DNA from: Pseudomonas sp. GM78
GTDB lineage: Bacteria; Pseudomonadota; Gammaproteobacteria; Pseudomonadales; Pseudomonadaceae
Reading direction: 5' to 3'
DNA length: 64,000 nt
NCBI RefSeq assembly: GCF_000282475.1
Contig: NZ_AKJF01000095.1
Span: 22,111-86,110 of the forward strand
The position numbers and the translations under genes are program-made. The first letter of the stretch is position 1; every line of letters starts with the position of its first letter. The notes under the pieces are model-generated. The model saw nothing but the letters and a program-made list of their open reading frames with translations. It had not been told where the DNA came from and searched no databases. Below are positions 1-64,000 of this stretch, in pieces.

Positions 1-405
1 GCCGACGGCCGCCTGTTGTTCGGCGGCGGCGCCAACTACAGCGGCAAGGATTCACGCGACATCGCCGCCGAGTTGCGCCCGTGCATCGAACAGACGTTCC
101 CGGCACTCAAAGGCGTGGCCATCGATTACCAGTGGAGCTGCGCGATGGGCATCGTGATCAACCGCATCCCGCAACTGGGCAAACTCTCGGACAACGTCTG
201 GTACTGCCAGGGCTACTCCGGGCACGGCATCGCCACCACCCACATCATGGGCGAAATCATGGGCCGCGCGATCACCGGGCAACTTGCGCAGTACGACACC
301 TTCGCCGCCTGCCAGCACATCCGCGTGCCCATGGGCGACCTGCTCGGCAACCCGATGCTGGCGGCGGGCATGTGGTACTACCAGATGCTGGAGCGACTAC
401 GCTAA
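1..405 (+). CDS. FAD-dependent oxidoreductase, C-terminal part (PuuB/DadA-like), cut by window start
   Basis: The open frame runs from base 1 without a start codon, so only the last 134 residues are visible. The stretch GYSGHGIATTHIMGE near residue 75 and the final substrate-domain block are typical of gamma-glutamylputrescine oxidase-type (PuuB) DAO-family flavoproteins, where the Gly-rich GxSGHG segment closes the FAD site near the C-terminus. Such enzymes oxidise a primary or secondary amine to aldehyde plus ammonia or amine, using FAD in the cytoplasm. The family call is fairly safe. The exact substrate (gamma-glutamylputrescine or another amine) cannot be decided from this fragment. Confidence 0.8.
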   Translation, partial: ADGRLLFGGGANYSGKDSRDIAAELRPCIEQTFPALKGVAIDYQWSCAMGIVINRIPQLGKLSDNVWYCQGYSGHGIATTHIMGEIMGRAITGQLAQYDTFAACQHIRVPMGDLLGNPMLAAGMWYYQMLERLR

Positions 406-423
406 TAGTGCGACGGCCAAATT

Positions 424-457
424 CCAACTGTGGGAACCTGCTCGCCCCCACAGTTGG
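424..457 (+). terminator. Stem-loop after the oxidoreductase gene, terminator-like
   Basis: CCAACTGTGGG (424-434) pairs perfectly with CCCACAGTTGG (447-457) around a 12-nt loop, 18 bases after the stop codon at 405. No clear T-run follows, so it may be a degenerate REP half rather than a true Rho-independent terminator. Confidence 0.45.
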
Positions 458-593
458 ATTTCAGTGACTCATTACACAACTCACGAGCCAGCTATCAATT
501 CCTTCGATCTTTCACATCACCAAGCCGAATTTTTTATTTGCGCCGGACCTGTTCAAGATGAGCGCCATCACCCCTGTCACGGATGGAAACGAC

Positions 594-662
594 ATGAATC
601 TAAATTTCGCCTTTGCCTGCATGATCGTGGTTTCATTCACCATCGCGTTGGTGCACACCTGA
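594..662 (+). CDS. Possible 22-residue membrane micropeptide
   Basis: ATG at 594 opens a 22-codon frame, extendable in frame to ATG 558, that encodes an almost entirely hydrophobic helix (AFACMIVVSFTIALVH). A purine-rich GGATGGAAACGA lies just upstream. It lies alone in the gap between the oxidoreductase and the serine hydrolase. No family is recognised. The hydrophobic composition is the only support, so chance remains quite possible. Confidence 0.2.
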   Translation: MNLNFAFACMIVVSFTIALVHT

Positions 663-701
663 TTCGCGTCAGCGCGCTCCCTTTCCATCCAGAGTCGACC
701 C

Positions 702-1592
702 ATGCTTTTTGCCCTTGTATCGAACGGCGCCCTCCTCACGCCTGAACAGCCGGATACAACGGTGCCCTGGTGGAGCTTCAGCAAAACCGTGCTCGCAGCG
801 GCGGCCCTGACACTGGTGCGCGACCGGCTGGTCAACCTGGATGACAGGGTCGCTGAAGGCCCGTTCACCCTGCGCCAGTTGCTACGGCATGAGGCCGGCC
901 TGGCGGACTATTCGGAACTCGCTGATTACCACGCTGCGGTCGCTAATAATGAGGCTCCCTGGTCGGCGGATGACATGTTGCAACGTCTCGATGCCTCCCG
1001 CTTGCGCTACACGCCGGGTGACGGTTGGCGTTACTCCAACGTTGGCTACCTGTTCATCGCAAGACTGATTGAGCGCACCACCGGCCTCCCCCTCGAAGAA
1101 GCGCTGAAACAACGGGTGTTTTCCCCCCTCGGCTTATCCAGAGTGCGCCTCGCCAGAACACCTTCCGATCTGGCAGGCGTGAACATGGGCGCCGCGTCCG
1201 CCTACGATCCCGGTTGGGTCTATCACGGTTTGCTGGTGGGTCCACTCGCCGAGGCAGCCCTTTTCCTGAACCGACTGTTGGGCGGCGACTTGCTGCCGCA
1301 ATCCCTGCTCCTGCAAATGCAGACCGTGCGCACCCTTGGTGGGCCGATTCCCGGCCGTCCATGGACGTCTCCAGGATATGGCCTGGGACTGATGCAGGGT
1401 GGTGTTGAAGGTCATCGAATCCTGAGCGGCCACACCGGCGTCGGGCCGGGTAGTGTCGTGGCGGTCTATCAATGGGTGGGTAACGACCACAACTCGAGTT
1501 GCTGCGCGGTGTTTGATGAGGGTGCCAACGAAGGGGCGGTCGAAGCCGAAGTGGTAAAAAGTTTATCGGCCATTGACGGTATGAACGAATAA
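702..1592 (+). CDS. Beta-lactamase-fold serine hydrolase (class C / esterase family)
   Basis: This 296-residue protein carries the three catalytic signatures of penicillin-binding/beta-lactamase-fold hydrolases: SxxK as SFSK at residues 25-28, YxN as YSN in the RYSNVGY segment, and HTG in SGHTGVGPG near the C-terminus. LLRHEAGLADY matches the usual L-x-H-x-S/A-G-L block. There is no signal peptide, so it is probably a cytosolic esterase or peptidase rather than a secreted beta-lactamase. It is shorter than typical family members (about 350-400 residues) because the N-terminal strand region is abbreviated. It stands alone between the oxidoreductase and nap. Substrate unknown. Confidence 0.85.
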   Translation: MLFALVSNGALLTPEQPDTTVPWWSFSKTVLAAAALTLVRDRLVNLDDRVAEGPFTLRQLLRHEAGLADYSELADYHAAVANNEAPWSADDMLQRLDASRLRYTPGDGWRYSNVGYLFIARLIERTTGLPLEEALKQRVFSPLGLSRVRLARTPSDLAGVNMGAASAYDPGWVYHGLLVGPLAEAALFLNRLLGGDLLPQSLLLQMQTVRTLGGPIPGRPWTSPGYGLGLMQGGVEGHRILSGHTGVGPGSVVAVYQWVGNDHNSSCCAVFDEGANEGAVEAEVVKSLSAIDGMNE

Positions 1593-1787
1593 TCAGGTTG
1601 AACAATTATCAAATAAGAAAGTATATCAACTCGCTGCAAACTCAACGCTGTAACGACGGCAAGCGTTATAACCGGTGACTTCATAACCCTGCATATTGGC
1701 CACCGCCGGTCGATAAATGCCGCAGTAACTTAACCCTTCAAAACTCCGTGATCTAGTCTGAGTGCACGTTCGGCTGGAGCGCACTCC

Positions 1788-1955
1788 ATGTCATTGACTC
1801 AAGAGCAAAAACCGCAGCGGCGCAAGGAAATGCGGCTGTTCCTGTTTCTTGTTGTCTGCCTTTTTCCGCTACTTTCGGTCGCTATCGTCGGCGGTTACGG
1901 TTTCATTATCTGGTTTTTCCAAATGCTCTACGGCCCGCCCGGGCCGCCCAACTAA
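1788..1955 (+). CDS. napE: NapE, small membrane subunit of the periplasmic nitrate reductase system
   Basis: This 55-residue protein has a basic N-terminus (QKPQRRKEM) followed by one long membrane helix (LFLFLVVCLFPLLSVAIVGG) and a short tail ending YGPPGPPN, the usual NapE/TorE layout. It lies first in the nap operon, 32 bp before napD. An SD-like CTGGAGCG lies 8-15 bases upstream of ATG 1788. NapE's exact role is not established in the family; it is thought to be an accessory inner-membrane protein. The call rests on position plus topology. Confidence 0.88.
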   Translation: MSLTQEQKPQRRKEMRLFLFLVVCLFPLLSVAIVGGYGFIIWFFQMLYGPPGPPN

Positions 1956-1987
1956 AAGAACTCGATCAGAGCCTGTTGGAGTCGCCC

Positions 1988-2248
1988 ATGGACGAAGCCC
2001 TGCATATAGCCAGCCTTGTGGTACATGCCCGCCCCGAACTTTTCGACGCCGTCAAAGCCAACCTGCGTCTATTGGAAGGCGTGGAACTGCATCAGGAAAG
2101 TGCTGCCGGGAAACTGGTGGTAGTCCTTGAGACCGTACACGAAAACCAGATCCTGCAACGCATCGATCAAATCAGCAATCTTCCGGGCGTGCTCAACGCT
2201 GCGCTGATCTATCACGAAATTCTCGATTCCGCGGGAGACATCCAATGA
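1988..2248 (+). CDS. napD: NapD, cytoplasmic chaperone for the NapA Tat signal
   Basis: An 86-residue NapD family protein. [12 protein letters not shown] at the N-terminus and [13 protein letters not shown] near the C-terminus are the two conserved NapD segments of the ferredoxin-like fold that binds the NapA twin-arginine signal peptide and delays export until the cofactor is loaded. ATG 1988 is chosen because TGGAG sits 7 bases upstream; an in-frame TTG at 1976 lacks an SD. Its stop overlaps the napA start (ATGA), indicating translational coupling. napF, often found just before napD in pseudomonads, is absent. Confidence 0.9.
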
Positions 2249-4749
2249 GTATGTCACGCCGAGCATTCGTCAAGGCCCAGGCCGCCGCCATTGCAGCCTC
2301 CGCGGCCGGCCTGCCGATATTCACCACTGCCAGCAACCTGGTCACCGAAGCGGACATGGTCACCCTGGACTGGAACAAGGCGCCCTGCCGCTTTTGCGGC
2401 ACCGGCTGCAGCGTGATGGTCGCGACCCGGGACAACCGGGTGGTCGCCACCCATGGTGACGTCAAGGCCGAGGTGAATCGCGGGTTGAACTGTGTGAAGG
2501 GCTACTTTCTGTCCAAGATCATGTACGGCGTCGACCGCCTGACCCAGCCACTGCTGCGCATGAAAAACGGCCAGTACGACAAGCAAGGCGAGTTCCAGCC
2601 GATCAGTTGGGACAAGGCCTTCGACATCATGGAAGAAAAATTCAAGCAGGCCCTGAAAAACAAGGGGCCGGAATCGGTCGGCATGTTCGGCTCGGGACAA
2701 TGGACGGTGTGGGAAGGCTACGCCGCCAACAAGCTGATGAAGGCCGGTTTTCGCAGCAATAACATCGACCCCAATGCCCGTCATTGCATGGCCTCGGCGG
2801 TGATGGGTTTCATGCGCACCTTTGGCGCGGATGAGCCGATGGGGTGCTACGACGACATCGAAGCCACCGACGCCTTTGTGTTGTGGGGCTCGAACATGGC
2901 GGAGATGCACCCTATCCTGTGGAGCCGGGTCACCGACCGGCGCCTGAGCTATCCGCACGTGAAAGTCGCTGTGTTGTCGACCTTCGAACACCGCAGCTTC
3001 GAACTGGCCGACATCCCCATGGTGTTCAAGCCGCAAACCGACCTGTTGATCCTCAACTACATCGCCAACCACATCATTGAAAGCGGCGCGGTCAATCAGG
3101 ATTTCATCAGCAAGCACACGCGCTTCGCCAAGGGCGCCGACGATATCGGCTACGGCTTGCGCGCGGATGACCCGCTGGAAAAACAGGCGAAGAATGCCGA
3201 CAAGGCCAATACCTGGACAGACATGTCCTTCGAGCAGTTCGCCGCGTTCGTCAAACCCTACACCCTGGAACGCACCGCCAAGGAGACCGGGGTGGCGCCT
3301 GAACGCATCAAGGCCCTGGCCGAACTCTATGCCGATCCCAATCGCAAGGTCGTGTCGTTCTGGACCATGGGCTTCAACCAGCACACCCGCGGAGTCTGGG
3401 CCAACAACCTGATCTACAACATCCATTTGCTCACGGGCAAGATCAGCGAGCCGGGCAACAGCCCTTTCTCGTTGACCGGCCAACCGTCGGCCTGTGGCAC
3501 CGCGCGCGAGGTCGGGACGTTCTCCCACCGCCTGCCCGCCGACCTGGTGGTGACCAACCCCAAGCACCGCGCCACCGCGGAAAAAATCTGGAAGCTGCCT
3601 GCCGGCACCATTCAGGAGAAAGTCGGCTTTCATGCGGTACAACAAAGCCGCATGCTCAAGGATGGCGTGCTCAACGTCTACTGGACCCAGGCCAGCAACA
3701 ACATGCAGGCCGGGCCCAACATCATGCAGGAAGTCTTGCCGGGCTGGCGCAACCCGGACAACTTCGTGATCGTCTCGGACGTCTACCCCACCGTTTCCGC
3801 CCAGGCCGCCGACCTGATCCTGCCCAGCGCCATGTGGGTGGAAAAGGAAGGCGCCTTTGGCAACGCCGAGCGCCGCACGCAGTTCTGGCATCAGTTGGTC
3901 AGCGCACCGGGGGATGCCAAGTCCGACTTGTGGCAATTGGTGGAGTTTTCCAAGCGCTTCAAGACCGATGAAACCTGGCCCGCGGAGTTACTGGCCAAGG
4001 CCCCTGAGTACAAGGGCAAAACCCTGTTCGAGGTGTTGTTCAAGAACGGCCAGGTCGACGAGTTTCCCGTCGAACAAATCGAGACCGGTTTTAAGAACGA
4101 TGAAGCCAAGGCCTTTGGTTTCTACCTGCAAAAAGGCCTGTTCGAAGAGTACGCGCAGTTTGGTCGCGGTCATGGCCATGACCTCGCGGCCTTCGATCGT
4201 TACCACAGCGAACGCGGCCTGCGCTGGCCAGTGGTCGACGGCAAGGAAACCCGCTGGCGCTACCGCGAGGGGCTCGACCCCTACGTGGAAACCGGCAGCG
4301 AAGTGCAGTTCTACGGCTACCCGGACAAGAAGGCGATCATCTTCGCCCTGCCCTACGAGCCACCGGCCGAAGCCCCGGATGCCGACTACCCGTTCTGGCT
4401 GAGCACCGGCCGGGTCCTTGAGCACTGGCATACGGGCACCATGACCCAACGGGTGGAAGAACTGTACAAAGCCGTGCCGGACGCACTGGTCTACATGCAC
4501 CCCGAGGACGCCAAGGCCATGAAGGCACGCCGTGGCAGTGAAGTGAAACTGATCAGCCGCCGCGGCGAGATCCGCGCCCGCATCGAAACCCGCGGGCGCA
4601 ACAAACCGCCTCGCGGCCTGGTGTTCGTGCCGTTTTTCGATGCCAACAAGCTGATCAACAAGGTCACGCTCGACGCCACCGACCCGATCTCCAAGCAGAC
4701 CGACTACAAGAAATGCGCGATCCGCATCGAGTTGATCAGCGTGGCTTGA
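2245..4749 (+). CDS. napA: NapA, periplasmic nitrate reductase catalytic subunit
   Basis: An 834-residue molybdoenzyme reducing nitrate to nitrite in the periplasm with electrons from NapB/NapC. The N-terminus carries a Tat signal (SRRAFVK at residues 4-10, then a hydrophobic Ala-rich stretch). One [4Fe-4S] cluster is bound by Cys48, Cys51, Cys55 and Cys83 (CRFCGTGC then LNCVKGY). Cys181 in [10 protein letters not shown] is the Mo ligand expected for the Mo-bisMGD centre. The length matches the family (about 830). It is coupled to napD by a 4-bp overlap and followed 11 bp later by napB. All key residues are present, so it should be functional. Confidence 0.97.
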
Positions 4750-4760
4750 GGAGAACCGCC

Positions 4761-5246
4761 ATGAGTTTTCGCATCCTGCCGTTGTTCCTGCTCGCTGTGA
4801 TCGGCGCGGTCATTGCCGCCGAGGTTGATTACCCCCTCGATGCACCTGGCCCGGACGGACGCCGGCCCGGCGGCACCCTGACGCAAAACGCCCCTGCGCC
4901 GCCCCTGGCCGACGATGAAAACAAGGACCTCAAGCGCGAGCGCAACTACCCTGACCAGCCGCCGACCATTCCCCACAGCATTCGCGGTTACCAGATCGAC
5001 AAGAACGGCAACAAGTGCCTGTCCTGCCACAGCCGGGCCAACAGTGCACGCAGCCAGGCGACGATGATCAGCATCACCCACTACATGGACCGCGACGGCC
5101 AGGCGCTGGCGGCGGTATCACCGCGTCGCTACTTCTGCAACCAGTGCCACGTGCCACAAAAAGATGTGCTGCCGCTGGTGGGCAACAGCTTCGAGACCAT
5201 CGACAAAATCCTGCAAGACGACGCCAACGCCGCGCAGAAACGTTGA
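4761..5246 (+). CDS. napB: NapB, periplasmic dihaem c-type cytochrome
   Basis: A 161-residue protein with a signal peptide (residues 1-20, cleavage near VIAAEV) and two CxxCH haem-binding motifs: CLSCH at residue 86 and CNQCH at residue 126. These are the only two haem sites, as expected for the NapB electron donor of NapA. ATG 4761 follows GAGGAGAAC, a strong SD; the open frame extends further upstream into napA without one. The gene is 9 bp upstream of napC. PHSIRGYQI and the His after the first haem site match NapB's distal ligand region. Confidence 0.95.
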   Translation: MSFRILPLFLLAVIGAVIAAEVDYPLDAPGPDGRRPGGTLTQNAPAPPLADDENKDLKRERNYPDQPPTIPHSIRGYQIDKNGNKCLSCHSRANSARSQATMISITHYMDRDGQALAAVSPRRYFCNQCHVPQKDVLPLVGNSFETIDKILQDDANAAQKR

Positions 5247-5255
5247 GGAGGCGCC

Positions 5256-5852
5256 ATGAAAGCACTGTTCGCCCTGCTTAAGGACTACTGGGGCATCCTC
5301 TGTCGGCCGAGCGTTTATTTCAGCCTGGGGTTCCTGACGTTGGGCGGTTTTATCGCCGGGATCATTTTCTGGGGGGGATTCAACACGGCACTGGAGCTTA
5401 CGAACACGGAGAAGTTCTGCATTTCCTGCCACGAGATGCGCGACAACGTGTTTGTTGAATTGCAGGACACCATCCACTACACCAACCGCTCGGGCGTGCG
5501 CGCCAGTTGCCCGGATTGCCACGTACCCCATGAATGGACCCACAAGATCGCGCGCAAGATGCAGGCGTCTAAGGAAGTCTGGGGCAAGCTGTTCGGCACC
5601 ATCGACACCCGCGACAAATTCCTCAACCTGCGCCGTGAACTGGCAGAACACGAATGGGCCAGGCTCAAGGCCAACGACTCACGCGAATGCCGCAACTGCC
5701 ACAACTTCGAATTCATGGACTTTACCCGCCAGGGCAAACGGGCGGCGGCCATGCATTCGACGTCGTTGGCCAAGGGCGAGGCCACCTGCATCGACTGCCA
5801 CAAGGGCATTGCGCACAAGCTACCGGATATGAGCGGCGTCAAGGGCTGGTAG
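5256..5852 (+). CDS. napC: NapC, membrane-anchored tetrahaem quinol dehydrogenase
   Basis: A 198-residue NapC/NirT-family protein. One N-terminal membrane helix ([20 protein letters not shown]) anchors a periplasmic domain with four haem-binding motifs: [23 protein letters not shown] and CIDCHKG. It takes electrons from the quinol pool to NapB, then NapA. GAGGAGGCGCC precedes ATG 5256. It is the last nap gene, and its stop lies only 4 bp from the stop of the convergent exported-protein gene, leaving no room for a separate terminator. Motif count and length fit the family exactly. Confidence 0.96.
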
Positions 5853-5856
5853 CGGT

Positions 5857-6525
5857 TCAGTTGCTTGCCACATGATCCACATGGCCTGCCGTCACCAGTG
5901 TCTTCAACGACGCATCGAACTGTTTCAACGCGTTCACTTGCAACGCGGTCTGCTGATTGATCTGCGCGGCAATCTGCGGCGCGGCCTTGCCATGCACCCA
6001 CACCGAAGGCATCTGCTCAACACGTGAACCTTGCGCCTCGCCAATGTATTGCAGGTTCGCATCGTAGAACCGGGCCATGAAGCGCGCCTCAACCTGATCG
6101 TTGCGTTTGGACACCAGGCGACTGTAGGTGTCGAGCATCACCACCACGTCCGGATGAGCCTGCAACGCCGCATCGAGGTTGTCGTAAACGGTCACCGCTG
6201 CGAACTCTTTCTGCAACGACGCCATCAACCAGCCAATCGCCCGCTGCGGATCAGAGCTGTCGACAAACGCCTGACTGATCCGTGAATCCAGCTCGGGGTT
6301 CTGCGCCCCCTTCACCGCCACGGCGTGGTAGCTCTCGAGGTATTGCTGGGTGTTGAGGGTGTTCTCGCTGTAGAGCACCGCCACCTTCTGCGTGTGTTGC
6401 AAACGCACAGCGCTGTCGGCAATCGGCAGGAAACGGTAGGCCGCTTCGGCAGCAATCGCCGGTGCGGTGGACGCCACGCCAGCGCTGAACACGGCGACAA
6501 AAGCCAGCAGGGTCGAGATTCTCAT
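5857..6525 (-). CDS. Exported protein of unknown function next to T6SS genes
   Basis: A 222-residue protein with a clear signal peptide (hydrophobic residues 4-24, cleavage near AIAAEA). The mature part has no cysteines and no motif I recognise. It contains a run similar in style to an ABC-auxiliary or LPP20-type periplasmic domain: DVVVMLDTYSRLV, RFMARFYDANLQYIGEAQG, then a helix-rich C-terminus with three QIxxQTALQVNALKQF-like turns. It is the last gene on the minus strand of the T6SS block, 108 bp downstream of the OmpA-fusion gene, so a shared transcript is possible but not shown. Function unknown. Confidence 0.75.
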   Translation of the reverse strand: MRISTLLAFVAVFSAGVASTAPAIAAEAAYRFLPIADSAVRLQHTQKVAVLYSENTLNTQQYLESYHAVAVKGAQNPELDSRISQAFVDSSDPQRAIGWLMASLQKEFAAVTVYDNLDAALQAHPDVVVMLDTYSRLVSKRNDQVEARFMARFYDANLQYIGEAQGSRVEQMPSVWVHGKAAPQIAAQINQQTALQVNALKQFDASLKTLVTAGHVDHVASN

Positions 6526-6633
6526 CGCGCTTATTCCTTCAATGGCGAGATCGGTATGGCGCTATCTTCCTCCCTTGGCGGAAAAACAGAACTTGCATTC
6601 TTTAATGATGAGTATCGAGGGAATGAATGATTG

Positions 6634-7812
6634 CTATGACGCCGCCCGCTCACTCGGTTTCCCACAGGCGCCTGTTTGAGGCACCAACTGGATATCGACA
6701 CGCCGGTTAGCCGCACGCCCGGCCTCGCTGTCGTTGCTGGCGATCGGCTGACTGTCGGCAAAGCCCTGGACCGCGAAGCAACTGTCGGGGATATCCCCCA
6801 TCCGTTGCATCCAGCCGCGTACGGCCGAGGCGCGAGCGTGGGACAGCTGCAAGTTTTGCTCGGCACTGCCCTTTGCATCGCTGTGCCCGGCGATGACGAT
6901 CAACCAGTCCGGTTGGGCCTTGATGTCGACCAGGGCGCTGATCAGGACCTTGGTCGAGCCGGGCTTGAGTTCGGCGCTGCCGGGGGTGAAGAGGGAGAGG
7001 CTGTCGAGGCGTACGGGCTGGGGCAGCGCGGGTGGCGCCTGGAACACACTGGCGAGGCGATTCGCGCCATCCTTTTCCGGGCTCGCCAGCCAGGCCGTCC
7101 AGAAGGCACCCGTGGCCAAGGTGATCGTCGCGACGGCGGCGAACAGCCAAGGGCTGAGCCGATGCGCCTTTTTCTGAGCCAGCACTTCGGGCAGCGGCGG
7201 TGTCGGCAGGATCACCACCGGCATCACTTGGGGCGGTGGCGGCAGTCTTGTCGACAACGCCACCGCATCGAACAACGCGTGGGTCTGCGCATGGGGCTGT
7301 GCCAGTCTATGCAGCAGGCTGTCGACTTGCTGACGCAGGGTTTGCAACGCGCCTGGCGGATGCTGAACCTGCCGATCCAGTCGTGTGTGCAGGCGCTCCA
7401 GCCCAGCACTCAGTTGGGCGATCGCAGGCAGACGCCAGAATTGCAACTCCAGGCTGCGCAACAGGGACTGCAGGCGCGCGAACAGCCAGGCCAGGATCTC
7501 CAGGCGCGCCGGCTCCATCGCCGGCCACAGGGTTGCCCATTCGCAGACCAGTGCTTCGATCAGCGCGATCCCCTGAGCCATGCCTTCCAGGCCGTGCAGT
7601 TGACTGCGGGCCAGTGCGAACGCAGCGGCCGTTTGCAGCTCCGCCCCGTTGCGCTGGAACAACGCCAGGCACAACTGCTCCACCGTGGCCCAATCCACAT
7701 CCGGGCAGGCCGGATGACTGAGTCTGGCCAACTCCTCACGCAGCACCTTGAACTCACTGAAGGCAGTTGGATCGCTGCCGAGCCTGATTCGCATTTCAAA
7801 CAACGCTGTCAT
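6634..7812 (-). CDS. T6SS protein: TssA/VasL-like N-terminal domain fused to an OmpA peptidoglycan-binding domain
   Basis: A 392-residue protein. Residues about 20-190 are helical and resemble the ImpA N-terminal/VasL family (for example LCLALFQRNGAELQTAAAFALARS and CEWATLWPAME). One membrane helix spans residues 222-242. Residues about 275-385 form an OmpA C-terminal domain with GHSDAKGSAEQNLQLSHARA and EAGRAANRRVDIQLV, the peptidoglycan-binding D and R signatures. A plausible role is anchoring the T6SS to the cell wall. It is the most promoter-distal gene of the structural run, 15 bp after tssE. The split between TssA-like and TagL-like functions is inferred from domain order. Confidence 0.78.
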   Translation of the reverse strand: MTALFEMRIRLGSDPTAFSEFKVLREELARLSHPACPDVDWATVEQLCLALFQRNGAELQTAAAFALARSQLHGLEGMAQGIALIEALVCEWATLWPAMEPARLEILAWLFARLQSLLRSLELQFWRLPAIAQLSAGLERLHTRLDRQVQHPPGALQTLRQQVDSLLHRLAQPHAQTHALFDAVALSTRLPPPPQVMPVVILPTPPLPEVLAQKKAHRLSPWLFAAVATITLATGAFWTAWLASPEKDGANRLASVFQAPPALPQPVRLDSLSLFTPGSAELKPGSTKVLISALVDIKAQPDWLIVIAGHSDAKGSAEQNLQLSHARASAVRGWMQRMGDIPDSCFAVQGFADSQPIASNDSEAGRAANRRVDIQLVPQTGACGKPSERAAS

Positions 7813-7827
7813 TACGCATCCCTTTGT

Positions 7828-8277
7828 TTAAACAATTCCTGACTTCGATAGATAGTGCTGGCGCTTCAAGTGCCGCACCAGGACCTGGCCCCCTGGCGTG
7901 AGTGTGGTGCCGAAGGTCACTCGACGGCCCCCTCTGAGTTGCACTTCGAGGCTGTACTCCAGGTGACCCGGTCGGGTCTGGGGCAACAGCTCGATGCCAA
8001 TCGTGGCCACGCGCGGCTCGTACCTGGCCAGGGTGTCGGCCATGGTGCGCATCAGTCCATGGGCCGACCCAGGCAGGCCCTGGAGGATCTGGCCCATGTC
8101 CGGCAGGCCATAATCGGGCAGATGATCGAGCGCGCCGGCCCGGCTGTTGAGGATGCGCCGCAGGTTGTCCAGCACCGACAGCGTGCACTGATCCTCTTCG
8201 GCGACCTGGTGCAGATCCAGTTCGCCGTCGAAATTCTGCAGGAGTGTCTCGTACAACGAGGGATTGAGATCGCTCAT
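7828..8277 (-). CDS. tssE: TssE, T6SS baseplate protein (gp25-like)
   Basis: A 149-residue protein of the gp25/TssE family, the wedge component that polymerises with TssF and TssG to form the T6SS baseplate. Evidence is the N-terminal helix followed by VLDNLRRILNSRAGALDHLPDYGLPD, the classic TssE block (Arg then Asn-Ser-Arg then DYGLPD), and IEPRV-like YEPRVATIGIELL. It lies 3 bp after tssJ and 15 bp before the OmpA-fusion gene on the minus strand. Length and motif spacing are normal. Confidence 0.93.
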   Translation of the reverse strand: MSDLNPSLYETLLQNFDGELDLHQVAEEDQCTLSVLDNLRRILNSRAGALDHLPDYGLPDMGQILQGLPGSAHGLMRTMADTLARYEPRVATIGIELLPQTRPGHLEYSLEVQLRGGRRVTFGTTLTPGGQVLVRHLKRQHYLSKSGIV

Positions 8278-8280
8278 TCG

Positions 8281-8817
8281 TCACTCCTTGGCCAGCGGGC
8301 GCAGGGTCAGGCGGTTTTCCCCCAGTTCGATCACCCGCACCCGGTCCGGGTCAAGGTCCTCCCGTGCCAGGGTCAGGCGCCAGGTATCGGCTCGGCTATC
8401 GAACTCACGGAACAATGCGACCACCGCAACGTAGCGCGCCTGCTTGTCCAGGGGGATGTTCAGTTGCATGCCCTCATCTGGCTTGACCACCAGGGTTCGC
8501 TTGTCCAACAAGTCGGCACTCAGTACCTGCTCGTCATGGCTGAGCAAGCTATCGTAGTTCGCCCTGTCCAGCGCCTTGCGCTCACGCAGTTGATACACCC
8601 GCACCAGGGTCGGTACGGATAGCGCATTCATGTCGAGCGCGGCGGTGTTCAACGCCGCGCGCCCGCTGAGGTCCAGGTGCAGGGTTTTCACCTGCTTGTA
8701 GAAGATCGCCTCGGTGGTCGAGGTGGTCGCGTCTGTCACGCTCTGGGTTACCCCGCAAGCGGTGAGCAATACACAGAACGCGGCGACCCCCAATGATTTA
8801 GAAACGGTATGTGACAT
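8281..8817 (-). CDS. tssJ: TssJ, outer-membrane lipoprotein of the T6SS membrane complex
   Basis: A 178-residue lipoprotein. The lipobox LLTAC places the lipidated Cys at about residue 21 after a short hydrophobic signal. The mature domain contains NTAALDMNALSVPTLVRVYQL, the beta-sandwich segment shared by TssJ/SciN proteins that bind TssM in the periplasm. ATG 8817 is chosen because it gives the lipoprotein signal; the longer open frame from 8913 would bury it. It overlaps the 3' end of tssG by 20 bp and precedes tssE by 3 bp. Confidence 0.92.
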   Translation of the reverse strand: MSHTVSKSLGVAAFCVLLTACGVTQSVTDATTSTTEAIFYKQVKTLHLDLSGRAALNTAALDMNALSVPTLVRVYQLRERKALDRANYDSLLSHDEQVLSADLLDKRTLVVKPDEGMQLNIPLDKQARYVAVVALFREFDSRADTWRLTLAREDLDPDRVRVIELGENRLTLRPLAKE

Positions 8818-9904
8818 GCTGTCTCTCCCTGTCCCGGGGGTTGTCTTGCAGGCCTTCATAGCGGCCCAGATTGATGGTGATGGTGGTGTTTTCACGGGCC
8901 TGCCAGGCGTCACTGCCCAGGCCCAGCACCGCGGTCATGCCGAGCAACACCTGCGCGCGCCCCAACAGCGGTCGCGGCAGGCTGTGCAGGGGCAACGACA
9001 ACTGCAGCTTTGCCGTGCAACGCCAGCCCAGGTACACGCGCAGCAGTACCAACAGATCGTTGTACAACTGGCCACCCGGCAGCCAGCCACGGGCCTCGTT
9101 CCGGTCTTCGGTGAACAGCGCCAGGTGCAGCTGACTGTTGGCGTCGTAGCCGACACGGCCCAAGGGTGTGCCCTGGGACAAGCGCACCGGATGCCCGGCG
9201 GACAGGCTCGCCGGTTGCGCCAGCAGCACTTTCTGCGGCCAGTGTGGCGTCACTTGCGTTCGGGTTTCGGGGGCCAGCAGCTTCACCAGCGCAGCGATGC
9301 CTTCGGCGTTGCGGGTGGGCAGGCGCATCACGCTGAGCAAGGCGAGGAAGCGTGATATCGGCGTGGCGACCTGCCTGGCCGTTCCAGGGATGCCCAGGCC
9401 GATCAGGCCCAACAGGCATTGCGAGGTTGCGTCCGTTCCACCGGCTTCGAAGGTGGCCGGATAGGAGTACTTGCGCCATATCCGGTAGAACTGGGTGAAG
9501 ATCCGATGGTTGAAAATATCGAGGAAAGCTTCCAGTGCCTCGTGCCCCTCGCGTCGCTGGGCGATATCGTCGAGAAAAGCCGTCGGCAACGGCGAGTCCA
9601 CGCCGTACAGGCCCAACAGGCGCGTGCGCACCGTAGCTGGACGCCAAGGGTGTTCATCGTCGGTTTCAATGGCCTTCAATTCACCGGCGGGAAAACCCAT
9701 GCCGGGGTCTGGTCGAAAGCGCACCGGGTCATCCGCCGGCGACGTGGTGCTGCCAAGTGGCGGGTGATCGGGCAGCGCCTGTTCGAGCAACTGGCAGAAG
9801 CGATACAGATGCGCCTCGGCCACCTGCTCCTGCAGTGCATCGAGTAAACCGCTGGCTTTCAGCCGGGAATACGCTGACTGTGGTTCTCGTTCCATCGCAG
9901 GCAC
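8798..9904 (-). CDS. tssG: TssG, T6SS baseplate protein
   Basis: A 368-residue TssG/VasB/ImpH protein. Diagnostic parts are an N-terminal helix with LYRFCQLLEQA, RFRPDPGMGFPAGE, then FLDIFNHRIFTQFYRIWRKYSY, the strongly conserved TssG block containing FNHR, and LLGLIGLGIPG. TssG forms the baseplate wedge with TssF and TssE. It overlaps tssF by 46 bp and tssJ by 20 bp. ATG 9895 (MEREP) is an alternative start three codons in. Confidence 0.93.
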   Translation of the reverse strand: MPAMEREPQSAYSRLKASGLLDALQEQVAEAHLYRFCQLLEQALPDHPPLGSTTSPADDPVRFRPDPGMGFPAGELKAIETDDEHPWRPATVRTRLLGLYGVDSPLPTAFLDDIAQRREGHEALEAFLDIFNHRIFTQFYRIWRKYSYPATFEAGGTDATSQCLLGLIGLGIPGTARQVATPISRFLALLSVMRLPTRNAEGIAALVKLLAPETRTQVTPHWPQKVLLAQPASLSAGHPVRLSQGTPLGRVGYDANSQLHLALFTEDRNEARGWLPGGQLYNDLLVLLRVYLGWRCTAKLQLSLPLHSLPRPLLGRAQVLLGMTAVLGLGSDAWQARENTTITINLGRYEGLQDNPRDRERQHVTYRF

Positions 9905-11628
9905 TTTCCAGTAGGTTGCAGGATCAGCGTGAGCTGGTTGTAGAGGTGGATGTCGGCGTACAGGCCGAAGAAGCGGTTGAGCATTTCGCCGAACAGACTG
10001 ATGTCGCCCTCACCGCTGAAGCCGTTGGCGTCCAGGGTGACTTCGATATCCACCCCGCGCAGCAGAAAGCCTTTTTCGAAGCGCTGCACCAGGTGGTGGC
10101 CAACCTCGACAATCGCCGCCAGGCGACGTCGGTTCAGCTCGCTGCCCGTCCAGTCGTACAACGCCAGCGTGCCGCGCAGCACTTCGGCATTGTCGAGCAT
10201 CGGCAGGAAGTTCGACCCCAGGTGGCTCAGCACCCGCCAGTGGAAGCGGTCGCGGTTGGGCGGATAGCACGGCAAGGTCGGCGCGCACAGGTTGCGCACC
10301 CGCAAGTCGACCTGAATCGATTGCACCGGCGTATCGAGCAAGGTGCCTTGCAGTGCCTTGCGCGGCAGCTGGCCGTGGGTGCCGGTCAAGCGCAGAGACA
10401 GGCTTTCGCTGGCATTCAGCCGATCCTGATCGAACCCTTCGCCGCCCAGGATCAACCAGGTGTCATGCAAGCCATTCGGGCCACGCTTGAGTCGGGTATG
10501 GAAATAACGCTCGGGCGCTTCGTCACGCAACATCCCGCCCTTGTGACGAAAGCTGGTGAATGGCACGTATTCGTGGCGCACGGCACTTTTTGACGCGCTG
10601 ACCCTATCCACCGAGTAGATCTCCGTATGACCGTCCTGCAAGCGCATGGGGCGAAGCAAGTAGTCGGTTTGCAGGGGTGCCAGGGTCATCGGGTCGGAAT
10701 CCAACGTGAATAGATTGATCACCGGCACGCAATGCAGGCGAATGTGCTCGGCACTCGGCGTGAATGCCGGTGGCAATGGCTCGCGCAGCACCACCTCGAG
10801 TTCGAACCAGGGGGTATTCGGTGCCAGCGCCAGGTGCTCGAGCCCGCAGAGGGTCACGAACATGAATTTCTCACGAAAGGTGAAATACTCCAGCAACAGC
10901 TGATAGCCGCTGAAGGCACTGTCGCCCTTGGGCCACAATCGATCGTCATCGGCAAACCCCTTGGGCGAAAAATAACCCTCCAGCAGAGAGCGGCCCGCCT
11001 GGTCAGGCAGGCGTACATACAAGGCTTGAGCGTTGAGGGTCAGCGCCTGGTGCAGTGCACTGGCCAGCGGTGCGTCGGCGTTGAGGTACAACGGCAGGCG
11101 GCTCAGGTCGATCTCGCTGGTATCGGCCATTGCCCCGCAGGTAAACCGCAGTCGCAGCAGCGAGCGACCATCCGGTTCATGGGCCATCTGCACGCGTTCG
11201 AGGGCCAGCGGCTGTAACGTCAGGCCCTGGGTGGTGGTATAGCGGCAACGGGTGCGCAGCGGTCCGATGGGTTGCGACAGCACTTCGAATCCGCTATCGA
11301 TGCGCTCGCTGCGTTTCATCTGTGGAAGCTCGGGCGTCAGCTCGACAATCGAAAGCGATGGAATGGTGCGCAGATAGTGTGGCCAGAGCAGGCTGACCAG
11401 GCCTTCGGTCAGCTCCGGCAGGTCATCGTCGAGTTTTTCGCGCAACCGCCCCATCAGGAAGGCAAACCCTTCAAACAGGCGCTCCACATACGGGTCGCGC
11501 GCGCCCGACTTGTCCAGGTTCAGCTGGGCCGCCCGGTCCGGAAACGCTTCCGCAAACTCCTTGCCAGCCTCGCGCAGGTAGCGCATTTCGGCGTCGAAAT
11601 ACTGCAATGTCAGATTATCGATGCTCAA
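9859..11628 (-). CDS. tssF: TssF, T6SS baseplate protein
   Basis: A 589-residue TssF/VasA/ImpG protein. The start LQYFDAEMRYLREAGKEFAEAFPDRAAQL is highly typical (YFDAEM, LRE, F-A, P..A). RDPYVERLFEGFAFLMGRLREKLDDDLPELTEGL is the conserved first block, and YVPFTSFRH lies in the middle. It lies 24 bp after tssA and overlaps tssG. Length is normal for the family (about 580-620). Confidence 0.95.
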   Translation of the reverse strand: MSIDNLTLQYFDAEMRYLREAGKEFAEAFPDRAAQLNLDKSGARDPYVERLFEGFAFLMGRLREKLDDDLPELTEGLVSLLWPHYLRTIPSLSIVELTPELPQMKRSERIDSGFEVLSQPIGPLRTRCRYTTTQGLTLQPLALERVQMAHEPDGRSLLRLRFTCGAMADTSEIDLSRLPLYLNADAPLASALHQALTLNAQALYVRLPDQAGRSLLEGYFSPKGFADDDRLWPKGDSAFSGYQLLLEYFTFREKFMFVTLCGLEHLALAPNTPWFELEVVLREPLPPAFTPSAEHIRLHCVPVINLFTLDSDPMTLAPLQTDYLLRPMRLQDGHTEIYSVDRVSASKSAVRHEYVPFTSFRHKGGMLRDEAPERYFHTRLKRGPNGLHDTWLILGGEGFDQDRLNASESLSLRLTGTHGQLPRKALQGTLLDTPVQSIQVDLRVRNLCAPTLPCYPPNRDRFHWRVLSHLGSNFLPMLDNAEVLRGTLALYDWTGSELNRRRLAAIVEVGHHLVQRFEKGFLLRGVDIEVTLDANGFSGEGDISLFGEMLNRFFGLYADIHLYNQLTLILQPTGKCLRWNENHSQRIPG

Positions 11629-11652
11629 AGTAAGAATCCTGATAAATGAGTT

Positions 11653-13239
11653 TTAGCCACAGAGCACTGCGGCGCGTACCGGGTCTACAGCCACCAGCGC
11701 TGCCAGCAGCGCCTCCATCCGCCGGGCCAGCGCCGGCTTGTCCGCGTCATTGCGTTGAGCCTTCAAGCGCAACAGCTTGAGCAAACGCGCCTTGACCTCG
11801 AAACTCAGCTCGGATTCCCATTCGGCCAGCCCATGACGTTGTCCGCCGGCATCCAGTTCACCCAGCAAGTGAATGGCCAGTTCGCTCTTGCCGTATTGCT
11901 CGGCCACACGTGCCATCAGCAGGCGCAACAACCAGCGTTGGCGACCGGTATGGATACCCGGGCGCGCGGCCAGCCAGGCCAGTGCGTGCTCGACGCCATC
12001 GCTGTCGGCCTGGGCCAGGGCCTCGCCTTCCAGCGACAGGATCTCGGGGTCTGTGCCCGTCGCGGCAACGGGTGGCGCCGCCAGCCATTGCTGGGGGCGA
12101 TTGCCACAGACGTGCTGGCTGATCCACTCACGGGTGGTCTCGTCCGCCAAGGGCGACCCATCGTTCCAGGATAATGCGTCCAGCCCAGGCATTCGCTCGA
12201 GGAACATTCCCAGGTCGCGCTTGGCAATGTCGGCAAAACTGTCCTGTGGCGCAGGCTGTTTGCTCAGCGCCTGGTACAGGTACCACTGCAGATCCAGCCA
12301 GAAATGGTTGACGCCCTCGGCGTAGATCCGCTCCACCAGATCCAACAGTTCACCGAAGCTCTGTTGCAGGTGCAGGCGCTTGAGTTGTGCCCGGTATTCG
12401 CCACGGGGAGGTGCCAGGCGCGTCTTGCCGCTGGCATCCTGGAGCGGTGCTTCATGCACGGTGTCCCAACGCAGGCTTTTCATCAGCCGATGGGCCGCCA
12501 GCCACCCCTGGGGCTGCTCGCGCAGATAACTGGCCAGCGCGCGACCGCTGTCCAGCAGGTCGCGCCCGGATTTGATGGCCGTTGCCTCGGGGGCAGCCGT
12601 GCGCGTGCTCGTCTCGTGGCTGGCGCTGTTCTGGGGTACCAGCGCGTCGACCCCGCCGGATTGCGCCAACCGCGCAAACAGTGCGGCATACATCGGCCCG
12701 AGGGCCGGACGCTGGTCCTCGGGCCAGGCAGCCAGCCCATGCTCTATCCAGACCAGCGCCGCCACCGTGCGCTCGGCCTCGTTCTTGACCACCTCCGGAT
12801 ACCGCGACAGGGTGTCGAGCACCTTGCTGCTCGCCAGCCACTCCAGCGCCATCTTTCGACTGTTGGGACGCGCGGGCAGCACCTGGACGGCAAAACGTTC
12901 CAGCAACGCGGCCAACAGGTTCAGACCGTCGGCCAAGCCCGCTTCGCCTTCCCTGTGCAAGCGTGCCCAGATGTAATAAGTGACCACCCGCAGATCCTTG
13001 CACGATCCGGCAAGCAACGTCTGCGCCAGGTGAACAACCTGTTCGATATCGGCCCCGGACAGTTTGTTGACCTCCTCCCGCATACGCTGGAAGTCATCGT
13101 CGCAGGCCGGGTCTTCCCCTGCGGGCAGGTCCGCGCTGATCGGCTGCAACCAGGCTTGCCACTGCGCTGCCTGCGCCCGGGCAAGGCCCAGGGCATCGCG
13201 TTCCCCCAGGCAACGTTCGATCAATCGGTCCAGGCTCAT
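11653..13239 (-). CDS. tssA: TssA, T6SS cap/baseplate-priming protein (ImpA/VasJ family)
   Basis: A 528-residue protein. The N-terminal ImpA domain is recognised by PISADLPAGEDPACDDDFQRMREEVNKLSG followed by LLAGSCKDLRVVTYYIWARL, the usual CKDLRV/LxxxL block. A variable middle and a helical C-terminal VasJ-like region (residues about 390-520) follow. It overlaps the tssM start by 4 bp (ATGA), so it is translated with tssM. TssA recruits the baseplate and coordinates sheath and tube polymerisation; which TssA subclass this is cannot be fixed by eye. Confidence 0.9.
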   Translation of the reverse strand: MSLDRLIERCLGERDALGLARAQAAQWQAWLQPISADLPAGEDPACDDDFQRMREEVNKLSGADIEQVVHLAQTLLAGSCKDLRVVTYYIWARLHREGEAGLADGLNLLAALLERFAVQVLPARPNSRKMALEWLASSKVLDTLSRYPEVVKNEAERTVAALVWIEHGLAAWPEDQRPALGPMYAALFARLAQSGGVDALVPQNSASHETSTRTAAPEATAIKSGRDLLDSGRALASYLREQPQGWLAAHRLMKSLRWDTVHEAPLQDASGKTRLAPPRGEYRAQLKRLHLQQSFGELLDLVERIYAEGVNHFWLDLQWYLYQALSKQPAPQDSFADIAKRDLGMFLERMPGLDALSWNDGSPLADETTREWISQHVCGNRPQQWLAAPPVAATGTDPEILSLEGEALAQADSDGVEHALAWLAARPGIHTGRQRWLLRLLMARVAEQYGKSELAIHLLGELDAGGQRHGLAEWESELSFEVKARLLKLLRLKAQRNDADKPALARRMEALLAALVAVDPVRAAVLCG

Positions 13240-16200
13240 TCAAACCTCCCGTTCACCGCGTAGGGCATGGCTTTTTCGTCCTTGCCGAGAAAGATCTGCG
13301 CCGGCAACTTGAAATCCCGCAACTTGAGCAACGCCATCGGCCCCGCCCCCAGTTCGGTGCGCAAGTACCAGGTCAGGCCGATGCCGTCGGGCGCCTTGAG
13401 CACCACACGAAAACGGCTGTCGCCGTCGTCCAGTGGCGTGACTTGGGCCTGCTCCAGGAGGCGGATCAGGCCCCAGGTGCCCGGGTAGTCGCCAAACAGC
13501 CGTTCGTTGGCCCGCACGCTGGTCCAGGTCAGGCTCGCGCCGGGGTACTGGCGGCGACCCGGCCAGTTGAAGCGCTGCCAGCTTTCCTTCTGGTTGAAGT
13601 ACTCGTGTTTTTCGCCGTTGAGGGTGAAGGTGGTTTGCACCACATCGCGCACCGGTTTGCCTTGCAGCTCGAAGCTCAGACCCATGCCGCCGTCGGTGAA
13701 CAGCACGTCGGCCAGGTGACTGAGCTGGTTGATTGCCGTGAGGAACTGCGGGTTGAAGCGCAAGCCCTGGCTGTGTGGCGTGTCGACCACCCAGCGGCTG
13801 CCTTCTTTGCGCAGCAAGCCGCCCAGTTCGCGCTGCAGGAATTGTTCGAGGCGCCCGGAATCGGCGCGGATCATCTGCCCGAGCATCGGTAGTGAGGCGT
13901 CACTGGCGGTGGCCGCGAAGGGATAACGGCCGGTGAACGCCTGCTGCCATTCGCTGACGATCGCCCGTTGCCACTGGCGGTTGAGGCTGCTGGCCGAGGG
14001 TTGCAGGACGCGCTGCCAGGCCTGCTCCAGCGGCTGCACGAACAGGGTCTGGCCGATGCCGCCCCACTCCGCGCCGAGGCTGGCGGCGAGCTGGCTGCCG
14101 TAGGCGCGGGTGTCGGTGAGGTCGATGCTTTTGCCCTGGAACACCGTCTGCGCCAGGGTCTGGGTCATGTCCTGCGGGTCGGCGGCGTGGTTCACCTGTT
14201 GCAGGGTCAGGCGCGTGCGCGTGACCTGATTGAGAAAGGCCTGCAGGCTCAGGCGCTCGCGCTCGTCCTGGCCTTCAGGGGTTTTGCCGAGCAGGGCCAG
14301 CAGCGGGCCGAAGGTGGCGTCCAGGGGGCCTTTGGGTCCCTGCTGCTCGATCAACGGCGCGGGGGCCTGGGCGATCAGCTTTTGCGCGGAGCTGATCAGC
14401 GAGTCGGCCAAGGCCTGGCTGCGTGTGCCGGCCTGCCCTTGGTAGGCCAGGGTGTTCATCAGGGCGATCAGCGGCGACTGGCGCACATCGCTCATCAGGG
14501 TCAACTGGTCGATCACCTCGCCCAGGCTGTTGGCCGGCTGCCAGCGCAGGCGGTTGAGAAACTTCAACCAGGCGCTGGCGTAGTCCTGGAAGTAGCGCCG
14601 GGTCAGGCGTTCACGCAGCATGTCCGGCGTCAGCTCGGCGGCGATATCGCCTGGCCGGTCGCTCAGCACCCAGTCGATTTCCTCGCGCCGCGCCTCGGCG
14701 ATGGCCTCGATCGCCGGGCGCACCTGGCCCTCCCAGGCCTGGCGGGTAAACACCCCCGGCACACTGGTCTGGCTGACGAACAGCGCCCGCGCCTCGGTGT
14801 CACCAACCATCTGCGCCAGGCTCAACGCCGGGTAATGATTGGCCGAAGCGTCGAGCACCTGGCGGTACAGGCTGGCTTCGGCATTGCGCTGGCCCAACTG
14901 GCCGAGCAACAGCTGACGAACCTGCGCTACCAGCGCCGGGTCGGCCACGCTGCGCCAGTCCGGATGCGCCGCCAGTTGCTCGCCATAAAACTGCCAGAGC
15001 ATCGGCGACAGGCCGTGCCACAACCCCGGCGAAACCCCGCCGGCGCTCGGCTCGAGCGTGCCCAAGGTCTTGACCAGAAAGCTCGCATCGGCTTTTTCCG
15101 GGCGCGCCAGCATCAGGTAGGCCTTGAGTTGTTCGTAGGCCTGCGGCGCGCGTTTGAGCCGTTCGGGACTGTCGGCGGACAAGCGGATCAGGGCGCCGAG
15201 CTGCTGTTGCAGGCTGGCCAGCACCGGGTCGCGCAGCAGGCGCTGGTTGGCTTCGACGTAGGTGGGCCAGAGCATTTGCAGCAGTTCTGGATTCTTGTTC
15301 AGGCCGAAGCGCTGGTACCAGGGGGTGCCGTGGGTGGCGCGGTAGTCCAGGCGGCCCAGTTCACGGGTCAGCTCGTTCAGGGCGAGGAATTGTTCGTCGC
15401 TGGTGGAGGATTGTTGCAAGGTTGCCAGCGAGGTCTGCACCTGGGTGATGTGCGTGCGGTTACTGACGAAGGACAGCAGCATGCCGGTGCCCCAGAGCAG
15501 TGCCAGGCCCAGTGCCAGTGAATAAGCCACTCGCGTGATGCCCCAGCCGAGGCGCCGAGGGTGAACCTGTTTATCACCGAGCACGCCGTCCCAGGGTGGT
15601 GTGGCGTGCCAAAGGTGGTCTGTATTTTCTTTGGATTCTTTACCGCCCTGCACCGGCAGGCTGAACCACAACCCGCGCAACGGCACGCCACGGTCGAACA
15701 CCCGGAACAACGGCGCGAGGGCCTGCCGCCATCGGGCAATGCCTTCGGTCTGCAAATCGCGGGACAGACGCAGCAGGAAATCATGGCTCATGGTGCCATG
15801 TACCTGCGCCCAACCGCTGTCGCGCAGGGGTTGCAGCAGGCTCTCCAGCCCGCCATCCACGGCCAGCGGGGTCACCTGTGACGGCAGCAAACAACCGACC
15901 GCCTGGGTCTGGCGTTTGTCCTGATCCCATCCACTGTCGCAGACCTGCCACAGGTGCAGCGGCAACTGCCAATGCAGCTGGTGGGCCAGTTCTTTCAAGT
16001 GACGTACGCCAGCGTCCATCGCCTGGGCATCAGTGCTTTGTTGCGCGGTCAGGGCCCAGATCACACCGTCGAGAGCGCGCCAGCGGCTCAGGTTTTGCCA
16101 CGGAGTGAAGCGTTCATCATCGAATTTAGTTTGGATGCTGCCGCCCCAGAGCAGAATGGTGTCGTGACCTGCGAGCCATTTTTTATCTTTCAGGTTGGGG

Positions 16201-16628
16201 GCGATGGCGGAAATCTGATCAGGTTCGCCGACCACCAGCAGCAGGCGGAGTTTGCGGCGCCAAAGAAAACTGTGATTTTCGTGCAGGTATTCCTTTAACT
16301 CAGCGACCCAGGAATTATCCGGCGGAGCGCTCTCTTTGCTTAATGGCGAAATCGGTGCATCAACACCCACTCCTGTCACGCGCGTCGCCCAAGCCACCGC
16401 CAAACGATCCCAGGCCAGCAGTATCACCGGACAGAACCCGCACAAGACAAACCAAGTACCCGCCCCCCACAGCACCAACGATTTGAGTGGCAGTCGAGGC
16501 CAGCCGAAGTACTCGCGGCTCAAGTCGTACAGCAGACAACCGAACACCACCAGTACCGTCACGACCAGCAGATAACCCAATCCCACCTTCATCAACGAGC
16601 CTTGGCTCGCTTGCTTAATCATTGCCAT
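13236..16628 (-). CDS. tssM: TssM, T6SS inner-membrane complex protein (IcmF family), apparently without a Walker A motif
   Basis: About 1130 residues. Two N-terminal membrane helices (near residues 10-35 and 45-65) and a third near residue 380 (VAYSLALGLALLWGTGMLLSF) flank the cytoplasmic domain; the long remainder is the periplasmic IcmF-related and DUF3418-like region, ending AQIFLGKDEKAMPYAVNGRFE. Where TssM NTPase domains have GxxGxGKS/T this protein reads LLLVVGEPDQISAIAPNL, so it is of the class that lacks a usable P-loop. Start 16628 (MAMIKQ) is one of three close in-frame ATGs. It overlaps the upstream gene's end and tssA's start. Confidence 0.92.
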   Translation of the reverse strand: MAMIKQASQGSLMKVGLGYLLVVTVLVVFGCLLYDLSREYFGWPRLPLKSLVLWGAGTWFVLCGFCPVILLAWDRLAVAWATRVTGVGVDAPISPLSKESAPPDNSWVAELKEYLHENHSFLWRRKLRLLLVVGEPDQISAIAPNLKDKKWLAGHDTILLWGGSIQTKFDDERFTPWQNLSRWRALDGVIWALTAQQSTDAQAMDAGVRHLKELAHQLHWQLPLHLWQVCDSGWDQDKRQTQAVGCLLPSQVTPLAVDGGLESLLQPLRDSGWAQVHGTMSHDFLLRLSRDLQTEGIARWRQALAPLFRVFDRGVPLRGLWFSLPVQGGKESKENTDHLWHATPPWDGVLGDKQVHPRRLGWGITRVAYSLALGLALLWGTGMLLSFVSNRTHITQVQTSLATLQQSSTSDEQFLALNELTRELGRLDYRATHGTPWYQRFGLNKNPELLQMLWPTYVEANQRLLRDPVLASLQQQLGALIRLSADSPERLKRAPQAYEQLKAYLMLARPEKADASFLVKTLGTLEPSAGGVSPGLWHGLSPMLWQFYGEQLAAHPDWRSVADPALVAQVRQLLLGQLGQRNAEASLYRQVLDASANHYPALSLAQMVGDTEARALFVSQTSVPGVFTRQAWEGQVRPAIEAIAEARREEIDWVLSDRPGDIAAELTPDMLRERLTRRYFQDYASAWLKFLNRLRWQPANSLGEVIDQLTLMSDVRQSPLIALMNTLAYQGQAGTRSQALADSLISSAQKLIAQAPAPLIEQQGPKGPLDATFGPLLALLGKTPEGQDERERLSLQAFLNQVTRTRLTLQQVNHAADPQDMTQTLAQTVFQGKSIDLTDTRAYGSQLAASLGAEWGGIGQTLFVQPLEQAWQRVLQPSASSLNRQWQRAIVSEWQQAFTGRYPFAATASDASLPMLGQMIRADSGRLEQFLQRELGGLLRKEGSRWVVDTPHSQGLRFNPQFLTAINQLSHLADVLFTDGGMGLSFELQGKPVRDVVQTTFTLNGEKHEYFNQKESWQRFNWPGRRQYPGASLTWTSVRANERLFGDYPGTWGLIRLLEQAQVTPLDDGDSRFRVVLKAPDGIGLTWYLRTELGAGPMALLKLRDFKLPAQIFLGKDEKAMPYAVNGRFE

Positions 16629-17751
16629 GAGGCACCGCCATTCCAATAGCCAATCGATTGTTTCCGTCCTGACTCAGCCAGCCACAAGGCTGTCCGGCCT
16701 CCCTCGCCTGCAACAACGCCAGGGACATGCCGATGAAGGGCGCCAGTTGCGCCAATACGCCCCAGTGCCCGGACAATTGATGTTCACCAGACTGCCAACC
16801 ACCTTTCAGGAAAGTGCCCTGGCTGGTTTTATCCAGCGCCAGGCAATCCGGCGGTGCTACGTCCAACCCGGCGTAGCGCTGGATCTGTACACAGAGTTCA
16901 GCGGGTGATTCGTCGAGCTCGCTCAACAGGTACTCGCCCCTGTGCAACAACTGCCGCCCCTGGCGGCTCACCAGCCAGAGAAATCCTGCTTCACCGGGCA
17001 GCCCAGGCGCTTCGGTCTCCGGCACCGACACCACTCCGGCGCACAACAGCCAATCAGCCTCTTCACAACAATCCTGGTGAAAGGCATCGATCATTCGATC
17101 CAGATCGGATAGGTCCTGCAGAGGCAAACGCGTCTCGGGCAACATCACGCCGGTTTTGGCCAATACCTCGACAAAAGCAGCCTGGTCGCGCTCGTCCCCC
17201 ACCCAAGCGATACCTCGCAGCTGCGGCCAGCGGTCATTCAATTGCGTAAGCGCCAGGGTTAACCGAGCCAGGCGTCGAGCCAAGGCCGGCGCACGCTCAG
17301 GGGTCGTACCCAGCGACACCGCGCAGCGCAACATGGGCTGCGCAGCACCCTCCGGTTTCGATGGCTTGGGTGCGGGCACGTTGGCCATCAAACCATGGTA
17401 ATGGGTTTGCTCATCGCCCACCGGCCCTAGCAGCAGCACCTGTTCCACCGGCAAACCCAAGCGGCGACGCCCCCACCAGAGCTGCACCGCGACCTCCACC
17501 GTGCGTCGATACACATCACGGTTAAACAGGCAGATTTGCCACCCCAGCATGCGCAACGCTATCGCCAACGCCCAGCAACAAGGCATGACGGCACTCCAGA
17601 TCCACAGTTCGACCCTTGGCTGCTCTTCTGGCCATAACGACAACAAAACCGCCGACTGCAACCCCCACAGCAATAGCAAAGCCAGCCACCAGCGGCGCCA
17701 ATGCGGTTCACGCGGTTCGACAAGGTCCGGGTATTGCGGCGCGTGGTTCAT
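16615..17751 (-). CDS. T6SS-linked membrane protein of unknown function
   Basis: A 378-residue protein with two N-terminal membrane helices (WWLALLLLWGLQSAVLLSLW and a second around SAVMPCCWALAIALRML), followed by a cytoplasmic or periplasmic domain of about 300 residues without a motif I know. Start ATG 17751 overlaps the PAAR gene's stop by 4 bp (ATGA), and its end overlaps tssM by 14 bp, so it is firmly part of the operon. I believe related proteins sit between PAAR and icmF in Klebsiella-like T6SS loci, which would suggest an accessory structural role, but this is recollection and not tested. Confidence 0.75.
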   Translation of the reverse strand: MNHAPQYPDLVEPREPHWRRWWLALLLLWGLQSAVLLSLWPEEQPRVELWIWSAVMPCCWALAIALRMLGWQICLFNRDVYRRTVEVAVQLWWGRRRLGLPVEQVLLLGPVGDEQTHYHGLMANVPAPKPSKPEGAAQPMLRCAVSLGTTPERAPALARRLARLTLALTQLNDRWPQLRGIAWVGDERDQAAFVEVLAKTGVMLPETRLPLQDLSDLDRMIDAFHQDCCEEADWLLCAGVVSVPETEAPGLPGEAGFLWLVSRQGRQLLHRGEYLLSELDESPAELCVQIQRYAGLDVAPPDCLALDKTSQGTFLKGGWQSGEHQLSGHWGVLAQLAPFIGMSLALLQAREAGQPCGWLSQDGNNRLAIGMAVPHGND

Positions 17752-18011
17752 GGCGCCACTACCATGAACGAGGCCGCAAGCGAGCTGACCAGAGTGCAAC
17801 CACAATCACACTCATGCCCGTGCAGGGCCACAAGCTTGCCGTCCATGATCGCCACCGAGGTGCCCTCTGCAATGTGCGTCAGGCCGTGCAATTCGCAACG
17901 GGCCTGATCCCCCACGCAGGCAACCGGCTGGCCGAATGCCTCGTAGTGACCTTCAAGCACTTCACCACCAAACGGGCTCATCGAGTCCCCCACACGTACC
18001 AGAGGCAACAT
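17748..18011 (-). CDS. PAAR-domain spike-tip protein
   Basis: An 87-residue protein that is essentially one PAAR-like domain. It has the repeating Gly/His/Cys pattern (VRVGDSMSPFGGEVLEG, GDQARCELHGLTHIAEGT, LVALHGHECDCGC), with the His and Cys residues expected to bind the zinc at the sharpened tip of the VgrG spike. No toxin extension is present. It is coupled by overlap to the downstream membrane-protein gene, and its start shares one base with the end of the Tle1 gene, so tip and effector are co-expressed. Confidence 0.9.
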   Translation of the reverse strand: MLPLVRVGDSMSPFGGEVLEGHYEAFGQPVACVGDQARCELHGLTHIAEGTSVAIMDGKLVALHGHECDCGCTLVSSLAASFMVVAP

Positions 18012-20353
18012 CAGGCGCCCTCCCCGGTGAGTTCGAACAAACTGCCCGCCTCGCGCAGAAAGGCGGTGGTGCGGTCGATGCGTTGGGCATAGTCTTCCTC
18101 GGCAATCTGCTGCTTCAGCTCAGCCGCCACCTTGCCGATATGCGCCGTCGGTTTCAGCAACTGCGCGGCCTCCGGCAGGAACGGCAGCACCACTCCACGC
18201 GCCTTGTCGATCACTTGATAGCCGATGCTGGCGCCCCCTATACCCGCGACCAGCCCGCCAACCCCGCCCAACGCCCCACCGCGTTTGATGCCGTACACCG
18301 TTGCGCCGGCCAGCATCGCAACGCCCAGTATTCGTCCAGCCACCACCACCGGTGACAGGTCCCGGCTGTTGTCATTGCCGAAATACGTCATGCGATAGAA
18401 GAAATAGCCCGCCCATATCTCACGCGATCCCAACGCGTCATGCATGAACCAGGCGCGTGAGTCGTGTACCTGGTCATCGAACAGCGCGACCACCAGCGCC
18501 ATGTGCGGGTCCTTGCTGGGCGTACCTCGGGCGTCGCTGAACAATTGTTTTGTGCGCAGCTCACCTGCCGCCTTGATCGCAGCGTGGTCCTGCAACTCAT
18601 CGTTTTCGTTGAGCAGATAGATCGCGTCGCGCAACAGCACATCGGTGATCGTGCCGACCGCACTGGTTTGCTTGCGGTCGAAGCCTTTGTAGTCGCGTTT
18701 GAATTCCGCAGCTGCCTGGCTGAGTTGAGTCTTGTCGATCTGCGGTTCGTAGATGGGCGGGCCGGGATGGTTCGTTGCCGCCGCGGGCGTTTTCAGCCGA
18801 TCGGCCAAAATGATTTTTTTCTGTTTTTCATAGGCCTCACGTTGATCACTGGTGTCGTAGACAGTGACTTCATTGGCCTGGGTGAAGAACGGCTGATGTT
18901 TGTAGCTGTCGTTATTCTGCAACGGGTCATCGGCATAACGACCGATACGCCAGCCGGTGATCCAGCCCAGTTGATCGGCCAGGGTTTCTTCTACGGTGAT
19001 GCCGAGTTGCTGTGGTTTGTACTCCCAGGGTTTTGTGTGGGTGGGGGTGTCGGTGGTGATGCCTGGGAGGGTGTGGCGCCAGGCGTTGAAGCGCTCGATT
19101 GCTTGGGGGCTGATATCAAACTCAGTGTTAGTTACTTCTGAGATAACTCGCCATGCCTTCTGATCCTCTAAAGTTTTTGGCAGCACTGTTTCCGGCACTT
19201 GCAAAGGCGCGCCCGCAGCGAAGGCTTCGGCATACATGTCGTGGAGGACGATTTGTGACACCAGTTCATTGGTGCCACCTCTGGCTTTGCCTTGGTCATT
19301 CTGCGGATAACCACCACCGACATCGGAATGCACACCGGGGTACACCACTTCATAGGTGTGGAGCGGGTACTGGCCGTCCTCGTTGCGGATCGAGTCCAGC
19401 GGAAAACACGAGCGCTGCTCGAAGGCCGCGACGAAGTGTCGGCAGCATTTGACGAAGTTCGGAAACTTCGTGGCGTCAGGCAGCAACTGACTGTCATCGG
19501 CCCAATCCATGTGCCCGGCAAAAAAAGGCGCCGCATGGGCGATGCCGACCGAGGCGACGGTGTCCAACACACCGAGAAACTCGACGCTGACCGGCAGGCC
19601 GATCAGACGTTGCTCAGGCAACGTGGCACCGGCCGGCGTATCAAACAACTGGCTCAGCCAGGTTACGAAAGTGCGAGCCTCTGCTGCCCCGCGCGAGAAG
19701 CCGTACACGTACAGTTTGACTGCCAATACTTCAGGCTGCCGGGACTTGTCTTTACAGGCCTCCAAGGAATCAAACAGTCCTTTCATGACTCGTCGTCGTT
19801 TGCCTTCCCCCAGTACGCTCATCAGCGGTGCCTGCCACGTGCTCATGGCATCGACTGCTTTTTTTCTGTCGGCTTTGGATAACTCTTTCTTAGTCAATGC
19901 AACCCTCAGCGCATGAGCTAATGACACCAATGCCCAATTGATGCGATCTTCACCACCCGTCGCATACCTCAGTCCCTCCGCGCTGTAATCCAGTTCGCCA
20001 ATTTCAGGAAAGGGAGTTCCTACACCGGGCATATAAAAAGAAAAAAAACCCTCTTTTTCTGCCTGTTCACCCCTGAGCGACGCATGAAAAAGCTTGGCAA
20101 TATTACTGGGGTGATTTTTCTTGGTATCGTTATCTTAATTATTGTTAGTACCATCGAAAAACAAACTGACGTGTAAACTTTGAACGCATTCAAATCGCTG
20201 AGACTTATTTTTTGCATTGACCTGTCGATGGTGACAATCCTCCTCGGCAGTTTGCTTGTCACAGTTAGCAGTCACCGACGAAACATGACCCGGCAAACGC
20301 CCCACCATCGGAAAAACTGGCGGAGCCCAGACTTTGGCGCTTGAATTTCTCAT
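18011..20353 (-). pseudogene. Tle1-type T6SS phospholipase effector (DUF2235), interrupted by an in-frame TAA
   Basis: The alpha/beta hydrolase core is intact from 20134 downward: nucleophile elbow YGFSRGAAEAR, then YPGVHSDVGGGYPQNDQ with the expected His and Asp, and a C-terminal region with small hydrophobic turns. The N-terminal part, from ATG 20353 (or 20365), reads SLHVSLFFDGTNNN, the conserved DUF2235 oxyanion-strand motif, then hits TAA at 20135-20137. The next codons continue in the same frame as DNDTKKNHPSNIAKLFHAS, exactly what an intact family member would read. One base change separates it from a 780-residue ORF. ATG 20032 is only an internal codon, not a true start. Confidence 0.85.
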
Positions 20354-20862
20354 TACTTCGGGCATACGGATGGCTCCTTCATTCCCATAGATACTTTGAT
20401 CGGATAATTAGGTGAGCTGGGTGCCCAGCAAGAAGTCGTAACCTTTACCTGGTTACATGTGAAAAAATGCACCTTAAGATCGCATGACTCCGTTCCCGGC
20501 CACTCTGGAATTTCCACGACAGTGCTGTAGCGCTGATAGTTGGCCTTATGTTTAGCCTGAGCAACTCTATAGCCATCAGTCCCTAGCGGCGGCCATTTAG
20601 AATAAGCATAAGGATCAGTATCAACCTCCCATTCAATATGCGCCTTCAAGCCAGGGCGCCATTTAGTCGGCATGATAATGCAGCAAGAACGCCCCCCACC
20701 CCCGTCGGCCCGGTAACCATTCACCGAGAGCCAATTAATATTGCTCAGCGTATGATTAACCGCTTGTATATTTCCTCCCGCCATTTCGTTGTCCGCTGTG
20801 GAACATCCAACCAACATCAACACAAACACACCCAACAACCATCGAGCCCAGGTTATTTTCAT
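20353..20862 (-). CDS. Immunity-type lipoprotein (DUF3304-like), copy 1
   Basis: A 169-residue lipoprotein with signal and lipobox LMLVGC giving a lipidated Cys near residue 20. The mature part contains VNHTLSNINWLSVNGYRADGGGGRSCCIIMP and WRPGLKAHIEWEV, which fit the DUF3304 family often encoded beside Tle1 phospholipases, where periplasmic lipoproteins neutralise the enzyme. Its TAA overlaps the effector's ATG (TAATG). The central region (residues about 85-120) differs strongly from copy 2 while the flanks are nearly identical. Confidence 0.8.
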   Translation of the reverse strand: MKITWARWLLGVFVLMLVGCSTADNEMAGGNIQAVNHTLSNINWLSVNGYRADGGGGRSCCIIMPTKWRPGLKAHIEWEVDTDPYAYSKWPPLGTDGYRVAQAKHKANYQRYSTVVEIPEWPGTESCDLKVHFFTCNQVKVTTSCWAPSSPNYPIKVSMGMKEPSVCPK

Positions 20863-20936
20863 TGCCGATTCCCCGAAAATGGAAAGACGGGCGATGTCCA
20901 GACCTTAGCGCTCGAGTTAATTTTTACTACGGGCAT
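20859..20936 (-). pseudogene. Remnant of the 5' end of a Tle1 gene between the two immunity genes
   Basis: A 25-codon frame starting at 20936 reads MPVVKINSSAKVWTSPVFPFSG. It parallels the Tle1 N-terminus MPEVMRNSSAKVWAPPVFPMVG, then stops at a TGA that overlaps the start of immunity copy 1. It is best explained as the leftover start of a second effector after a tandem duplication and deletion. Confidence 0.7.
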
Positions 20937-21433
20937 ACGGATGGTTCCTTCATTTCCATAGATACTTTGATCGGATAATTAGGTGAGCTGGGTGCCCAGC
21001 AAGAAGTCGTAACCTTTACCTGGTTACAGGTGAAAAAATGCACCTTAAGATCACACGACTCCGTTCCCGACCACTCTGGAATATCCACTTTGGTGCTGTA
21101 ACGTTGAAAATTCGCTTCATGCGCAGCCCACGCACCTTCATCGAACCCATACCCAGTAGTTTTTCTTTTTATTTTTGCAAAAGGTTCCGGATCAACCTCC
21201 CATTCAATATGCGCCTTCAAGCCAGGGCGCCATTTAGTCGGCATGATAATGCAGCAAGAACGTCCCCCACCCCCGTCGGCCCGGTAGCCATTCACCGAGA
21301 GCCAATTGATATTGCTCAGCGTATGATTAACCGCTTGTATATTTCCTCCCGCCATTTCGTTGTCCGCTGTGGAACATCCCACCAACGCCAATCCAAACAA
21401 ACCCAACAACCATCTCGCCCATATTACTTGCAT
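20927..21433 (-). CDS. Immunity-type lipoprotein (DUF3304-like), copy 2
   Basis: A 168-residue paralogue of the adjacent copy, with the same lipobox region (ALVGCSTADNEMAGG) and the same VNHTLSNIN...GGGGRSCCIIMP core and C-terminal FFTCNQVKVTTSCWAP. ATG 21433 (MQVIWARW) aligns with copy 1's MKITWARW; in-frame ATGs at 21439 and 21460 are less likely. The central 35 residues (PEPFAKIKRKTTGYGFDEG...) are unlike copy 1, which suggests a swapped specificity segment. Its partner effector next door survives only as a fragment. Confidence 0.8.
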   Translation of the reverse strand: MQVIWARWLLGLFGLALVGCSTADNEMAGGNIQAVNHTLSNINWLSVNGYRADGGGGRSCCIIMPTKWRPGLKAHIEWEVDPEPFAKIKRKTTGYGFDEGAWAAHEANFQRYSTKVDIPEWSGTESCDLKVHFFTCNQVKVTTSCWAPSSPNYPIKVSMEMKEPSVCP

Positions 21434-21542
21434 GGCCATCTCCATCACCGACAACTCCATAATTTCAATTCAGGCCGCATGAAAAAAATCCCGCACGGGC
21501 CTCTTTCACATGCAACATGACGATAGAATTTATACTTAGCCC

Positions 21543-21619
21543 ATATCCTGGTCGTTCCGCGAATATCCACCGCCAACATCGGAATGCATACCGGGACCAC
21601 TATTTCCAGCCAACTCATA
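21543..21619 (-). pseudogene. Fragment of a second Tle1 core
   Basis: On the minus strand the frame reads YELAGNSGPGMHSDVGGGYS then RNDQDMG and a stop. It matches the effector segment TYEVVYPGVHSDVGGGYPQNDQG that carries the catalytic His/Asp. It begins inside the last bases of the DUF4123 gene and ends at a TAA. No other part of the enzyme is present here. Confidence 0.7.
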
Positions 21620-22364
21620 GTCGTTGGCGTGCGTACTCGACTATATTGCCAAAGTAATTCTCACGACTTGCTTGCATGACAATCGTGTACAACATCTCAA
21701 AACGCCTTTCCTTGCTTTCGTCCAGATGATCAAACTCACTGCGAACCAGGAGTTTCTGGGCATCGCTAATACATCCGATCATTTCGCATTGCTGATCACT
21801 AAGTTCCACGCAGGGAATGACTTCGATGCTGCTCTGCTTCGTCAAGCAATGGCTTTGCAGCCATTGCGACTGGTCGTCCCGATCAAGCCAGCCCCAAAAG
21901 CAGGCAACTCGCAGGAACTCGGCGCGCTGTTCGCTGGTGAGAATGGAATTCATCAGCACGGGAAAGATTCTCGGATCGTAAAAACGCAACAAGCCAGCTT
22001 GTCCACCCCACTGCATTTGAGACAGGGCTTGCAAGGCATGACTCAATTCTTGAAACGGCAGGTTCGAGATCAGGACCATCAGGCGAGCATCTGCTGCGCA
22101 GTGTTCGATCAGTTCTTCCAGCCAAGCCTTGTGCTGCCAAATGGTCAGGTCCAGGCGCATCAACAGCGGTGCCTGGTCCAGCAGGTTTTCCTCTGGTGTA
22201 CCGGTGAACAATGAGAACCAAGGCACCTTGGGGCTCAGTTGCTGCAGCCCGGGAACAGCGCATTTGCTCCACGTGGCTTGATCAAGCAAAAGATCAACTT
22301 CCTGTACTTCCGTTCTGGCACACACCTGCTCGATCTGCTCCAGCCATTGGATAGGCGTATTCAT
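21615..22364 (-). CDS. DUF4123 T6SS effector adaptor/chaperone
   Basis: A 249-residue DUF4123-type protein. Diagnostic parts are LMRLDLTIWQHKAWLEELIEHC, LRFYDPRIFPVLMNSILTSEQRAEF (the conserved RFYDPRV block of this family), and WGWLDRDD. Such adaptors load a cognate effector onto VgrG before firing. It lies directly between vgrG and the immunity/effector cluster, as expected for a vgrG-adaptor-effector module. The stop overlaps the Tle1 fragment at its downstream side. Confidence 0.88.
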   Translation of the reverse strand: MNTPIQWLEQIEQVCARTEVQEVDLLLDQATWSKCAVPGLQQLSPKVPWFSLFTGTPEENLLDQAPLLMRLDLTIWQHKAWLEELIEHCAADARLMVLISNLPFQELSHALQALSQMQWGGQAGLLRFYDPRIFPVLMNSILTSEQRAEFLRVACFWGWLDRDDQSQWLQSHCLTKQSSIEVIPCVELSDQQCEMIGCISDAQKLLVRSEFDHLDESKERRFEMLYTIVMQASRENYFGNIVEYARQRL

Positions 22365-22380
22365 CTGTATGTCTCCTCAA

Positions 22381-24780
22381 TCAGCCTTGGCGCATCAGCA
22401 AGCCAATGGCGTTTTTCCGAGCCTTTTGCAGGCACTCCTCACACACCGACTTGGGCAACACCGCCAACGGGAAACGCTGGCCACCAGGCCCCTCCCAAAT
22501 GTGTTGCCCCCTGGAGCGAACCTTGGTGTGACTGTCGAAAAAAAGTCCTTCCTCCGGGTCGAGGTGGATCGCCACATCTCCGGTGCCGAGCGTGATGCCT
22601 TTTTCGGACAAAAACTCCAGACGCCCCTGTACCGACTGCACGGTGATGTCCCGCTGGGCGATCAGGTTCATCAGGTCGCCGTGGGATTCGATTTCCAGTG
22701 GGCCCTCGCCGGAGACCAGGCGCATGCCTTCGCGCTGGGCGAGCAGCGAGATGCCTTTTTTGGCGTGTGCCGACAGGCGCTGGTCGGCGGCAAGGTTGAT
22801 GTCGTCCCGGCTTTGCAGGTACATCCCATCGCCACTGTTGAGCAGCAAACTGGCCGGCGTGACCGCGCCGATGCCGTCGGGGGCGCTCAGGAGGATGGCC
22901 GGGGCGGACAGGTCTTTGGCGTCCGCTTGTAGTTGCTGCAGACCGTCGATGGCGGGTGGTCGACTGTTATGGGCCTGGGCAATTTCCTGCCACTGGGCCA
23001 TTTGCTGGCGGGCGCCTTCGATCTGGCTGGTGGCCGGCGCCATGGCGAGTACATCGTCTGAAGCCTTTATTTGTTCATCGGCGCTGATCAACAAGCCTTT
23101 GCCCGCGCGCAATGCACCCCAATCGTCCGTGCGCAGTTCAAACCCTTCCCCGCGCTTCTCCTTCCGGGCATCCACTAGATGCCCTAAATTCAACTGACTC
23201 TTGCCACCATATTCCGTGCTGAGCTTGACGTGCTCCTGCCCCCGCAGGTCTTCCATGCGCAGCTTGTTGTTCGCCGGCGTGCGCAGCACGTTGCGGGTGT
23301 AGTCGCGATTGCGCAGGGTCACGTGGTCGGGGTGTTCGCTGTCGTGCAGGGCGTGGGCGATGTAGGGGCGGTCGGGGTCGCCCTGTTCGAAGGCGATGGC
23401 CACTTCGGTGCCGCAGATCAGCGGCAGGTGCAGGCCGTGGGTGTCGCCGGCGTAGGCGCGCGCCTGGCGTAGCCACATGCTTTCCTCGCCCAGTTTCCAG
23501 GGGTCGCGGTCGAACAGGAAGTTGACCTTGTAGCGGCCTTGGAGATCGATCTCGGCGTATTTGTCGTGGGCTTCGCCGCTGGTGACCCGGGCCGGGACGG
23601 TGCCGGCGATTTGTGGTTTGGCCTGCAGTGGCGGGCGAAAGCACAGGGTTTCCGAATAGGGCATGGCTTCAAAGCGGCACTCGAAGCTGGCATCGCGGGC
23701 GGCACGGGTGCGCATGGCGACGATCGCGCAACGCGGGGTGAAGGCCTGCGGTGCTCCGCCGCCGGTGATGGTCAGCACCTGGCCCGGTGCCAGGGTGGCG
23801 CTGCTACTGATACCGCTCAGGTGGGTCTGGTCGTTGAGGTAGCGCTCGTGGCGCAAGCGTGCGTAGAAGTAGCCGCTTTCGGTGGTCAGGCGTTCGTGCT
23901 GATCGTAGGCGCCACCGAGCACGCGGTAGGGCTCGGCGTAGTGGTAGGCCTCACCGTAGGTGATTTTCGCACCGCGGGTCTGGTCGACATCGGCGTCGAG
24001 GTGCGCGCTGGCGTCAAGGGGTTGATAGGTGCGGATGTTGACGTTTTTTTCCACCACCTGGTGCCTGGTTTGCAGGCCCCACACGCCGTCTGCATCGCTG
24101 CTGCTGAGCCCGGCGGGCGAGAAGTTTGGCAACTCGACGTCGAACTGGTAGCCGCGCTGGCCGTCGCAGAATTCCACGACGTCGATGTGCAGGCGTTGGT
24201 CGCTGGTGAGGCGGTACCAGATGCCCACTTCAGCCAGCAGGCGGCTGATGAAGGCCAGGTCGCTTTCGCCGTACTGCATCACCTGTTCGCGCCGGGGGTA
24301 CTCACGGACCAGGCGGAACAGGAAGTCCTGGCCTCGGAAGTCGTGGCGGCTGCGCAGGATGCTCTCGACGATTTCCGGTACCGACTGTTGCTGGTAGATA
24401 CGGTACTGCCGGCCGCGCTCGAGCAAGGCCAAACGCGGTTGCAGGGTCAGTTCGTAGCGGGCTTCGTCGACGGAGGCAGACAGGCGTTTTAACCCGGTGA
24501 TCACGCCGTTCAGGGTGCGCAGCGGATTGATTTCAGGGGTAGGCAGGCCTTTGATGACCGGTGGTTGTTTGGCGGCGTACAGGCTGAAACTGGCGTCCTT
24601 GCCCAGCAGGTGTTCGGCCGCGAGATCCTGCTCGGTGCTGGTGAATTCCACGTGGTAGGTGAAGGGTTGGCTGAGACGTTCTTCGCCGTGGAAAGCGAGG
24701 ACGTCGAGGTGGGTCGCAAGATCGCGGACCCAGAGTTTATGATGGCTGTGGTTGAAGAAGATGCGCGATTGTGTGCTCAT
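22381..24780 (-). CDS. tssI: VgrG spike protein (TssI)
   Basis: A 799-residue VgrG. The gp27-like part (residues 1-380) has FTYHVEFTS, SVPEIVESILRSRHDFRG and QYGESDLAFISRLLAEVGIWYRL. The gp5-like OB-fold and needle follow, with HDKYAEIDLQGRYKVNFLFDRD and LICGTEVAIAFEQGDPDRPYIAHALHDSEHPDHVTL. A DUF2345-like extension precedes a Cys-containing tail (VCEECLQKA). No toxin domain is fused, so its cargo is probably the DUF4123/Tle1 module downstream. It is the first gene of the minus-strand block. Confidence 0.95.
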   Translation of the reverse strand: MSTQSRIFFNHSHHKLWVRDLATHLDVLAFHGEERLSQPFTYHVEFTSTEQDLAAEHLLGKDASFSLYAAKQPPVIKGLPTPEINPLRTLNGVITGLKRLSASVDEARYELTLQPRLALLERGRQYRIYQQQSVPEIVESILRSRHDFRGQDFLFRLVREYPRREQVMQYGESDLAFISRLLAEVGIWYRLTSDQRLHIDVVEFCDGQRGYQFDVELPNFSPAGLSSSDADGVWGLQTRHQVVEKNVNIRTYQPLDASAHLDADVDQTRGAKITYGEAYHYAEPYRVLGGAYDQHERLTTESGYFYARLRHERYLNDQTHLSGISSSATLAPGQVLTITGGGAPQAFTPRCAIVAMRTRAARDASFECRFEAMPYSETLCFRPPLQAKPQIAGTVPARVTSGEAHDKYAEIDLQGRYKVNFLFDRDPWKLGEESMWLRQARAYAGDTHGLHLPLICGTEVAIAFEQGDPDRPYIAHALHDSEHPDHVTLRNRDYTRNVLRTPANNKLRMEDLRGQEHVKLSTEYGGKSQLNLGHLVDARKEKRGEGFELRTDDWGALRAGKGLLISADEQIKASDDVLAMAPATSQIEGARQQMAQWQEIAQAHNSRPPAIDGLQQLQADAKDLSAPAILLSAPDGIGAVTPASLLLNSGDGMYLQSRDDINLAADQRLSAHAKKGISLLAQREGMRLVSGEGPLEIESHGDLMNLIAQRDITVQSVQGRLEFLSEKGITLGTGDVAIHLDPEEGLFFDSHTKVRSRGQHIWEGPGGQRFPLAVLPKSVCEECLQKARKNAIGLLMRQG

Positions 24781-24954
24781 TTCAGGCCTTCCTGGTCTGC
24801 GGGGGGGAAACGTGCAGGAAGGGTTTGGCGTTCACCCGGGTCCTGAGGGGTGAAAGCATTGGGGAATTTAGTGGAAGTGAGGAATGAGACGTTTCCGAGA
24901 ATCGTGTAGGGCTTTTCCTTATTGGAATCTCGGCTTAACCGTGTCGGATAACGC

Positions 24955-25054
24955 TGTAGGAGCGAGCATGCTCGCGAAAAACCTGAGAGCACCGCGGGGT
25001 GTCAGGCTTCCCGCGTAATCGTTAACGACCATCGCGAGCATGCTCGCTCCTACA
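24955..25054. repeat. REPIN: paired inverted REP elements (AGCGAGCATGCTCGC type)
   Basis: TGTAGGAGCGAGCATGCTCGCGA (24955 on) and its inverted partner ending GCTCGCTCCTACA (25054) bracket a 50-nt spacer. The 388-bp gap between vgrG and the GntR gene (24781-25167) holds this element, the single REP at 25114-25139 and nothing else I can identify. Confidence 0.85.
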
Positions 25055-25113
25055 AGGGGGGCTAGCGCTATTGCGGTGGGTCGATGTAAACCTCCCGGGG
25101 ACTGTCAAGCCCT

Positions 25114-25139
25114 CATCGCGGGCAAGCCCGCTCCCACAG
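25114..25139. repeat. Single REP element
   Basis: CATCGCGGGCAAGCCCGCTC plus CCACAG is a lone copy of the other REP class in this genome (GCGGGCAAGCCCGCTCCCACA). It lies just past the 3' end of the GntR gene. Confidence 0.8.
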
Positions 25140-25167
25140 ATTGCATCTTCAGATTCAGACCGGGTGT

Positions 25168-25857
25168 TTACACCTCAATCAAATGCTTGAGCGGGTTGTA
25201 GCTACTTTTCAAGGTCGCCGCCACATCCAGAATCGCCTTCTCGATTCCATTCAAATGGATACACGTCAGCTCGATGGCCGCGCTCTGGTTGCCCGCCTCG
25301 ATGTACTCGATCAAACGCAGGTGTTCGTCGTCGCGGCAGGCTTCGTGGCTGTCGTCATCCAGCGCGGCGGCGTACAGCGAGGCCCGGGAGATCAGTTTCT
25401 GGAACCAGTCGAGCAACACCGGGTTGTTCAGGCTGCGGGCCAACTTGATGTGGAACTCGCCGAGCAGGTGGATCAAGCGTTCGTGGTCACCGTTGCGATG
25501 CGCCTCATCCTCGAGCAGCAAGTGATCGCGCAAATCCCGGGTCACCGCCGTATCGCGCCGGCGACACAGTTCGCTGACGATGCCGATCTCCACCAGGCGC
25601 CGGGTTTCGAACAACGAACGGATCTCTTCGTCGCTGGGCAGCGACACCGACGCACCTTTATTGGGCTCGGTGGTGACCAGTCCATCGGCTTCCAATTGCT
25701 TGAGCGCGGCACGAACCGACGTGCGGCTGACATTGAAAAGTTCGGCCAACGAAACCTCGCCCAGCTTCATGCCGGGACGCAGCGAGCGTTTGCTGATCGC
25801 CTCGTAAACCCCTTGGTAGACGCGGTCTACCGTGGTTTCCAGTTTCTTTTCCGCCAT
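25168..25857 (-). CDS. GntR-family regulator, FCD (FadR C-terminal) subfamily
   Basis: A 229-residue protein. The winged-helix domain is at residues 10-75 (GEVSLAELFNVSRTSVRAALKQLEADGLV), and the all-helical FCD ligand domain is at about 85-215. FCD metal-ligand histidines are visible in LGEFHIKLARS, DEHLRLIEYI and ELTCIHLNGIE. It is divergent from the ABC transporter operon at 25998, with a 140-bp intergenic region carrying three TTGCAT copies, so it probably controls that operon. The effector would be the transported compound or its hydrolysis product. Confidence 0.9.
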   Translation of the reverse strand: MAEKKLETTVDRVYQGVYEAISKRSLRPGMKLGEVSLAELFNVSRTSVRAALKQLEADGLVTTEPNKGASVSLPSDEEIRSLFETRRLVEIGIVSELCRRRDTAVTRDLRDHLLLEDEAHRNGDHERLIHLLGEFHIKLARSLNNPVLLDWFQKLISRASLYAAALDDDSHEACRDDEHLRLIEYIEAGNQSAAIELTCIHLNGIEKAILDVAATLKSSYNPLKHLIEV

Positions 25858-25920
25858 TCAAAGACTCCTTCAGTGCTGTGCAACCGGCCCCAGGCGAATG
25901 AACAGCCTTGAAAAAGGGGG

Positions 25921-25976
25921 TTGCATGAGCAGGTTAATCCGGGTATTTCTAAATTGCATCCAGATTTTGCATACAA
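25921..25976. promoter_or_regulatory. TTGCAT repeat cluster, candidate operator for the divergent GntR regulator
   Basis: TTGCAT occurs at 25921, 25954 and 25967; the last extends to TTGCATACAA, resembling the TTG-N4-CAA half-site layout used by FCD-type GntR proteins. The second and third copies are 13 bp apart. It lies in the promoter gap between the regulator and the transporter genes. The assignment is by position only. Confidence 0.35.
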
Positions 25977-25997
25977 TAATTAGAGGAATGCACCATT

Positions 25998-27080
25998 ATG
26001 GGTCATCCAGTTGCAATTGAAGTGCGTAACGTCTCCAAGCGCTATTCCGACGATCCAGGACTGGCACCCGCCCTGGACAACGTCTCGGTCGACATCGCCG
26101 ACAACGAGTTCTTCACCCTGCTCGGCCCCTCCGGCTGTGGCAAAACCACCCTGCTGCGCACCATCGCCGGCTTCGAGCATGTCAGCGAGGGTGAAATCCG
26201 CCTGGCCGGCGAACCGGTCAACGACCTGCCGCCGTTCAAGCGTCGGGTCAACACGGTGTTCCAGAGTTACGCGCTGTTTCCGCACATGAGTGTTGCGCAG
26301 AATATCGCCTTCGGGCTCGAGATGCAGGGTCTTGATCGCAAGCAGATCGCACAACGGGTCGATGAGATGCTGGCGCTGGTGCAAATGCAGCACCTGGCCA
26401 AGCGCAAACCCGCCGAACTGTCCGGCGGTCAGCAGCAACGGGTGGCTCTGGCCCGGGCCCTGGCGCCGAAACCGAAAGTATTGTTGCTGGATGAACCGCT
26501 GTCTGCGCTGGACCTCAAGCTGCGCAAGGGAATGCAGGTCGAACTCAAGCGTGTGCAGAAAGAAGCCGGGATTACCTTCATTTTCGTCACCCACGATCAG
26601 GAAGAAGCCCTGACCCTGTCCGATCGCATCGCCGTGATGTCCGCCGGCAAGATCTTGCAGATCGGCACACCCAACGACATTTACGAACGGCCCCAGCATC
26701 AGTTCGTCGCCCAGTTCATCGGCGACATCAACTTCCTCCCCGGCCACCTCAAGCGCGGCCAGCACAACGAACACCTGTTCGTGCCCAATGGCATGCCGGT
26801 GGAGATCCCCTGCCTGCCTCAGGGCATCGACGGCAAGGTGCAACTGGCGTTTCGCCCGGAGCGTTCGCAACTGGTCGACCCGGCACAACCGCACCACCTG
26901 CGCGGGGTGATCGAGGCCGTGCTGTATGTCGGCACCGCGACCCTCTACCAGTGCCGCTTGAATAACGACATCAAAGTCATGCTGCGTGAAAACAACGAAG
27001 GCCTTAACCGCAATCGCGGGGTCGGTGACCGTGTCGCGGTCAACCTGCCACCCCACGCCTGCCTGTTGATGGAGGCCTGA
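25998..27080 (+). CDS. ABC transporter ATP-binding protein, polyamine type (PotA/PotG-like)
   Basis: A 360-residue ATPase. Walker A is GPSGCGKTT; the signature is LSGGQQQRVALARAL; Walker B is VLLLDEPLSALD; the H-loop is FVTHDQEEA. A C-terminal TOBE region spans about residues 280-350. It sits first in a four-gene importer set: ATPase, two permeases and a binding protein, with 1-bp spacing or overlaps. It energises uptake across the inner membrane. Spermidine/putrescine-family membership is clear; the actual substrate is not. Confidence 0.93.
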   Translation: MGHPVAIEVRNVSKRYSDDPGLAPALDNVSVDIADNEFFTLLGPSGCGKTTLLRTIAGFEHVSEGEIRLAGEPVNDLPPFKRRVNTVFQSYALFPHMSVAQNIAFGLEMQGLDRKQIAQRVDEMLALVQMQHLAKRKPAELSGGQQQRVALARALAPKPKVLLLDEPLSALDLKLRKGMQVELKRVQKEAGITFIFVTHDQEEALTLSDRIAVMSAGKILQIGTPNDIYERPQHQFVAQFIGDINFLPGHLKRGQHNEHLFVPNGMPVEIPCLPQGIDGKVQLAFRPERSQLVDPAQPHHLRGVIEAVLYVGTATLYQCRLNNDIKVMLRENNEGLNRNRGVGDRVAVNLPPHACLLMEA

Positions 27081-27081
27081 G

Positions 27082-27999
27082 ATGAGCGTCAGCAGCACTT
27101 CCCCAGCCCTCAACCGCGCGCTGTTGCTCAGCCCGGTGGTCCTGACCCTGCTGGCCCTGATCGCCATTCCGCTGGGCATCATGGGCTACATCAGCCTGTT
27201 GCCGCGCAACGTCTATGGCGGCGTCGACTGGCAGGCCGACTGGCAATTGCAAAGCTACGTGCAGCTGTTTTTCCAGGAAGGTTTCGATGGCGAACTGGAG
27301 CTCAACTGGGTCTACGCCCAGGCGCTGTTGCGCTCGGTGTTCCAGGCCGGTGGCACCACGGTGTTGTGTTTCCTGTTCGGCTTTCCGGTGGCGCTGTGGA
27401 TGTCGAGCCTGACACCGCGCCGGCGCAACCTGATGGTGTTGCTGATCACCATCCCGTTCTGGACCAACCTGCTGATCCGCAACTACGCCTGGCTGATCAT
27501 CCTGCGCGAACAGGGCTGGGTCGCCCAGAGCCTCAACGCACTGTTCCCCAGTGCCGGCGGCATCACCCTGCTCTACAACGACTTCGCGGTCAGCGTCGGG
27601 CTGGTCTACAGCTTCCTGCCGTTCATGATCCTGCCGATCTACTCGACCCTGGAAAAACTCGACTGGCGTTTGGTGGAAGCCGCCTATGACCTGGGCGCCA
27701 ATCGCTGGCACGCGCTCAAGCGGATCATCCTGCCGCTGTCGATGCCGGGGGTGATCGCCGGTTCCCTGCTGGTGTTCGTGCCGAGCCTGGGTGCCTTCAT
27801 CACCCCGGCGATTCTTGGCGGCGGCAAGACCCTGATGATCGGCAACCTGATCCAGCAACAGTTCGGCACCGCGCGCAACTGGCCCCTGGGCAGTTCGCTG
27901 TCGTTCCTGTTGCTGGGGATTCTGCTGCTGTCCCTGGTGCTTTACGCCCTGTATAGCCGCAGCGCCGCCAAAACTCTTCGTCGGGGAGCCACCGCATGA
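27082..27999 (+). CDS. ABC transporter permease 1 (PotB/PotH-like)
   Basis: A 305-residue inner-membrane protein with about six helices. The EAA loop is VEAAYDLGANRWHALKRIILP, which contacts the ATPase. A large periplasmic loop follows the first helix, as in PotB/PotH. It starts 1 bp after the ATPase gene and overlaps the next permease by 4 bp (ATGA). Confidence 0.92.
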   Translation: MSVSSTSPALNRALLLSPVVLTLLALIAIPLGIMGYISLLPRNVYGGVDWQADWQLQSYVQLFFQEGFDGELELNWVYAQALLRSVFQAGGTTVLCFLFGFPVALWMSSLTPRRRNLMVLLITIPFWTNLLIRNYAWLIILREQGWVAQSLNALFPSAGGITLLYNDFAVSVGLVYSFLPFMILPIYSTLEKLDWRLVEAAYDLGANRWHALKRIILPLSMPGVIAGSLLVFVPSLGAFITPAILGGGKTLMIGNLIQQQFGTARNWPLGSSLSFLLLGILLLSLVLYALYSRSAAKTLRRGATA

Positions 28000-28784
28000 T
28001 CGCCCTGCACCTGAAAAAACTGCCGATGACCCGGGAAATCAGCCTGCTGATCCTGGCCTACCTCTACTTGCCGATCTTCGTGTTGATCGCCTACAGCTTC
28101 AACGCCAACCGCTCGGCGACGGTGTGGACCGAGTTCTCGTTCGCCTGGTACGGGCGGATCCTGGCCAACCCGTCGATCCAGACCGCGGCGCTGAATTCGA
28201 TCATCGTCGCCGGGATCGCCACGGTCTGTGCCACGGCGATTGCGCTGCTCGCGGCACTGGCGACCTACCGGCCGTTCTATGGCCAGAAGATGGTCGAAGG
28301 CGGAATCAACCTGCCGCTGATCCTGCCGGAGATCGTCACCGCCGTGGCCACCCTGCTGTTGTTCATGGCGCTGGGGATCAAGCTGGGTTTGCTGACGGTG
28401 ATCGTCGCGCACATCGGCTTCTGCATTCCTTTCGCCTACCTGCCGATCCGCGCGCGACTCAATGACCTGGACAAAAGCCTGCTGGAAGCGGCGAACGACC
28501 TGTACGCCAATCCATGGCAGGTGTTCCGCCGGGTGACGCTGCCGCTGTTGTGGCCGGCGGTGCTGTCCGGTTCGGTGCTGGCGTTCGTGGTCAGCCTCGA
28601 CGATTTCATCATGACCTTCTTCGTCGCCGGTCCCGGTTCCACGACCCTGCCGGTGTACATCTTCTCGGCGATCAAGGCCGGCGTGACGCCGGAGATCAAT
28701 GCGATCTCGACCCTGATGCTGGTGATTTCCATCGTGCTGGTGGTGCTGGCCTTCTGGCTGGGACAGCGCGGCAAACAACAATGA
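27996..28784 (+). CDS. ABC transporter permease 2 (PotC/PotI-like)
   Basis: A 262-residue inner-membrane protein with six helices and the EAA loop LLEAANDLYANPWQVFRRVTLP. YSFNANRSATVWTEFSFAWY after the first helix is the familiar PotC/PotI signature. It forms the permease heterodimer with the preceding gene and precedes the binding-protein gene by 17 bp. Confidence 0.92.
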   Translation: MIALHLKKLPMTREISLLILAYLYLPIFVLIAYSFNANRSATVWTEFSFAWYGRILANPSIQTAALNSIIVAGIATVCATAIALLAALATYRPFYGQKMVEGGINLPLILPEIVTAVATLLLFMALGIKLGLLTVIVAHIGFCIPFAYLPIRARLNDLDKSLLEAANDLYANPWQVFRRVTLPLLWPAVLSGSVLAFVVSLDDFIMTFFVAGPGSTTLPVYIFSAIKAGVTPEINAISTLMLVISIVLVVLAFWLGQRGKQQ

Positions 28785-28801
28785 GCCTGGAGTGTTCGTC
28801 C

Positions 28802-29854
28802 ATGAAAGTGAAAAGCATGCGTTTCGCCTTTGCCGGTCTGGCCTTGAGTTGCTTCACCGCGCTAAGCGCCCAGGCCGCCGAGCCCAAGGAACTGTTCTTC
28901 TACAACTGGACCGATTACTACCCGGTCGACCTGCTGGCCAAGTTCGAAAAGGAGACCGGGATCAAGGTCACCATGGACGGCTACGACAGCAACGAAACCC
29001 TGCTGGCCAAATTGCAGGCCGGGGGCGCGGCGTACGACGTGATCGTGCCGTCGCAATCGATCATGCGCACCTTGATCAACCAGAACCTGCTGCTGCAAAT
29101 CGATGCCTCGACCCTGCCCAACTTCCAGTACGTCAAGCCGGCGTTCCGCGATCCGAGCTTCGACCCTGGGCGCAAATTCTCGGCGCCGTACCTGTGGGGC
29201 AGCACCGGGTTCTCCTATGACAGCGCGCGGGTGCCCGGCGGCAAACTGGATGACTCGTGGAAAGAGTTCTTCGAACCGCGCAAGGAACTGCAAGGTCAAC
29301 TCGCCGCCCTCGACACCTCCAGCAGCGTGATCAACGCCGCCAGCCATTACCTGAACGTCGATGAGTGCACGGAAAACCCGCAGGACGCCAAGCGCATCCT
29401 CGAACTGCTGCAAAAACAGAAACCCTTCCTGAAGATGTACAGCTCGGACAACACCGTCGACCGCATGGCCTCGGGCGAAGTGATCATGATGCAGAACTGG
29501 AACGGCTCCACTGCCCGGGCCACCTTGCAGAAGAGCACCATCAAGTACGTGTATCCGAAAGAAGGCCTGGCGATGTTCCAGGACAACTTCGCCGTGCCCA
29601 AAAGCGCGCCGCACCCAGGCAACGCCAAAATCTTCATCGACTGGATGATGAAACCGGAAAACGCCGCCGCCGTGTCCAACGCCATCGCCTACGCCAACGG
29701 CATCCAGAGCGACAAGCTGATCGATGCCAAGTGGCGGGTCATGGACGCCATCAACATGCCCGACGAATTCGCCTCGCGCCTGCGCCCCGAAAAGGAATGC
29801 AGCAACAAGGCGCGTGAGCTGCAGGACCGGATCTGGGCGAAGCTCAAGGGCTGA
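28802..29854 (+). CDS. Periplasmic substrate-binding protein, PotD/PotF family
   Basis: A 350-residue exported protein with a signal peptide (cleavage near LSAQAAE). FYNWTDYYPVDLLAKFEKETGIKVTMDGYDSNETLLAKL is the standard PotD/PotF N-lobe start; AAYDVIVPS and TGFSYDSARV follow. ATG 28802 has TGGAG about 9 bases upstream. The ORF is open much further 5', but that part lies over permease 2 in another frame. The genetic context (two amidohydrolases downstream) suggests a nitrogenous ring compound or ureide rather than a simple polyamine. Confidence 0.93.
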   Translation: MKVKSMRFAFAGLALSCFTALSAQAAEPKELFFYNWTDYYPVDLLAKFEKETGIKVTMDGYDSNETLLAKLQAGGAAYDVIVPSQSIMRTLINQNLLLQIDASTLPNFQYVKPAFRDPSFDPGRKFSAPYLWGSTGFSYDSARVPGGKLDDSWKEFFEPRKELQGQLAALDTSSSVINAASHYLNVDECTENPQDAKRILELLQKQKPFLKMYSSDNTVDRMASGEVIMMQNWNGSTARATLQKSTIKYVYPKEGLAMFQDNFAVPKSAPHPGNAKIFIDWMMKPENAAAVSNAIAYANGIQSDKLIDAKWRVMDAINMPDEFASRLRPEKECSNKARELQDRIWAKLKG

Positions 29855-29873
29855 TCCCAAACCGAGTCGCGGC

Positions 29874-29965
29874 CATCGCTGGCAAGCCAGCTCCCACAGT
29901 GATTTGTGCTGATCACACATTTTGTGAACACCCCCAAACCTGTGGGAGCTGGCTTGCCAGCGATG
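29874..29965. repeat. REPIN between binding-protein and amidohydrolase genes
   Basis: Inverted REP copies CGCTGGCAAGCCAGCTCCCACA and TGTGGGAGCTGGCTTGCCAGCG at the two ends, with a short spacer. It fills most of the 147-bp gap between 29854 and 30002 and could stabilise or separate the mRNA segments. Confidence 0.85.
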
Positions 29966-30001
29966 AGGCCCTCCCAAACAACACAGAATTTGAGGTAAGC
30001 A

Positions 30002-31198
30002 ATGACCCAACCCCGCTGGCTACGCAACGTGCGCCCCTACGGCGCCCCCGCCGAAGACCTGCTGATCGAAAACGGCCGGTTCAGCCAACGCCGCCCCGCT
30101 TCGAACGAAGCCCTGTCGGCCACCGACATCGACGGCCGAAACCAACTGCTGACCCCTGCCCTGGTGGAAAGCCATGTGCACCTGGACAAAACCCTCTGGG
30201 GCCAGCCCTGGCGCCCCAACAGCGCAGGTCCGACCCTCAAGGACTATATCGCCAACGAGCGGCGCATCCTGCGCGAAGTCACCGCACCGATTGCGCAACG
30301 CGCCGGTGCCCTGCTGGAAAACTGCATCGCCCGCGGCTCGCTGACCCTGCGCTGCCACGTCGATATCGACCCGGAGTTCGGCCTGCGTCATGTCGAAGCC
30401 ATGCAGCAGCTGCAGGAAAAATACCGTGACCTGATCGACCTGCAACTGGTGGTGTTCCCGCAAACCGGCCTGATCAGTCGCCCCGGCACCGCCGAGCTGA
30501 TGCGCGAAGCCATGGCCCTGGGCGTGGAGAACGTCGGTGGTCTTGACCCGTGCGGCATCGACAACGACCCGATCGCCCAACTCGATTTCGTGTTCAAACT
30601 GGCCAGCGAGTTCGACCGTGGCGTCGACATTCACCTGCACGACAAGGGCGAACTGGGCCTGTGGCAGATCGCCCTGATCGCCGACTACACCGAACGCTTC
30701 GGGCTTCAAGGCCGGGTGATGATCAGCCATGCCTATTGCCTGGGCATGTTGCCGTGGAACCAGGTCAAGCCGGTGGCCGAACGCCTGGCGACCCTGGGCA
30801 TTTCGCTGATGAGCTCGGCCCCGGCCGATTGCGCGGTGCCGCCGTTCCTGGCATTGCGCGAGGTTGGCGTGAATGTATGCCTGGGCTCGGACGGTATCCG
30901 CGACGCCTGGTCGCCCATGGGCAACGGCGACATGCTGGAGCGGGCGATGCTGCTGGCGTTTCGTTTCGATCTGAACAAGGACGAAGAACTGGCGGCGGCG
31001 TTTGAGGCGGCAACGGTCAATGGCGTCCGGGCGCTGGGTCATGAAGGTCTGGGCCTGGAGATTGGCCAACGGGCGAACTTCCTGTTGATGCCGGTGCAGA
31101 CCTTGGGCGAAGCCGTGGTTTCGCGGCCGCTGCGCGAGGTCTATCGCGGTGGGCAGTTGATTGCCTGCGGTGGGCGCCTGCTGGAAAGTCGCCTGTGA
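30002..31198 (+). CDS. Amidohydrolase, cytosine deaminase/AtzC-like
   Basis: A 398-residue metal-dependent hydrolase of the amidohydrolase superfamily. Metal and catalytic residues are visible as HVHLDKT (HxH), HLHDKGELG, ISHAYC and GSDGIRD (final Asp). These match the cytosine deaminase/N-isopropylammelide hydrolase subgroup. It overlaps the next amidohydrolase by 4 bp. The likely reaction is hydrolytic deamination or ring-amine removal from a cyclic N-heterocycle in the cytoplasm. Substrate not identified. Confidence 0.88.
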   Translation: MTQPRWLRNVRPYGAPAEDLLIENGRFSQRRPASNEALSATDIDGRNQLLTPALVESHVHLDKTLWGQPWRPNSAGPTLKDYIANERRILREVTAPIAQRAGALLENCIARGSLTLRCHVDIDPEFGLRHVEAMQQLQEKYRDLIDLQLVVFPQTGLISRPGTAELMREAMALGVENVGGLDPCGIDNDPIAQLDFVFKLASEFDRGVDIHLHDKGELGLWQIALIADYTERFGLQGRVMISHAYCLGMLPWNQVKPVAERLATLGISLMSSAPADCAVPPFLALREVGVNVCLGSDGIRDAWSPMGNGDMLERAMLLAFRFDLNKDEELAAAFEAATVNGVRALGHEGLGLEIGQRANFLLMPVQTLGEAVVSRPLREVYRGGQLIACGGRLLESRL

Positions 31199-32682
31199 AA
31201 CGCATCGGCCTCAAGGCCACCTGCGTGGTCGGCTTCGACGGTGCGCAGCATGTGCTGTGGCGCAACGGCGAAGTGGTGTTCGAAGGCTCGCGCATCCTGT
31301 TTGTCGGGCGTGATTATGCAGGGCCGGTGGATCAGTGGATCGATTACGGCAACGCGCTGATCGGTCCCGGCTTCATCGATCTGGATGCCCTGGGCGATCT
31401 CGACTCGACGGTGCTGACCCTGGACAACGGCAACGAGCGCGACATGGGCCGGATGTGGTCGGCGCAGTATCTGGCGCGCGGCCCACGGGAGAGCTACAGC
31501 CCCGAAGAAGAAGTCTTCAAGTACCGCTACGCCTTCAGCCAATTGATCCGCAACGGCATCACCACGGCCATGCCGATCACCTCGATGTACTACCGCGAGT
31601 GGGCCGAGACCTACGACGAGTTTGCCGCGGTGGCCGGCGTGGCGGCCGAGTTGGGGCTGCGCACCTACCTCGGCCCTTGCTACATGAGCGGCATGAGTTA
31701 CTGGCAGGCTGACGGTACCCTGGCCCATCACTGGGACGAAGCCCGGGGTCTGGCCGGACTTGATACGGCGCAACGTTTTTTCAGTGAATTCGACGGTGCA
31801 AACGCAGGCCTGATCCGCGGCGCGCTACTGCCGGATCGCATCCAGACATGCACGCCGGCCTTGCTGCAACGCACCGCTGCGCTGAGCCGGGAGCTCAATG
31901 CACCGATGCGCTTGCATTGCTGCCAGGGCCTCGGCGAAGTGGCGATGGTGGAGCAACTTCGCGGTTTTTCACCACTGGGCTGGCTGGAGGATCTGGGCCT
32001 GCTGACCCCACGCAGCCTGTTGCCCCACGGCATCTACACCCACGGCGATGCCGACCTGCAACGGGTAGTGGATGGTGGCGCCAGCCTGGTGCATTGCCCG
32101 GTGGTGTTTGCCCGGGATGGCGAGGCGCTGAATTCGTTTGGTCGCTATCGCGCCAAGGGCATCAACTTCGCCCTGGGTACCGACACCTGGCCTGCGGATT
32201 TGCTGGACAACATGCGCCAGGGTTTGAACATCGCGCGCCTGATGGAAGGCGGTAATTCGCTCACCAGCGCGCTGGATCTGTACAACGCTGCCACCCTCGG
32301 TGGCGCCAAGGCCCTGGGCCGCGACGATATTGGTCGCCTGGCGCCGGGGGCCAAGGCCGACATCACCGTGTTCAGCCTGCGCGGCCTGCACCTGGGACCG
32401 TTGTTCGACCCGTTGAAAAACCTGGTCCTGGCCGGGCGCGGCGACGATTGCATCGCCAGCTACATCGATGGCCGCTGCGTGATGCAGGACGGTCAGGTTC
32501 AGGGTGTCGACTACCCCGCCCTGCAACGCCAGGCCCAACAGCAATTCGAAAAACTGATGCGCAGCCACAGCGACCGGGCCTTTGGCCAACCGGACTGGAA
32601 GACCCTGTTCCAACCGGCCATCCCGTTCGCCGACGACTACAGCGCACAGGCGCCGCTGTGCGCCATTGATCCACTCCTTTAG
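31195..32682 (+). CDS. Amidohydrolase-superfamily protein with an atypical first metal motif
   Basis: A 495-residue amidohydrolase. The first-strand HxH motif is replaced: GFIDLDALGDLDS where HxH would be. Later motifs remain: RLHCCQGLGE, LPHGIYTH and GTDTWPAD. It starts 4 bp inside the previous amidohydrolase gene, so both are translated together and probably act on the same pathway. The changed first metal site suggests a single-metal or altered-chemistry enzyme, or a non-hydrolytic role. Confidence 0.82.
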   Translation: MKRIGLKATCVVGFDGAQHVLWRNGEVVFEGSRILFVGRDYAGPVDQWIDYGNALIGPGFIDLDALGDLDSTVLTLDNGNERDMGRMWSAQYLARGPRESYSPEEEVFKYRYAFSQLIRNGITTAMPITSMYYREWAETYDEFAAVAGVAAELGLRTYLGPCYMSGMSYWQADGTLAHHWDEARGLAGLDTAQRFFSEFDGANAGLIRGALLPDRIQTCTPALLQRTAALSRELNAPMRLHCCQGLGEVAMVEQLRGFSPLGWLEDLGLLTPRSLLPHGIYTHGDADLQRVVDGGASLVHCPVVFARDGEALNSFGRYRAKGINFALGTDTWPADLLDNMRQGLNIARLMEGGNSLTSALDLYNAATLGGAKALGRDDIGRLAPGAKADITVFSLRGLHLGPLFDPLKNLVLAGRGDDCIASYIDGRCVMQDGQVQGVDYPALQRQAQQQFEKLMRSHSDRAFGQPDWKTLFQPAIPFADDYSAQAPLCAIDPLL

Positions 32683-32694
32683 AGAATCCTGCCC

Positions 32695-33357
32695 ATGCAA
32701 AGCTTCGACTTCAGCCAACTGAGCCCACGGGACAAATACAAGATTCTGATCGGCAGCGTGGTGCCACGGCCGATTGCCCTGGTCACCACCGTCGACGCTG
32801 AAGGCCGCGTCAACGCCGCGCCGTTCAGCTTTTTCAACGCGCTGTCGGCCGACCCGCCGATCCTGGCGCTGGGCGTGGAGAACTACGGCGACCAGAGCCC
32901 CAAGGACACCACGCGCAACATCCAGCTCAATCAGGAATTCACCGTGAACATCGTCAGCGATGCCTTGGTGGAAGCCATGAACGTCTGCGCCGTCCCCTTC
33001 GCCCCGGGCTTCGACGAACTGACCGCCGCCGGCCTCACCGCCATCCCCGGCACCACGGTCAAATGCCCGCGCATCGGCGAGGCTCCGGTGGCACTGGAGT
33101 GCCGGCGGATGATGGCGCTGAACATTGGTCAGTCGCGGGAGATCATCTTTGGTGAAGTGTTGATGGCCCATGTGCGCGATGAGCTGATCGACCCGAAGAC
33201 GTTGTACATCGATCAGCTCGGGCTTGATGCGATCGGGCGGATGGGCGGCCATGGCTATGCGCGTACCCGGGATTATTTCGATTTGCCGACACGCTCTTTG
33301 CAGGCGTGGACGGATGCACCGGGGGGTGGCGAACGGTTTTGGCCAGTTACCAAATAA
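32695..33357 (+). CDS. Flavin-reductase-fold protein (FMN-binding split barrel, DIM6/NTAB)
   Basis: A 220-residue protein. VVPRPIALVTTVDAEGRVNAAPFSFFNALSADPP is the standard split-barrel FMN-binding start, and KDTTRNIQLNQEFTVNIVS is the second block. HGYARTRDYFDLP near the end fits the same family. It is the last gene of the transporter/amidohydrolase run (12 bp after the second amidohydrolase). It could reduce flavin for an unseen monooxygenase or act on a pathway intermediate. Confidence 0.88.
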   Translation: MQSFDFSQLSPRDKYKILIGSVVPRPIALVTTVDAEGRVNAAPFSFFNALSADPPILALGVENYGDQSPKDTTRNIQLNQEFTVNIVSDALVEAMNVCAVPFAPGFDELTAAGLTAIPGTTVKCPRIGEAPVALECRRMMALNIGQSREIIFGEVLMAHVRDELIDPKTLYIDQLGLDAIGRMGGHGYARTRDYFDLPTRSLQAWTDAPGGGERFWPVTK

Positions 33358-33374
33358 TGCGTGTTCACACATAA

Positions 33375-33468
33375 CCTGTGGGAGCGGGCTTGCCCGCGAA
33401 GGGGCCAGCACAGCCAGCATCTGCGTTGACTGACACTCCGCCTTCGCGGGCAAGTCCGCTCCCACAGG
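33375..33468. repeat. REPIN after flavin-reductase gene
   Basis: CCTGTGGGAGCGGGCTTGCC (33375 on) and the inverted copy ending GTCCGCTCCCACAGG (33468) flank a 38-nt spacer. It fills the gap between the convergent flavin-reductase and dnaE2 genes. Confidence 0.87.
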
Positions 33469-33478
33469 TTTTGCGGGG

Positions 33479-36400
33479 TCAATGGAAATCGCGGCTGCGC
33501 ACAGTGATGCCGTCGAGCAGTGGGCTCAAGTCACTCAAGCGCCCGGCAATCAGATGCCGCACCTCCCCCTCCTTCTCCCAGCGCCCATCGACCTTGAGCA
33601 ATTGCGAGCCCACCAGCACCTGGCGCTGGCGCTCGGCCAGGTCGCGCCAGACCACCACGTTGACGTTGCCGAACTCGTCTTCCAGGGTGACGAAGGTCAC
33701 GCCGCTGGCGGTGCTCGGGCGTTGTCGCCCGGTCACCAGCCCGGCGACGCTGACCGGTCGCCCGTGCTCCACCGCCAGCAACTCCTTCGAACTGCGGCAG
33801 CGCCGGGCTTTCAACTCAGCGCGCAACAAGGCCAGCGGGTGCGGCCCTAGGGTGGTGCCGAGGCTGTTGTAATCGGCCAGCAGGTCCTCGCCGACCGTGG
33901 GTTTGGGCAGCGCCACTGTGTCCTCCTCCTGACGGGGTAGGCCGGCAAACAGGCCGAGCTGCTTTTGCACCCCCGCCACTTCCCAGCGTGCCCGGTGCCG
34001 GTCGCCGGCCAGCCCCCGCAAGGCACCGGCATCGGCCAGTTGCTCCTGGGCGCGAGCATCCAGGCCTGCCCGTTCGCCAAGGTCGGTGATGTCAGCAAAG
34101 GCGCCTTTGGCCCGCGCCGCCTCGATGCGCCGGGCATCGTCCTGGCGAAAGCCCTTGATCATGCGCAACCCCAGGCGAATCGCCGGTTGCGCACCGGCAA
34201 TCGGTTCGAGGCTGCAATCCCAGTCGCTGGCCCGCACGTCCACCGGGCGAATCTGCAAATGGTGACGGCGCGCGTCCTGCAGAATCTGGTCCGGGCTGTA
34301 GAAACCCATGGGCCAGCTGTTGATCAGGGCACAGGCGAAGGCCGCCGGTTCGTGGCATTTCAACCAGCAACTGGCGTAGGTCAGCAAGGCAAAGCTGGCG
34401 GCATGGGATTCGGGAAAACCGTAGCTGCCAAAGCCTTTGATCTGTTCGAAGATCTGCGCGGCGAAATCGGCGCTGTAGCCTTTTTTCTTCATCCCGGCAG
34501 CCAGGCGATCCTTATGCGGCTCTAGTCCACCGTGGCGTTTCCAGGCCGCCATGGAGCGGCGCAACTGATCGGCTTCGCCGGGGCTGTAGTCGGCGGCGAC
34601 GATGGCGATCTGCATGACCTGCTCCTGGAACAGCGGCACGCCGAGGGTGCGTTTCAACACCTCGCGCAGCTCTTCGGAGGGATAGCTTTCGAGCTCCTCC
34701 TTGTTTCGCCGACGCAGGTACGGGTGCACCATGCCGCCCTGGATTGGACCTGGGCGAACGATGGCCACCTCGATCACCAGGTCATAGAACTCGCGGGGCT
34801 TGAGCCTGGGCAGCATCGACATCTGTGCCCGGGACTCGATCTGGAACACGCCGATGGTGTCGGCACGGCCAATCATGTCGTAGGTCAGCGGGTCTTCGGA
34901 GGGGATCGTCGCCAGGCTCAAGTCCAGGTTGCGATGACGGCGCAACAAATCGAGACAACGACGAATCGCGCTGAGCATGCCTAATGCCAGGATATCCACC
35001 TTGAGCAGGCCGACCGCGTCCAGATCGTCCTTGTCCCACTGGATGATGGTGCGCTCGGCCATGGCCGCGTTTTCCACCGGCACCAGCGTATCCAGGGGAT
35101 GCTCGGAAATCACGAAGCCGCCGGGGTGCTGGGACAAGTGCCGGGGGAAACCGATCAGTTGTTGCGTCAAACTCAACACCCGGCGCAGCACCGGGCTCTC
35201 GGGATCGAAACCGCCTTCACGCAGGCGCTCCACGGGTGGTGTTTCATCACTCCAGTGGCCACAGCAATCAGCCAGGGCATTGATCTGGTCCGGCGGTAAA
35301 CCCAACGCCTTGGCCACATCACGCACGGCGCCGGCCGCGTGGTAGGTACTGACCACCGCAGTCAGTGCCGCGCGGGTCCGTCCATAGCGCTGGAACACGT
35401 ACTGCAAGACTTCTTCGCGGCGTTCGTGCTCGAAGTCCACATCGATGTCCGGCGGTTCGTCGCGCTCCTTTGAGAGAAAGCGCTCGAACAGCATGTTCAT
35501 CCGGTCGGGGTCGATTTCGGTAATGCCCAAGGCGAAACACACCGCCGAGTTGGCCGCCGAACCTCGGCCCTGACAGAGAATTTTCTCGCGCCGGGCGAAG
35601 GCGACGATGTCCTGTACGGTGAGGAAATAACTCTCATAGCCCAGCTCGGCGATCAGCCCCAGTTCCTTGTCGATCAGCCCGCGAACCTTCTCGCTCGCAC
35701 CCTGGGGCCATCGCTGGCGAATGCCACGCTCGGTCAATTCCCTGAGCCAGGACGCTGCGCTGTGGCCATCGGGCACCAGCTCCCGCGGATACTGATAACG
35801 CAACTGAGCAAGATCAAAGGTGCAGCGCCGGGCGATGTTCAGCGTTTCTTCGAGCAAGGCTGGCGGATAGAGCTCGCGCAACACATCGAGGCTGCGCAGG
35901 TGCCGTTCGCCGTTGGGGTGCAGGCGCAACCCGGCATCGGCCACCGGCAAGTGATGACGGATCGCGGTCATGGTGTCCTGCAGGGCCCGGCGCCCGCGTG
36001 CATGCATGTGCACATCGCCACTGGCCACCGCGGGAATCCGCAGCTCCCTGGCCAGCGCCAGGAGATCGTTCAGTCGCCGGGTATCGTCCTGGCCGCGATG
36101 CAGCTCGACCGCCAGCCACAGGCGTTCGGCGAAAGCCTGCTTCAACCAATGGCCCTGTTCGAGGTCATCGACCGCAACCGGTACCCACAGCGCCAACAGT
36201 CCTGGCAACGCTTCGCCGAAGTCTTCGCGCAGCACTTGATACTGACCTTTTTGCGTGCGGCGTCGGGCTCGGGTGATCAGTCGGCACAGGGTCTGGTAAC
36301 CCTCGAGGTTTTCCACCAGCAACACCAATTTTGGGCCATTCTCGATGCGCACCTCACTGCCGATGATCAATGGCAGCTCCACGAACTTCGCCGCTTGCCA

Positions 36401-36556
36401 GGCACGGACGATACCAGCCAGGGTGCATTCGTCGGTGATCGCCAGGGCCTGGTAGCCCTGTTTTTTCGCCCGTTGAAACAACTCCAGGGCGCTGGAAGCA
36501 CCGCGCTGGAAACTGAAGTTCGACAGGCAGTGCAGCTCGGCATAGTCGGTGCTCAT
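33479..36556 (-). CDS. dnaE2: DnaE2 (ImuC), error-prone DNA polymerase III alpha subunit
   Basis: A 1025-residue C-family polymerase. The N-terminal PHP domain begins [18 protein letters not shown]; polymerase-core blocks include [43 protein letters not shown] and [22 protein letters not shown]. An OB-fold part near the C-terminus ([18 protein letters not shown]) is usual for the family. ATG 36556 is chosen because it overlaps the imuB stop (ATGA) and gives MSTDYAELH. It carries out translesion synthesis in the SOS response together with ImuA and ImuB. Confidence 0.95.
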
Positions 36557-37968
36557 GCGAACCAGCCCTGCAGCCACAACGGACCACCCTCGCCCACCGC
36601 GCGATAGGCCCAACCCTGCTGGCCGGCACGGGTTTCGATCAGGTAGTAATCACGGCGCACGTCATCGCCGTCCCACCAACCGGACTCGATGCGTTCCGGT
36701 CCCATGAGGATGCGCGTCGAGCCCTCGTGCACCGCCAGCGGCTCGGTCAGCAACCAGCCCGGTCGCTGCACGGTAGGCAATCGCGCACAAGGCTGGCTGT
36801 CGGCATTGGCCTGCCACGCGCACTCGGGCCGGTGATCGGCCTGAAAGCGCAGGCCATGCACGGCGTCATCCCCCAGCCGTGCGCGCAGGCGTTCGCGCAG
36901 TTGTTCCCAGGGCAAAGTCTGCTGCGGCCGATCGTCGAACAGCTCCTGAAACTGCGGAACGAAGCTCGGCAGGTCTTCGGCGCGCAGGCGAAAACCGCGC
37001 ACCGGGGCCTCGACCTGGACTTGCTCCAGACGCCCCCGGGCCAGCTCGAACAGCATCGCCGGATCGCGTTCGGCGCTGAGCAGGCCAACCTTGATCAGCG
37101 TGTCCGGCAACCCGGCGTGCTCCAGGTGCAGGTCGAAACGCTGCACACCGCTGTCCCGACCGCACAGGAACGCCGACAGATCCCCCGTCAGGCGGCGTAA
37201 CGGAAACAGCAAGGCCTGATGGGATTGCACATCGAAATTGAGCTCGATGCGTACGTCGAAACGGTCCGGCGGCAGGTAAAACGCCAGCGCCAGACGTCGT
37301 GTCCCCAGCAAGGCATCCAGGTGCATGAGCACCTGGGCCTCGAAACGCCGGGCCAGGCTATGCCGGGGCAACGCCTGCATCTGGCTCAAGGTGCGCAGGC
37401 CCATGCGCGACAACGCCGTGGCGACGCTGGCCTGCAGCCCGATGCGGTCGATGGGCATTTGCCCCAGGTAATGCTGCAAGGCTTGCTCGTCGGGCACCAC
37501 CAGGCCGTCATAGGCGTTGGCCAGCATCCGCGCCGCCACCGGATTGGGCGCGGCGACGATGCGGTGACGAAAGCCCAGTTCGCCGAGTTCGCTGCGCAGG
37601 CGCGCCTCCAATTGCGGCCAGGGGCCGAACAGCCCCAGGCTCGACTCGATTTCGAACACCAGCGCCCGCGGGTAATGCACGCTGACCTGGGAACTGAAGC
37701 GATAAGCCCAGGCGGCCAGGAATTGCTGCCAGTGTTCGATGTCGGCGACGTCGTACTCGGCGGTGGCAAAGCCCTTGCTCAAGGCCTGGGCGGCGCTCAT
37801 CGACTGGCCGGGGCGCAGGCCCAGCGCCCGCGCCGGGCCGTTGACCGCCTGCAGCACCCGACGCTGGGCCGGGCCGGTCAACAGCGCCAGTGGCTCCTGG
37901 GGGTCGGCGCGCTGACGCAGTACCGCGTCCAGCGCCAATTGCGGAAACAGAATGCACACCCAGCGCAT
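36553..37968 (-). CDS. imuB: ImuB, Y-family polymerase-like protein without catalytic residues
   Basis: A 471-residue ImuB/DinP-like protein. The start [19 protein letters not shown] corresponds to the Y-family active-site strand, but the metal-binding acidic residues are absent: the strand reads [10 protein letters not shown] and not a DxDxFF pattern. [29 protein letters not shown] matches the conserved core. A hinge between the DnaE2 polymerase and the beta clamp is the known role. ATG 37968 is selected; the longer open frame upstream overlaps imuA. Overlaps dnaE2 by 4 bp and lies 7 bp after imuA. Confidence 0.93.
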
Positions 37969-37975
37969 GGCAACC

Positions 37976-38593
37976 TCAATGCCCCACGGCGAAGGCAATC
38001 GGCGTCGAGCGGGCCAACCCGCCGCGGCACTTGAGCACCCGCAATTGCGCAGGCTGGGCATCAATGGCGATGCGCAGGGCCGCGGGCGAAGGGTTGATCG
38101 CTTCGCTGAGCGAGCGATAGGCGAACGCCAGGGTCGAGCCGGTTTCCGCCGCCACCTGCAAGCGGCGCAAGGCGCGGTCATCGGCCTTGTGCGGCCAGCA
38201 CAGCACCGCGCCACAACTGCCCGAACGCAGGCATTGTTCCGCCGCCCACAACGCATCGCGCTCGCTGGCCTGGATGATCGACAACTGGCGCAGATCGACC
38301 CCGGCGTTCTGCCAGGCCTGGGGATAGGGCACGCAGGGCGGCGCCACCAGCACGATGCGCTCGCCCGCCGCCGACAGCCGCGCCAGCGCCGGCCACACCA
38401 GTTGCAACTCGCCCACGCCCTGCCCGGCCAGGAGGATTTCCGTCAGCGCCGCCTCCGGCCAGCCGCCCGTGGGCAGCGCCGCATCCAGTGCGGCATGCCC
38501 GGTGGGTTGCGGGCTGACGGCCGGTGGCGCAGGCCGGCCCCTCCAGACCTGGCCGCCATTGAACAGCGTATCCAGCGCGACGACGGCACCCAT
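37976..38593 (-). CDS. imuA: ImuA, RecA-like SOS mutagenesis protein
   Basis: A 205-residue ImuA/SulA-like protein. VWRGRPAPPAV, then PTGHAALDAALPTGGWPEAALTEILL (a RecA/SulA-like start), LAPPCVPYPQAWQNAGVDLRQL, and a C-terminal LRVLKCRGG. The ATPase motifs are degenerate, as usual for ImuA. It starts where lexA2 stops (TGATG overlap), so the cassette is one transcript lexA2-imuA-imuB-dnaE2. Confidence 0.9.
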   Translation of the reverse strand: MGAVVALDTLFNGGQVWRGRPAPPAVSPQPTGHAALDAALPTGGWPEAALTEILLAGQGVGELQLVWPALARLSAAGERIVLVAPPCVPYPQAWQNAGVDLRQLSIIQASERDALWAAEQCLRSGSCGAVLCWPHKADDRALRRLQVAAETGSTLAFAYRSLSEAINPSPAALRIAIDAQPAQLRVLKCRGGLARSTPIAFAVGH

Positions 38594-39201
38594 CAGCCTT
38601 GCCTCACCAGGCCGCAGAACACCCCTTCGATGGCCAGGTCGCGGTCGGCTTCTACGATGATCGGTTGATAGGCCGGGTTGCGCGGCAACAGGCGAACCCG
38701 CTCGCCGACCCGCTCGAAGCGCTTGATGGTGACTTCGCCGTCGAGCCGCGCCACGACGATCTGGCCATTGACGGCCTCGGGGCTGCGGTGCACGCCCACC
38801 AGGTCGCCGTCGAGAATGCCGTCCTCGATCATCGAGTCGCCGCGCACCCGCAGCATGTAGTCCGGCACCCGCGAGAACATCGACGGATCGAATAGCAAGC
38901 GGCTATGGACCTCGGCATCGGCACCGATCGGCGCACCAGCCGCCACCCGGCCGAGCACCGGAATGTCCAGCAGCTCGGGGCGCGGCGGCTGCCCGAGCAA
39001 GCGAATGCCCCGGGCCTGATGCGGGTTGACCTCGATAAACCCGGCTTCGGTCAGTGCCAGCACATGCTTGCGCGCCACGCTACGGGAGGCGAAACCGAAC
39101 GCCTCGCTGATTTCAGCGAGGCTCGGGGACTGACCGTGTTCGGCGATGCGTTCGCGGATGAAGGTCAGGATGGCGGTACGGCGGGGAGTTAATGTGGTCA
39201 T
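38593..39201 (-). CDS. lexA: LexA2, SOS repressor of the imu cassette
   Basis: A 202-residue LexA. The helix-turn-helix region is SLAEISEAFGFASRSVARKHVLALTEAGF; the self-cleavage site is AAGAPI with Ala-Gly; the catalytic Ser is in RGDSMIEDGILDGD, and the Lys is in VTIKRF. It heads the imuA-imuB-dnaE2 operon and represses it until DNA damage. ATG 39201 is chosen, though ATG 39210 inside the operator has an SD-like AAAGAG five bases upstream and is a real alternative. The operator 39203-39218 touches the start. Confidence 0.93.
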   Translation of the reverse strand: MTTLTPRRTAILTFIRERIAEHGQSPSLAEISEAFGFASRSVARKHVLALTEAGFIEVNPHQARGIRLLGQPPRPELLDIPVLGRVAAGAPIGADAEVHSRLLFDPSMFSRVPDYMLRVRGDSMIEDGILDGDLVGVHRSPEAVNGQIVVARLDGEVTIKRFERVGERVRLLPRNPAYQPIIVEADRDLAIEGVFCGLVRQG

Positions 39202-39202
39202 G

Positions 39203-39218
39203 GAGTACATTTGTACTC
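39203..39218. promoter_or_regulatory. LexA2-type SOS box
   Basis: GAGTACATTTGTACTC is a palindrome with 7-bp arms and a 2-bp centre, and contains the AGTAC-N4-GTACT layout of the LexA2 class of pseudomonad operators. It lies 1-16 bp upstream of the lexA2 start codon at 39201, so repressor binding would also block translation initiation or the very 5' end of the mRNA. Confidence 0.75.
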
Positions 39219-39248
39219 TTTGCGCAATCTCCTGGCAAGCACCGTCAA

Positions 39249-40166
39249 TCAATTCAAACCGCGGGACGCCAGAAACGCCGCGATGTAATCAATGAACGCC
39301 AACACCTTGGCCGTGGCCCGCCGATGGCTCGGGTACACCGCCAGGATGTGCGGGCCGAAGCTGTCCGGGTCGATGTCATAGTCGGCCATCACCCGCACCA
39401 GTCGCCCATCGGCGATATACGGCGCCGCACTCCACAACGGCGTATGCAGCAACCCCCGCCCGGCCAGGGCATTGGCCAGCAACAAGTCGTAGTTATCGCT
39501 GCGCAAGCGTGGCGCCTGGGGCTGCGCCAGGCTCAACCGCTGGCCGTCGCGCTCGGCCCACCAGAATTCGCGGCTGAGCAACGGATGGCGATACAACAAC
39601 CATTCGTGCTCATCGAGAGTCTGCGGGGTGACCGGCAGCCCCTTGCGCGCCAGATATTGCGGGCTGGCACACAGCGCCAGGCGATTGCTGCCGACGACAC
39701 GGGCGATCAGCCCCGGCAAGTCGTCATGGCCTTCGCGCAAGGCCAGGTCGTAGCCACTCTCCAGAAGATTGACGAAGTCATCGCACAAGTCCACTTGCAG
39801 GTTGATCTGCGGGTATTGCTCCAGAAAGCCGCCACATACCTGATCGAGAAAAGCCTGCCCATAGGCCAGCGGCGCAGTGATTTTCAGGCTGCCGCGCAAA
39901 CCATGCTGCAACTGCTCGATTTCCTCTCCAGCCTCGTCCAGTCGCTGCAACACCTGGCGCGCGGTTTCCAGGTAGAGCCGCCCGGATTCCGTGAGCGAAA
40001 TCCGCCGGGTACTGCGCTCGAACAAACGCGCGCCAAGTTCCGCCTCCAGGTGATTGACCGCTTTGGTCAGGGCCGACGGGGTCTTGCCCAATTGCTCGGC
40101 GGCGCGACTGAAACTGCCCAGTTGTGCCGTGACCACGAACATTTTCAGTGCACCCAGCTTGTCCAT
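39249..40166 (-). CDS. LysR-family transcriptional regulator
   Basis: A 305-residue LysR protein. The N-terminal HTH is MDKLGALKMFVVTAQLGSFSRAAEQLGKTPSALTKAVNHLEAELGARLFERSTRR. The effector domain includes GSLKITAPLAYGQAFL and LESGYDLALREGHDD. ATG 40166 follows a purine-rich GGAAAAAG. It is divergent from the YtcJ-like amidohydrolase gene at 40270, so it probably regulates it. The open frame extends far upstream, but that part lies over the divergent gene. Confidence 0.9.
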   Translation of the reverse strand: MDKLGALKMFVVTAQLGSFSRAAEQLGKTPSALTKAVNHLEAELGARLFERSTRRISLTESGRLYLETARQVLQRLDEAGEEIEQLQHGLRGSLKITAPLAYGQAFLDQVCGGFLEQYPQINLQVDLCDDFVNLLESGYDLALREGHDDLPGLIARVVGSNRLALCASPQYLARKGLPVTPQTLDEHEWLLYRHPLLSREFWWAERDGQRLSLAQPQAPRLRSDNYDLLLANALAGRGLLHTPLWSAAPYIADGRLVRVMADYDIDPDSFGPHILAVYPSHRRATAKVLAFIDYIAAFLASRGLN

Positions 40167-40269
40167 TCTTTTTCCATTCAGGCAAAAACGTTTTTCGTGA
40201 GTGAGGCGTTCTGCCGAGCGCGGCAAGCCACTAATCTGGCCATCAGACGCAATAACAAGGAAACATTCA

Positions 40270-42012
40270 ATGAAAAGATTCATCCCGAATCTATTAATGC
40301 TGGCCGTCAGTTTTGCCTCGTTGGAAGCCATGGCGGCGACTGACCTGGTGCTGTTCAACGGCAAGATCTTCACCGCCGACCGCGACCAGCCCAAGGTCCA
40401 GGCACTGGCGGTACAGGACGGCAAAGTGCTGCAAGTGGGCAGCGATGCGCAGATCAAGGCCCTGATCGACTCGGGAACCCAGGTCATCGACCTGGGTGGC
40501 AAGACGCTGATGCCAGGCCTGATCGACAGCCACTCCCACGCGATTTTCGGCGGATTGGAGATGGGTTCGGCCAACATGGAAGATGAGGTGGTCGACCTGG
40601 ACGAGCTGGAAAAACGCCTGCTGGCTTGGCGTGAAGACGGCAAGGCCAGGCACGGCGACGTCCTGAGCGTGGCCGGCATGAGTTCGACCTATTGGGCGCA
40701 GGCCCAAGACCTGGGCAAAAAATTCAACAGCGGCGAATGGGCCGCGGTGCCCGTGGTATTCATCGGCAGCGACCATCACACGGCCTGGGCCAACAACGTG
40801 ATGCTCAAACGCGCAGGCATCGATGCCGCGCTGCTGAAAAACCTGCCAGACGCCGAGAAAGACACCATTGGCAAACTCGCCGACGGCAGCCCCAACGGCT
40901 TCCTCGTGGACGCCGGCTGGGACCGGGTCGCCTCGAAAATGCCCTCGCCGAGTGCCGCCGACCTGCTCAAGGCGGCGCAAACCGCCGTGAGCTACAACAA
41001 CAGCCTCGGCATCACCGCCTGGATGGACCCCGCTGCCAACGCCGCGCCTGGCGAGCCGGTGTTTGCCATGAAGCCCACGGAGAACACCGTCGGCGTGCTG
41101 CCGACGTACAAGGCGTTGGCCGAAAGCGGTGGCATGACCGCCCACGTCGCCGCGCTATTGGTGGCCAATTCGAAAAGCGTGCCCGCCGATCTCGACACCC
41201 TGGACAAGGTCCGCCAACAGTTCCAGGGCATCCCCAACCTGACGCTGCCCGGCATCAAGATCTTCGCCGACGGCGTGATCGAATACCCGGCCCAGAGCGC
41301 CGCGATGATCGACCCTTACACCAACTCGCACAAACCGGGCGAACTGTTGATCGATCCGAAACACTTCGGCGAACTGATCAGTGCCATCGATCAGCGCGGC
41401 TGGCTGGTGCACGTCCATGCCATCGGCGACCGCGCGGTACGCGAATCGCTGAACGGCATCGCCCAGGCACGCAAGGACCGGCAGAGCGGCGTGACCCACT
41501 CCATCACGCACTTGCAGATCGTCAATCCGAAAGAGTTCGCCCGCTTCAAACCGCTCGACGTCATCGCCTCGATGCAACTGCTCTGGGCCAGCGCCGACGA
41601 CTACACCACCGGCATGATCAAGCCATACGTCAGTGCCCTGGCGTTCCGTTACCAGTACCCGGCGCACTCGTTGCTCAAACAGGGCGCGACCATCGCCGGG
41701 GCCAGCGACTGGGCCGTGTCTTCGCCCAACCCGTGGAACGCCATGGCCCAGGCCATCACCCGGGAGGGTCCGCTCGGTGTGCTCAACGCCGATGAACGCA
41801 TCGACCGCGAAACCATGTTCTACGCCTACACCCTCAATGCCGCACGCACCATTGGCCTGGACAAACAGATCGGCTCGCTGAGCGCCGGCAAGCAGGCCGA
41901 CTTCATCGTGGTGGATCGCGATGTGTTCAGCGTCGACGAGAAAGCCCTGCACGACACTCAAGTGCTGCAGACCTGGTTCGCCGGTCGGCAGGTCTACGCG
42001 CCAACCCTCTAA
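40270..42012 (+). CDS. Exported YtcJ-like amidohydrolase
   Basis: A 580-residue amidohydrolase with an N-terminal signal peptide (residues 1-22, cleavage near EAMAAT). Motifs: HSHAIFG (HxH), GSDHHTAW, HVHAIGDRA, SITHLQIVN and ASDWAVSSPNPW (late Asp). The YtcJ subgroup fits the length and the ASDW-PNPW block. The reaction is hydrolysis of a C-N bond in an unknown amide. ATG 40270 has AAGGA upstream. It is expressed with the divergent LysR regulator upstream and the TorF-like porin gene downstream. Confidence 0.88.
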   Translation: MKRFIPNLLMLAVSFASLEAMAATDLVLFNGKIFTADRDQPKVQALAVQDGKVLQVGSDAQIKALIDSGTQVIDLGGKTLMPGLIDSHSHAIFGGLEMGSANMEDEVVDLDELEKRLLAWREDGKARHGDVLSVAGMSSTYWAQAQDLGKKFNSGEWAAVPVVFIGSDHHTAWANNVMLKRAGIDAALLKNLPDAEKDTIGKLADGSPNGFLVDAGWDRVASKMPSPSAADLLKAAQTAVSYNNSLGITAWMDPAANAAPGEPVFAMKPTENTVGVLPTYKALAESGGMTAHVAALLVANSKSVPADLDTLDKVRQQFQGIPNLTLPGIKIFADGVIEYPAQSAAMIDPYTNSHKPGELLIDPKHFGELISAIDQRGWLVHVHAIGDRAVRESLNGIAQARKDRQSGVTHSITHLQIVNPKEFARFKPLDVIASMQLLWASADDYTTGMIKPYVSALAFRYQYPAHSLLKQGATIAGASDWAVSSPNPWNAMAQAITREGPLGVLNADERIDRETMFYAYTLNAARTIGLDKQIGSLSAGKQADFIVVDRDVFSVDEKALHDTQVLQTWFAGRQVYAPTL

Positions 42013-42033
42013 TAAAAACCGCCCCCTGCCCGA

Positions 42034-42055
42034 CCTCGTGCTTTTCAACACGAGG
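42034..42055. terminator. Short stem-loop between amidohydrolase and porin genes
   Basis: CCTCGTG (42034-42040) pairs with CACGAGG (42049-42055) around an 8-nt loop. There is no T-run, so termination is uncertain; it may instead separate expression of the two genes. Confidence 0.3.
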
Positions 42056-42114
42056 TACGGCGCAGCCTTGCCCTATTTCTGCCCATAACAATCACAATAG
42101 CGGAACGCCCCTCC

Positions 42115-42852
42115 ATGAAAGCTTTCACCCTGTTCGCCCTCGGTTCCTTGAGCCTGCTGCCTTTGAGCAGCCAGGCCATCCCCTTGAACGATGATTTCGC
42201 CCTGCTGCTGGACGTGACCCTGGCCAGCGACTATCGCACCCGCGGCATCTCGCAGACCCAGAACGACCCCGCATTGCAGGCCGGTGCAACCCTGGCCCAC
42301 AGCAGCGGCCTGTACCTGGGCGCATGGACTTCCAACGTCGACTTTGGCGGTGGCCTGAAAACCCGCCAGGAGGTCGATTACTACGCCGGTTGGATGTGGC
42401 AGGCCACCGATGACGTCAGCCTCGACCTGGGCTACCTCAAATATGCTTACCCGAAAGAAAGCCAATTCAACCAGAGCGAGGCCTACGGCATTCTCAGCGT
42501 CTACGGGGTGAAACTCGGAGCCTATTACTCCGCCGATGCGCCGGGTATCGATAGCGAGCAAAACTCGCTCTACAGCTATGTCGGCTACGAAACCGAGTTG
42601 CCCTACGACATTGGCCTGAAACTGCGTTACGGCGACATGGACTTCAAGGATCCGCACCTGTACTCACGCTCGGGTGAGGCTGAAGACTCGTACCGGGAGT
42701 GGGAGGTCAAGCTGACCCATGAACTGGCAGGCGTGATGCTGGGCCTGAGCTACATCGACACCGACCTGTCGAAGAGCCAGTGCCTCAGTAATTGGGGCTT
42801 CGACGATGTGTGCAGCGCGACGGTAGTGGCGAGCGTCAGCAAATCCTTCTGA
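42115..42852 (+). CDS. TorF-family outer-membrane porin
   Basis: A 245-residue exported protein with signal peptide (MKAFTLFALGSLSLLPLSSQA). The mature part is a beta barrel opening DVTLASDYRTRGISQTQNDPALQAG, the standard TorF start, and ends with aromatic Phe after VVASVSKSF. It lies 102 bp downstream of the YtcJ-like gene. TorF porins are thought to aid uptake, and the pairing with the exported amidohydrolase suggests linked substrate entry. Confidence 0.88.
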   Translation: MKAFTLFALGSLSLLPLSSQAIPLNDDFALLLDVTLASDYRTRGISQTQNDPALQAGATLAHSSGLYLGAWTSNVDFGGGLKTRQEVDYYAGWMWQATDDVSLDLGYLKYAYPKESQFNQSEAYGILSVYGVKLGAYYSADAPGIDSEQNSLYSYVGYETELPYDIGLKLRYGDMDFKDPHLYSRSGEAEDSYREWEVKLTHELAGVMLGLSYIDTDLSKSQCLSNWGFDDVCSATVVASVSKSF

Positions 42853-42866
42853 GCACCACCGCCCTT

Positions 42867-42968
42867 GGAGGAGCGAGGCTTGCCCGCGATGGACTTAAGA
42901 GCGCCGCGTTCAGCCAGGAACCACGCGTTGCCGTTAACGACCATCGCGAGCAGGCTCGCTCCTACAGG
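42867..42968. repeat. REPIN between porin gene and DUF971 fragment
   Basis: GGAGGAGCGAGGCTTGCCCG (42867 on) and the inverted GAGCAGGCTCGCTCCTACAG at the other end. It lies between torF and the DUF971 fragment at the left edge of the island. Confidence 0.85.
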
Positions 42969-43249
42969 TTTTGAGTTAATCCTTCAAGATAGGCCCAGGG
43001 GTAGATCCCCCGTTCATGTCCATCACTGAACACCAGCTGCACCCCATACCCCTGCGAATTCACCTCGATCAGCCGAACGCGGGCATCGACCAGCGGCGGC
43101 GTCCCGCGCAATCGAAACGCTTGGCACTGCGAGCACGGGCACTGGCGGCGCAACTCGGCATGATCCAGCCACTGCTCGCGGCCATCCGGCCAGTCTAAGC
43201 GCAGCTGCAGTAATCGCTGATGGCTGCGTTTTTCACTTCTGCTAGTGAC
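42962..43249 (-). pseudogene. DUF971 gene copy lacking a start codon, left boundary of the microcin island
   Basis: The open frame from 43249 to 42962 encodes a near-complete DUF971 protein (LRLDWPDGREQWLDHAELRR, QCPCSQCQAFRLRGTPPLVD, GVQLVFSDGHERGIYPWAYL). It is preceded in frame by TAA at 43250-43252, and no ATG, GTG or TTG precedes the conserved part; a TTG start at the usual Leu within the domain would remove the first strand. The intact copy at 48310-48585 has MNPVAVGNSRSR before this region. Translation from a CTG cannot be excluded. Its 212-bp overlap with the other copy defines the direct repeat. Confidence 0.7.
42994..43205. repeat. Left member of a 212-bp direct repeat flanking the microcin island
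   Basis: Aligned by eye to 48333-48544 without gaps, with about 13 mismatches in 212 bases (roughly 94 percent identity). Both copies lie in the same orientation within DUF971 sequence, so this is a duplicated gene part and not an insertion-site short repeat. Confidence 0.85.
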
Positions 43250-43627
43250 TTATTCAAAAAAAGAGGACTACCGCTTGTCACTTTTTTATTGAAAAAATAG
43301 AGATTAAATAAAATCACCGCCCATCAAAAAATGGAAATCGCACATTTTTTCCTACAGCAATTCTTTACCAGCGCAAGCAAATTTTTCTCCCACTGCAAGA
43401 AACTAAAACTCAATCTATTTAAAGACTTCCAAAACCACATTTCTAAAATTCACACCCCTAAACCAAAGCAAACAACTCTCGCTTCCCAAAAACATGTAAG
43501 ACACGTCCGAAAAACCAGAAGAAACTTCCTACAGCACAAAAAACCCATCCCTTGCACCAAAAATCAAAAGAGACTAAACCTGACGACACCACTTAATCCC
43601 AAGTGGCGAACACAACGAGTGAACACA
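43250..43627 (+). other. AT-rich upstream region of the microcin operon
   Basis: About 380 bases without a convincing gene. An ORF from 43331 runs in frame into the precursor but is Lys/His/Phe-rich with no domain and no SD. TTGTCA at 43275, TTGAAA at 43289 and TAAAAT at 43309 are possible promoter parts, but their spacings are not ideal. I believe E. coli mcbA also has a long untranslated leader, so a similar arrangement is plausible here. Confidence 0.4.
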
Positions 43628-43855
43628 ATGAAAAACAATGAACTTGGAAAAATACTCTTCAACTTCAGAAGTGATTATGGATCAAGCACCAATCCTCAAG
43701 TAGCTGGAGGTTCAGGAGGTCAAGGAGGATGTGGGGGGAGTGGCGGATGTGGTGGAGGGGGTGGATGCAGCGGTGGTAGTGGTGGCGGCCCTGGTGGATG
43801 TGGTGGGGGTGGAGGCACTGGTGGCGGTAGCACTGGTGGTTCTAAAGGTACGTGA
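43628..43855 (+). CDS. mcbA: McbA-like microcin precursor peptide (thiazole/oxazole-modified)
   Basis: A 75-residue peptide. Residues 1-26 act as leader: N4-E5-L6-G7-K8-I9-L10 matches the E. coli McbA leader pattern E-F-G-V-V-L, with Leu6 in place of Phe8 and Leu10 in place of Leu12, the two positions McbB is known to read. Residues 27-75 form a Gly-rich core with four Cys (35, 41, 47, 58), six Ser and three Thr, including a Cys47-Ser48 and a Ser68-Thr69 pair that could become fused bis-azoles. One Pro (55) and a C-terminal KGT differ from McbA. ATG 43628 is preferred over the upstream in-frame codons because of this leader match. Confidence 0.9.
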   Translation: MKNNELGKILFNFRSDYGSSTNPQVAGGSGGQGGCGGSGGCGGGGGCSGGSGGGPGGCGGGGGTGGGSTGGSKGT

Positions 43856-43871
43856 ATGAAAACCCCATAAC

Positions 43872-43889
43872 AAAACTGTCCGCAGTTTT
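43872..43889 (+). terminator. Intercistronic hairpin 1, probable partial terminator after mcbA
   Basis: AAAACTG (43872-43878) and CAGTTTT (43883-43889) pair perfectly around TCCG, ending in a short T-run. Placed 17 bases after the precursor stop, it could end most transcripts so that far more precursor than enzyme is made. Confidence 0.5.
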
Positions 43890-43895
43890 AGGCAG

Positions 43896-43922
43896 AAGGA
43901 TCTTTCACTACGAAAGGTCCTT
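43896..43922 (+). promoter_or_regulatory. Intercistronic hairpin 2, upstream of mcbB
   Basis: AAGGATCTTTC (43896-43906) pairs with GAAAGGTCCTT (43912-43922) around ACTAC, 11 bp with one G-U pair. It sits directly before the strong SD AGGAGGAG of mcbB, so it could protect the precursor mRNA end or gate mcbB translation. Confidence 0.45.
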
Positions 43923-43935
43923 TAGGAGGAGTTAA

Positions 43936-44820
43936 ATGCAACTGACATTCTCAGAATTTGACATCATAAACCTTCCAGAAAACGAGTCACTGATAATCTC
44001 CACACACGGCACATCAAAAACCGAATCAAAAAAATTATTGAACATCCTACAGAAACTAAAAAACCAGGAAAATTTTAGCATCTCGAAGTCGCAACTCAAT
44101 AAAATTGTCTCCACGCACAACCTACCACTAAAAGACACTTACTTATTCTTGAGTCAAGCGATAGGACTGAAAACCCAACCATCGGAAATATATTTCAAAA
44201 AGGTACTGATAGCACATGACCGGCACAACCAGAACGAATTCGAAGCAATAATAGATCAAGAAATAAAGTACAATCATGAAATATTCAGCAACATGAATCA
44301 TTTAATTGACCGAGCGAAGGATGAGGCACATCTAATTATAATAATTTGCATGCAATATAACTACTCAAAAATTAAAAAACTATACTTTTGTTTGGCAGAG
44401 TCATCCCCAAGCAGCGCTATCTCAATAGCGTACTTGAGCGGAAACATCTTTCGTATAAGCCAACCGTACATCCCTATTATTGGCAACGCCTGCCACTTCT
44501 GCCTCATAGAAAGGCAGTTAAATTACGAAAGAATCCACGAAAGTCGAAACTCTTGGTCAGCATTGTTGAATTTCTGTGTTGATCGACACGTAACCATACC
44601 AACACAACATTTAAGCTTATTACAGAGAAACCTAGCGATAGGCACTTTGATAAAAAAAATCAAACTCCACACTGAGCACAATCAAGAATTCCGATACCAG
44701 GACAACTCTCTTGCATCAATGAGTGTAGATATAAACAACGGACTAATTACGGAAGAGTTGAGTCCTCACTGGCACTCTTGCACCTGCCTGAGATCTAAAC
44801 ATGAAAAATATTCCGCATGA
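43936..44820 (+). CDS. mcbB: McbB-like leader-binding/cyclodehydratase partner protein
   Basis: A 294-residue protein matching McbB in length (295 in E. coli) and position. A zinc-type pattern is visible: GNACHFCLIERQ (Cys186, Cys189) and HWHSCTCLRS (Cys282, Cys284) near the C-terminus. The N-terminal part is likely the peptide-clasp fold that holds the McbA leader. It forms the synthetase with McbC and McbD. A strong AGGAGGAG SD precedes ATG 43936. It overlaps mcbC by 20 bp. AT-rich codon use (Lys AAA, Ile ATA) is unlike the host genes. Confidence 0.88.
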   Translation: MQLTFSEFDIINLPENESLIISTHGTSKTESKKLLNILQKLKNQENFSISKSQLNKIVSTHNLPLKDTYLFLSQAIGLKTQPSEIYFKKVLIAHDRHNQNEFEAIIDQEIKYNHEIFSNMNHLIDRAKDEAHLIIIICMQYNYSKIKKLYFCLAESSPSSAISIAYLSGNIFRISQPYIPIIGNACHFCLIERQLNYERIHESRNSWSALLNFCVDRHVTIPTQHLSLLQRNLAIGTLIKKIKLHTEHNQEFRYQDNSLASMSVDINNGLITEELSPHWHSCTCLRSKHEKYSA

Positions 44821-45592
44821 CTACTACATTAAATTCAGCGACCCAAAAGTCAGCGAAGACGTCTTGGATTTTCACAACAAAGGTAATTTCACCATCCATG
44901 ACTGCGTCAAAAACATTTCTTCGCTGCACAACCTCCCAGAACATTTGCTCTCAGATTTGACAGGAAATGAACTGCAAATATACCCTGACATGGATATCAC
45001 GACAAATGAACCTATACTCGACACGCTTGCAACTTCAAGCCCACTCTATCGAAATCAATCATGTGATTTTTTTGATGCGAGCGGCATTGCTTTTGAATCA
45101 ATAAAGAAACTAATTAGCCCATTACTAAGAAAAGACGAAACCACGAACAAAAGAGGTTACCCGAGTGCGGGCGCACTTTACTCAGTTGAAGTGTTTTGCT
45201 GCTCCCTATCACCCGACAACACATGGCCTTGTAGTGAAAAAATATTACACCTACTACCAAACTCTAGAAAATTTGAAGTAATACAGGACAGTTTCGACAA
45301 TAGCTTATTGACAGAGGCGATATTACCCCAAGGACACAAAATTGGAAATCCTAGCGTAGCCATTATTTACGCCATGTACATCCCGAAAACATTGTTCAAA
45401 TATCGCTATCGTGGATACAGACTAGCTCTCATGGAAATCGGTTCAATGTACATGCTAGCCGACCTCCAATGCAAACACTTAAATCTCAAAAGCCGTCAGT
45501 GGTCTGGGTATACCGACAACATGCTGTGCAGAGCACTGGGCTTAAATCCAACTCTTTTCTTCCCTTCGTGCGTACACTTAATTGGTGCCTAA
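44801..45592 (+). CDS. mcbC: McbC-like flavin dehydrogenase (SagB family)
   Basis: A 263-residue nitroreductase-fold enzyme that oxidises azolines to thiazoles and oxazoles. The FMN-binding KRGYPSAGALYSVEVF is the SagB/McbC signature, and KYRYRGYRLALMEIGSMYMLADL carries the Lys-Tyr pair just before RGYR that is catalytically important in related dehydrogenases. It overlaps mcbB and lies 2 bp before the likely TTG start of mcbD. E. coli McbC has 272 residues. Low GC matches the rest of the island. Confidence 0.88.
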   Translation: MKNIPHDYYIKFSDPKVSEDVLDFHNKGNFTIHDCVKNISSLHNLPEHLLSDLTGNELQIYPDMDITTNEPILDTLATSSPLYRNQSCDFFDASGIAFESIKKLISPLLRKDETTNKRGYPSAGALYSVEVFCCSLSPDNTWPCSEKILHLLPNSRKFEVIQDSFDNSLLTEAILPQGHKIGNPSVAIIYAMYIPKTLFKYRYRGYRLALMEIGSMYMLADLQCKHLNLKSRQWSGYTDNMLCRALGLNPTLFFPSCVHLIGA

Positions 45593-45594
45593 AA

Positions 45595-46797
45595 TTGAAA
45601 ATTTCAACGCATAACTATGATTCGTCGCTACCTGGGCAAATGTGGTATCAGCCCCCATGTACTTTTGAGTTCCCATTTTGCTCTGAAATCAGTGATCAAT
45701 GGAACTCCATAGGTTCAGGAATCGGCACAAGCTCAACATCAGTAAAAGCCGCCTTAGGCGAATACTTTGAGAGGCGTCATTTCCATCTAGAAATATTGCC
45801 AGATAGCTATTCTAGCCTAGAGAAAAAACTCACACCAAATGAGGTAAAAAAATTCATTAAAGCATTCAATCAAACCGCATCGAAAAATACGAATCTAACA
45901 TGTTTGAAAAGTCGAAAATTAAATATGATTTCAGCCACACGCATTTCTGATTTTTCAGCCTGCGCAATCCCGTCTGTATGTATTTCTCTTACGCACGACA
46001 AAAGTGAAGACAACAAGATCTACCCCAATCGTGACACTTGCGGGTGTAGCTTTCATTGGAATTCAGAATCTGCCGTACTTGGTTCTATCAAAGAATCATT
46101 GGAGCGCCAATTTCTCACGCGATTCTGGCTAACCAATCAATATAAAGGAATAATTGACGCAAATGAGATACCAACCAGGATAAAAACGCTTCCTTCTTAT
46201 GGACTCTTCAACGCCTTAAAAAAATCAGGACAATTGCTAACAATTGACATTTCTGACGAAAAATTTCCAGGAGTATGTCTACTGACAATTTACGGCGCCA
46301 ACGACCCGACTCGAAACGTTCAGTATTGCGCAGGTATGTCGTACTCAGAAAACCGATCTGAAGCGCTGGATAAATCCATCCTTGAATTATGGCAAACATT
46401 CAGATTTATGAATTTATTCAGGGTGTTGCGTGGTAACACAGACTCTCTTGAAGACTCTTATATTCGTCACTTTCTAAAATGCAACTCATACAAGACCTTC
46501 GAGGAAATCTCATCAAAAATTGATTACGCGCTCATATCACGCAACGAAATCCAACCATCCAAACTAAACATTGAAACCCTAATCAGAAGCCTGAGAACAC
46601 AAAATATTGAAGGTTACCTTTACATAAAAGCCGTAAAAATAGACAACATCAAATATACTTTCTGCAAGTTCATCTCACCCTCATTATTTATGCACATGAA
46701 CAACTCAAAAAACATAAACATAGACAACGACTACTCAGCCTCTTTTCTACCCGCAATAAATGAAGACAGAAAAGAAAAAATGGTCCCATTCCCCTAG
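45595..46797 (+). CDS. mcbD: McbD-like YcaO cyclodehydratase
   Basis: A 400-residue YcaO-domain ATP-dependent enzyme that activates the precursor backbone to form azolines. ALGEYFERRHF, YPNRDTCGCSFHWNSE, GMSYSENRSEALDKSILELWQ and the C-terminal MVPFP are all shared with E. coli McbD. The frame is open from 45469, but those codons overlap mcbC in another frame; TTG 45595, two bases after the mcbC stop, gives a 52-residue N-terminus before the YcaO block, as in E. coli (396 residues). GTG 45568 is the alternative. Assignment of family is very secure; start is not. Confidence 0.92.
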   Translation: MKISTHNYDSSLPGQMWYQPPCTFEFPFCSEISDQWNSIGSGIGTSSTSVKAALGEYFERRHFHLEILPDSYSSLEKKLTPNEVKKFIKAFNQTASKNTNLTCLKSRKLNMISATRISDFSACAIPSVCISLTHDKSEDNKIYPNRDTCGCSFHWNSESAVLGSIKESLERQFLTRFWLTNQYKGIIDANEIPTRIKTLPSYGLFNALKKSGQLLTIDISDEKFPGVCLLTIYGANDPTRNVQYCAGMSYSENRSEALDKSILELWQTFRFMNLFRVLRGNTDSLEDSYIRHFLKCNSYKTFEEISSKIDYALISRNEIQPSKLNIETLIRSLRTQNIEGYLYIKAVKIDNIKYTFCKFISPSLFMHMNNSKNINIDNDYSASFLPAINEDRKEKMVPFP

Positions 46798-46809
46798 AGA
46801 AAATTGATC

Positions 46810-47553
46810 ATGAGCAAAAATATCCCCCCCAGAGTTCTGACCCTAACATCAATATTTATGAAAGAGCAACTAAAAGAACCCGTCGCCTTCTTCTGGATCA
46901 TGATATCACCATGTGCAATGTTCTACTTTTTTGCAGTCACCAGGCAAGACCCCAACTATTACCTGAACAACTACACATCAACATCAGCATGGTTCTATGC
47001 CTACATCTCATCTAGCGTCGCATTGTTTGGATTTGCCTTCTACATCATCGGAAGAAGAGAAAGCGGATTCACCCGGTCATTTATCTACTCCCAAGACTCG
47101 AAACTTATTTTTCTTTTGTCGCACTTCCTTGCATACTCTTTGATTTCTATAGCATATTGCACCACTTTTTACCTGACAACCAAACTCCCGTTCGGGGACT
47201 ACTCCGCAATTGAGCTACTTAATATAGCGCTACGCTTTTACATTTGCTTCATCATGTTTTGCACTTTTGGCGCAGCATTTTCATTGCTGCCAATAAATTT
47301 TCAAAACTCGAATACATTGCTATCCATTTTTTCGTTCTGCATGCTGATTCTCGGCGTGATGAGTACCAGCACAGCCAACTACATCACCGACAACCTAAAC
47401 CTTGCAAACCCTCTAACACTTGCAAGCCAGTTAATGGCGCAAGGCATTGAATCCAACAAGCTCATTACATGCACAATAATTACTTTATTTATTATAGCGC
47501 TGCACAAAACCTTCAAGCACCTAAGAATAAACCCCGTATGGAGTCGATACTAA
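46810..47553 (+). CDS. mcbE: McbE-like ABC export permease
   Basis: A 247-residue membrane protein with about six helices (for example FFWIMISPCAMFYFFAV, FYAYISSSVALFGFAFYIIG, LLSIFSFCMLILGVMST), ABC-2 type. ATG 46810 is 12 bp after mcbD. Together with the next gene it would export the mature microcin and so give self-protection. E. coli McbE has 241 residues. Its TAA overlaps the mcbF ATG (TAATG). Confidence 0.85.
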   Translation: MSKNIPPRVLTLTSIFMKEQLKEPVAFFWIMISPCAMFYFFAVTRQDPNYYLNNYTSTSAWFYAYISSSVALFGFAFYIIGRRESGFTRSFIYSQDSKLIFLLSHFLAYSLISIAYCTTFYLTTKLPFGDYSAIELLNIALRFYICFIMFCTFGAAFSLLPINFQNSNTLLSIFSFCMLILGVMSTSTANYITDNLNLANPLTLASQLMAQGIESNKLITCTIITLFIIALHKTFKHLRINPVWSRY

Positions 47554-48272
47554 TGAGAAAATTCAAGGCGCAGAACATTGATTTCGCCTACCCAAACACT
47601 CCTCTTTTGACCCAGGCTTCCCTCGAAGTATCCCAGGGTGAAATCGTCGGCATCTTAGGACCCAACGGATCAGGCAAAACTTCTTTTTTTGACATTGCAT
47701 GTGAACTTAAACAAGCAAACTCAGGTTTGATAAAAAACGACTTCAGTCACTTCCTATATCTCTCTCAAATCATCAGCACTCCCCCGCCGCTTCGCATGCG
47801 TGATATTTTTAAAATGGTGACTGCATTATCTTCAAGCGAATCCATGACACAAGAAAAAACGTTGAAAAAACTATCCACATGGAGTCCTGCGATAGTGAGC
47901 CGCTACCAAAATATATGGAACAAAAAATCGGCGCTGTGCAGTTACGGAGAAACGCGCTGGTTCTTCACCCTCACGCTCCTTTCAATGTCTGCAGACTTCG
48001 TGGTGCTCGACGAACCGACTGCGGGTGTCGACCCGGAGTTTCGTCACTATATTTGGCAATGCCTTCACGGCGCGGCACAGGAAGGCACTGCCATTCTGGT
48101 TTCTTCTCACAATGTCGAGGAGGTGATCAGCCACTGTGATTATTTCTATATGATCAGCCAACAACGCTTCAATCGCTTCGCCAATGGAAACGAATTCATG
48201 CATCGGTATGGAACAAAGACTGTGGATGATGCATTTATCCGAGCCGTTACTGAACCTGTATTCGCAGCATAA
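47553..48272 (+). CDS. mcbF: McbF-like ABC exporter ATPase
   Basis: A 239-residue ATPase. Walker A GPNGSGKT at residues 36-43; signature-like SYGETRW in place of LSGGQ; Walker B FVVLDEPTAGVDP; H-loop SSHNVEEV. ATG 47553 has GGAG at 47540 and overlaps the mcbE stop; the E. coli protein has 247 residues. Base composition changes within the gene: the first half is AT-rich like the island, and the part after about 47935 is close to host GC. No gene follows before the DUF971 repeat. Confidence 0.87.
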   Translation: MRKFKAQNIDFAYPNTPLLTQASLEVSQGEIVGILGPNGSGKTSFFDIACELKQANSGLIKNDFSHFLYLSQIISTPPPLRMRDIFKMVTALSSSESMTQEKTLKKLSTWSPAIVSRYQNIWNKKSALCSYGETRWFFTLTLLSMSADFVVLDEPTAGVDPEFRHYIWQCLHGAAQEGTAILVSSHNVEEVISHCDYFYMISQQRFNRFANGNEFMHRYGTKTVDDAFIRAVTEPVFAA

Positions 48273-48309
48273 GCCACTCGCGAATGCTGTTGATCATTTA
48301 ACGTCGATA

Positions 48310-48585
48310 TCAAGTTAAGGCTGCTAGATAGTCCCAGGGGTAGATCCCCCGTTCATGCCCATCACTGAACACCAGCTGCACCCCATACCCCTGCGAGTTC
48401 ACCTCGACCAACCGAACACGGGCGTCGACCAGCGGCGCCATCCCGCGCAATCGAAACGCCCGGCACTGCGAGCACGGGCACTGGCGGCGCAACTCGGCAT
48501 GGTCCAGCCACTGCTCGCGGCCATCCGGCCAGTTCAAGCGCAGCCGCTGCCTGCTGCGGGAATTGCCCACTGCCACCGGGTTCAT
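48310..48585 (-). CDS. DUF971 protein, intact copy at the right boundary of the island
   Basis: A 91-residue DUF971 protein (gamma-butyrobetaine hydroxylase N-terminal-like fold) with LRLNWPDGREQWLDHAELRR, QCPCSQCRAFRLRG and GVQLVFSDGHERGIYPWDYL. The Cys-x-Cys-x2-Cys in CPCSQC may bind a metal. It overlaps the HEAT-repeat gene by 4 bp (ATGA), showing that it is the operonic, native copy. Function in this operon unknown; DUF971 domains are sometimes linked to Fe-S handling. Confidence 0.88.
   Translation of the reverse strand: MNPVAVGNSRSRQRLRLNWPDGREQWLDHAELRRQCPCSQCRAFRLRGMAPLVDARVRLVEVNSQGYGVQLVFSDGHERGIYPWDYLAALT
48333..48544. repeat. Right member of the 212-bp direct repeat
   Basis: Ungapped partner of 42994-43205, about 94 percent identical, same orientation. 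It lies inside the intact DUF971 gene. Confidence 0.85.
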
Positions 48586-49544
48586 TGCAGCTGACTCAGG
48601 GCAATGCGCACTGCTTTGCGCACCTCGGGATCGCCATCGTCCTGCGCGGCCAGCAGCGGTGCGATAGCGCTTTTTTCATTCAGTTCGCCGAGGGCCAGGG
48701 CGGCTTCCTTGCGCAGGTTGCTGATGCGGTGGCCGAGGGTTTCGATCAGCGCGTCGAGGGCCGGGACGTAACGCAAGCGGCCGAGGCTGCGGGTGGCGCG
48801 CAGGCGCACTTGCCAGTAATCGTCGCTCAAGGCCTGGACCAATGCCGGGCCGGCGTCGATGTGGCCGACCTTGCCCAGGGTGGTGGCGGCTTCTTCGCGT
48901 ACTTGCCAGGCCTGATCCTGCAAGGCCTGGCGCAAGGCCGGCAGCACCTGTGCGTCAGAGGCCAGGCCGAGTGCTCCGGTGGCGGCGCGGCGCACTTCGG
49001 TGTCCGGGTCGGCACTGGCCAGTCGAGCCAGGGCCGGCAAGGCGTCGAGTTGTTTGAGCCAACCCAGCACGCCGACGGCTTCACGGCGGACATTGGCCTC
49101 CTGATCGCTTAACGCAACCAGCGCCGCCGGGGCCGCCTGCGGGTAGCGCAACTCGCGCAAGGCCCTGAACGCCGCAATGCGCACGCCGATGTCGGCATGC
49201 CCGGTCCACGGCAGGATCACCCCGCCCGCCGCTTCGCTCTTGAGCAGGCTGAGGCTTTGCGCGGCGGCGGCTTGCACCGCTGCGGATGGATCGGTCAGCG
49301 CCTGGCACAGCGCTTCGACCACAGGTTCATCCTCCCAGGCTTCCAGCAACCGCGCGGCTTCGGCGCGGACGTCTTCGGCCGGGTCCCCGGCCAATCGGTT
49401 GACCAGCCACAGCAGGCCGTCCGGCTCTTCCAGGTCGGCCAGTTCGATCAGGGCGATGCGGCGCACGCCGGCATCGTCGTCAGTCAGGCGCGGTTGCAGG
49501 GCGAGAATTTCATCGTTATCGGTTACATCGAATAGTGAGGTCAT
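48582..49544 (-). CDS. HEAT-repeat protein
   Basis: A 320-residue protein built almost entirely of HEAT/PBS-lyase-like helical repeats (for example DAGVRRIALIELADLEEPDGLLWLV, DPSAAVQAAAAQSLSLLK, DTEVRRAATGALGLAS, WQVREEAATTLGKVG, YWQVRLRATRSLGRL, DPEVRKAVRIAL). No catalytic residues are evident; it is probably a protein-binding scaffold. It overlaps both the ABC ATPase gene upstream and DUF971 downstream by 4 bp, so it belongs to the AprAB-like operon. Confidence 0.9.
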   Translation of the reverse strand: MTSLFDVTDNDEILALQPRLTDDDAGVRRIALIELADLEEPDGLLWLVNRLAGDPAEDVRAEAARLLEAWEDEPVVEALCQALTDPSAAVQAAAAQSLSLLKSEAAGGVILPWTGHADIGVRIAAFRALRELRYPQAAPAALVALSDQEANVRREAVGVLGWLKQLDALPALARLASADPDTEVRRAATGALGLASDAQVLPALRQALQDQAWQVREEAATTLGKVGHIDAGPALVQALSDDYWQVRLRATRSLGRLRYVPALDALIETLGHRISNLRKEAALALGELNEKSAIAPLLAAQDDGDPEVRKAVRIALSQLQ

Positions 49545-50389
49545 AGGGCAAATCGCGGCAGTTTGTTTTCAGGGGGAAGTCCGAGAGGGTTCAGGCGTGG
49601 CAGCTGCCGACCGTCTTCGTGACGCAGGAGTTCGAGGCAGTGACGTTTCAAGCGGGAAAATTCATGGCTGGTCACCAGTTCGGTGGTGCGTGGCCGGGGG
49701 AAATCCAGGCGCAGGTCTTCGATGATCCGACCGGGACGCGTGCTCATCACCAGCAGGCGATCGGCGAGGAACAGTGCCTCGTCGATGTCATGGGTGACGA
49801 ACACCACGGTGGTGCGAATCCGCGTCCAGATGTCCAGCAGCAGTTCCTGCATGTTCAAGCGGGTCAGGGCATCGAGAGCGCCGAACGGCTCGTCCATGAG
49901 CAATAGCCGTGGACGATTGACCAGCACCCGGGCGATTTCCACCCGTTGCTGCATGCCACCGGAGAGCTGGTCCGGCCAGCGCTCGGCGAAGCCTTCAAGA
50001 CCCACCAGGTTGAGGATTTCATCGGCGGCCTTGTGGCGTTCGGTTTTCTCGATGCCGCGCATTTTCAGGCCGAATGCAACGTTGTCGCGCACCGTGCGCC
50101 AGGGGAACAGTGTGTGTTGCTGGAACACCATGCCGCGTTGCGGCGACGGGCCGGACACCGCCGCGCCATCGACCTTGAGGCTGCCAGCGCGCGGTTGCAG
50201 GTGACCGGCCAGCGCACCGAGCAAGGTAGACTTGCCGCAACCGGACGGCCCGAGGATGCACACGAATTGCCCCGGTTCGATCTGGCAATCGAGGCCCTGC
50301 ACGGCTTCAAAGGCGGCACTGCCCTCGCCCAGGCTGATCGACAGACCGCGGATATCGATCCGCCCTTCAGGCTGTTGAAACACACTCAT
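49541..50389 (-). CDS. ABC transporter ATPase, nitrate/sulfonate/taurine type (SsuB/TauB-like)
   Basis: A 282-residue ATPase. Walker A GPSGCGKST, signature LSGGMQQRVEIARVL, Walker B LLLMDEPFGALD, H-loop FVTHDIDEA; these fit the SsuB/TauB/NrtD group. ATG 50389 shares one base with the permease stop (TGATG). The longer open frame upstream lies in the permease gene. It powers the importer formed with the next two genes. Confidence 0.92.
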   Translation of the reverse strand: MSVFQQPEGRIDIRGLSISLGEGSAAFEAVQGLDCQIEPGQFVCILGPSGCGKSTLLGALAGHLQPRAGSLKVDGAAVSGPSPQRGMVFQQHTLFPWRTVRDNVAFGLKMRGIEKTERHKAADEILNLVGLEGFAERWPDQLSGGMQQRVEIARVLVNRPRLLLMDEPFGALDALTRLNMQELLLDIWTRIRTTVVFVTHDIDEALFLADRLLVMSTRPGRIIEDLRLDFPRPRTTELVTSHEFSRLKRHCLELLRHEDGRQLPRLNPLGLPPENKLPRFAL

Positions 50390-51171
50390 CAGGCTTTTCC
50401 TCGTGGTCGATGCCAAGGCGTGAACACGCCGCCCAGGCGTTTGATCAGCAGACTGCTGCCCATCCCGAGTACGCCGATCAGCAACATGCCGACCACGATG
50501 TCGGGGTAGTTCTGGATGGTGTAGGACTCCCAGGTGTAATAGCCGATGCCGTACTGGCCGGAGATCATCTCGGCGGTCACCAGGCAAAACCACGAGGTGC
50601 CCATGCCGATGGCAAGGCCGGTGATGATGCTCGGTGCGGCACCCGGCAGAATCACTTCCAGCAGCATCGCCCGGCGCCCTGCCCCAAGGCTTTTGGCCGA
50701 GGCGATCAACCGGGGATCGACGCCTTCGACGCCATGCACGGTGTTGAGCAGGATCGGGAACAGGGCACCGGTAAAGGTGATGAAGACCATCGACAGCTCG
50801 GACGAGGGGAACATCAGGATCGCCAGGGGAATCCAGGCCACGGCGGGGATTGGGCGCAGCACTTCCAGCGGTGGCAGCAACAGGTCTTCGGCCCATTTCG
50901 AGCGGCCGATGGCCAGGCCCAGGGCAACGCCGATGACCAGCGCCGCGAGGTAACCGGCGAAGACCCGGCTGAGGCTGCTGCCAAGGTGCCGGGCGAGCTT
51001 GCCGGAGTCACCCAGGCCCAGCGCCGCTTCAATCACGGCCAGCGGGGTCGGGACGTTGGCGAAAGTCACCAGGCCGAGGTTCCAGTGGTGGCTGGCGGCG
51101 AGTTGCCAGAATAGAAGGCAGAGCAGCAGTGAGGCTGCCCTCGGAATCCAGCGTAAAAATGATCCGTACAC
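50389..51171 (-). CDS. ABC transporter permease (SsuC/TauC-like)
   Basis: A 260-residue membrane protein with six helices and EAA loop ASAKSLGAGRRAMLLEVILPGAAP. Start GTG 51171 is chosen because GAGGA precedes it by 7 bases; the open frame upstream runs through a REPIN (51196-51286) and is not coding. The REPIN lies between this gene and the binding-protein gene. Confidence 0.9.
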   Translation of the reverse strand: MYGSFLRWIPRAASLLLCLLFWQLAASHHWNLGLVTFANVPTPLAVIEAALGLGDSGKLARHLGSSLSRVFAGYLAALVIGVALGLAIGRSKWAEDLLLPPLEVLRPIPAVAWIPLAILMFPSSELSMVFITFTGALFPILLNTVHGVEGVDPRLIASAKSLGAGRRAMLLEVILPGAAPSIITGLAIGMGTSWFCLVTAEMISGQYGIGYYTWESYTIQNYPDIVVGMLLIGVLGMGSSLLIKRLGGVFTPWHRPRGKA

Positions 51172-51195
51172 AGTTCTTCCTCTTAACCCAGAACA

Positions 51196-51286
51196 CTGTG
51201 GGAGCGGGCTTGCCCGCGATTGCGGTGGGTCAGCCAACACTAATGCCGACTGATATGCCCCATCGCGGGCAAGCCCGCTCCCACAG
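51196..51286. repeat. REPIN inside the AprAB-like operon
   Basis: CTGTGGGAGCGGGCTTGCCC (51196 on) and the inverted CAAGCCCGCTCCCACAG ending at 51286. It lies between the permease and binding-protein genes within one operon, where it may tune mRNA stability. Confidence 0.85.
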
Positions 51287-51308
51287 GGAATTTCAGCGTA
51301 TTCGGGGG

Positions 51309-52715
51309 TTAGCGCACGGCCACGGCCTGGGTCGTGGCATCTGTGAAGTCGAACACCTTGCCGCCCTGGGCTGTAGCGAATTGCTGAGCCTGGCCCTTGA
51401 GCAGGAACGCACTCAGTTGCCCCTTGGCATCACTGGCAAACCACGCCTGGTCGGCCAGCAACTTGATCCCGCTGTCACTGGCCTGGGCATACACCGCGCG
51501 GATGTTCTTGCCTTCCTGTTTCAGCGCGGCCAGCGCGGTGAAGGCCGCTTGCGCCGAGGCGTATTGGCGGACTTTCGGCTCGCCGCGCACCCAGATCTCG
51601 GCCACGTGGCTGAAGTCGGTGATGGCCTGGCCGCTTGACGCATCCACCGCCTTGAGTGGCGTCTGCGCGTAATTGGCCAGCTGCGCCGTGTAGTCCAGGT
51701 TCGACGCCTTGAACGCGGCGCGAATGTACTGGTCGTCGATGAAGGTATTCAGGTCGAGGCCGCGATCAGCCTTCTTCAACAGCTTGAGGGTGTCGATGGC
51801 GGTGCCGACGGCCTGGCGATATTCCGGCTTCCAGGTCAGGTCGCGGGTTTGCACACCGAGCGGGCCGTGGAACAGGTAGTTGACCTCGGCATCGACCCCG
51901 GTGACCTTGGCGATCAGCTCGCTGTACTTCTCGGGTTCAGCGGCGAGCAACTGGTTGGCTTCGATGCTTGCGCGCAGATAGGCGACGACGATTTCCGGGT
52001 ATTTCTTCGCATAGGCCTGGTCGACCAGCGCCCCGTGGAAGGTCGGCGCGCCGGCCTGGGAACCATCGTAGATCTTGCGCGCGAAGCCACGGCTCGGGAA
52101 CAGTTCGGCGAACGGCACGAAGTCGGCATGGGCGTCGATCTTGCCAGCCTGCAACGCGGAACCGGCGACTTCCGGTGGCTGGGCAATGATGTTCACGTCC
52201 TTGAGCGGGTCCCAGCCCTGGGCCGCCACAGCGCGCAGCAACATGCCGTGGGCGGTGGACGCGAACGGTACGGAAATGGTCTTGCCCTTGAGCTCGGCCA
52301 GTGACTGCACGCCCGATGCGCTCGGCACCACGATGCCGTTGCCACTGCCCTTGGTGCTGCCCGACAGCACACTGATGAACAGGCTGTGCTTGCCGGCGGT
52401 TTCAAACGCCACGCCGTTGAACGAACCGGGGAAATCGGCCATGGCGCCGAAGTCGAGTTTGCCGGCGACCATCTCATTGGTCAGCGGCGCGCCACTGGTG
52501 AAGTTCTTCCACTGCACCTCGTATTGGGCGTCCTTGTAGGGGCCGTCGTGGGGCAGGTATTTGTCCAGCAGGCCCAGCTCGCGGATCAACAGGCCGCCGG
52601 CGGCGCAGTTGATGGTGGTGTCCTGGGTGCCGATGGCAATGCGGATGGTTTCGGCTTGCGCCGACAAGGTGAATGAAGCCAGTACCAGACCGGCCAAAGC
52701 TGCACGCAACATCAT
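51309..52715 (-). CDS. ABC transporter substrate-binding protein (SsuA/NMT1-like)
   Basis: A 468-residue exported protein with signal peptide (MMLRAALAGLVLASFTLSAQA, cleavage before ETIRIAIGTQD). TINCAAGGLLIRELGLLDKYLP, then NEMVAGKLDFGAMADFPG and AFASTAHGML-like VPFASTAHGMLLRAVA are typical of this binding family. It is longer than most SsuA proteins (about 320 residues), with a C-terminal extension of more than 100 residues. ATG 52715 has GGGGA 8 bases upstream. It probably binds an organosulfur or nitrogen anion. Confidence 0.9.
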   Translation of the reverse strand: MMLRAALAGLVLASFTLSAQAETIRIAIGTQDTTINCAAGGLLIRELGLLDKYLPHDGPYKDAQYEVQWKNFTSGAPLTNEMVAGKLDFGAMADFPGSFNGVAFETAGKHSLFISVLSGSTKGSGNGIVVPSASGVQSLAELKGKTISVPFASTAHGMLLRAVAAQGWDPLKDVNIIAQPPEVAGSALQAGKIDAHADFVPFAELFPSRGFARKIYDGSQAGAPTFHGALVDQAYAKKYPEIVVAYLRASIEANQLLAAEPEKYSELIAKVTGVDAEVNYLFHGPLGVQTRDLTWKPEYRQAVGTAIDTLKLLKKADRGLDLNTFIDDQYIRAAFKASNLDYTAQLANYAQTPLKAVDASSGQAITDFSHVAEIWVRGEPKVRQYASAQAAFTALAALKQEGKNIRAVYAQASDSGIKLLADQAWFASDAKGQLSAFLLKGQAQQFATAQGGKVFDFTDATTQAVAVR

Positions 52716-52847
52716 GAGTGTTTCCCCTCGAATCATTTATAGGATGTTCGTCTCCGCCACGATCAGGGCGTGGTGGGAAACGAGGGGTGTTTTTCAGTAC
52801 AGCGTCCGGTGTCGCCGGGTAGCTCTTTCGGGTTGTCACAAAACCAA

Positions 52848-52936
52848 TGTAGGAGTGAGCCTGCTCGCGATGGCGATGGCACATCCAACATCTCATTGTC
52901 TGACCCACTGCGATCGCGAGCAGGCTCACTCCTACA
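52848..52936. repeat. REPIN between binding-protein and ferredoxin genes
   Basis: TGTAGGAGTGAGCCTGCTCG and inverted CAGGCTCACTCCTACA enclose a short spacer. The gap 52716-52947 contains only this element and no gene. Confidence 0.85.
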
Positions 52937-52947
52937 GGGATTGGGTT

Positions 52948-53193
52948 TCAGCGCAGGAGGTAAGGGATATCCACTTTCACGGCGCCAGTCGGGCAGTCCT
53001 TTTCACAGGGCATGCAGTACCAGCATTCATCGAAGGCCATGTAGGCCTTTTGTGTGGCCGGGTTGATCGCCAGCAAGTCCATCGGACAGACGTCGACGCA
53101 CACGGTGCAGCCTTTGTGGGCGATGCAAAGGTCCTCGTCGACGGTGACCGGTGCATTGGAGCGAAAGAATATTTCCTGGGGTTGGTAGGCCAT
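52948..53193 (-). CDS. AprB-like ferredoxin with two [4Fe-4S] clusters
   Basis: An 81-residue ferredoxin. DLCIAHKGCTVCVDVCPMDLL and DECWYCMPCEKDCPTGAV give the eight cysteines for two clusters; ECWYCMPCEKDCP closely resembles AprB of adenylylsulfate reductase (ECWECYSCIKICP in the sulfate-reducer protein, from memory). The long C-terminal tail of AprB is missing. ATG 53193 (MAYQPQEIFF) is likely; ATG 53217 is possible and would overlap the AprA-like gene. Confidence 0.9.
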   Translation of the reverse strand: MAYQPQEIFFRSNAPVTVDEDLCIAHKGCTVCVDVCPMDLLAINPATQKAYMAFDECWYCMPCEKDCPTGAVKVDIPYLLR

Positions 53194-53219
53194 TTCACGT
53201 TTTCTCTCTAGTGTCATGC

Positions 53220-54950
53220 TCAAGCCGCGTCGGCACCGACCCGCAACCGGTCGTAGGCCTGCATTTCCTCGGCGTCCAGCGGGATGATGTAAGGCTCGAC
53301 GGCTTTCTTGAAACTGGTCATCACGCCGTTTTCAGCCTTCTTCAGGTGGCAGTGGCAAAACCAGTCGCTGTCGTTGCGTTGCGGGTGGTCGACCCGGTAG
53401 TGGTAAAGCCCCCAGCGACTTTCGGCGCGGAACAACGATGCGCGGGCGGCCATTTCGGCGCAGTCGCGGATCATGCTGACTTCCATGGCGCGCATCAGTT
53501 CGTGGGCGTTGTGGGCCTTGATCTGGTCGAGGTCACGCTGGATGTCGCTGAAACGTTGCAGGCCGATCTGCATCTTCTTGGTCACTTTCGGCGGCTGCAG
53601 GTAGTCGTTGACGAAGCGCCGCAGCTTGTACTCGACCTGGGCCGGTGGCAGGCCGTGTTCGCGGTCCAGCGGTGCGTAGACTCGCTGTTTTTCGATGTCG
53701 ATCTGCTCGGCATCCAGTGCTGAAAACTCGCGTCCGGCGACAAAGTCTGCCGCGTTGGTGCCGGCAAACCAGCCGTAGGTGAACGCACCGAGCATGTAGT
53801 TGTGCGGCACCGCGGCCATGTCACCCGCCGAATACAAACCCTTGACCGAGGTCTCGGCCTTCTCGTTGACCCACACGCCCGACGCCGAATGCCCGCTGCA
53901 AAAGCCGATCTCGGAGATGTGCATCTCGACCATCTGCGTGCGGTAATCGGTGCCGCGATTGGCGTGGAACTGACCGCGACTCGGCCGCTCGTTGCTGTGC
54001 AGGATCTCTTCGATGTTCTGGATGGTTTCTTCGGCCAGGTGATCGAGCTTGAGGAACACCGGGCCGTTGCCACTTTCCAGCTCCTGGTGGAACTCCCACA
54101 TCATCTGGCCGCTCCAGTAGTCGCACTCGATGAAGCGCTCGCCCTTGTTATTGGCGGTGTAGCCGCCCAGGGGGCCAGTGACATAGGCGCAGGCCGGGCC
54201 GTTGTAGTCCTTGATCAGCGGGTTGATCTGGAAGCACTCCAGGTTCGCCAGCTCCGCTCCGGCGTGATAGGCCATGGCGTACCCGTCACCGGCATTGGTC
54301 GGGTTTTCGTAGGTGCCCATCAGGTAACCCGAGGACGGCAGGCCCAGGCGCCCGGCGGCACCGCAGGCGAGGATCACGGCCTTGGCCTTGATCACATGGA
54401 AGTCGGCCGTGCGGCAATCGAAGCCCATCACGCCGTTGACCGCGCCCTCCTCGTCCTTGAGCAAGCGGGTGCAGACCAGCCGATTGGTGATGCTGACCCG
54501 CGCCCGCTTCAACTGGCGGTACAGGACCTTCTTGATGTCGTGGCCTTCCGGCATCGGCAGCACGTAGGCGCCCATGTGGTGGACCTTTTTCACCGCGTAG
54601 TCGCCGGTCTCGTCCTTCTCGAATTTCACGCCCCAGCGGTCCAGCTGTTCGATGGTCTCGAAGCTGTGGGTCGCGTAGGCATAGACCGCGGCCTGATTGA
54701 CGATGCCGTCGTTGGCGATGGTGATTTCCTTGGTGTATTGCTCCGGTGTGGAGTGGCCGGGAATGATCGCGTTGTTCAGGCCGTCCATGCCCATGCTGAT
54801 CGCGCCGCTACGCTTTACGTTGGCCTTGTCGATCAACAACACCCGCAGGTCGCGGTTGCGTTCCTTGGCCTTGATCGCCGCCATGGGGCCGGCGGTACCG
54901 CCGCCGATCACGACGATGTCGTATTCCTGTTCAAGAGTCGTTCGGGTCAT
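53220..54950 (-). CDS. AprA-like / fumarate-reductase-type FAD flavoprotein
   Basis: A 576-residue FAD enzyme. Dinucleotide-binding DIVVIGGGTAGPMAAIKAKE; then AISMGMDGLNNAI, HHMGAYVLPMPEGHDIKKVLYRQLKR, LACGAAGRLGLPSSGYLMGTYENPTNAGDGYAMAYHAGAEL (FAD/substrate loop), GLYSAGDMAAVPHNYMLGAFTYGWFAG. This layout and the adjacent AprB-like ferredoxin point to the APS-reductase alpha branch of the family rather than to SdhA/FrdA. Physiological reaction unknown in an aerobic pseudomonad. Overlaps the GntR gene by 4 bp. Confidence 0.9.
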   Translation of the reverse strand: MTRTTLEQEYDIVVIGGGTAGPMAAIKAKERNRDLRVLLIDKANVKRSGAISMGMDGLNNAIIPGHSTPEQYTKEITIANDGIVNQAAVYAYATHSFETIEQLDRWGVKFEKDETGDYAVKKVHHMGAYVLPMPEGHDIKKVLYRQLKRARVSITNRLVCTRLLKDEEGAVNGVMGFDCRTADFHVIKAKAVILACGAAGRLGLPSSGYLMGTYENPTNAGDGYAMAYHAGAELANLECFQINPLIKDYNGPACAYVTGPLGGYTANNKGERFIECDYWSGQMMWEFHQELESGNGPVFLKLDHLAEETIQNIEEILHSNERPSRGQFHANRGTDYRTQMVEMHISEIGFCSGHSASGVWVNEKAETSVKGLYSAGDMAAVPHNYMLGAFTYGWFAGTNAADFVAGREFSALDAEQIDIEKQRVYAPLDREHGLPPAQVEYKLRRFVNDYLQPPKVTKKMQIGLQRFSDIQRDLDQIKAHNAHELMRAMEVSMIRDCAEMAARASLFRAESRWGLYHYRVDHPQRNDSDWFCHCHLKKAENGVMTSFKKAVEPYIIPLDAEEMQAYDRLRVGADAA

Positions 54951-55699
54951 TCCTGCGCCCCTTTTTGCCGGTCGATCCGCAAGCGGTACTGGAAGGCATC
55001 GCCACGGTAGTAAAGGTGTTCGAAGTCCACTGGGCGGCCTTCGGCGTCGTGGGTCAGACGCTCGATGCGCATGATCGGCGAACCGGCCTCGACGTTCAGC
55101 GCCTGGGTCAGATCGCTGTCGGCCAGTACCGCGTCGATGGCGAGGTCGGCGTGACCGAGGGCCAGGCCGCAGTCGTTTTCCAGGATCAGGAAAATGTCGC
55201 GGGTCACCAGGTCGGCCTTCTCCAGGCGTTCGCCAAGGGCTTTGGGAAGGTAGGTGATTTCCAGGGAAATCGGCTCGCGGTTGATCAGGCGAACCCGCTT
55301 GATCTGCGCCACGGTCTCGCCTTCGGCGACCTGCAAGCGCTCGGCAACCAGCTTGTCGGCGGCGATGAACTTATAGCTGCGCAGGCGGTTGATCACCTCA
55401 TAGCCGCGACCGGTCATGGACTCGGCCAGGCCTTGCAAAGTGCTGACGTTCTGGAAGGTTTTCGGCTTGGCAACGAAGGTGCCCTTGCCGTGGATCTTGA
55501 AGATCAGCCCTTCCTTCTGCAGATCGCCGAGGGCCTGGCGCACGGTGATGCGACTGACCTTGAACAGCGCGCCGAGCTCGCTTTCGGAAGGCATCTGGCT
55601 GTCCTGCGGATATTCACCGTCGAGGATGCGCGCACGCAACACATCGCGCAGCTGGGTGTGCAGAGGAACGCTACTGAGAGATAGAACGTTATCGGTCAT
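54947..55699 (-). CDS. GntR-family regulator, HutC/UTRA subfamily
   Basis: A 250-residue regulator. Winged-helix residues 15-80 (PSESELGALFKVSRITVRQALGDLQKEGLI, GKGTFVAKP), then a UTRA domain with LEITYLPKALGE, GSPIMRIERLTHDAEGRPVDFEHLYYRGD. ATG 55699 lies next to a strong palindrome (55711-55728) that is probably its operator. As first gene of the eight-gene minus operon it is likely an autoregulated repressor released by the imported compound. Confidence 0.92.
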   Translation of the reverse strand: MTDNVLSLSSVPLHTQLRDVLRARILDGEYPQDSQMPSESELGALFKVSRITVRQALGDLQKEGLIFKIHGKGTFVAKPKTFQNVSTLQGLAESMTGRGYEVINRLRSYKFIAADKLVAERLQVAEGETVAQIKRVRLINREPISLEITYLPKALGERLEKADLVTRDIFLILENDCGLALGHADLAIDAVLADSDLTQALNVEAGSPIMRIERLTHDAEGRPVDFEHLYYRGDAFQYRLRIDRQKGAQE

Positions 55700-55710
55700 G
55701 AAGATCACTT

Positions 55711-55728
55711 GTCATAACGAGTTATGAC
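55711..55728. promoter_or_regulatory. Palindromic operator of the GntR/UTRA regulator
   Basis: GTCATAACGAGTTATGAC has perfect 8-bp arms around GA. It lies 12-29 bp upstream of the regulator start at 55699, flanked by GATCAC/GTGATC arms (55703-55708 and 55729-55734) that are nearly but not exactly symmetric about the same centre. Fits an autoregulatory GntR-family site. Confidence 0.7.
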
Positions 55729-55832
55729 GTGATCTTAGGGTTCTAAGGACAGGCTTGAGAAATACTGTTTGGGCATAAGGTTAGATGCGACGGCCTACCT
55801 GACACACCGCAGCGCCCAGTTCGCGCAGCTCA

Positions 55833-55926
55833 CCTGTAGGAGCAAGGCTTGCCCGCGAAGAACGATAACGCGGTGCAACAGGTACACCGCGGCGCCCCGT
55901 TCGCCGGCAAGCCTGGCTCCTACAGG
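55833..55926. repeat. REPIN downstream of Dyp peroxidase gene
   Basis: CCTGTAGGAGCAAGGCTTGC and inverted GCAAGCCTGGCTCCTACAGG form the pair. It fills most of the gap between the GntR operator region and the Dyp peroxidase stop. Confidence 0.83.
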
Positions 55927-55929
55927 GGG

Positions 55930-56814
55930 TCAGGCGCGCAGGGCTCGTAAGTCCAATCGACCATCCTTCAACGGCGGACACCAGTAGTAGCCACCAGTAA
56001 TAGGCCGGCTGATGCGGTACAAACCATCGGTGATGCCATCTTCCAGCCCGCTCATGCGCCGCAGTTGGACTTCGAACGCATCAAGGGAAAAACCGAAGGC
56101 CAGGAACATCAACCCGGCGCGCTCGCCTTCGATCCACGGCATCGAGCGGCGAACCACGAACGCCTCAGGGGCAAAGCTCTCCTGGGCGGTGCGTTTGACG
56201 TGGGCAGAGATCGGTGCGTCGTCGAGTTCTTCGTTATCGCTCAGGCGACGGCCCATGATGTCATCCGTCTCATGGGACGGCATCGCACGAAAGCCCTTGA
56301 GGTCATGCTGCCACTGCTGGAGCGCGGCGAAGCTGCCGCCCACCATGCCCTCGGCGCCCTCACCCACCAGCGCGGCGGCGGCGGCGGCTTCGTCACGGGG
56401 GTTTTCAGTGCCGTCTTCGTAGCCGGTCAGGTCATGGCCGTCACGGTGACGGAAACCCTCGGTCACTTGCACCAGGCGCAGGGCCGGGGCCAATGCCGCC
56501 TCGAAAGCGTTGCTGCGGTTAAGCAGTTCGCCGCGGTCGACCCCGTGCAACCAGCACCAGAGCGCCTGTTGCGTCGACGGGTTGTCGACGCCGACACCGC
56601 TCAGCGCCGGAAAAGCCCGCAAGCCTTCGACATGCCCGTCGAGGGCCTTGACCAGGGACTCACCGAAGCCGACCACCGCCGATTTGCCATCCACCAGTTG
56701 CGCAAGCTTGTCCAGCGCGGCCGGGAGTGCCGCGGCCGACTCCAGGGCGAAGAACATGTGACGAGCGAGAGGCGGTACAGGGGTGGCGAGGATGCCCGGC
56801 TGGTAGTGACTCAT
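55930..56814 (-). CDS. Dyp-type haem peroxidase
   Basis: A 294-residue Dyp peroxidase. The GYEDGTENP segment is the GxxDG motif with the catalytic Asp; SAHVKRT carries the proximal haem His; RRSMPW supplies the distal Arg. FALESAAALPAALDKLAQLV at the start is normal for the B/P-class. ATG 56814 (MSHYQPGIL) is chosen; a longer frame from 56856 is less likely. No Tat signal, so it is cytoplasmic or encapsulin-borne, though no encapsulin gene is nearby. Confidence 0.92.
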   Translation of the reverse strand: MSHYQPGILATPVPPLARHMFFALESAAALPAALDKLAQLVDGKSAVVGFGESLVKALDGHVEGLRAFPALSGVGVDNPSTQQALWCWLHGVDRGELLNRSNAFEAALAPALRLVQVTEGFRHRDGHDLTGYEDGTENPRDEAAAAAALVGEGAEGMVGGSFAALQQWQHDLKGFRAMPSHETDDIMGRRLSDNEELDDAPISAHVKRTAQESFAPEAFVVRRSMPWIEGERAGLMFLAFGFSLDAFEVQLRRMSGLEDGITDGLYRISRPITGGYYWCPPLKDGRLDLRALRA

Positions 56815-57075
56815 GTGAACTCCTTTATGAAAGAGCGCGAAGTTTAACCCCGACACCGGCCATTGTGTGCTCCCAGGTCAAAAGATCGCGTTTCACCCCA
56901 ACGCCGATTGCGGTCTACGCTTGAAGCACAATAATCACACCTTCACCCCTCTATTCTGCCCATCAGCGCTCGATTGCAGTTAAAAAAAACCATCAACAAG
57001 GCGTATAACCCTTGAACTGGATTCTTCAACGGCTAGCCATAAGCGCACGGCTGACATTACACACGGGGTAGCGAC

Positions 57076-58701
57076 ATGACGACCGCACAGATTCTTGGCA
57101 ACCTGTTTCCCGACGCCGACAACATTCCGGAAAAATACCGTCTCGACGGAAAGACCGAACAACGTGAGTACCTGGTCGACGGCGTGTTGAAAACCTGGCC
57201 AGGCCCCCTCGCCCAGGTCCGCAGCCCGGTGTACCTGAGTGGCCCTGGCGGCGATGAACAAGTCATTCTCGGCAGCACGCCGCTGCTGGATGCCGCCACC
57301 GCCTTGACCGCGCTCGATGCCGCCGTGCGCGCCTATGATCGCGGCCAGGGTTTGTGGCCAACCATGCGCGTGGCCGAGCGCATCCAGCACGTCGAAACCT
57401 TCCTCGGGCACATGCGCGAACAGCGCGAGGCGGTGGTGAAGTTGCTGATGTGGGAAATCGGCAAGAACCTCAAGGATTCGGAAAAGGAGTTCGACCGCAC
57501 CTGCGATTACATCGTCGACACCATCAACGCCCTGAAGGAACTCGACCGCCGCTCCAGCCGTTTCGAACTGGAACAGGACACCCTCGGCCAGATCCGCCGC
57601 GTACCGCTGGGCGTGGCGTTGTGCATGGGGCCTTACAACTACCCGCTGAACGAAACCTTCACCACGCTGATCCCGGCGCTGATCATGGGCAACACCGTGG
57701 TGTTCAAGCCTGCCAAGCTGGGCGTGCTGTTGATCCGCCCATTGCTGGAGGCCTTCCGCGACAGCTTCCCGGCCGGGGTGATCAACGTGATCTATGGCAG
57801 TGGGCGCGAGACGGTCAGTGCGCTGATGGCCAGCGGCAACATCGACATATTTGCCTTCATCGGCACCAACAAGGCCGCCAGTGACCTGAAGAAATTGCAC
57901 CCGCGCCCTCACCGCTTGCGCGCGGCACTCGGCCTGGATGCGAAAAACCCCGGCATCGTCCTGCCGGAAGTGGATCTGGACAATGCGGTGACTGAAGCGC
58001 TCACCGGCTCCCTGTCATTCAACGGCCAGCGCTGCACAGCGTTGAAAATCCTGTTTGTCCACGAAGACGTGGTCGACGCCTTCATCGAGAAATTCAACGC
58101 CAAACTGGCCACGCTCAAACCCGGCATGCCGTGGGACAGCGGCGTGGCCCTGACGCCGCTGCCGGAATCGGGCAAGGTCGATTACCTGCACTCGCTGGTG
58201 GCCGATGCCGTGGGCAAAGGCGCGAAAGTGGTCAACCCCAATGGCGGCGAGGCCCGCGCGTCGTTCTTCTACCCCGCCGTGCTGTACCCGGTGACGCCGC
58301 AGATGCGGGTCTACCAGGAAGAACAATTCGGCCCGGTGGTGCCGATCGTGCCCTATCGTCACCTGGACACGGTGATCGACTACGTCCTCGAATCGGACTT
58401 CGGCCAGCAACTGAGCATCTTCGGCACCAACCCGGTGGCGGTCGGAAGACTGGTCGACACCTTCGCCAACCAGGTCGGGCGCATCAACCTCAACGCCCAA
58501 TGCCAGCGCGGCCCCGACACCTACCCGTTCAACGGCCGGAAAAACTCCGCCGAGGGCACCCTGTCGGTGCATGACGCCCTGCGGGTGTTTTCGATTCGTA
58601 CGCTGGTGGCGACCAAATTCCAGGAGACCAACAAGGATCTCATCAGCGAGATCATCAGCGGCCGCAGTTCGAGTTTCCTGACCACTGACTACATCTTCTG
58701 A
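57076..58701 (+). CDS. GapN-like NADP-dependent aldehyde dehydrogenase with an altered catalytic-Glu motif
   Basis: A 541-residue ALDH-superfamily enzyme of the type often called NADP-dependent glyceraldehyde-3-phosphate dehydrogenase. Cofactor and active-site parts: GPYNYPLNETF, VVFKPAKLGVL, the nucleophile in SFNGQRCTALK, and YQEEQFGPVVP. Where other family members have LELGGKN with the general-base Glu, this one reads LGLDAKNP, so the Glu is missing. It is longer than GapN (about 475 residues), with an N-terminal extension. Preceded by a 219-bp gap with no recognised feature; ends 11 bp before the FUSC-type gene. Confidence 0.88.
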   Translation: MTTAQILGNLFPDADNIPEKYRLDGKTEQREYLVDGVLKTWPGPLAQVRSPVYLSGPGGDEQVILGSTPLLDAATALTALDAAVRAYDRGQGLWPTMRVAERIQHVETFLGHMREQREAVVKLLMWEIGKNLKDSEKEFDRTCDYIVDTINALKELDRRSSRFELEQDTLGQIRRVPLGVALCMGPYNYPLNETFTTLIPALIMGNTVVFKPAKLGVLLIRPLLEAFRDSFPAGVINVIYGSGRETVSALMASGNIDIFAFIGTNKAASDLKKLHPRPHRLRAALGLDAKNPGIVLPEVDLDNAVTEALTGSLSFNGQRCTALKILFVHEDVVDAFIEKFNAKLATLKPGMPWDSGVALTPLPESGKVDYLHSLVADAVGKGAKVVNPNGGEARASFFYPAVLYPVTPQMRVYQEEQFGPVVPIVPYRHLDTVIDYVLESDFGQQLSIFGTNPVAVGRLVDTFANQVGRINLNAQCQRGPDTYPFNGRKNSAEGTLSVHDALRVFSIRTLVATKFQETNKDLISEIISGRSSSFLTTDYIF

Positions 58702-58712
58702 GGAGAGCCGAC

Positions 58713-59768
58713 CTGAGCGCATCCACGGCTCTTAGCCTGCCACCGCTGCTGCGCCGGTTACTGCGTCCGCTGCTGGACCCGTACCGGCGCTATCGCCACG
58801 CGCGGATGATCCATGCGGTGCGCGTGTCGCTCGGGTTGCTGGCGACGATCCTGCTGACCACCGGCATCCACCTGCCACACGGCGAGTGGGCCTCGGTGAC
58901 GATGCTGGTGGTGATCGGCGGCTTGCAGCACCATGGCAACATCGGCAAGAAAGCCGCCGAACGGGCCATCGGCACCCTGGTCGGGGCGGCTATCGGCCTG
59001 GTCCTGGTGGTGCAACAGTCCTGGCTCGGCATGCCGTGGCTGACCTATTTCGCCATGGCGGTGGTGTGCGGCTTCTTCTCGTACCATGCCATCGGCAAAG
59101 GCGGATACACCGCGCTGCTGGCCGGCATTACCGTATTCATCGTCGCCGGGCATGGCGACAATCCAGTCTCCGACGGGCTGTGGCGCGGGGTCGACATCCT
59201 GATCGGCATTGCCCTGGCACTGGCGTTTTCCTTCGCCCTGCCGCTCTACGCGGTCTATTCCTGGCGGTACAACCTGGCTGATGCCCTGCGTGATTGCGCG
59301 ACGATCTACGGGCGCATCATCGACGGCCAACCGGTGACCGCCGACGAACACCTCAAGCTGATGGGCCGCCTGAACACCGTGATGGTGCAACTGCGCTCCC
59401 TGATGCCCTCGGTGTCCAAGGAGGTGAAGATTTCCATGACCGAACTCGATGCCATCCAGCGTCAGCTGCGTCTGTGTGTCAGCACCCTCGAGATATTGGG
59501 CAATGCCCGACCGGATGCCGGCGACCTGCAATCGGCTTTGAAGGCAGAACATCGGCTGATTCGCGTGCAACTGGTTGGCATGGCGCGGGCGCTGAAGTCC
59601 GGTGTCACCCATCGACTGGATCGTCCCGTGGCGCTGCCGATCGTCAGTCTCGATGCACCGGTCTATAACGCCCTGGACGGTTACCGCTTATTGACCGAGC
59701 AACTGCTGGCCAACATTGGCCAGATGCGCCAGCGTCTGGCCAAGACCGCGCCGCGCTGGAACATCTGA
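58713..59768 (+). CDS. FUSC-family membrane protein, probable CTG start
   Basis: A protein of about 351 residues with an N-terminal set of membrane helices (LLATILLTTGIHL, VTMLVVIGGLQ, GTLVGAAIGLVLVVQQ, FAMAVVCGFFSYHA, LLAGITVFIVAGH, ILIGIALALAFSFALPL) followed by a long helical cytoplasmic part, typical of FUSC/aromatic-acid-exporter-like proteins. ATG 58806 has no SD, whereas CTG 58713 has GGAG 7 bases before it and opens an extra 31 residues (LSLPPLLRRLLRPLLDPYRR) of sensible amphipathic sequence. The frame contains no ATG, GTG or TTG in between. Role likely efflux of organic anions. Confidence 0.8.
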   Translation: MSASTALSLPPLLRRLLRPLLDPYRRYRHARMIHAVRVSLGLLATILLTTGIHLPHGEWASVTMLVVIGGLQHHGNIGKKAAERAIGTLVGAAIGLVLVVQQSWLGMPWLTYFAMAVVCGFFSYHAIGKGGYTALLAGITVFIVAGHGDNPVSDGLWRGVDILIGIALALAFSFALPLYAVYSWRYNLADALRDCATIYGRIIDGQPVTADEHLKLMGRLNTVMVQLRSLMPSVSKEVKISMTELDAIQRQLRLCVSTLEILGNARPDAGDLQSALKAEHRLIRVQLVGMARALKSGVTHRLDRPVALPIVSLDAPVYNALDGYRLLTEQLLANIGQMRQRLAKTAPRWNI

Positions 59769-59774
59769 AGCGCC

Positions 59775-60671
59775 TTACGGGGTAACGGTCCGCCGGAATT
59801 TCAGGCTCCAGCCCTGCTGCATGCCGGCCGCGGCCAGCAGGATCGCGGCCACCCCGATCCATTGCAGCGGTTCCAGGCGATGGCCGAAGGCAAACCAGTC
59901 GACGAAGATCGCCGCGATCGGGTAGATGAACGACAGCGCGCCGGTCAATGCCGTCGGCAACTTCTGGATCGCGCCATACAACAGCACGTACATTACGCCG
60001 GTGTGCACGATGCCCAAGGTGAGCAGGCTACCCCACGCGCTTGGCCCCTGCGGCAGGGCAGAAAAGTGCGCGAACGGCGCGAGCAGCAACACACCGGTGC
60101 TGACCTGTACCAACGCGATCAGGTGCGGTGGCGTACCGGTCAGGCGCTTGATGATCAGCGCAGCGATCGCGTAGAGGAACGCAGCACCCAAGGCCAGAAC
60201 GATACCCATCAGGTACTCGTTACCGCTCTCGCCCTCCCCGCCATGTGCACTGACAATCGCCAGCATCCCGAGAAACGAAACGCCCAGCCAGGCCAGTTTC
60301 TGCAGGGTGATTTTCTCGTTGAGAAACACCGCCGCCAGCCCCACCAGCATGAACGGCTGGACGTTATAGACCGCCGTACCGATGGCAATCGAGGCGCGGG
60401 AATAGGAGGCGAACAACAGCACCCAGTTGCCGACGATCGCCACACCGCTGAGCACCGCCAACAGGAAAGTGGTGCGGGTCAGAATGCCAGGGCGAAGGAA
60501 GCCGAACGCCGCGCAAATCAGCAGCAGCGCACCGGCCCCGAACAGGCAGCGCCAGAACACCACGTCCAGCACCGGTTGCCCGGACACCAGCACAAACCAG
60601 CCGATGGTTCCGGAGATCAGCATGGCGGCAGTCATTTCAAACGAGCCGCGACGTATCGAGTTGTCCATCAT
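59775..60671 (-). CDS. EamA/DMT-family transporter
   Basis: A 298-residue protein with ten membrane helices and the two-EamA-domain layout: AAMLISGTIGWFVLVSGQPVLDVVFWRCLFGAGAL at the start, GTAVYNVQPFMLVGLAAVFLNEKITLQKLAWLGV mid-protein, and ALTGALSFIYPIAAIFVDW in the second repeat. AGGAG precedes ATG 60671 (an adjacent ATG at 60668 is possible). It is divergent from the Lrp/AsnC gene, which probably controls it; the substrate may be an amino acid or related metabolite. Confidence 0.9.
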   Translation of the reverse strand: MMDNSIRRGSFEMTAAMLISGTIGWFVLVSGQPVLDVVFWRCLFGAGALLLICAAFGFLRPGILTRTTFLLAVLSGVAIVGNWVLLFASYSRASIAIGTAVYNVQPFMLVGLAAVFLNEKITLQKLAWLGVSFLGMLAIVSAHGGEGESGNEYLMGIVLALGAAFLYAIAALIIKRLTGTPPHLIALVQVSTGVLLLAPFAHFSALPQGPSAWGSLLTLGIVHTGVMYVLLYGAIQKLPTALTGALSFIYPIAAIFVDWFAFGHRLEPLQWIGVAAILLAAAGMQQGWSLKFRRTVTP

Positions 60672-60804
60672 CAGACTCCTGTGGTTGATGGGCAAAGTAT
60701 GCCAATCCACCGGGACGCTTCTCCAGCGCAAAAATCAGGCTAAACTTCGAATCTGCCTTTAATGCGAAGGCGATTGTGCTTAATTGCCTAATTGAGGTTT
60801 CGCC

Positions 60805-61242
60805 ATGACCGATGACATCGACCAAGTGCTGATCAGCGCCTTGATGGAAGACTCGCGACGCTCGCTCAAGGCCCTGGCGCAAATCAGCGGCCTGTCCTCT
60901 CCCAGCGTCGCAGAACGCCTGCGGCGTCTCGAGGAGCGCGGCGTGCTCAAGGGCTACACCGTGGAAATCGACCCGAAATGCTTCGGCTATCAACTCCAGG
61001 CCATCGTGCGCGTTCGCCCGCTGCCCGGCCAGTTGCAGGAAGTGGAACGGCAGATCATGGCGATTCCCGAGTTCACCGAATGCGACAAGGTCACCGGTGA
61101 CGACTGCTTCATCGCCCGCCTGCACGTGCGTTCGATGGAACAACTGGACACCCTGCTCGACCGCCTCAACACCCACGCCGAAACCAACACCGCCATCGTC
61201 AAGAAAACCCCGGTCAAGCGGCGCTTGCCGCCAATGGCGTAG
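60805..61242 (+). CDS. Lrp/AsnC-family regulator
   Basis: A 145-residue regulator. The HTH is DDIDQVLISALMEDSRRSLKALAQISGLSSPSVAERLRRLEERGVLKGY; the RAM ligand domain follows with FTECDKVTGDDCFIARLHVRSMEQLDTLLDRL. Divergent from the EamA exporter at 60671 with a 133-bp intergenic region. Exporter-plus-Lrp pairs commonly regulate amino-acid efflux. Confidence 0.92.
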   Translation: MTDDIDQVLISALMEDSRRSLKALAQISGLSSPSVAERLRRLEERGVLKGYTVEIDPKCFGYQLQAIVRVRPLPGQLQEVERQIMAIPEFTECDKVTGDDCFIARLHVRSMEQLDTLLDRLNTHAETNTAIVKKTPVKRRLPPMA

Positions 61243-61298
61243 ATGAGGTTCCTTTCAAAAGCTGTAAACTGGCAGTTCTTTAGCTAAGGAATGGCGGA

Positions 61299-61628
61299 AT
61301 GAAAAACCTGTTCATGTTGCTGGCGGTGCTTATACTCGCGGGATTTGGCACGGTCCAGACGGTGATGCGTGCAGATGAAGTGGCAGCAAAAAGCCTCAAG
61401 GAACAAAAAAGTTACTGCGGCGCAATTCCCCGAATCTACAGCGGCGTGACGTACGACTTCTGCTATTTGAACGCGCCTCTGGAAAAAGGACGAGACGCTC
61501 AGAACCATGACAGCGCTCCAGCCATTGTCCTGATCGACGTGGTCCTTTCCGGCGCGCTCGACACTTTGCTGCTGCCCTATACTTTCTACCGGCAGCAAGC
61601 CGATGGGAGCATCATCATTACCGAGTGA
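61299..61628 (+). CDS. YceK/YidQ-family small exported protein
   Basis: A 109-residue protein with a signal-like N-terminal helix (LFMLLAVLILAGFG). SYCGAIPRIYSGVTYDFCYLNAP, and then LIDVVLSGALDTLLLPYTFYRQ is the usual YceK/YidQ signature (D-x2-LS-x-x-D-T-x-x-LP). No lipobox Cys is present, unlike many relatives. A terminator follows at 61647. Confidence 0.85.
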   Translation: MKNLFMLLAVLILAGFGTVQTVMRADEVAAKSLKEQKSYCGAIPRIYSGVTYDFCYLNAPLEKGRDAQNHDSAPAIVLIDVVLSGALDTLLLPYTFYRQQADGSIIITE

Positions 61629-61646
61629 CCCTGTATTTCAGACATG

Positions 61647-61672
61647 AAAAAACCCGCCGAAGCGGGTTTTTT
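61647..61672. terminator. Rho-independent terminator, likely bidirectional
   Basis: AAAAAACCCGC then CGAA then GCGGGTTTTTT, with A-run and T-run on either side, so it can end both the YceK gene and the convergent yccA gene. Confidence 0.9.
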
Positions 61673-61688
61673 CAATCATGGCTGGCGA

Positions 61689-62360
61689 TCAATCATCGCG
61701 GCTCATGATGCCAAACAGCTGCAACAAGCTGATGAACAGGTTGTAGATCGATACATACAGGCTAATGGTGGCCATGATGTAGTTGCGCTCGCCGCCGTGG
61801 ATGATGGCGCTGGTCTGGAACAGGATGCAGACCGAGGAGAACAGCACGAAGCCCGCGCTGATCGCCAGTTGCAGGCCGCTGATCTGGAAGAAGAAGCTGG
61901 CAACCACCGCACCCAGCAACACGAAGAAACCCGCAGTAATGAAGCCACTGAGGAAACTCATGTCCTTGCGCGAGATCAGCACATAGGCCGACAGGCCGCC
62001 AAACACCAGTGCTGTCATGGCAAAGGCCGAGCTGACCACTTCCGCGCCGCCCTGCATGCCCAGGTAACGGTTGAGGATCGGGCCGAGCAGGAAACCCATG
62101 AAACCGGTAAGGGCAAAGGCCGACACCAGGCCCCAGGCGGAGTCACGGAGTTTGTTGGTCAGGAAGAAAAGGCCGTAGAAGCCGATCAGCACCACGAAAA
62201 TGTTCGGGTAGCCGACACGCATCTGCTGGGCAACGTAAGCCATCACACCACTGAAGGCGAGCGTCAGTGCCAGCAAGCCGTATGTGTTGCGCAGGACGCG
62301 GCTAACCTCTAGCTGCTCAGCCTGCACGCTGTTATTCACTGCGTAATCCTGTTCGCGCAT
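61689..62360 (-). CDS. yccA: YccA/Bax-inhibitor-1-family membrane protein
   Basis: A 223-residue protein with seven predicted helices. LLALTLAFSGVMAYVAQQM, FVVLIGFYGLFFLTNKLRDSAWGL (with the WGL turn), FALTGFMGFLLGPILNRYLG, TALVFGGLSAYVLISRKDMSFLSGF, then FVLLGAVVASFF, ISAGFVLFSSVCILFQTSAIIHGGERNYI-like and a C-terminal ISLYVSIYNLFISLLQLFGIMSRDD. These are the standard YccA landmarks. It interacts with the FtsH protease complex in relatives. Located upstream of tRNA-Ser. Confidence 0.94.
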   Translation of the reverse strand: MREQDYAVNNSVQAEQLEVSRVLRNTYGLLALTLAFSGVMAYVAQQMRVGYPNIFVVLIGFYGLFFLTNKLRDSAWGLVSAFALTGFMGFLLGPILNRYLGMQGGAEVVSSAFAMTALVFGGLSAYVLISRKDMSFLSGFITAGFFVLLGAVVASFFFQISGLQLAISAGFVLFSSVCILFQTSAIIHGGERNYIMATISLYVSIYNLFISLLQLFGIMSRDD

Positions 62361-62483
62361 GGCGACACTCCTGTTGGTTTGAAACGTTCAGTCGCAAAGA
62401 TCATAACAGACGCCCTGTAACAAGCTATGCAGAGAGTTTGACAGTGTGTTTCATTCAGGTATTATGGCGCCCGCAACACAAAC

Positions 62484-62571
62484 GGAGGTGTGGCCGAGTG
62501 GTTTAAGGCAACGGTCTTGAAAACCGTCGACTGTAACAGGTCCATGAGTTCGAATCCCATCGCCTCCGCCA
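62484..62571 (+). tRNA. tRNA-Ser (anticodon TGA)
   Basis: The acceptor GGAGGTG (62484) pairs with CGCCTCC (62561, one G-U pair), followed by G and encoded CCA to 62571. The anticodon loop CTTGAAA gives TGA. A long variable arm (GTCGACTGTAACAGGTCCATGAGTTCGAATC region) is typical of class II tRNA-Ser. Length 88 nt. Confidence 0.95.
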
Positions 62572-62580
62572 TCTTTATAC

Positions 62581-62614
62581 GACAAAGCCCTGATTATTCA
62601 GGGCTTTGTCGTTT
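62581..62614 (+). terminator. Terminator after tRNA-Ser
   Basis: A 13-bp perfect stem GACAAAGCCCTGA / TCAGGGCTTTGTC around TTAT, followed by GTTTCT. Correct position to end the tRNA transcript. Confidence 0.85.
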
Positions 62615-62788
62615 CTGGGGTTTGCGTTTGCATGCCACCTCTGTGCGGATCGTTTCCGCATCTTTTCGGCTATTTCCGCAACTCACCCTCCGAAATGACT
62701 TGAAACAGCTGCCTTCTTCCCCTTCCCCGCGGCGTACTGCCGACCTTAAATTGCCCTGCTACGCTGACCTCAAAAACGAGGATTCGCG

Positions 62789-62998
62789 ATGCCAAATTCT
62801 GATCTGCTCCCTTCCCTGCTTTGCAAAATCAACGAAAACCAGCTCGCCCTGGAAGCCGCCATCCTGGAGCTTTCGAACTGGGTCGAGCAGCGCGGAGCGG
62901 CCGACGTCGCTGATAATGTCCGCGGCGCCTTGGACACCATCGATAAAAATGAAGAGTTCATCAAGCTGACGCTCGCCGTGCTGGTGACCCCGGAGTGA
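62789..62998 (+). CDS. Small protein of unknown function
   Basis: A 69-residue acidic, helical protein (SLLCKINENQLALEAAILELSNWVEQRGAADVADNVRGALDTI). GAGG lies upstream of ATG 62789. No known motif; the even helix pattern and codon use look like a real conserved pseudomonad gene. It is a separate unit downstream of the tRNA terminator. Confidence 0.65.
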   Translation: MPNSDLLPSLLCKINENQLALEAAILELSNWVEQRGAADVADNVRGALDTIDKNEEFIKLTLAVLVTPE

Positions 62999-63009
62999 CG
63001 GCGATCGAC

Positions 63010-63189
63010 CGATTGTGTTGAAAAAGTCGGTCCTTCCAGATCGCCTGCGTACAGGCTGCTGAAAACGCCTTTTTTGCGCGCAGCTACGCGAAATCTGAGC
63101 TCGGAATCCTCTGCACAAAGTAAAGATTTCAATCTCAAGCGCGTACTTTTCTGCCTCGGAAACCATGGCCGACTTTTTCAACAGAATCG
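63010..63189. mobile_element. MITE-like element with about 21-bp terminal inverted repeats
   Basis: CGATTGTGTTGAAAAAGTCGG at the left and, inverted, CGATTCTGTTGAAAAAGTCGG at the right (one mismatch) enclose about 140 bp with no transposase. The end sequence TGTTGAAAAAGTCGG is reminiscent of IS5-group termini. No target-site duplication was confirmed. The flanking 63190-63463 stretch shows no gene. Confidence 0.6.
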
Positions 63190-63463
63190 ACCCACAGCTG
63201 CCCATCGGAGTCTTGGGCGAGAGCGCCGAAGCGGGCAACGAATGGGGGCAGTTGAGCCATAGGCAGGCCCGAGGCGAACGGTAGCGGCTGCACCCGTGGA
63301 GCGCTGGCCGAATAGCCCAAGCTGTCTAATTTTGGGCTGCTACAATCAAACGGCGTGCCGCAGCGGTGCTGTCGCAGGGATCCAGTCGCCACAAAATTTG
63401 ACCCTACTTTTCCGCATGTTTTTCGGCATCCACTCACGTATTGACGGAGTTTGGAGGTTAAAC

Positions 63464-64000
63464 ATGTCGATTGGATCTTGCGTTGCCAGCCGAGGATATT
63501 ATCGTGTCAAGGAAAGTAATCCTCGATCCTTAACCGTTTTACTGGGCATTGGGGCAGCCTTCCTGATGCTGGCGGGTAACGCTCAGGCGCAGCAGGTGGC
63601 GATCCCTACAACCGCCAGCGAAGTTCCCGGCCCGGCTAGCGGTACCGCCATGACCACGGCTTACGTGGAATCTGTGGGGCGCATGGCCTACCTGTGGGGC
63701 TGGCCGCTGGTCAACATGGCCAACCGCGGCAATGCCTTTTCGAAGGCCCCCGAACCCGGCTTGATGGGCGGTGTGATACCGATCGCATTCAACCGGAACG
63801 CAATGTTGACCGGGTACATCAGCCCTGACCAAACCTTCATCGCTTGCCCCAACCAGGATGTCGCGTACGGCGCCGGCTTCATGACGCTGGACAAAGAACC
63901 CATCGTCTTCCAGGTCCCGGATTTCGGTGATCGTTTCTGGGTCTACGCCCACTATGACGCGCGCACCGACGAATTCTCCGAGATCGGTAAGGCCTATGGC
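63464..64000 (+). CDS. DUF1254-family exported protein, cut by window end
   Basis: The frame begins ATG 63464 (strong SD GGAGGT) and is still open at base 64000, 179 codons. A signal-like hydrophobic part near residues 25-45 (TVLLGIGAAFLMLAGNAQA) is followed by AYVESVGRMAYLWGWPLVNMANR, IPIAFNRNAMLTGYISPDQTFIACPNQDVAYGAGFMTLDKEPIVFQVPDFGDRFWVYAHYDARTDEF, the usual DUF1254 segment. Function is not established for the family. Confidence 0.85.
   Translation, partial: MSIGSCVASRGYYRVKESNPRSLTVLLGIGAAFLMLAGNAQAQQVAIPTTASEVPGPASGTAMTTAYVESVGRMAYLWGWPLVNMANRGNAFSKAPEPGLMGGVIPIAFNRNAMLTGYISPDQTFIACPNQDVAYGAGFMTLDKEPIVFQVPDFGDRFWVYAHYDARTDEFSEIGKAYG

Follow-up and report, generated by a model that had tools for sequence, protein, structure and literature searches.

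What do the six clustered genes at positions 43628-48272 of the window encode (the window being the whole 64,000-nucleotide stretch of Pseudomonas sp. GM78 DNA analysed here), and how did they come to lie at this place? The genes form six unbroken reading frames on the + strand, the start of mcbF overlapping the stop of mcbE, and by sequence they are mcbA to mcbF (Table 1). Their order and homology are those of genes A to F of the E. coli microcin B17 operon (mcbABCDEFG, plasmid pMccB17). For McbB, McbC and McbD the best PDB match is the McbBCD synthetase of E. coli microcin B17 (6gos) and not an enzyme of another azole family, while McbE and McbF match their pMccB17 counterparts. The proposal of a microcin B-type azole peptide locus, made earlier in a sequence-only reading of this DNA, is thus borne out, as are the gene order and motifs that it listed: CHFC and CTC in McbB, PSAGALYSVEVF in McbC, and EYFERRHF, YPNRDTCGCSFH and a C-terminal MVPFP in McbD, the last invariant in 13/13 aligned sequences. 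Compared with the E. coli plasmid record (L063), the best segments of B, C and D are 25, 40 and 33% identical. The 442-aa mcbD frame was judged too long because it overlaps mcbC, hence the start given in the table. We infer azole chemistry for McbB, McbC and McbD by analogy with E. coli: McbB would bind the McbA leader, McbD with ATP would close Cys, Ser and Thr residues into azolines, and McbC would oxidise these to azoles. Host TldD/TldE would remove the leader, most simply after Ala26, and McbE-McbF would pump the peptide out. TldD/TldE-family genes occur at three PF01523 places in the genome, two of them on one contig. As for a plain SbmA importer, none was found: the genome's two PF05992 matches both carry an ATPase domain. 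A promoter and terminator scan found 7 and 7 sites where 9.6 and 6.1 were expected, and was uninformative.

Table 1. Features of the mcb locus and its flanks (window coordinates).
Feature	Position	Strand	Description
Left arm of 222-bp target duplication	42987..43208	-	truncated 3'-end copy of PF06155 (DUF971, GBBH-like_N) gene
Inserted cassette	43209..48325	+	5117 bp, GC 0.413 vs flanks 0.64 and 0.625
mcbA	43628..43855	+	ATG; 75-aa precursor
mcbB	43936..44820	+	ATG, 294 aa; AGGAGG directly 5'; TIGR04424 7.3e-84; PDB 6gos McbB 2e-17; CxxC...CxC; cyclodehydratase scaffold and leader binding by analogy with E. coli
mcbC	44801..45592	+	ATG, 263 aa; azoline dehydrogenase, FMN enzyme by analogy; 6gos McbC 2.6e-36
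mcbD	45595..46797	+	TTG (inferred start), 400 aa; YcaO cyclodehydratase; PF02624 1.7e-13; 6gos McbD 3.9e-59
mcbE	46810..47553	+	ATG, 247 aa; exporter membrane subunit; 29% identity, 1e-28 to pMccB17 McbE
mcbF	47553..48272	+	ATG, 239 aa; exporter ATPase; 29% identity, 3e-39 to pMccB17 McbF; PF00005
Intact PF06155 (DUF971) gene	48310..48585	-	PF06155 4.6e-21; convergent with mcbF
Right arm of target duplication	48326..48547	-	3' part of intact PF06155 gene

The precursor, Gly-rich with Cys/Ser ring sites and adjoining mcbB, would consist of a 26-aa leader, if cut as we suppose, and a 49-aa core, GGSGGQGGCGGSGGCGGGGGCSGGSGGGPGGCGGGGGTGGGSTGGSKGT; the E. coli McbA leader is likewise 26 aa long. 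With that cut the core (residues 27-75) would have an unmodified mass of 3490.297 Da, lowered by 20.026 Da for each ring (3330.087 with 8 rings, 3290.035 with 10, 3229.956 with 13). The CS pair of the core could yield a fused thiazole-oxazole. Removal of duplicates left 55 unique mcb loci, 51 from Pseudomonas (window included) and four from enterobacteria. Precursors were found at 50 of the 51 Pseudomonas loci, none being seen at L062, and 45 of the 50 contain the template GGCGGSGGCGGGGGC[SNK]GGSGG; the core template GGCGGSGGCGGGGGC of Pseudomonas stands against GGSCGGQGGGCGGCSNGCSGG in E. coli. Compared with the other mcbG-less clusters, the window precursor falls in a clade of five whose cores end in a longer stretch (GGTGGGxTGG...) and lack the NAI-type tail. 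Described earlier as divergent, it is indeed unlike E. coli McbA but has these four close relatives. In a quick McbD tree of 49 of the 55 rows (omitting L061 and L062, which are broken or fragmentary, and L077, L094, L108 and L109, which have a stop in the stretch read), the window groups with the other Pseudomonas sequences, split from the four enterobacteria at SH-aLRT 100. Its clade of five has an SH-aLRT of 95 and a clade of three one of 98; L074 is a long branch in the clade of five, so that its placement there is less sure.

Clusters of this kind are already in print. Group 2 of PMC7136475 comprises mcb-like pseudomonad clusters without a pentapeptide-repeat gene, for which its account of the group calls a non-gyrase target highly probable; McbG-less clusters from Pseudomonas appear in PMC8719888, an mcb-like region is noted in strain A506 in PMC3390384, and a listing in PMC4603692 names clusters in P. 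syringae, P. putida and P. fluorescens. As these sources describe them, the clusters of the first two share with the window the mcbABCDEF set, the genus, the lack of mcbG and a Gly-rich precursor that differs from that of E. coli outside the Gly-rich part. Since McbG-less Pseudomonas clusters have been published, the window operon belongs to a known kind; of the novelty once claimed for it, what holds is the exact peptide, no identical precursor being present among the loci examined.

The locus had also been called complete, a description that does not stand: no match to mcbG was found anywhere in the 64-kb window. At the Pseudomonas mcb loci nothing better than E 0.23 was obtained for McbG (L073, L075 and L103 have less than 550 bp after mcbF), the protein being present at the mcb loci of E. 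coli and four other enterobacteria. An unlinked McbG was sought among the genome's pentapeptide loci (L002, L003 and L005, on three contigs); the best tblastn E value was 0.9 and none is McbG-like. One of these loci is an ORF of 233 aa that includes a signal-like stretch. All 28 McbD-carrying genomes have K and W at the GyrB positions that match E. coli 447 and 751; therefore, neither known target change stands in for McbG as a means of self-resistance. Because McbG is absent, McbE-McbF is probably the main immunity of the producer. The absence of mcbG is no proof of another target, since McbG is one of three E. coli immunity genes.

The suggestion that the product is a gyrase poison is so far unsupported. 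We give slightly better than even odds to an inhibitor of something else (for example the ribosome or translation), acting like klebsazolicin or phazolicin. Phazolicin is cationic, whereas the window core has one Lys, and the enzymes are by sequence of the McbBCD type; both points count against such a product. A gene set lacking the pentapeptide protein, on the other hand, is that of ribosome-targeting LAPs as set out in PMC7136475, whose authors argue for another target than gyrase and state that the target could not be established. A remark in PMC10886550 that pseudomonad relatives may inhibit translation carries small weight because its source is Metelev 2013, a gyrase-targeting case per PMC7136475. 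That case concerns P. syringae microcin B, of the same genus and pathway, whose products hit gyrase (findings of Metelev 2013, given in PMC7136475); its cluster is described with mcbG (PMC8719888), whereas the window has none. It speaks for a classical microcin B that poisons DNA gyrase, McbEF alone or an unlinked protein protecting the producer, as do the homologous McbBCD synthetase and the Gly-rich core with its CS pair. We rate this possibility somewhat short of even, given the missing mcbG, the pentapeptide loci unlike McbG, the case made in PMC7136475 for another target, and the distribution of adjacent ring-forming pairs, of which the window core has two (CS, ST) and the cores of 24 of the 50 Pseudomonas precursors have none. 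The unchanged GyrB W751 is neutral on the gyrase reading.

The flanks bear on how the operon arrived. A direct repeat of 235 bp (92%) occurs at 42974 and 48313, and window positions 40001-43208 and 48326-51000 align to positions 2146-5342 and 5121-7795 of an empty-site locus (L120), with an overlap of 222 bp. An empty PF06155 site with one repeat copy is present in a same-species genome (window vs G264). The window site shows entry at a gene 3' end with a long target duplication; the history of its repeats is not simple, the two window copies being 93% alike while the similarity of either to the empty-site copy is no more than 85-86%. Flanking DNA repeats were detected at 10 of 51 testable mcb loci (10/47 for Pseudomonas, as the four enterobacterial loci were all negative) and were absent at 41; one more was seen at the protein level, and L073, L074, L075 and L103 have flanks too short for the test. 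This recurrence across independent sites exceeds chance: control placements gave a flanking repeat in 2/800 and 0/321 cases, the placements overlapping and using both strands, so that the 800 are not independent trials. The upstream flank natively adjoins the target gene at the PF06155 and NRPS-gene sites; for L059, two relatives do not have it next to the acyl-CoA dehydrogenase gene. Similar entry is likely at some other mcb sites, where the cassette would insert into convergent genes at their 3' ends, duplicating a long stretch of the target.

Integrase elements, too, insert at the 3' ends of genes, and the flanking repeats could come from a tyrosine-recombinase element without its integrase, or from tandem duplication, rather than from insertion with a long target duplication. 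Tandem duplication fits better at L048, where the remnant includes 139 bp of the mcbF tail; no empty site was recognised for this locus in 29 relatives. We nevertheless regard these origins as unlikely: L048 is the only locus with mcb sequence in its remnant, the window insert has no ORF above 90 aa besides mcbA-F (a 174-aa ORF is mcbA extended upstream), and the repeats range from 112 to 639 bp across five different target genes (four downstream site groups). A plasmid origin found no backing, with no blastn match at E 1e-5 among 72,556 plasmid records; McbD relatives in 137 plasmid records are all below 60% identity, none of them from Pseudomonas. Unlike the pMccB17 operon, that of the window is inserted beside chromosomal-type genes. 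Two short direct repeats flank the E. coli mcb operon as well, but they are 7.6 kb apart and enclose more genes. Insertion of restriction-modification genes with long target duplication is known from Nobusato 2000, as cited in PMC1643837 and PMC3154945. As cited there, that case likewise has a small gene set between long target repeats, single copy in another strain; the window insertion differs in that it carries an antibiotic operon, its host is a Pseudomonas and it entered at the 3' end of a gene.

The cassette is not always whole. Among 398 genomes, McbD was found in 28 and McbE in 57 (65 matches minus eight weak ones, E 6e-6 to 1e-4). In 29 of these 57 genomes McbD is missing and mcbE-mcbF is kept, with no intact B, C or D seen. 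The two exporter genes are adjacent in 29/29 such loci, and 20 of the 28 testable ones (the flank of L292 is too short) sit at sites of full operons. Pieces of A, B, C or D persist at five; at three more (G232, G275 and G277), the first 24-37 nt of mcbA are joined to the mcbD end or to mcbE. These features all argue against unrelated ABC exporters, or ancestors of the operon, as the source of these loci, and we think such an origin quite improbable as compared with deletion, even though McbF is by profile an ordinary ABC ATPase and no A-D remnant was seen at 21/29 loci (junction-level comparison: 4/29). Among nine hand-chosen exporter-only pairs, McbE dN/dS is 0.10-0.20 in the seven that could be scored, two of which have a synonymous distance above 2; in the remaining two, synonymous sites are saturated. 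The window's PF06155 site holds the full operon in producers and mcbEF alone in exporter-only relatives, and in other genomes it is empty. Deletion down to mcbEF alone would be a frequent fate of the cassette, yielding immune non-producers, as if the exporter-only relatives had given up the weapon and kept the shield.

Taken together, we read the locus, from its sequence, as a mobile antibiotic cassette with the exporter as its putative immunity device: a LAP operon of the mcbG-less, microcin B-like Pseudomonas kind, carried on a small mobile cassette that often decays to mcbEF (probability about 0.8). What is new is the low-GC insert with its 222-bp target duplication and empty site, the recurrent flanking repeats and the exporter-only loci; where the published accounts deal with mcbG-less clusters, they make no mention of exporter-only loci or target duplication. 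More tentatively, and at distinctly less than even odds, recombinase-free cassettes may cycle at one site between producer, immune mcbEF (selected, and using the old promoter) and empty states, the exporter being the sole immunity and the product acting on a target other than gyrase.

The peptide adds a further member to a group that is published but uncharacterised, and the value of the locus lies in the natural experiment around it, in which related strains have the whole operon, the exporter only, or neither at one chromosomal place. The picture of producer, immune and sensitive strains is known from colicins, and the three states allow it to be tested for a modified-peptide antibiotic. Strains with the empty site and with the exporter only would be ready sensitive and immune testers for target finding. 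With the insertion itself, gene mobility by long target duplication, described for restriction systems, would come to include an antibiotic operon.

The six ORFs between window positions 43628 and 48272 all lie on the + strand and contain no internal stops. McbB matches TIGR04424 in a profile search (7.3e-84), and the best PDB match of McbB, McbC and McbD alike is the E. coli microcin B17 synthetase (6gos plus three other structures; E values 2e-17, 2.6e-36 and 3.9e-59, respectively). McbE and McbF are each 29% identical to their pMccB17 counterparts, and RDTCGC and the terminal MVPFP are conserved in all 13 rows of the McbD alignment. Judged from the sequences, the similarity of McbB-F to the E. 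coli proteins far exceeds chance. These matches bear out the sequence-only reading of a microcin B17-like locus. The operon is real, lacks mcbG and is probably working.

Likely start sites in the window operon and probable target genes of the cassette at other loci
Feature	Start	Strand	Remark
mcbD	TTG 45595	+	from neighbouring stops and relatives; not longest ORF
mcbE	46810	+	from neighbouring stops and relatives; not longest ORF
mcbF	47553	+	from neighbouring stops and relatives; not longest ORF
target gene			NRPS: Condensation, AMP-binding, PP-binding domains
target gene			PMT-family glycosyltransferase (ArnT-like)
target gene			acyl-CoA dehydrogenase
target gene			DUF6124

McbD was found in 28 of 398 genomes drawn from the genus, and a scan of named genomes yielded 43 loci (39 from Pseudomonas); removal of duplicates left 55 loci, 51 of them from Pseudomonas, including the window. 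A precursor was seen at 50 of these 51 and contains GGCGGSGGCGGGGGC[SNK]GGSGG in 45 cases. In five precursors (window, Pseudomonas sp. GM74, P. moorei, Pseudomonas sp. C1C7 and P. brassicacearum subsp. neoaurantiaca) the NAI-like tail gives way to an extended end, GGTGGGxTGG, and a short tail. Their loci form a single McbD clade (SH-aLRT 95 in a quick tree of 49 of the 55 rows), where P. brassicacearum sits on a long branch. The window McbD is 74% identical to its nearest relative, and the core comprises 4 Cys, 6 Ser and 3 Thr. Whereas E. coli McbA has three adjacent cyclizable pairs (SC, CS, CS), such a pair is present in 26 and absent in 24 of the 50 Pseudomonas cores; thus, the fused double ring would not be a fixed feature of the group. 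The precursor of Pseudomonas sp. T1-3-2 (loci L097 / L051) has Gly and Ser at the first two Cys positions of the template, so that its rings are predicted to be mostly oxazoles; its McbD is the earliest-branching among Pseudomonas, on a long branch.

In E. coli, mcbG confers gyrase protection. When the window and the fetched loci were queried with McbG by tblastn, matches were found in both E. coli records and in four loci from other enterobacteria (Mixta, Kosakonia, Erwinia and Tenebrionibacter; 76% down to 42% identity); the best E value at any Pseudomonas locus was 0.23, with three loci offering under 550 bp 3' of mcbF, where mcbG could escape detection. No McbG-like protein was found among the genome's pentapeptide loci. 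PMC8719888 likewise describes mcbG as absent from the Pseudomonas strains studied there; PMC7136475 finds it missing from most pseudomonad clusters, for which a non-gyrase target is considered highly probable; and PMC4603692 describes microcin B17 clusters with divergent precursors in P. syringae, P. putida and P. fluorescens. In light of these reports and of the absence of McbG, the window operon is a further example of an already published, mcbG-less kind, and the earlier proposal that its product poisons gyrase appears doubtful.

The insert (window 43209..48325) has a GC content of 0.413 against 0.64 and 0.625 in its flanks. G264, a genome of the same species, lacks both McbD and McbE; a single PF06155 gene in it corresponds to the truncated copy, cassette and intact copy of the window, and the two window segments that align to it overlap by 222 bp, which is the target duplication. 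Other loci have the same layout, mcbF being followed by an intact convergent gene whose 3'-end remnant lies upstream of mcbA. PMC1643837 and PMC3154945 name this layout, for restriction genes, insertion with long target duplication. When flanks of 1.2 and 0.8 kb were compared, direct repeats of at least 80 bp were found at 10 of the 51 loci that could be tested, against 0/321 control placements within the window and 2/800 in twenty 20-kb stretches from eleven Pseudomonas genomes, the latter overlapping and using both strands and hence not independent. At the protein level the figures were 10/51 and 2/160, with P. moorei gained and GM74 lost. Nor are the ten repeat-flanked loci independent, five coming from the NRPS site and two from the PF06155 site; they form four groups by downstream neighbourhood and five by target gene. 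The NRPS site is unoccupied in G045 and G025.

Several observations count against a single mechanism: 41 of the 51 loci have no flanking repeat; the remnant at L048, a PMT-site locus, carries the mcbF tail; the flank of L059 sits elsewhere in genomes G009 and G013; and the window's repeat copies are 93% identical to each other but 85-86% to the G264 copy. At L048 (reverse strand, 4434-4703 and 9649-9918) the upstream remnant is a 270-bp copy at 99% that includes both the 3' end of the PMT gene and 139 bp from the end of mcbF. Since it holds an mcbF end, this place may formerly have been occupied by another cassette, either an earlier or a tandem one. In pMccB17 (L119), short direct repeats of 42 and 62 bp (2210-2304 and 9761-9876; 86-90%) bracket the mcb operon and three more genes.

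All 28 genomes with McbD have K and W at the GyrB positions equivalent to E. coli K447, a resistance site, and W751. PMC10886550 describes W751 as a resistance site. TldD/TldE-family genes are present in the genome; no plain SbmA was found there. An alignment of 14 McbE sequences matched 65 of the same 398 genomes (57 strongly, 8 weakly). All 28 McbD genomes fall among the 57; in the remaining 29, McbF directly follows McbE, and no intact mcbB, mcbC or mcbD was seen in any of the fetched loci. In this sample, exporter-only loci and full operons are therefore about equally frequent. Five exporter-only loci retain parts of mcbA, mcbB, mcbC or mcbD (G023, G139, G175, G297, G322), G023 having a seemingly complete mcbA and the beginning of mcbB. 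In a comparison that covered four of the 29, G232, G275 and G277 have 24 to 37 nt from the start of mcbA joined to the mcbD end or to mcbE, so that mcbEF would now be driven from upstream of the former mcbA. Internal stops in McbE occur only in G175 and G219, and dN/dS between exporter-only McbE was 0.10 to 0.20 (seven of nine hand-picked pairs scorable, two of them rough, with synonymous distances above 2). Exporter-only loci look maintained, which fits a role of McbEF as an immunity device. Three further mcb loci are in decay: L057 (mcbA truncated, mcbC end only, no mcbB seen), L061 (mcbD split) and L062 (E and F with the mcbD end only).

Full-operon sites are occupied by 20 of the 28 exporter-only loci with sufficient flank (8 PMT, 4 NRPS, 4 MgtC, 4 PF06155); the other 8 match no such site. 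The PF06155 site holds producers in the window, GM74 and P. moorei, exporter-only loci in G232, G243, G275 and G277, and no cassette in G264 or in G002, whose own operon is elsewhere. In P. moorei (L072, 4080-5390) an extra MFS-type gene adjoins the PF06155 remnant, and exporter-only G232 and G275 (L278 and L280) have a 413-aa ORF at a similar position. At the NRPS site of G110, G104, G102 and G024 (L225-L228, at about 1.5-7.6 kb), mcb is replaced by a gene of ~1500-1600 codons, beside a small gene in three of them; in L225 the large gene has PAAR, RHS and DUF4329 domains. Antibacterial cassettes in general may use this site.

Among the matches listed from the open-licence literature (listings and abstract beginnings), there was no report of exporter-only mcb loci or of target duplication at an mcb cassette. 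More interesting than the operon itself is the surrounding pattern, which suggests a mobile cassette whose site can be in one of three states: producer, immune or empty.
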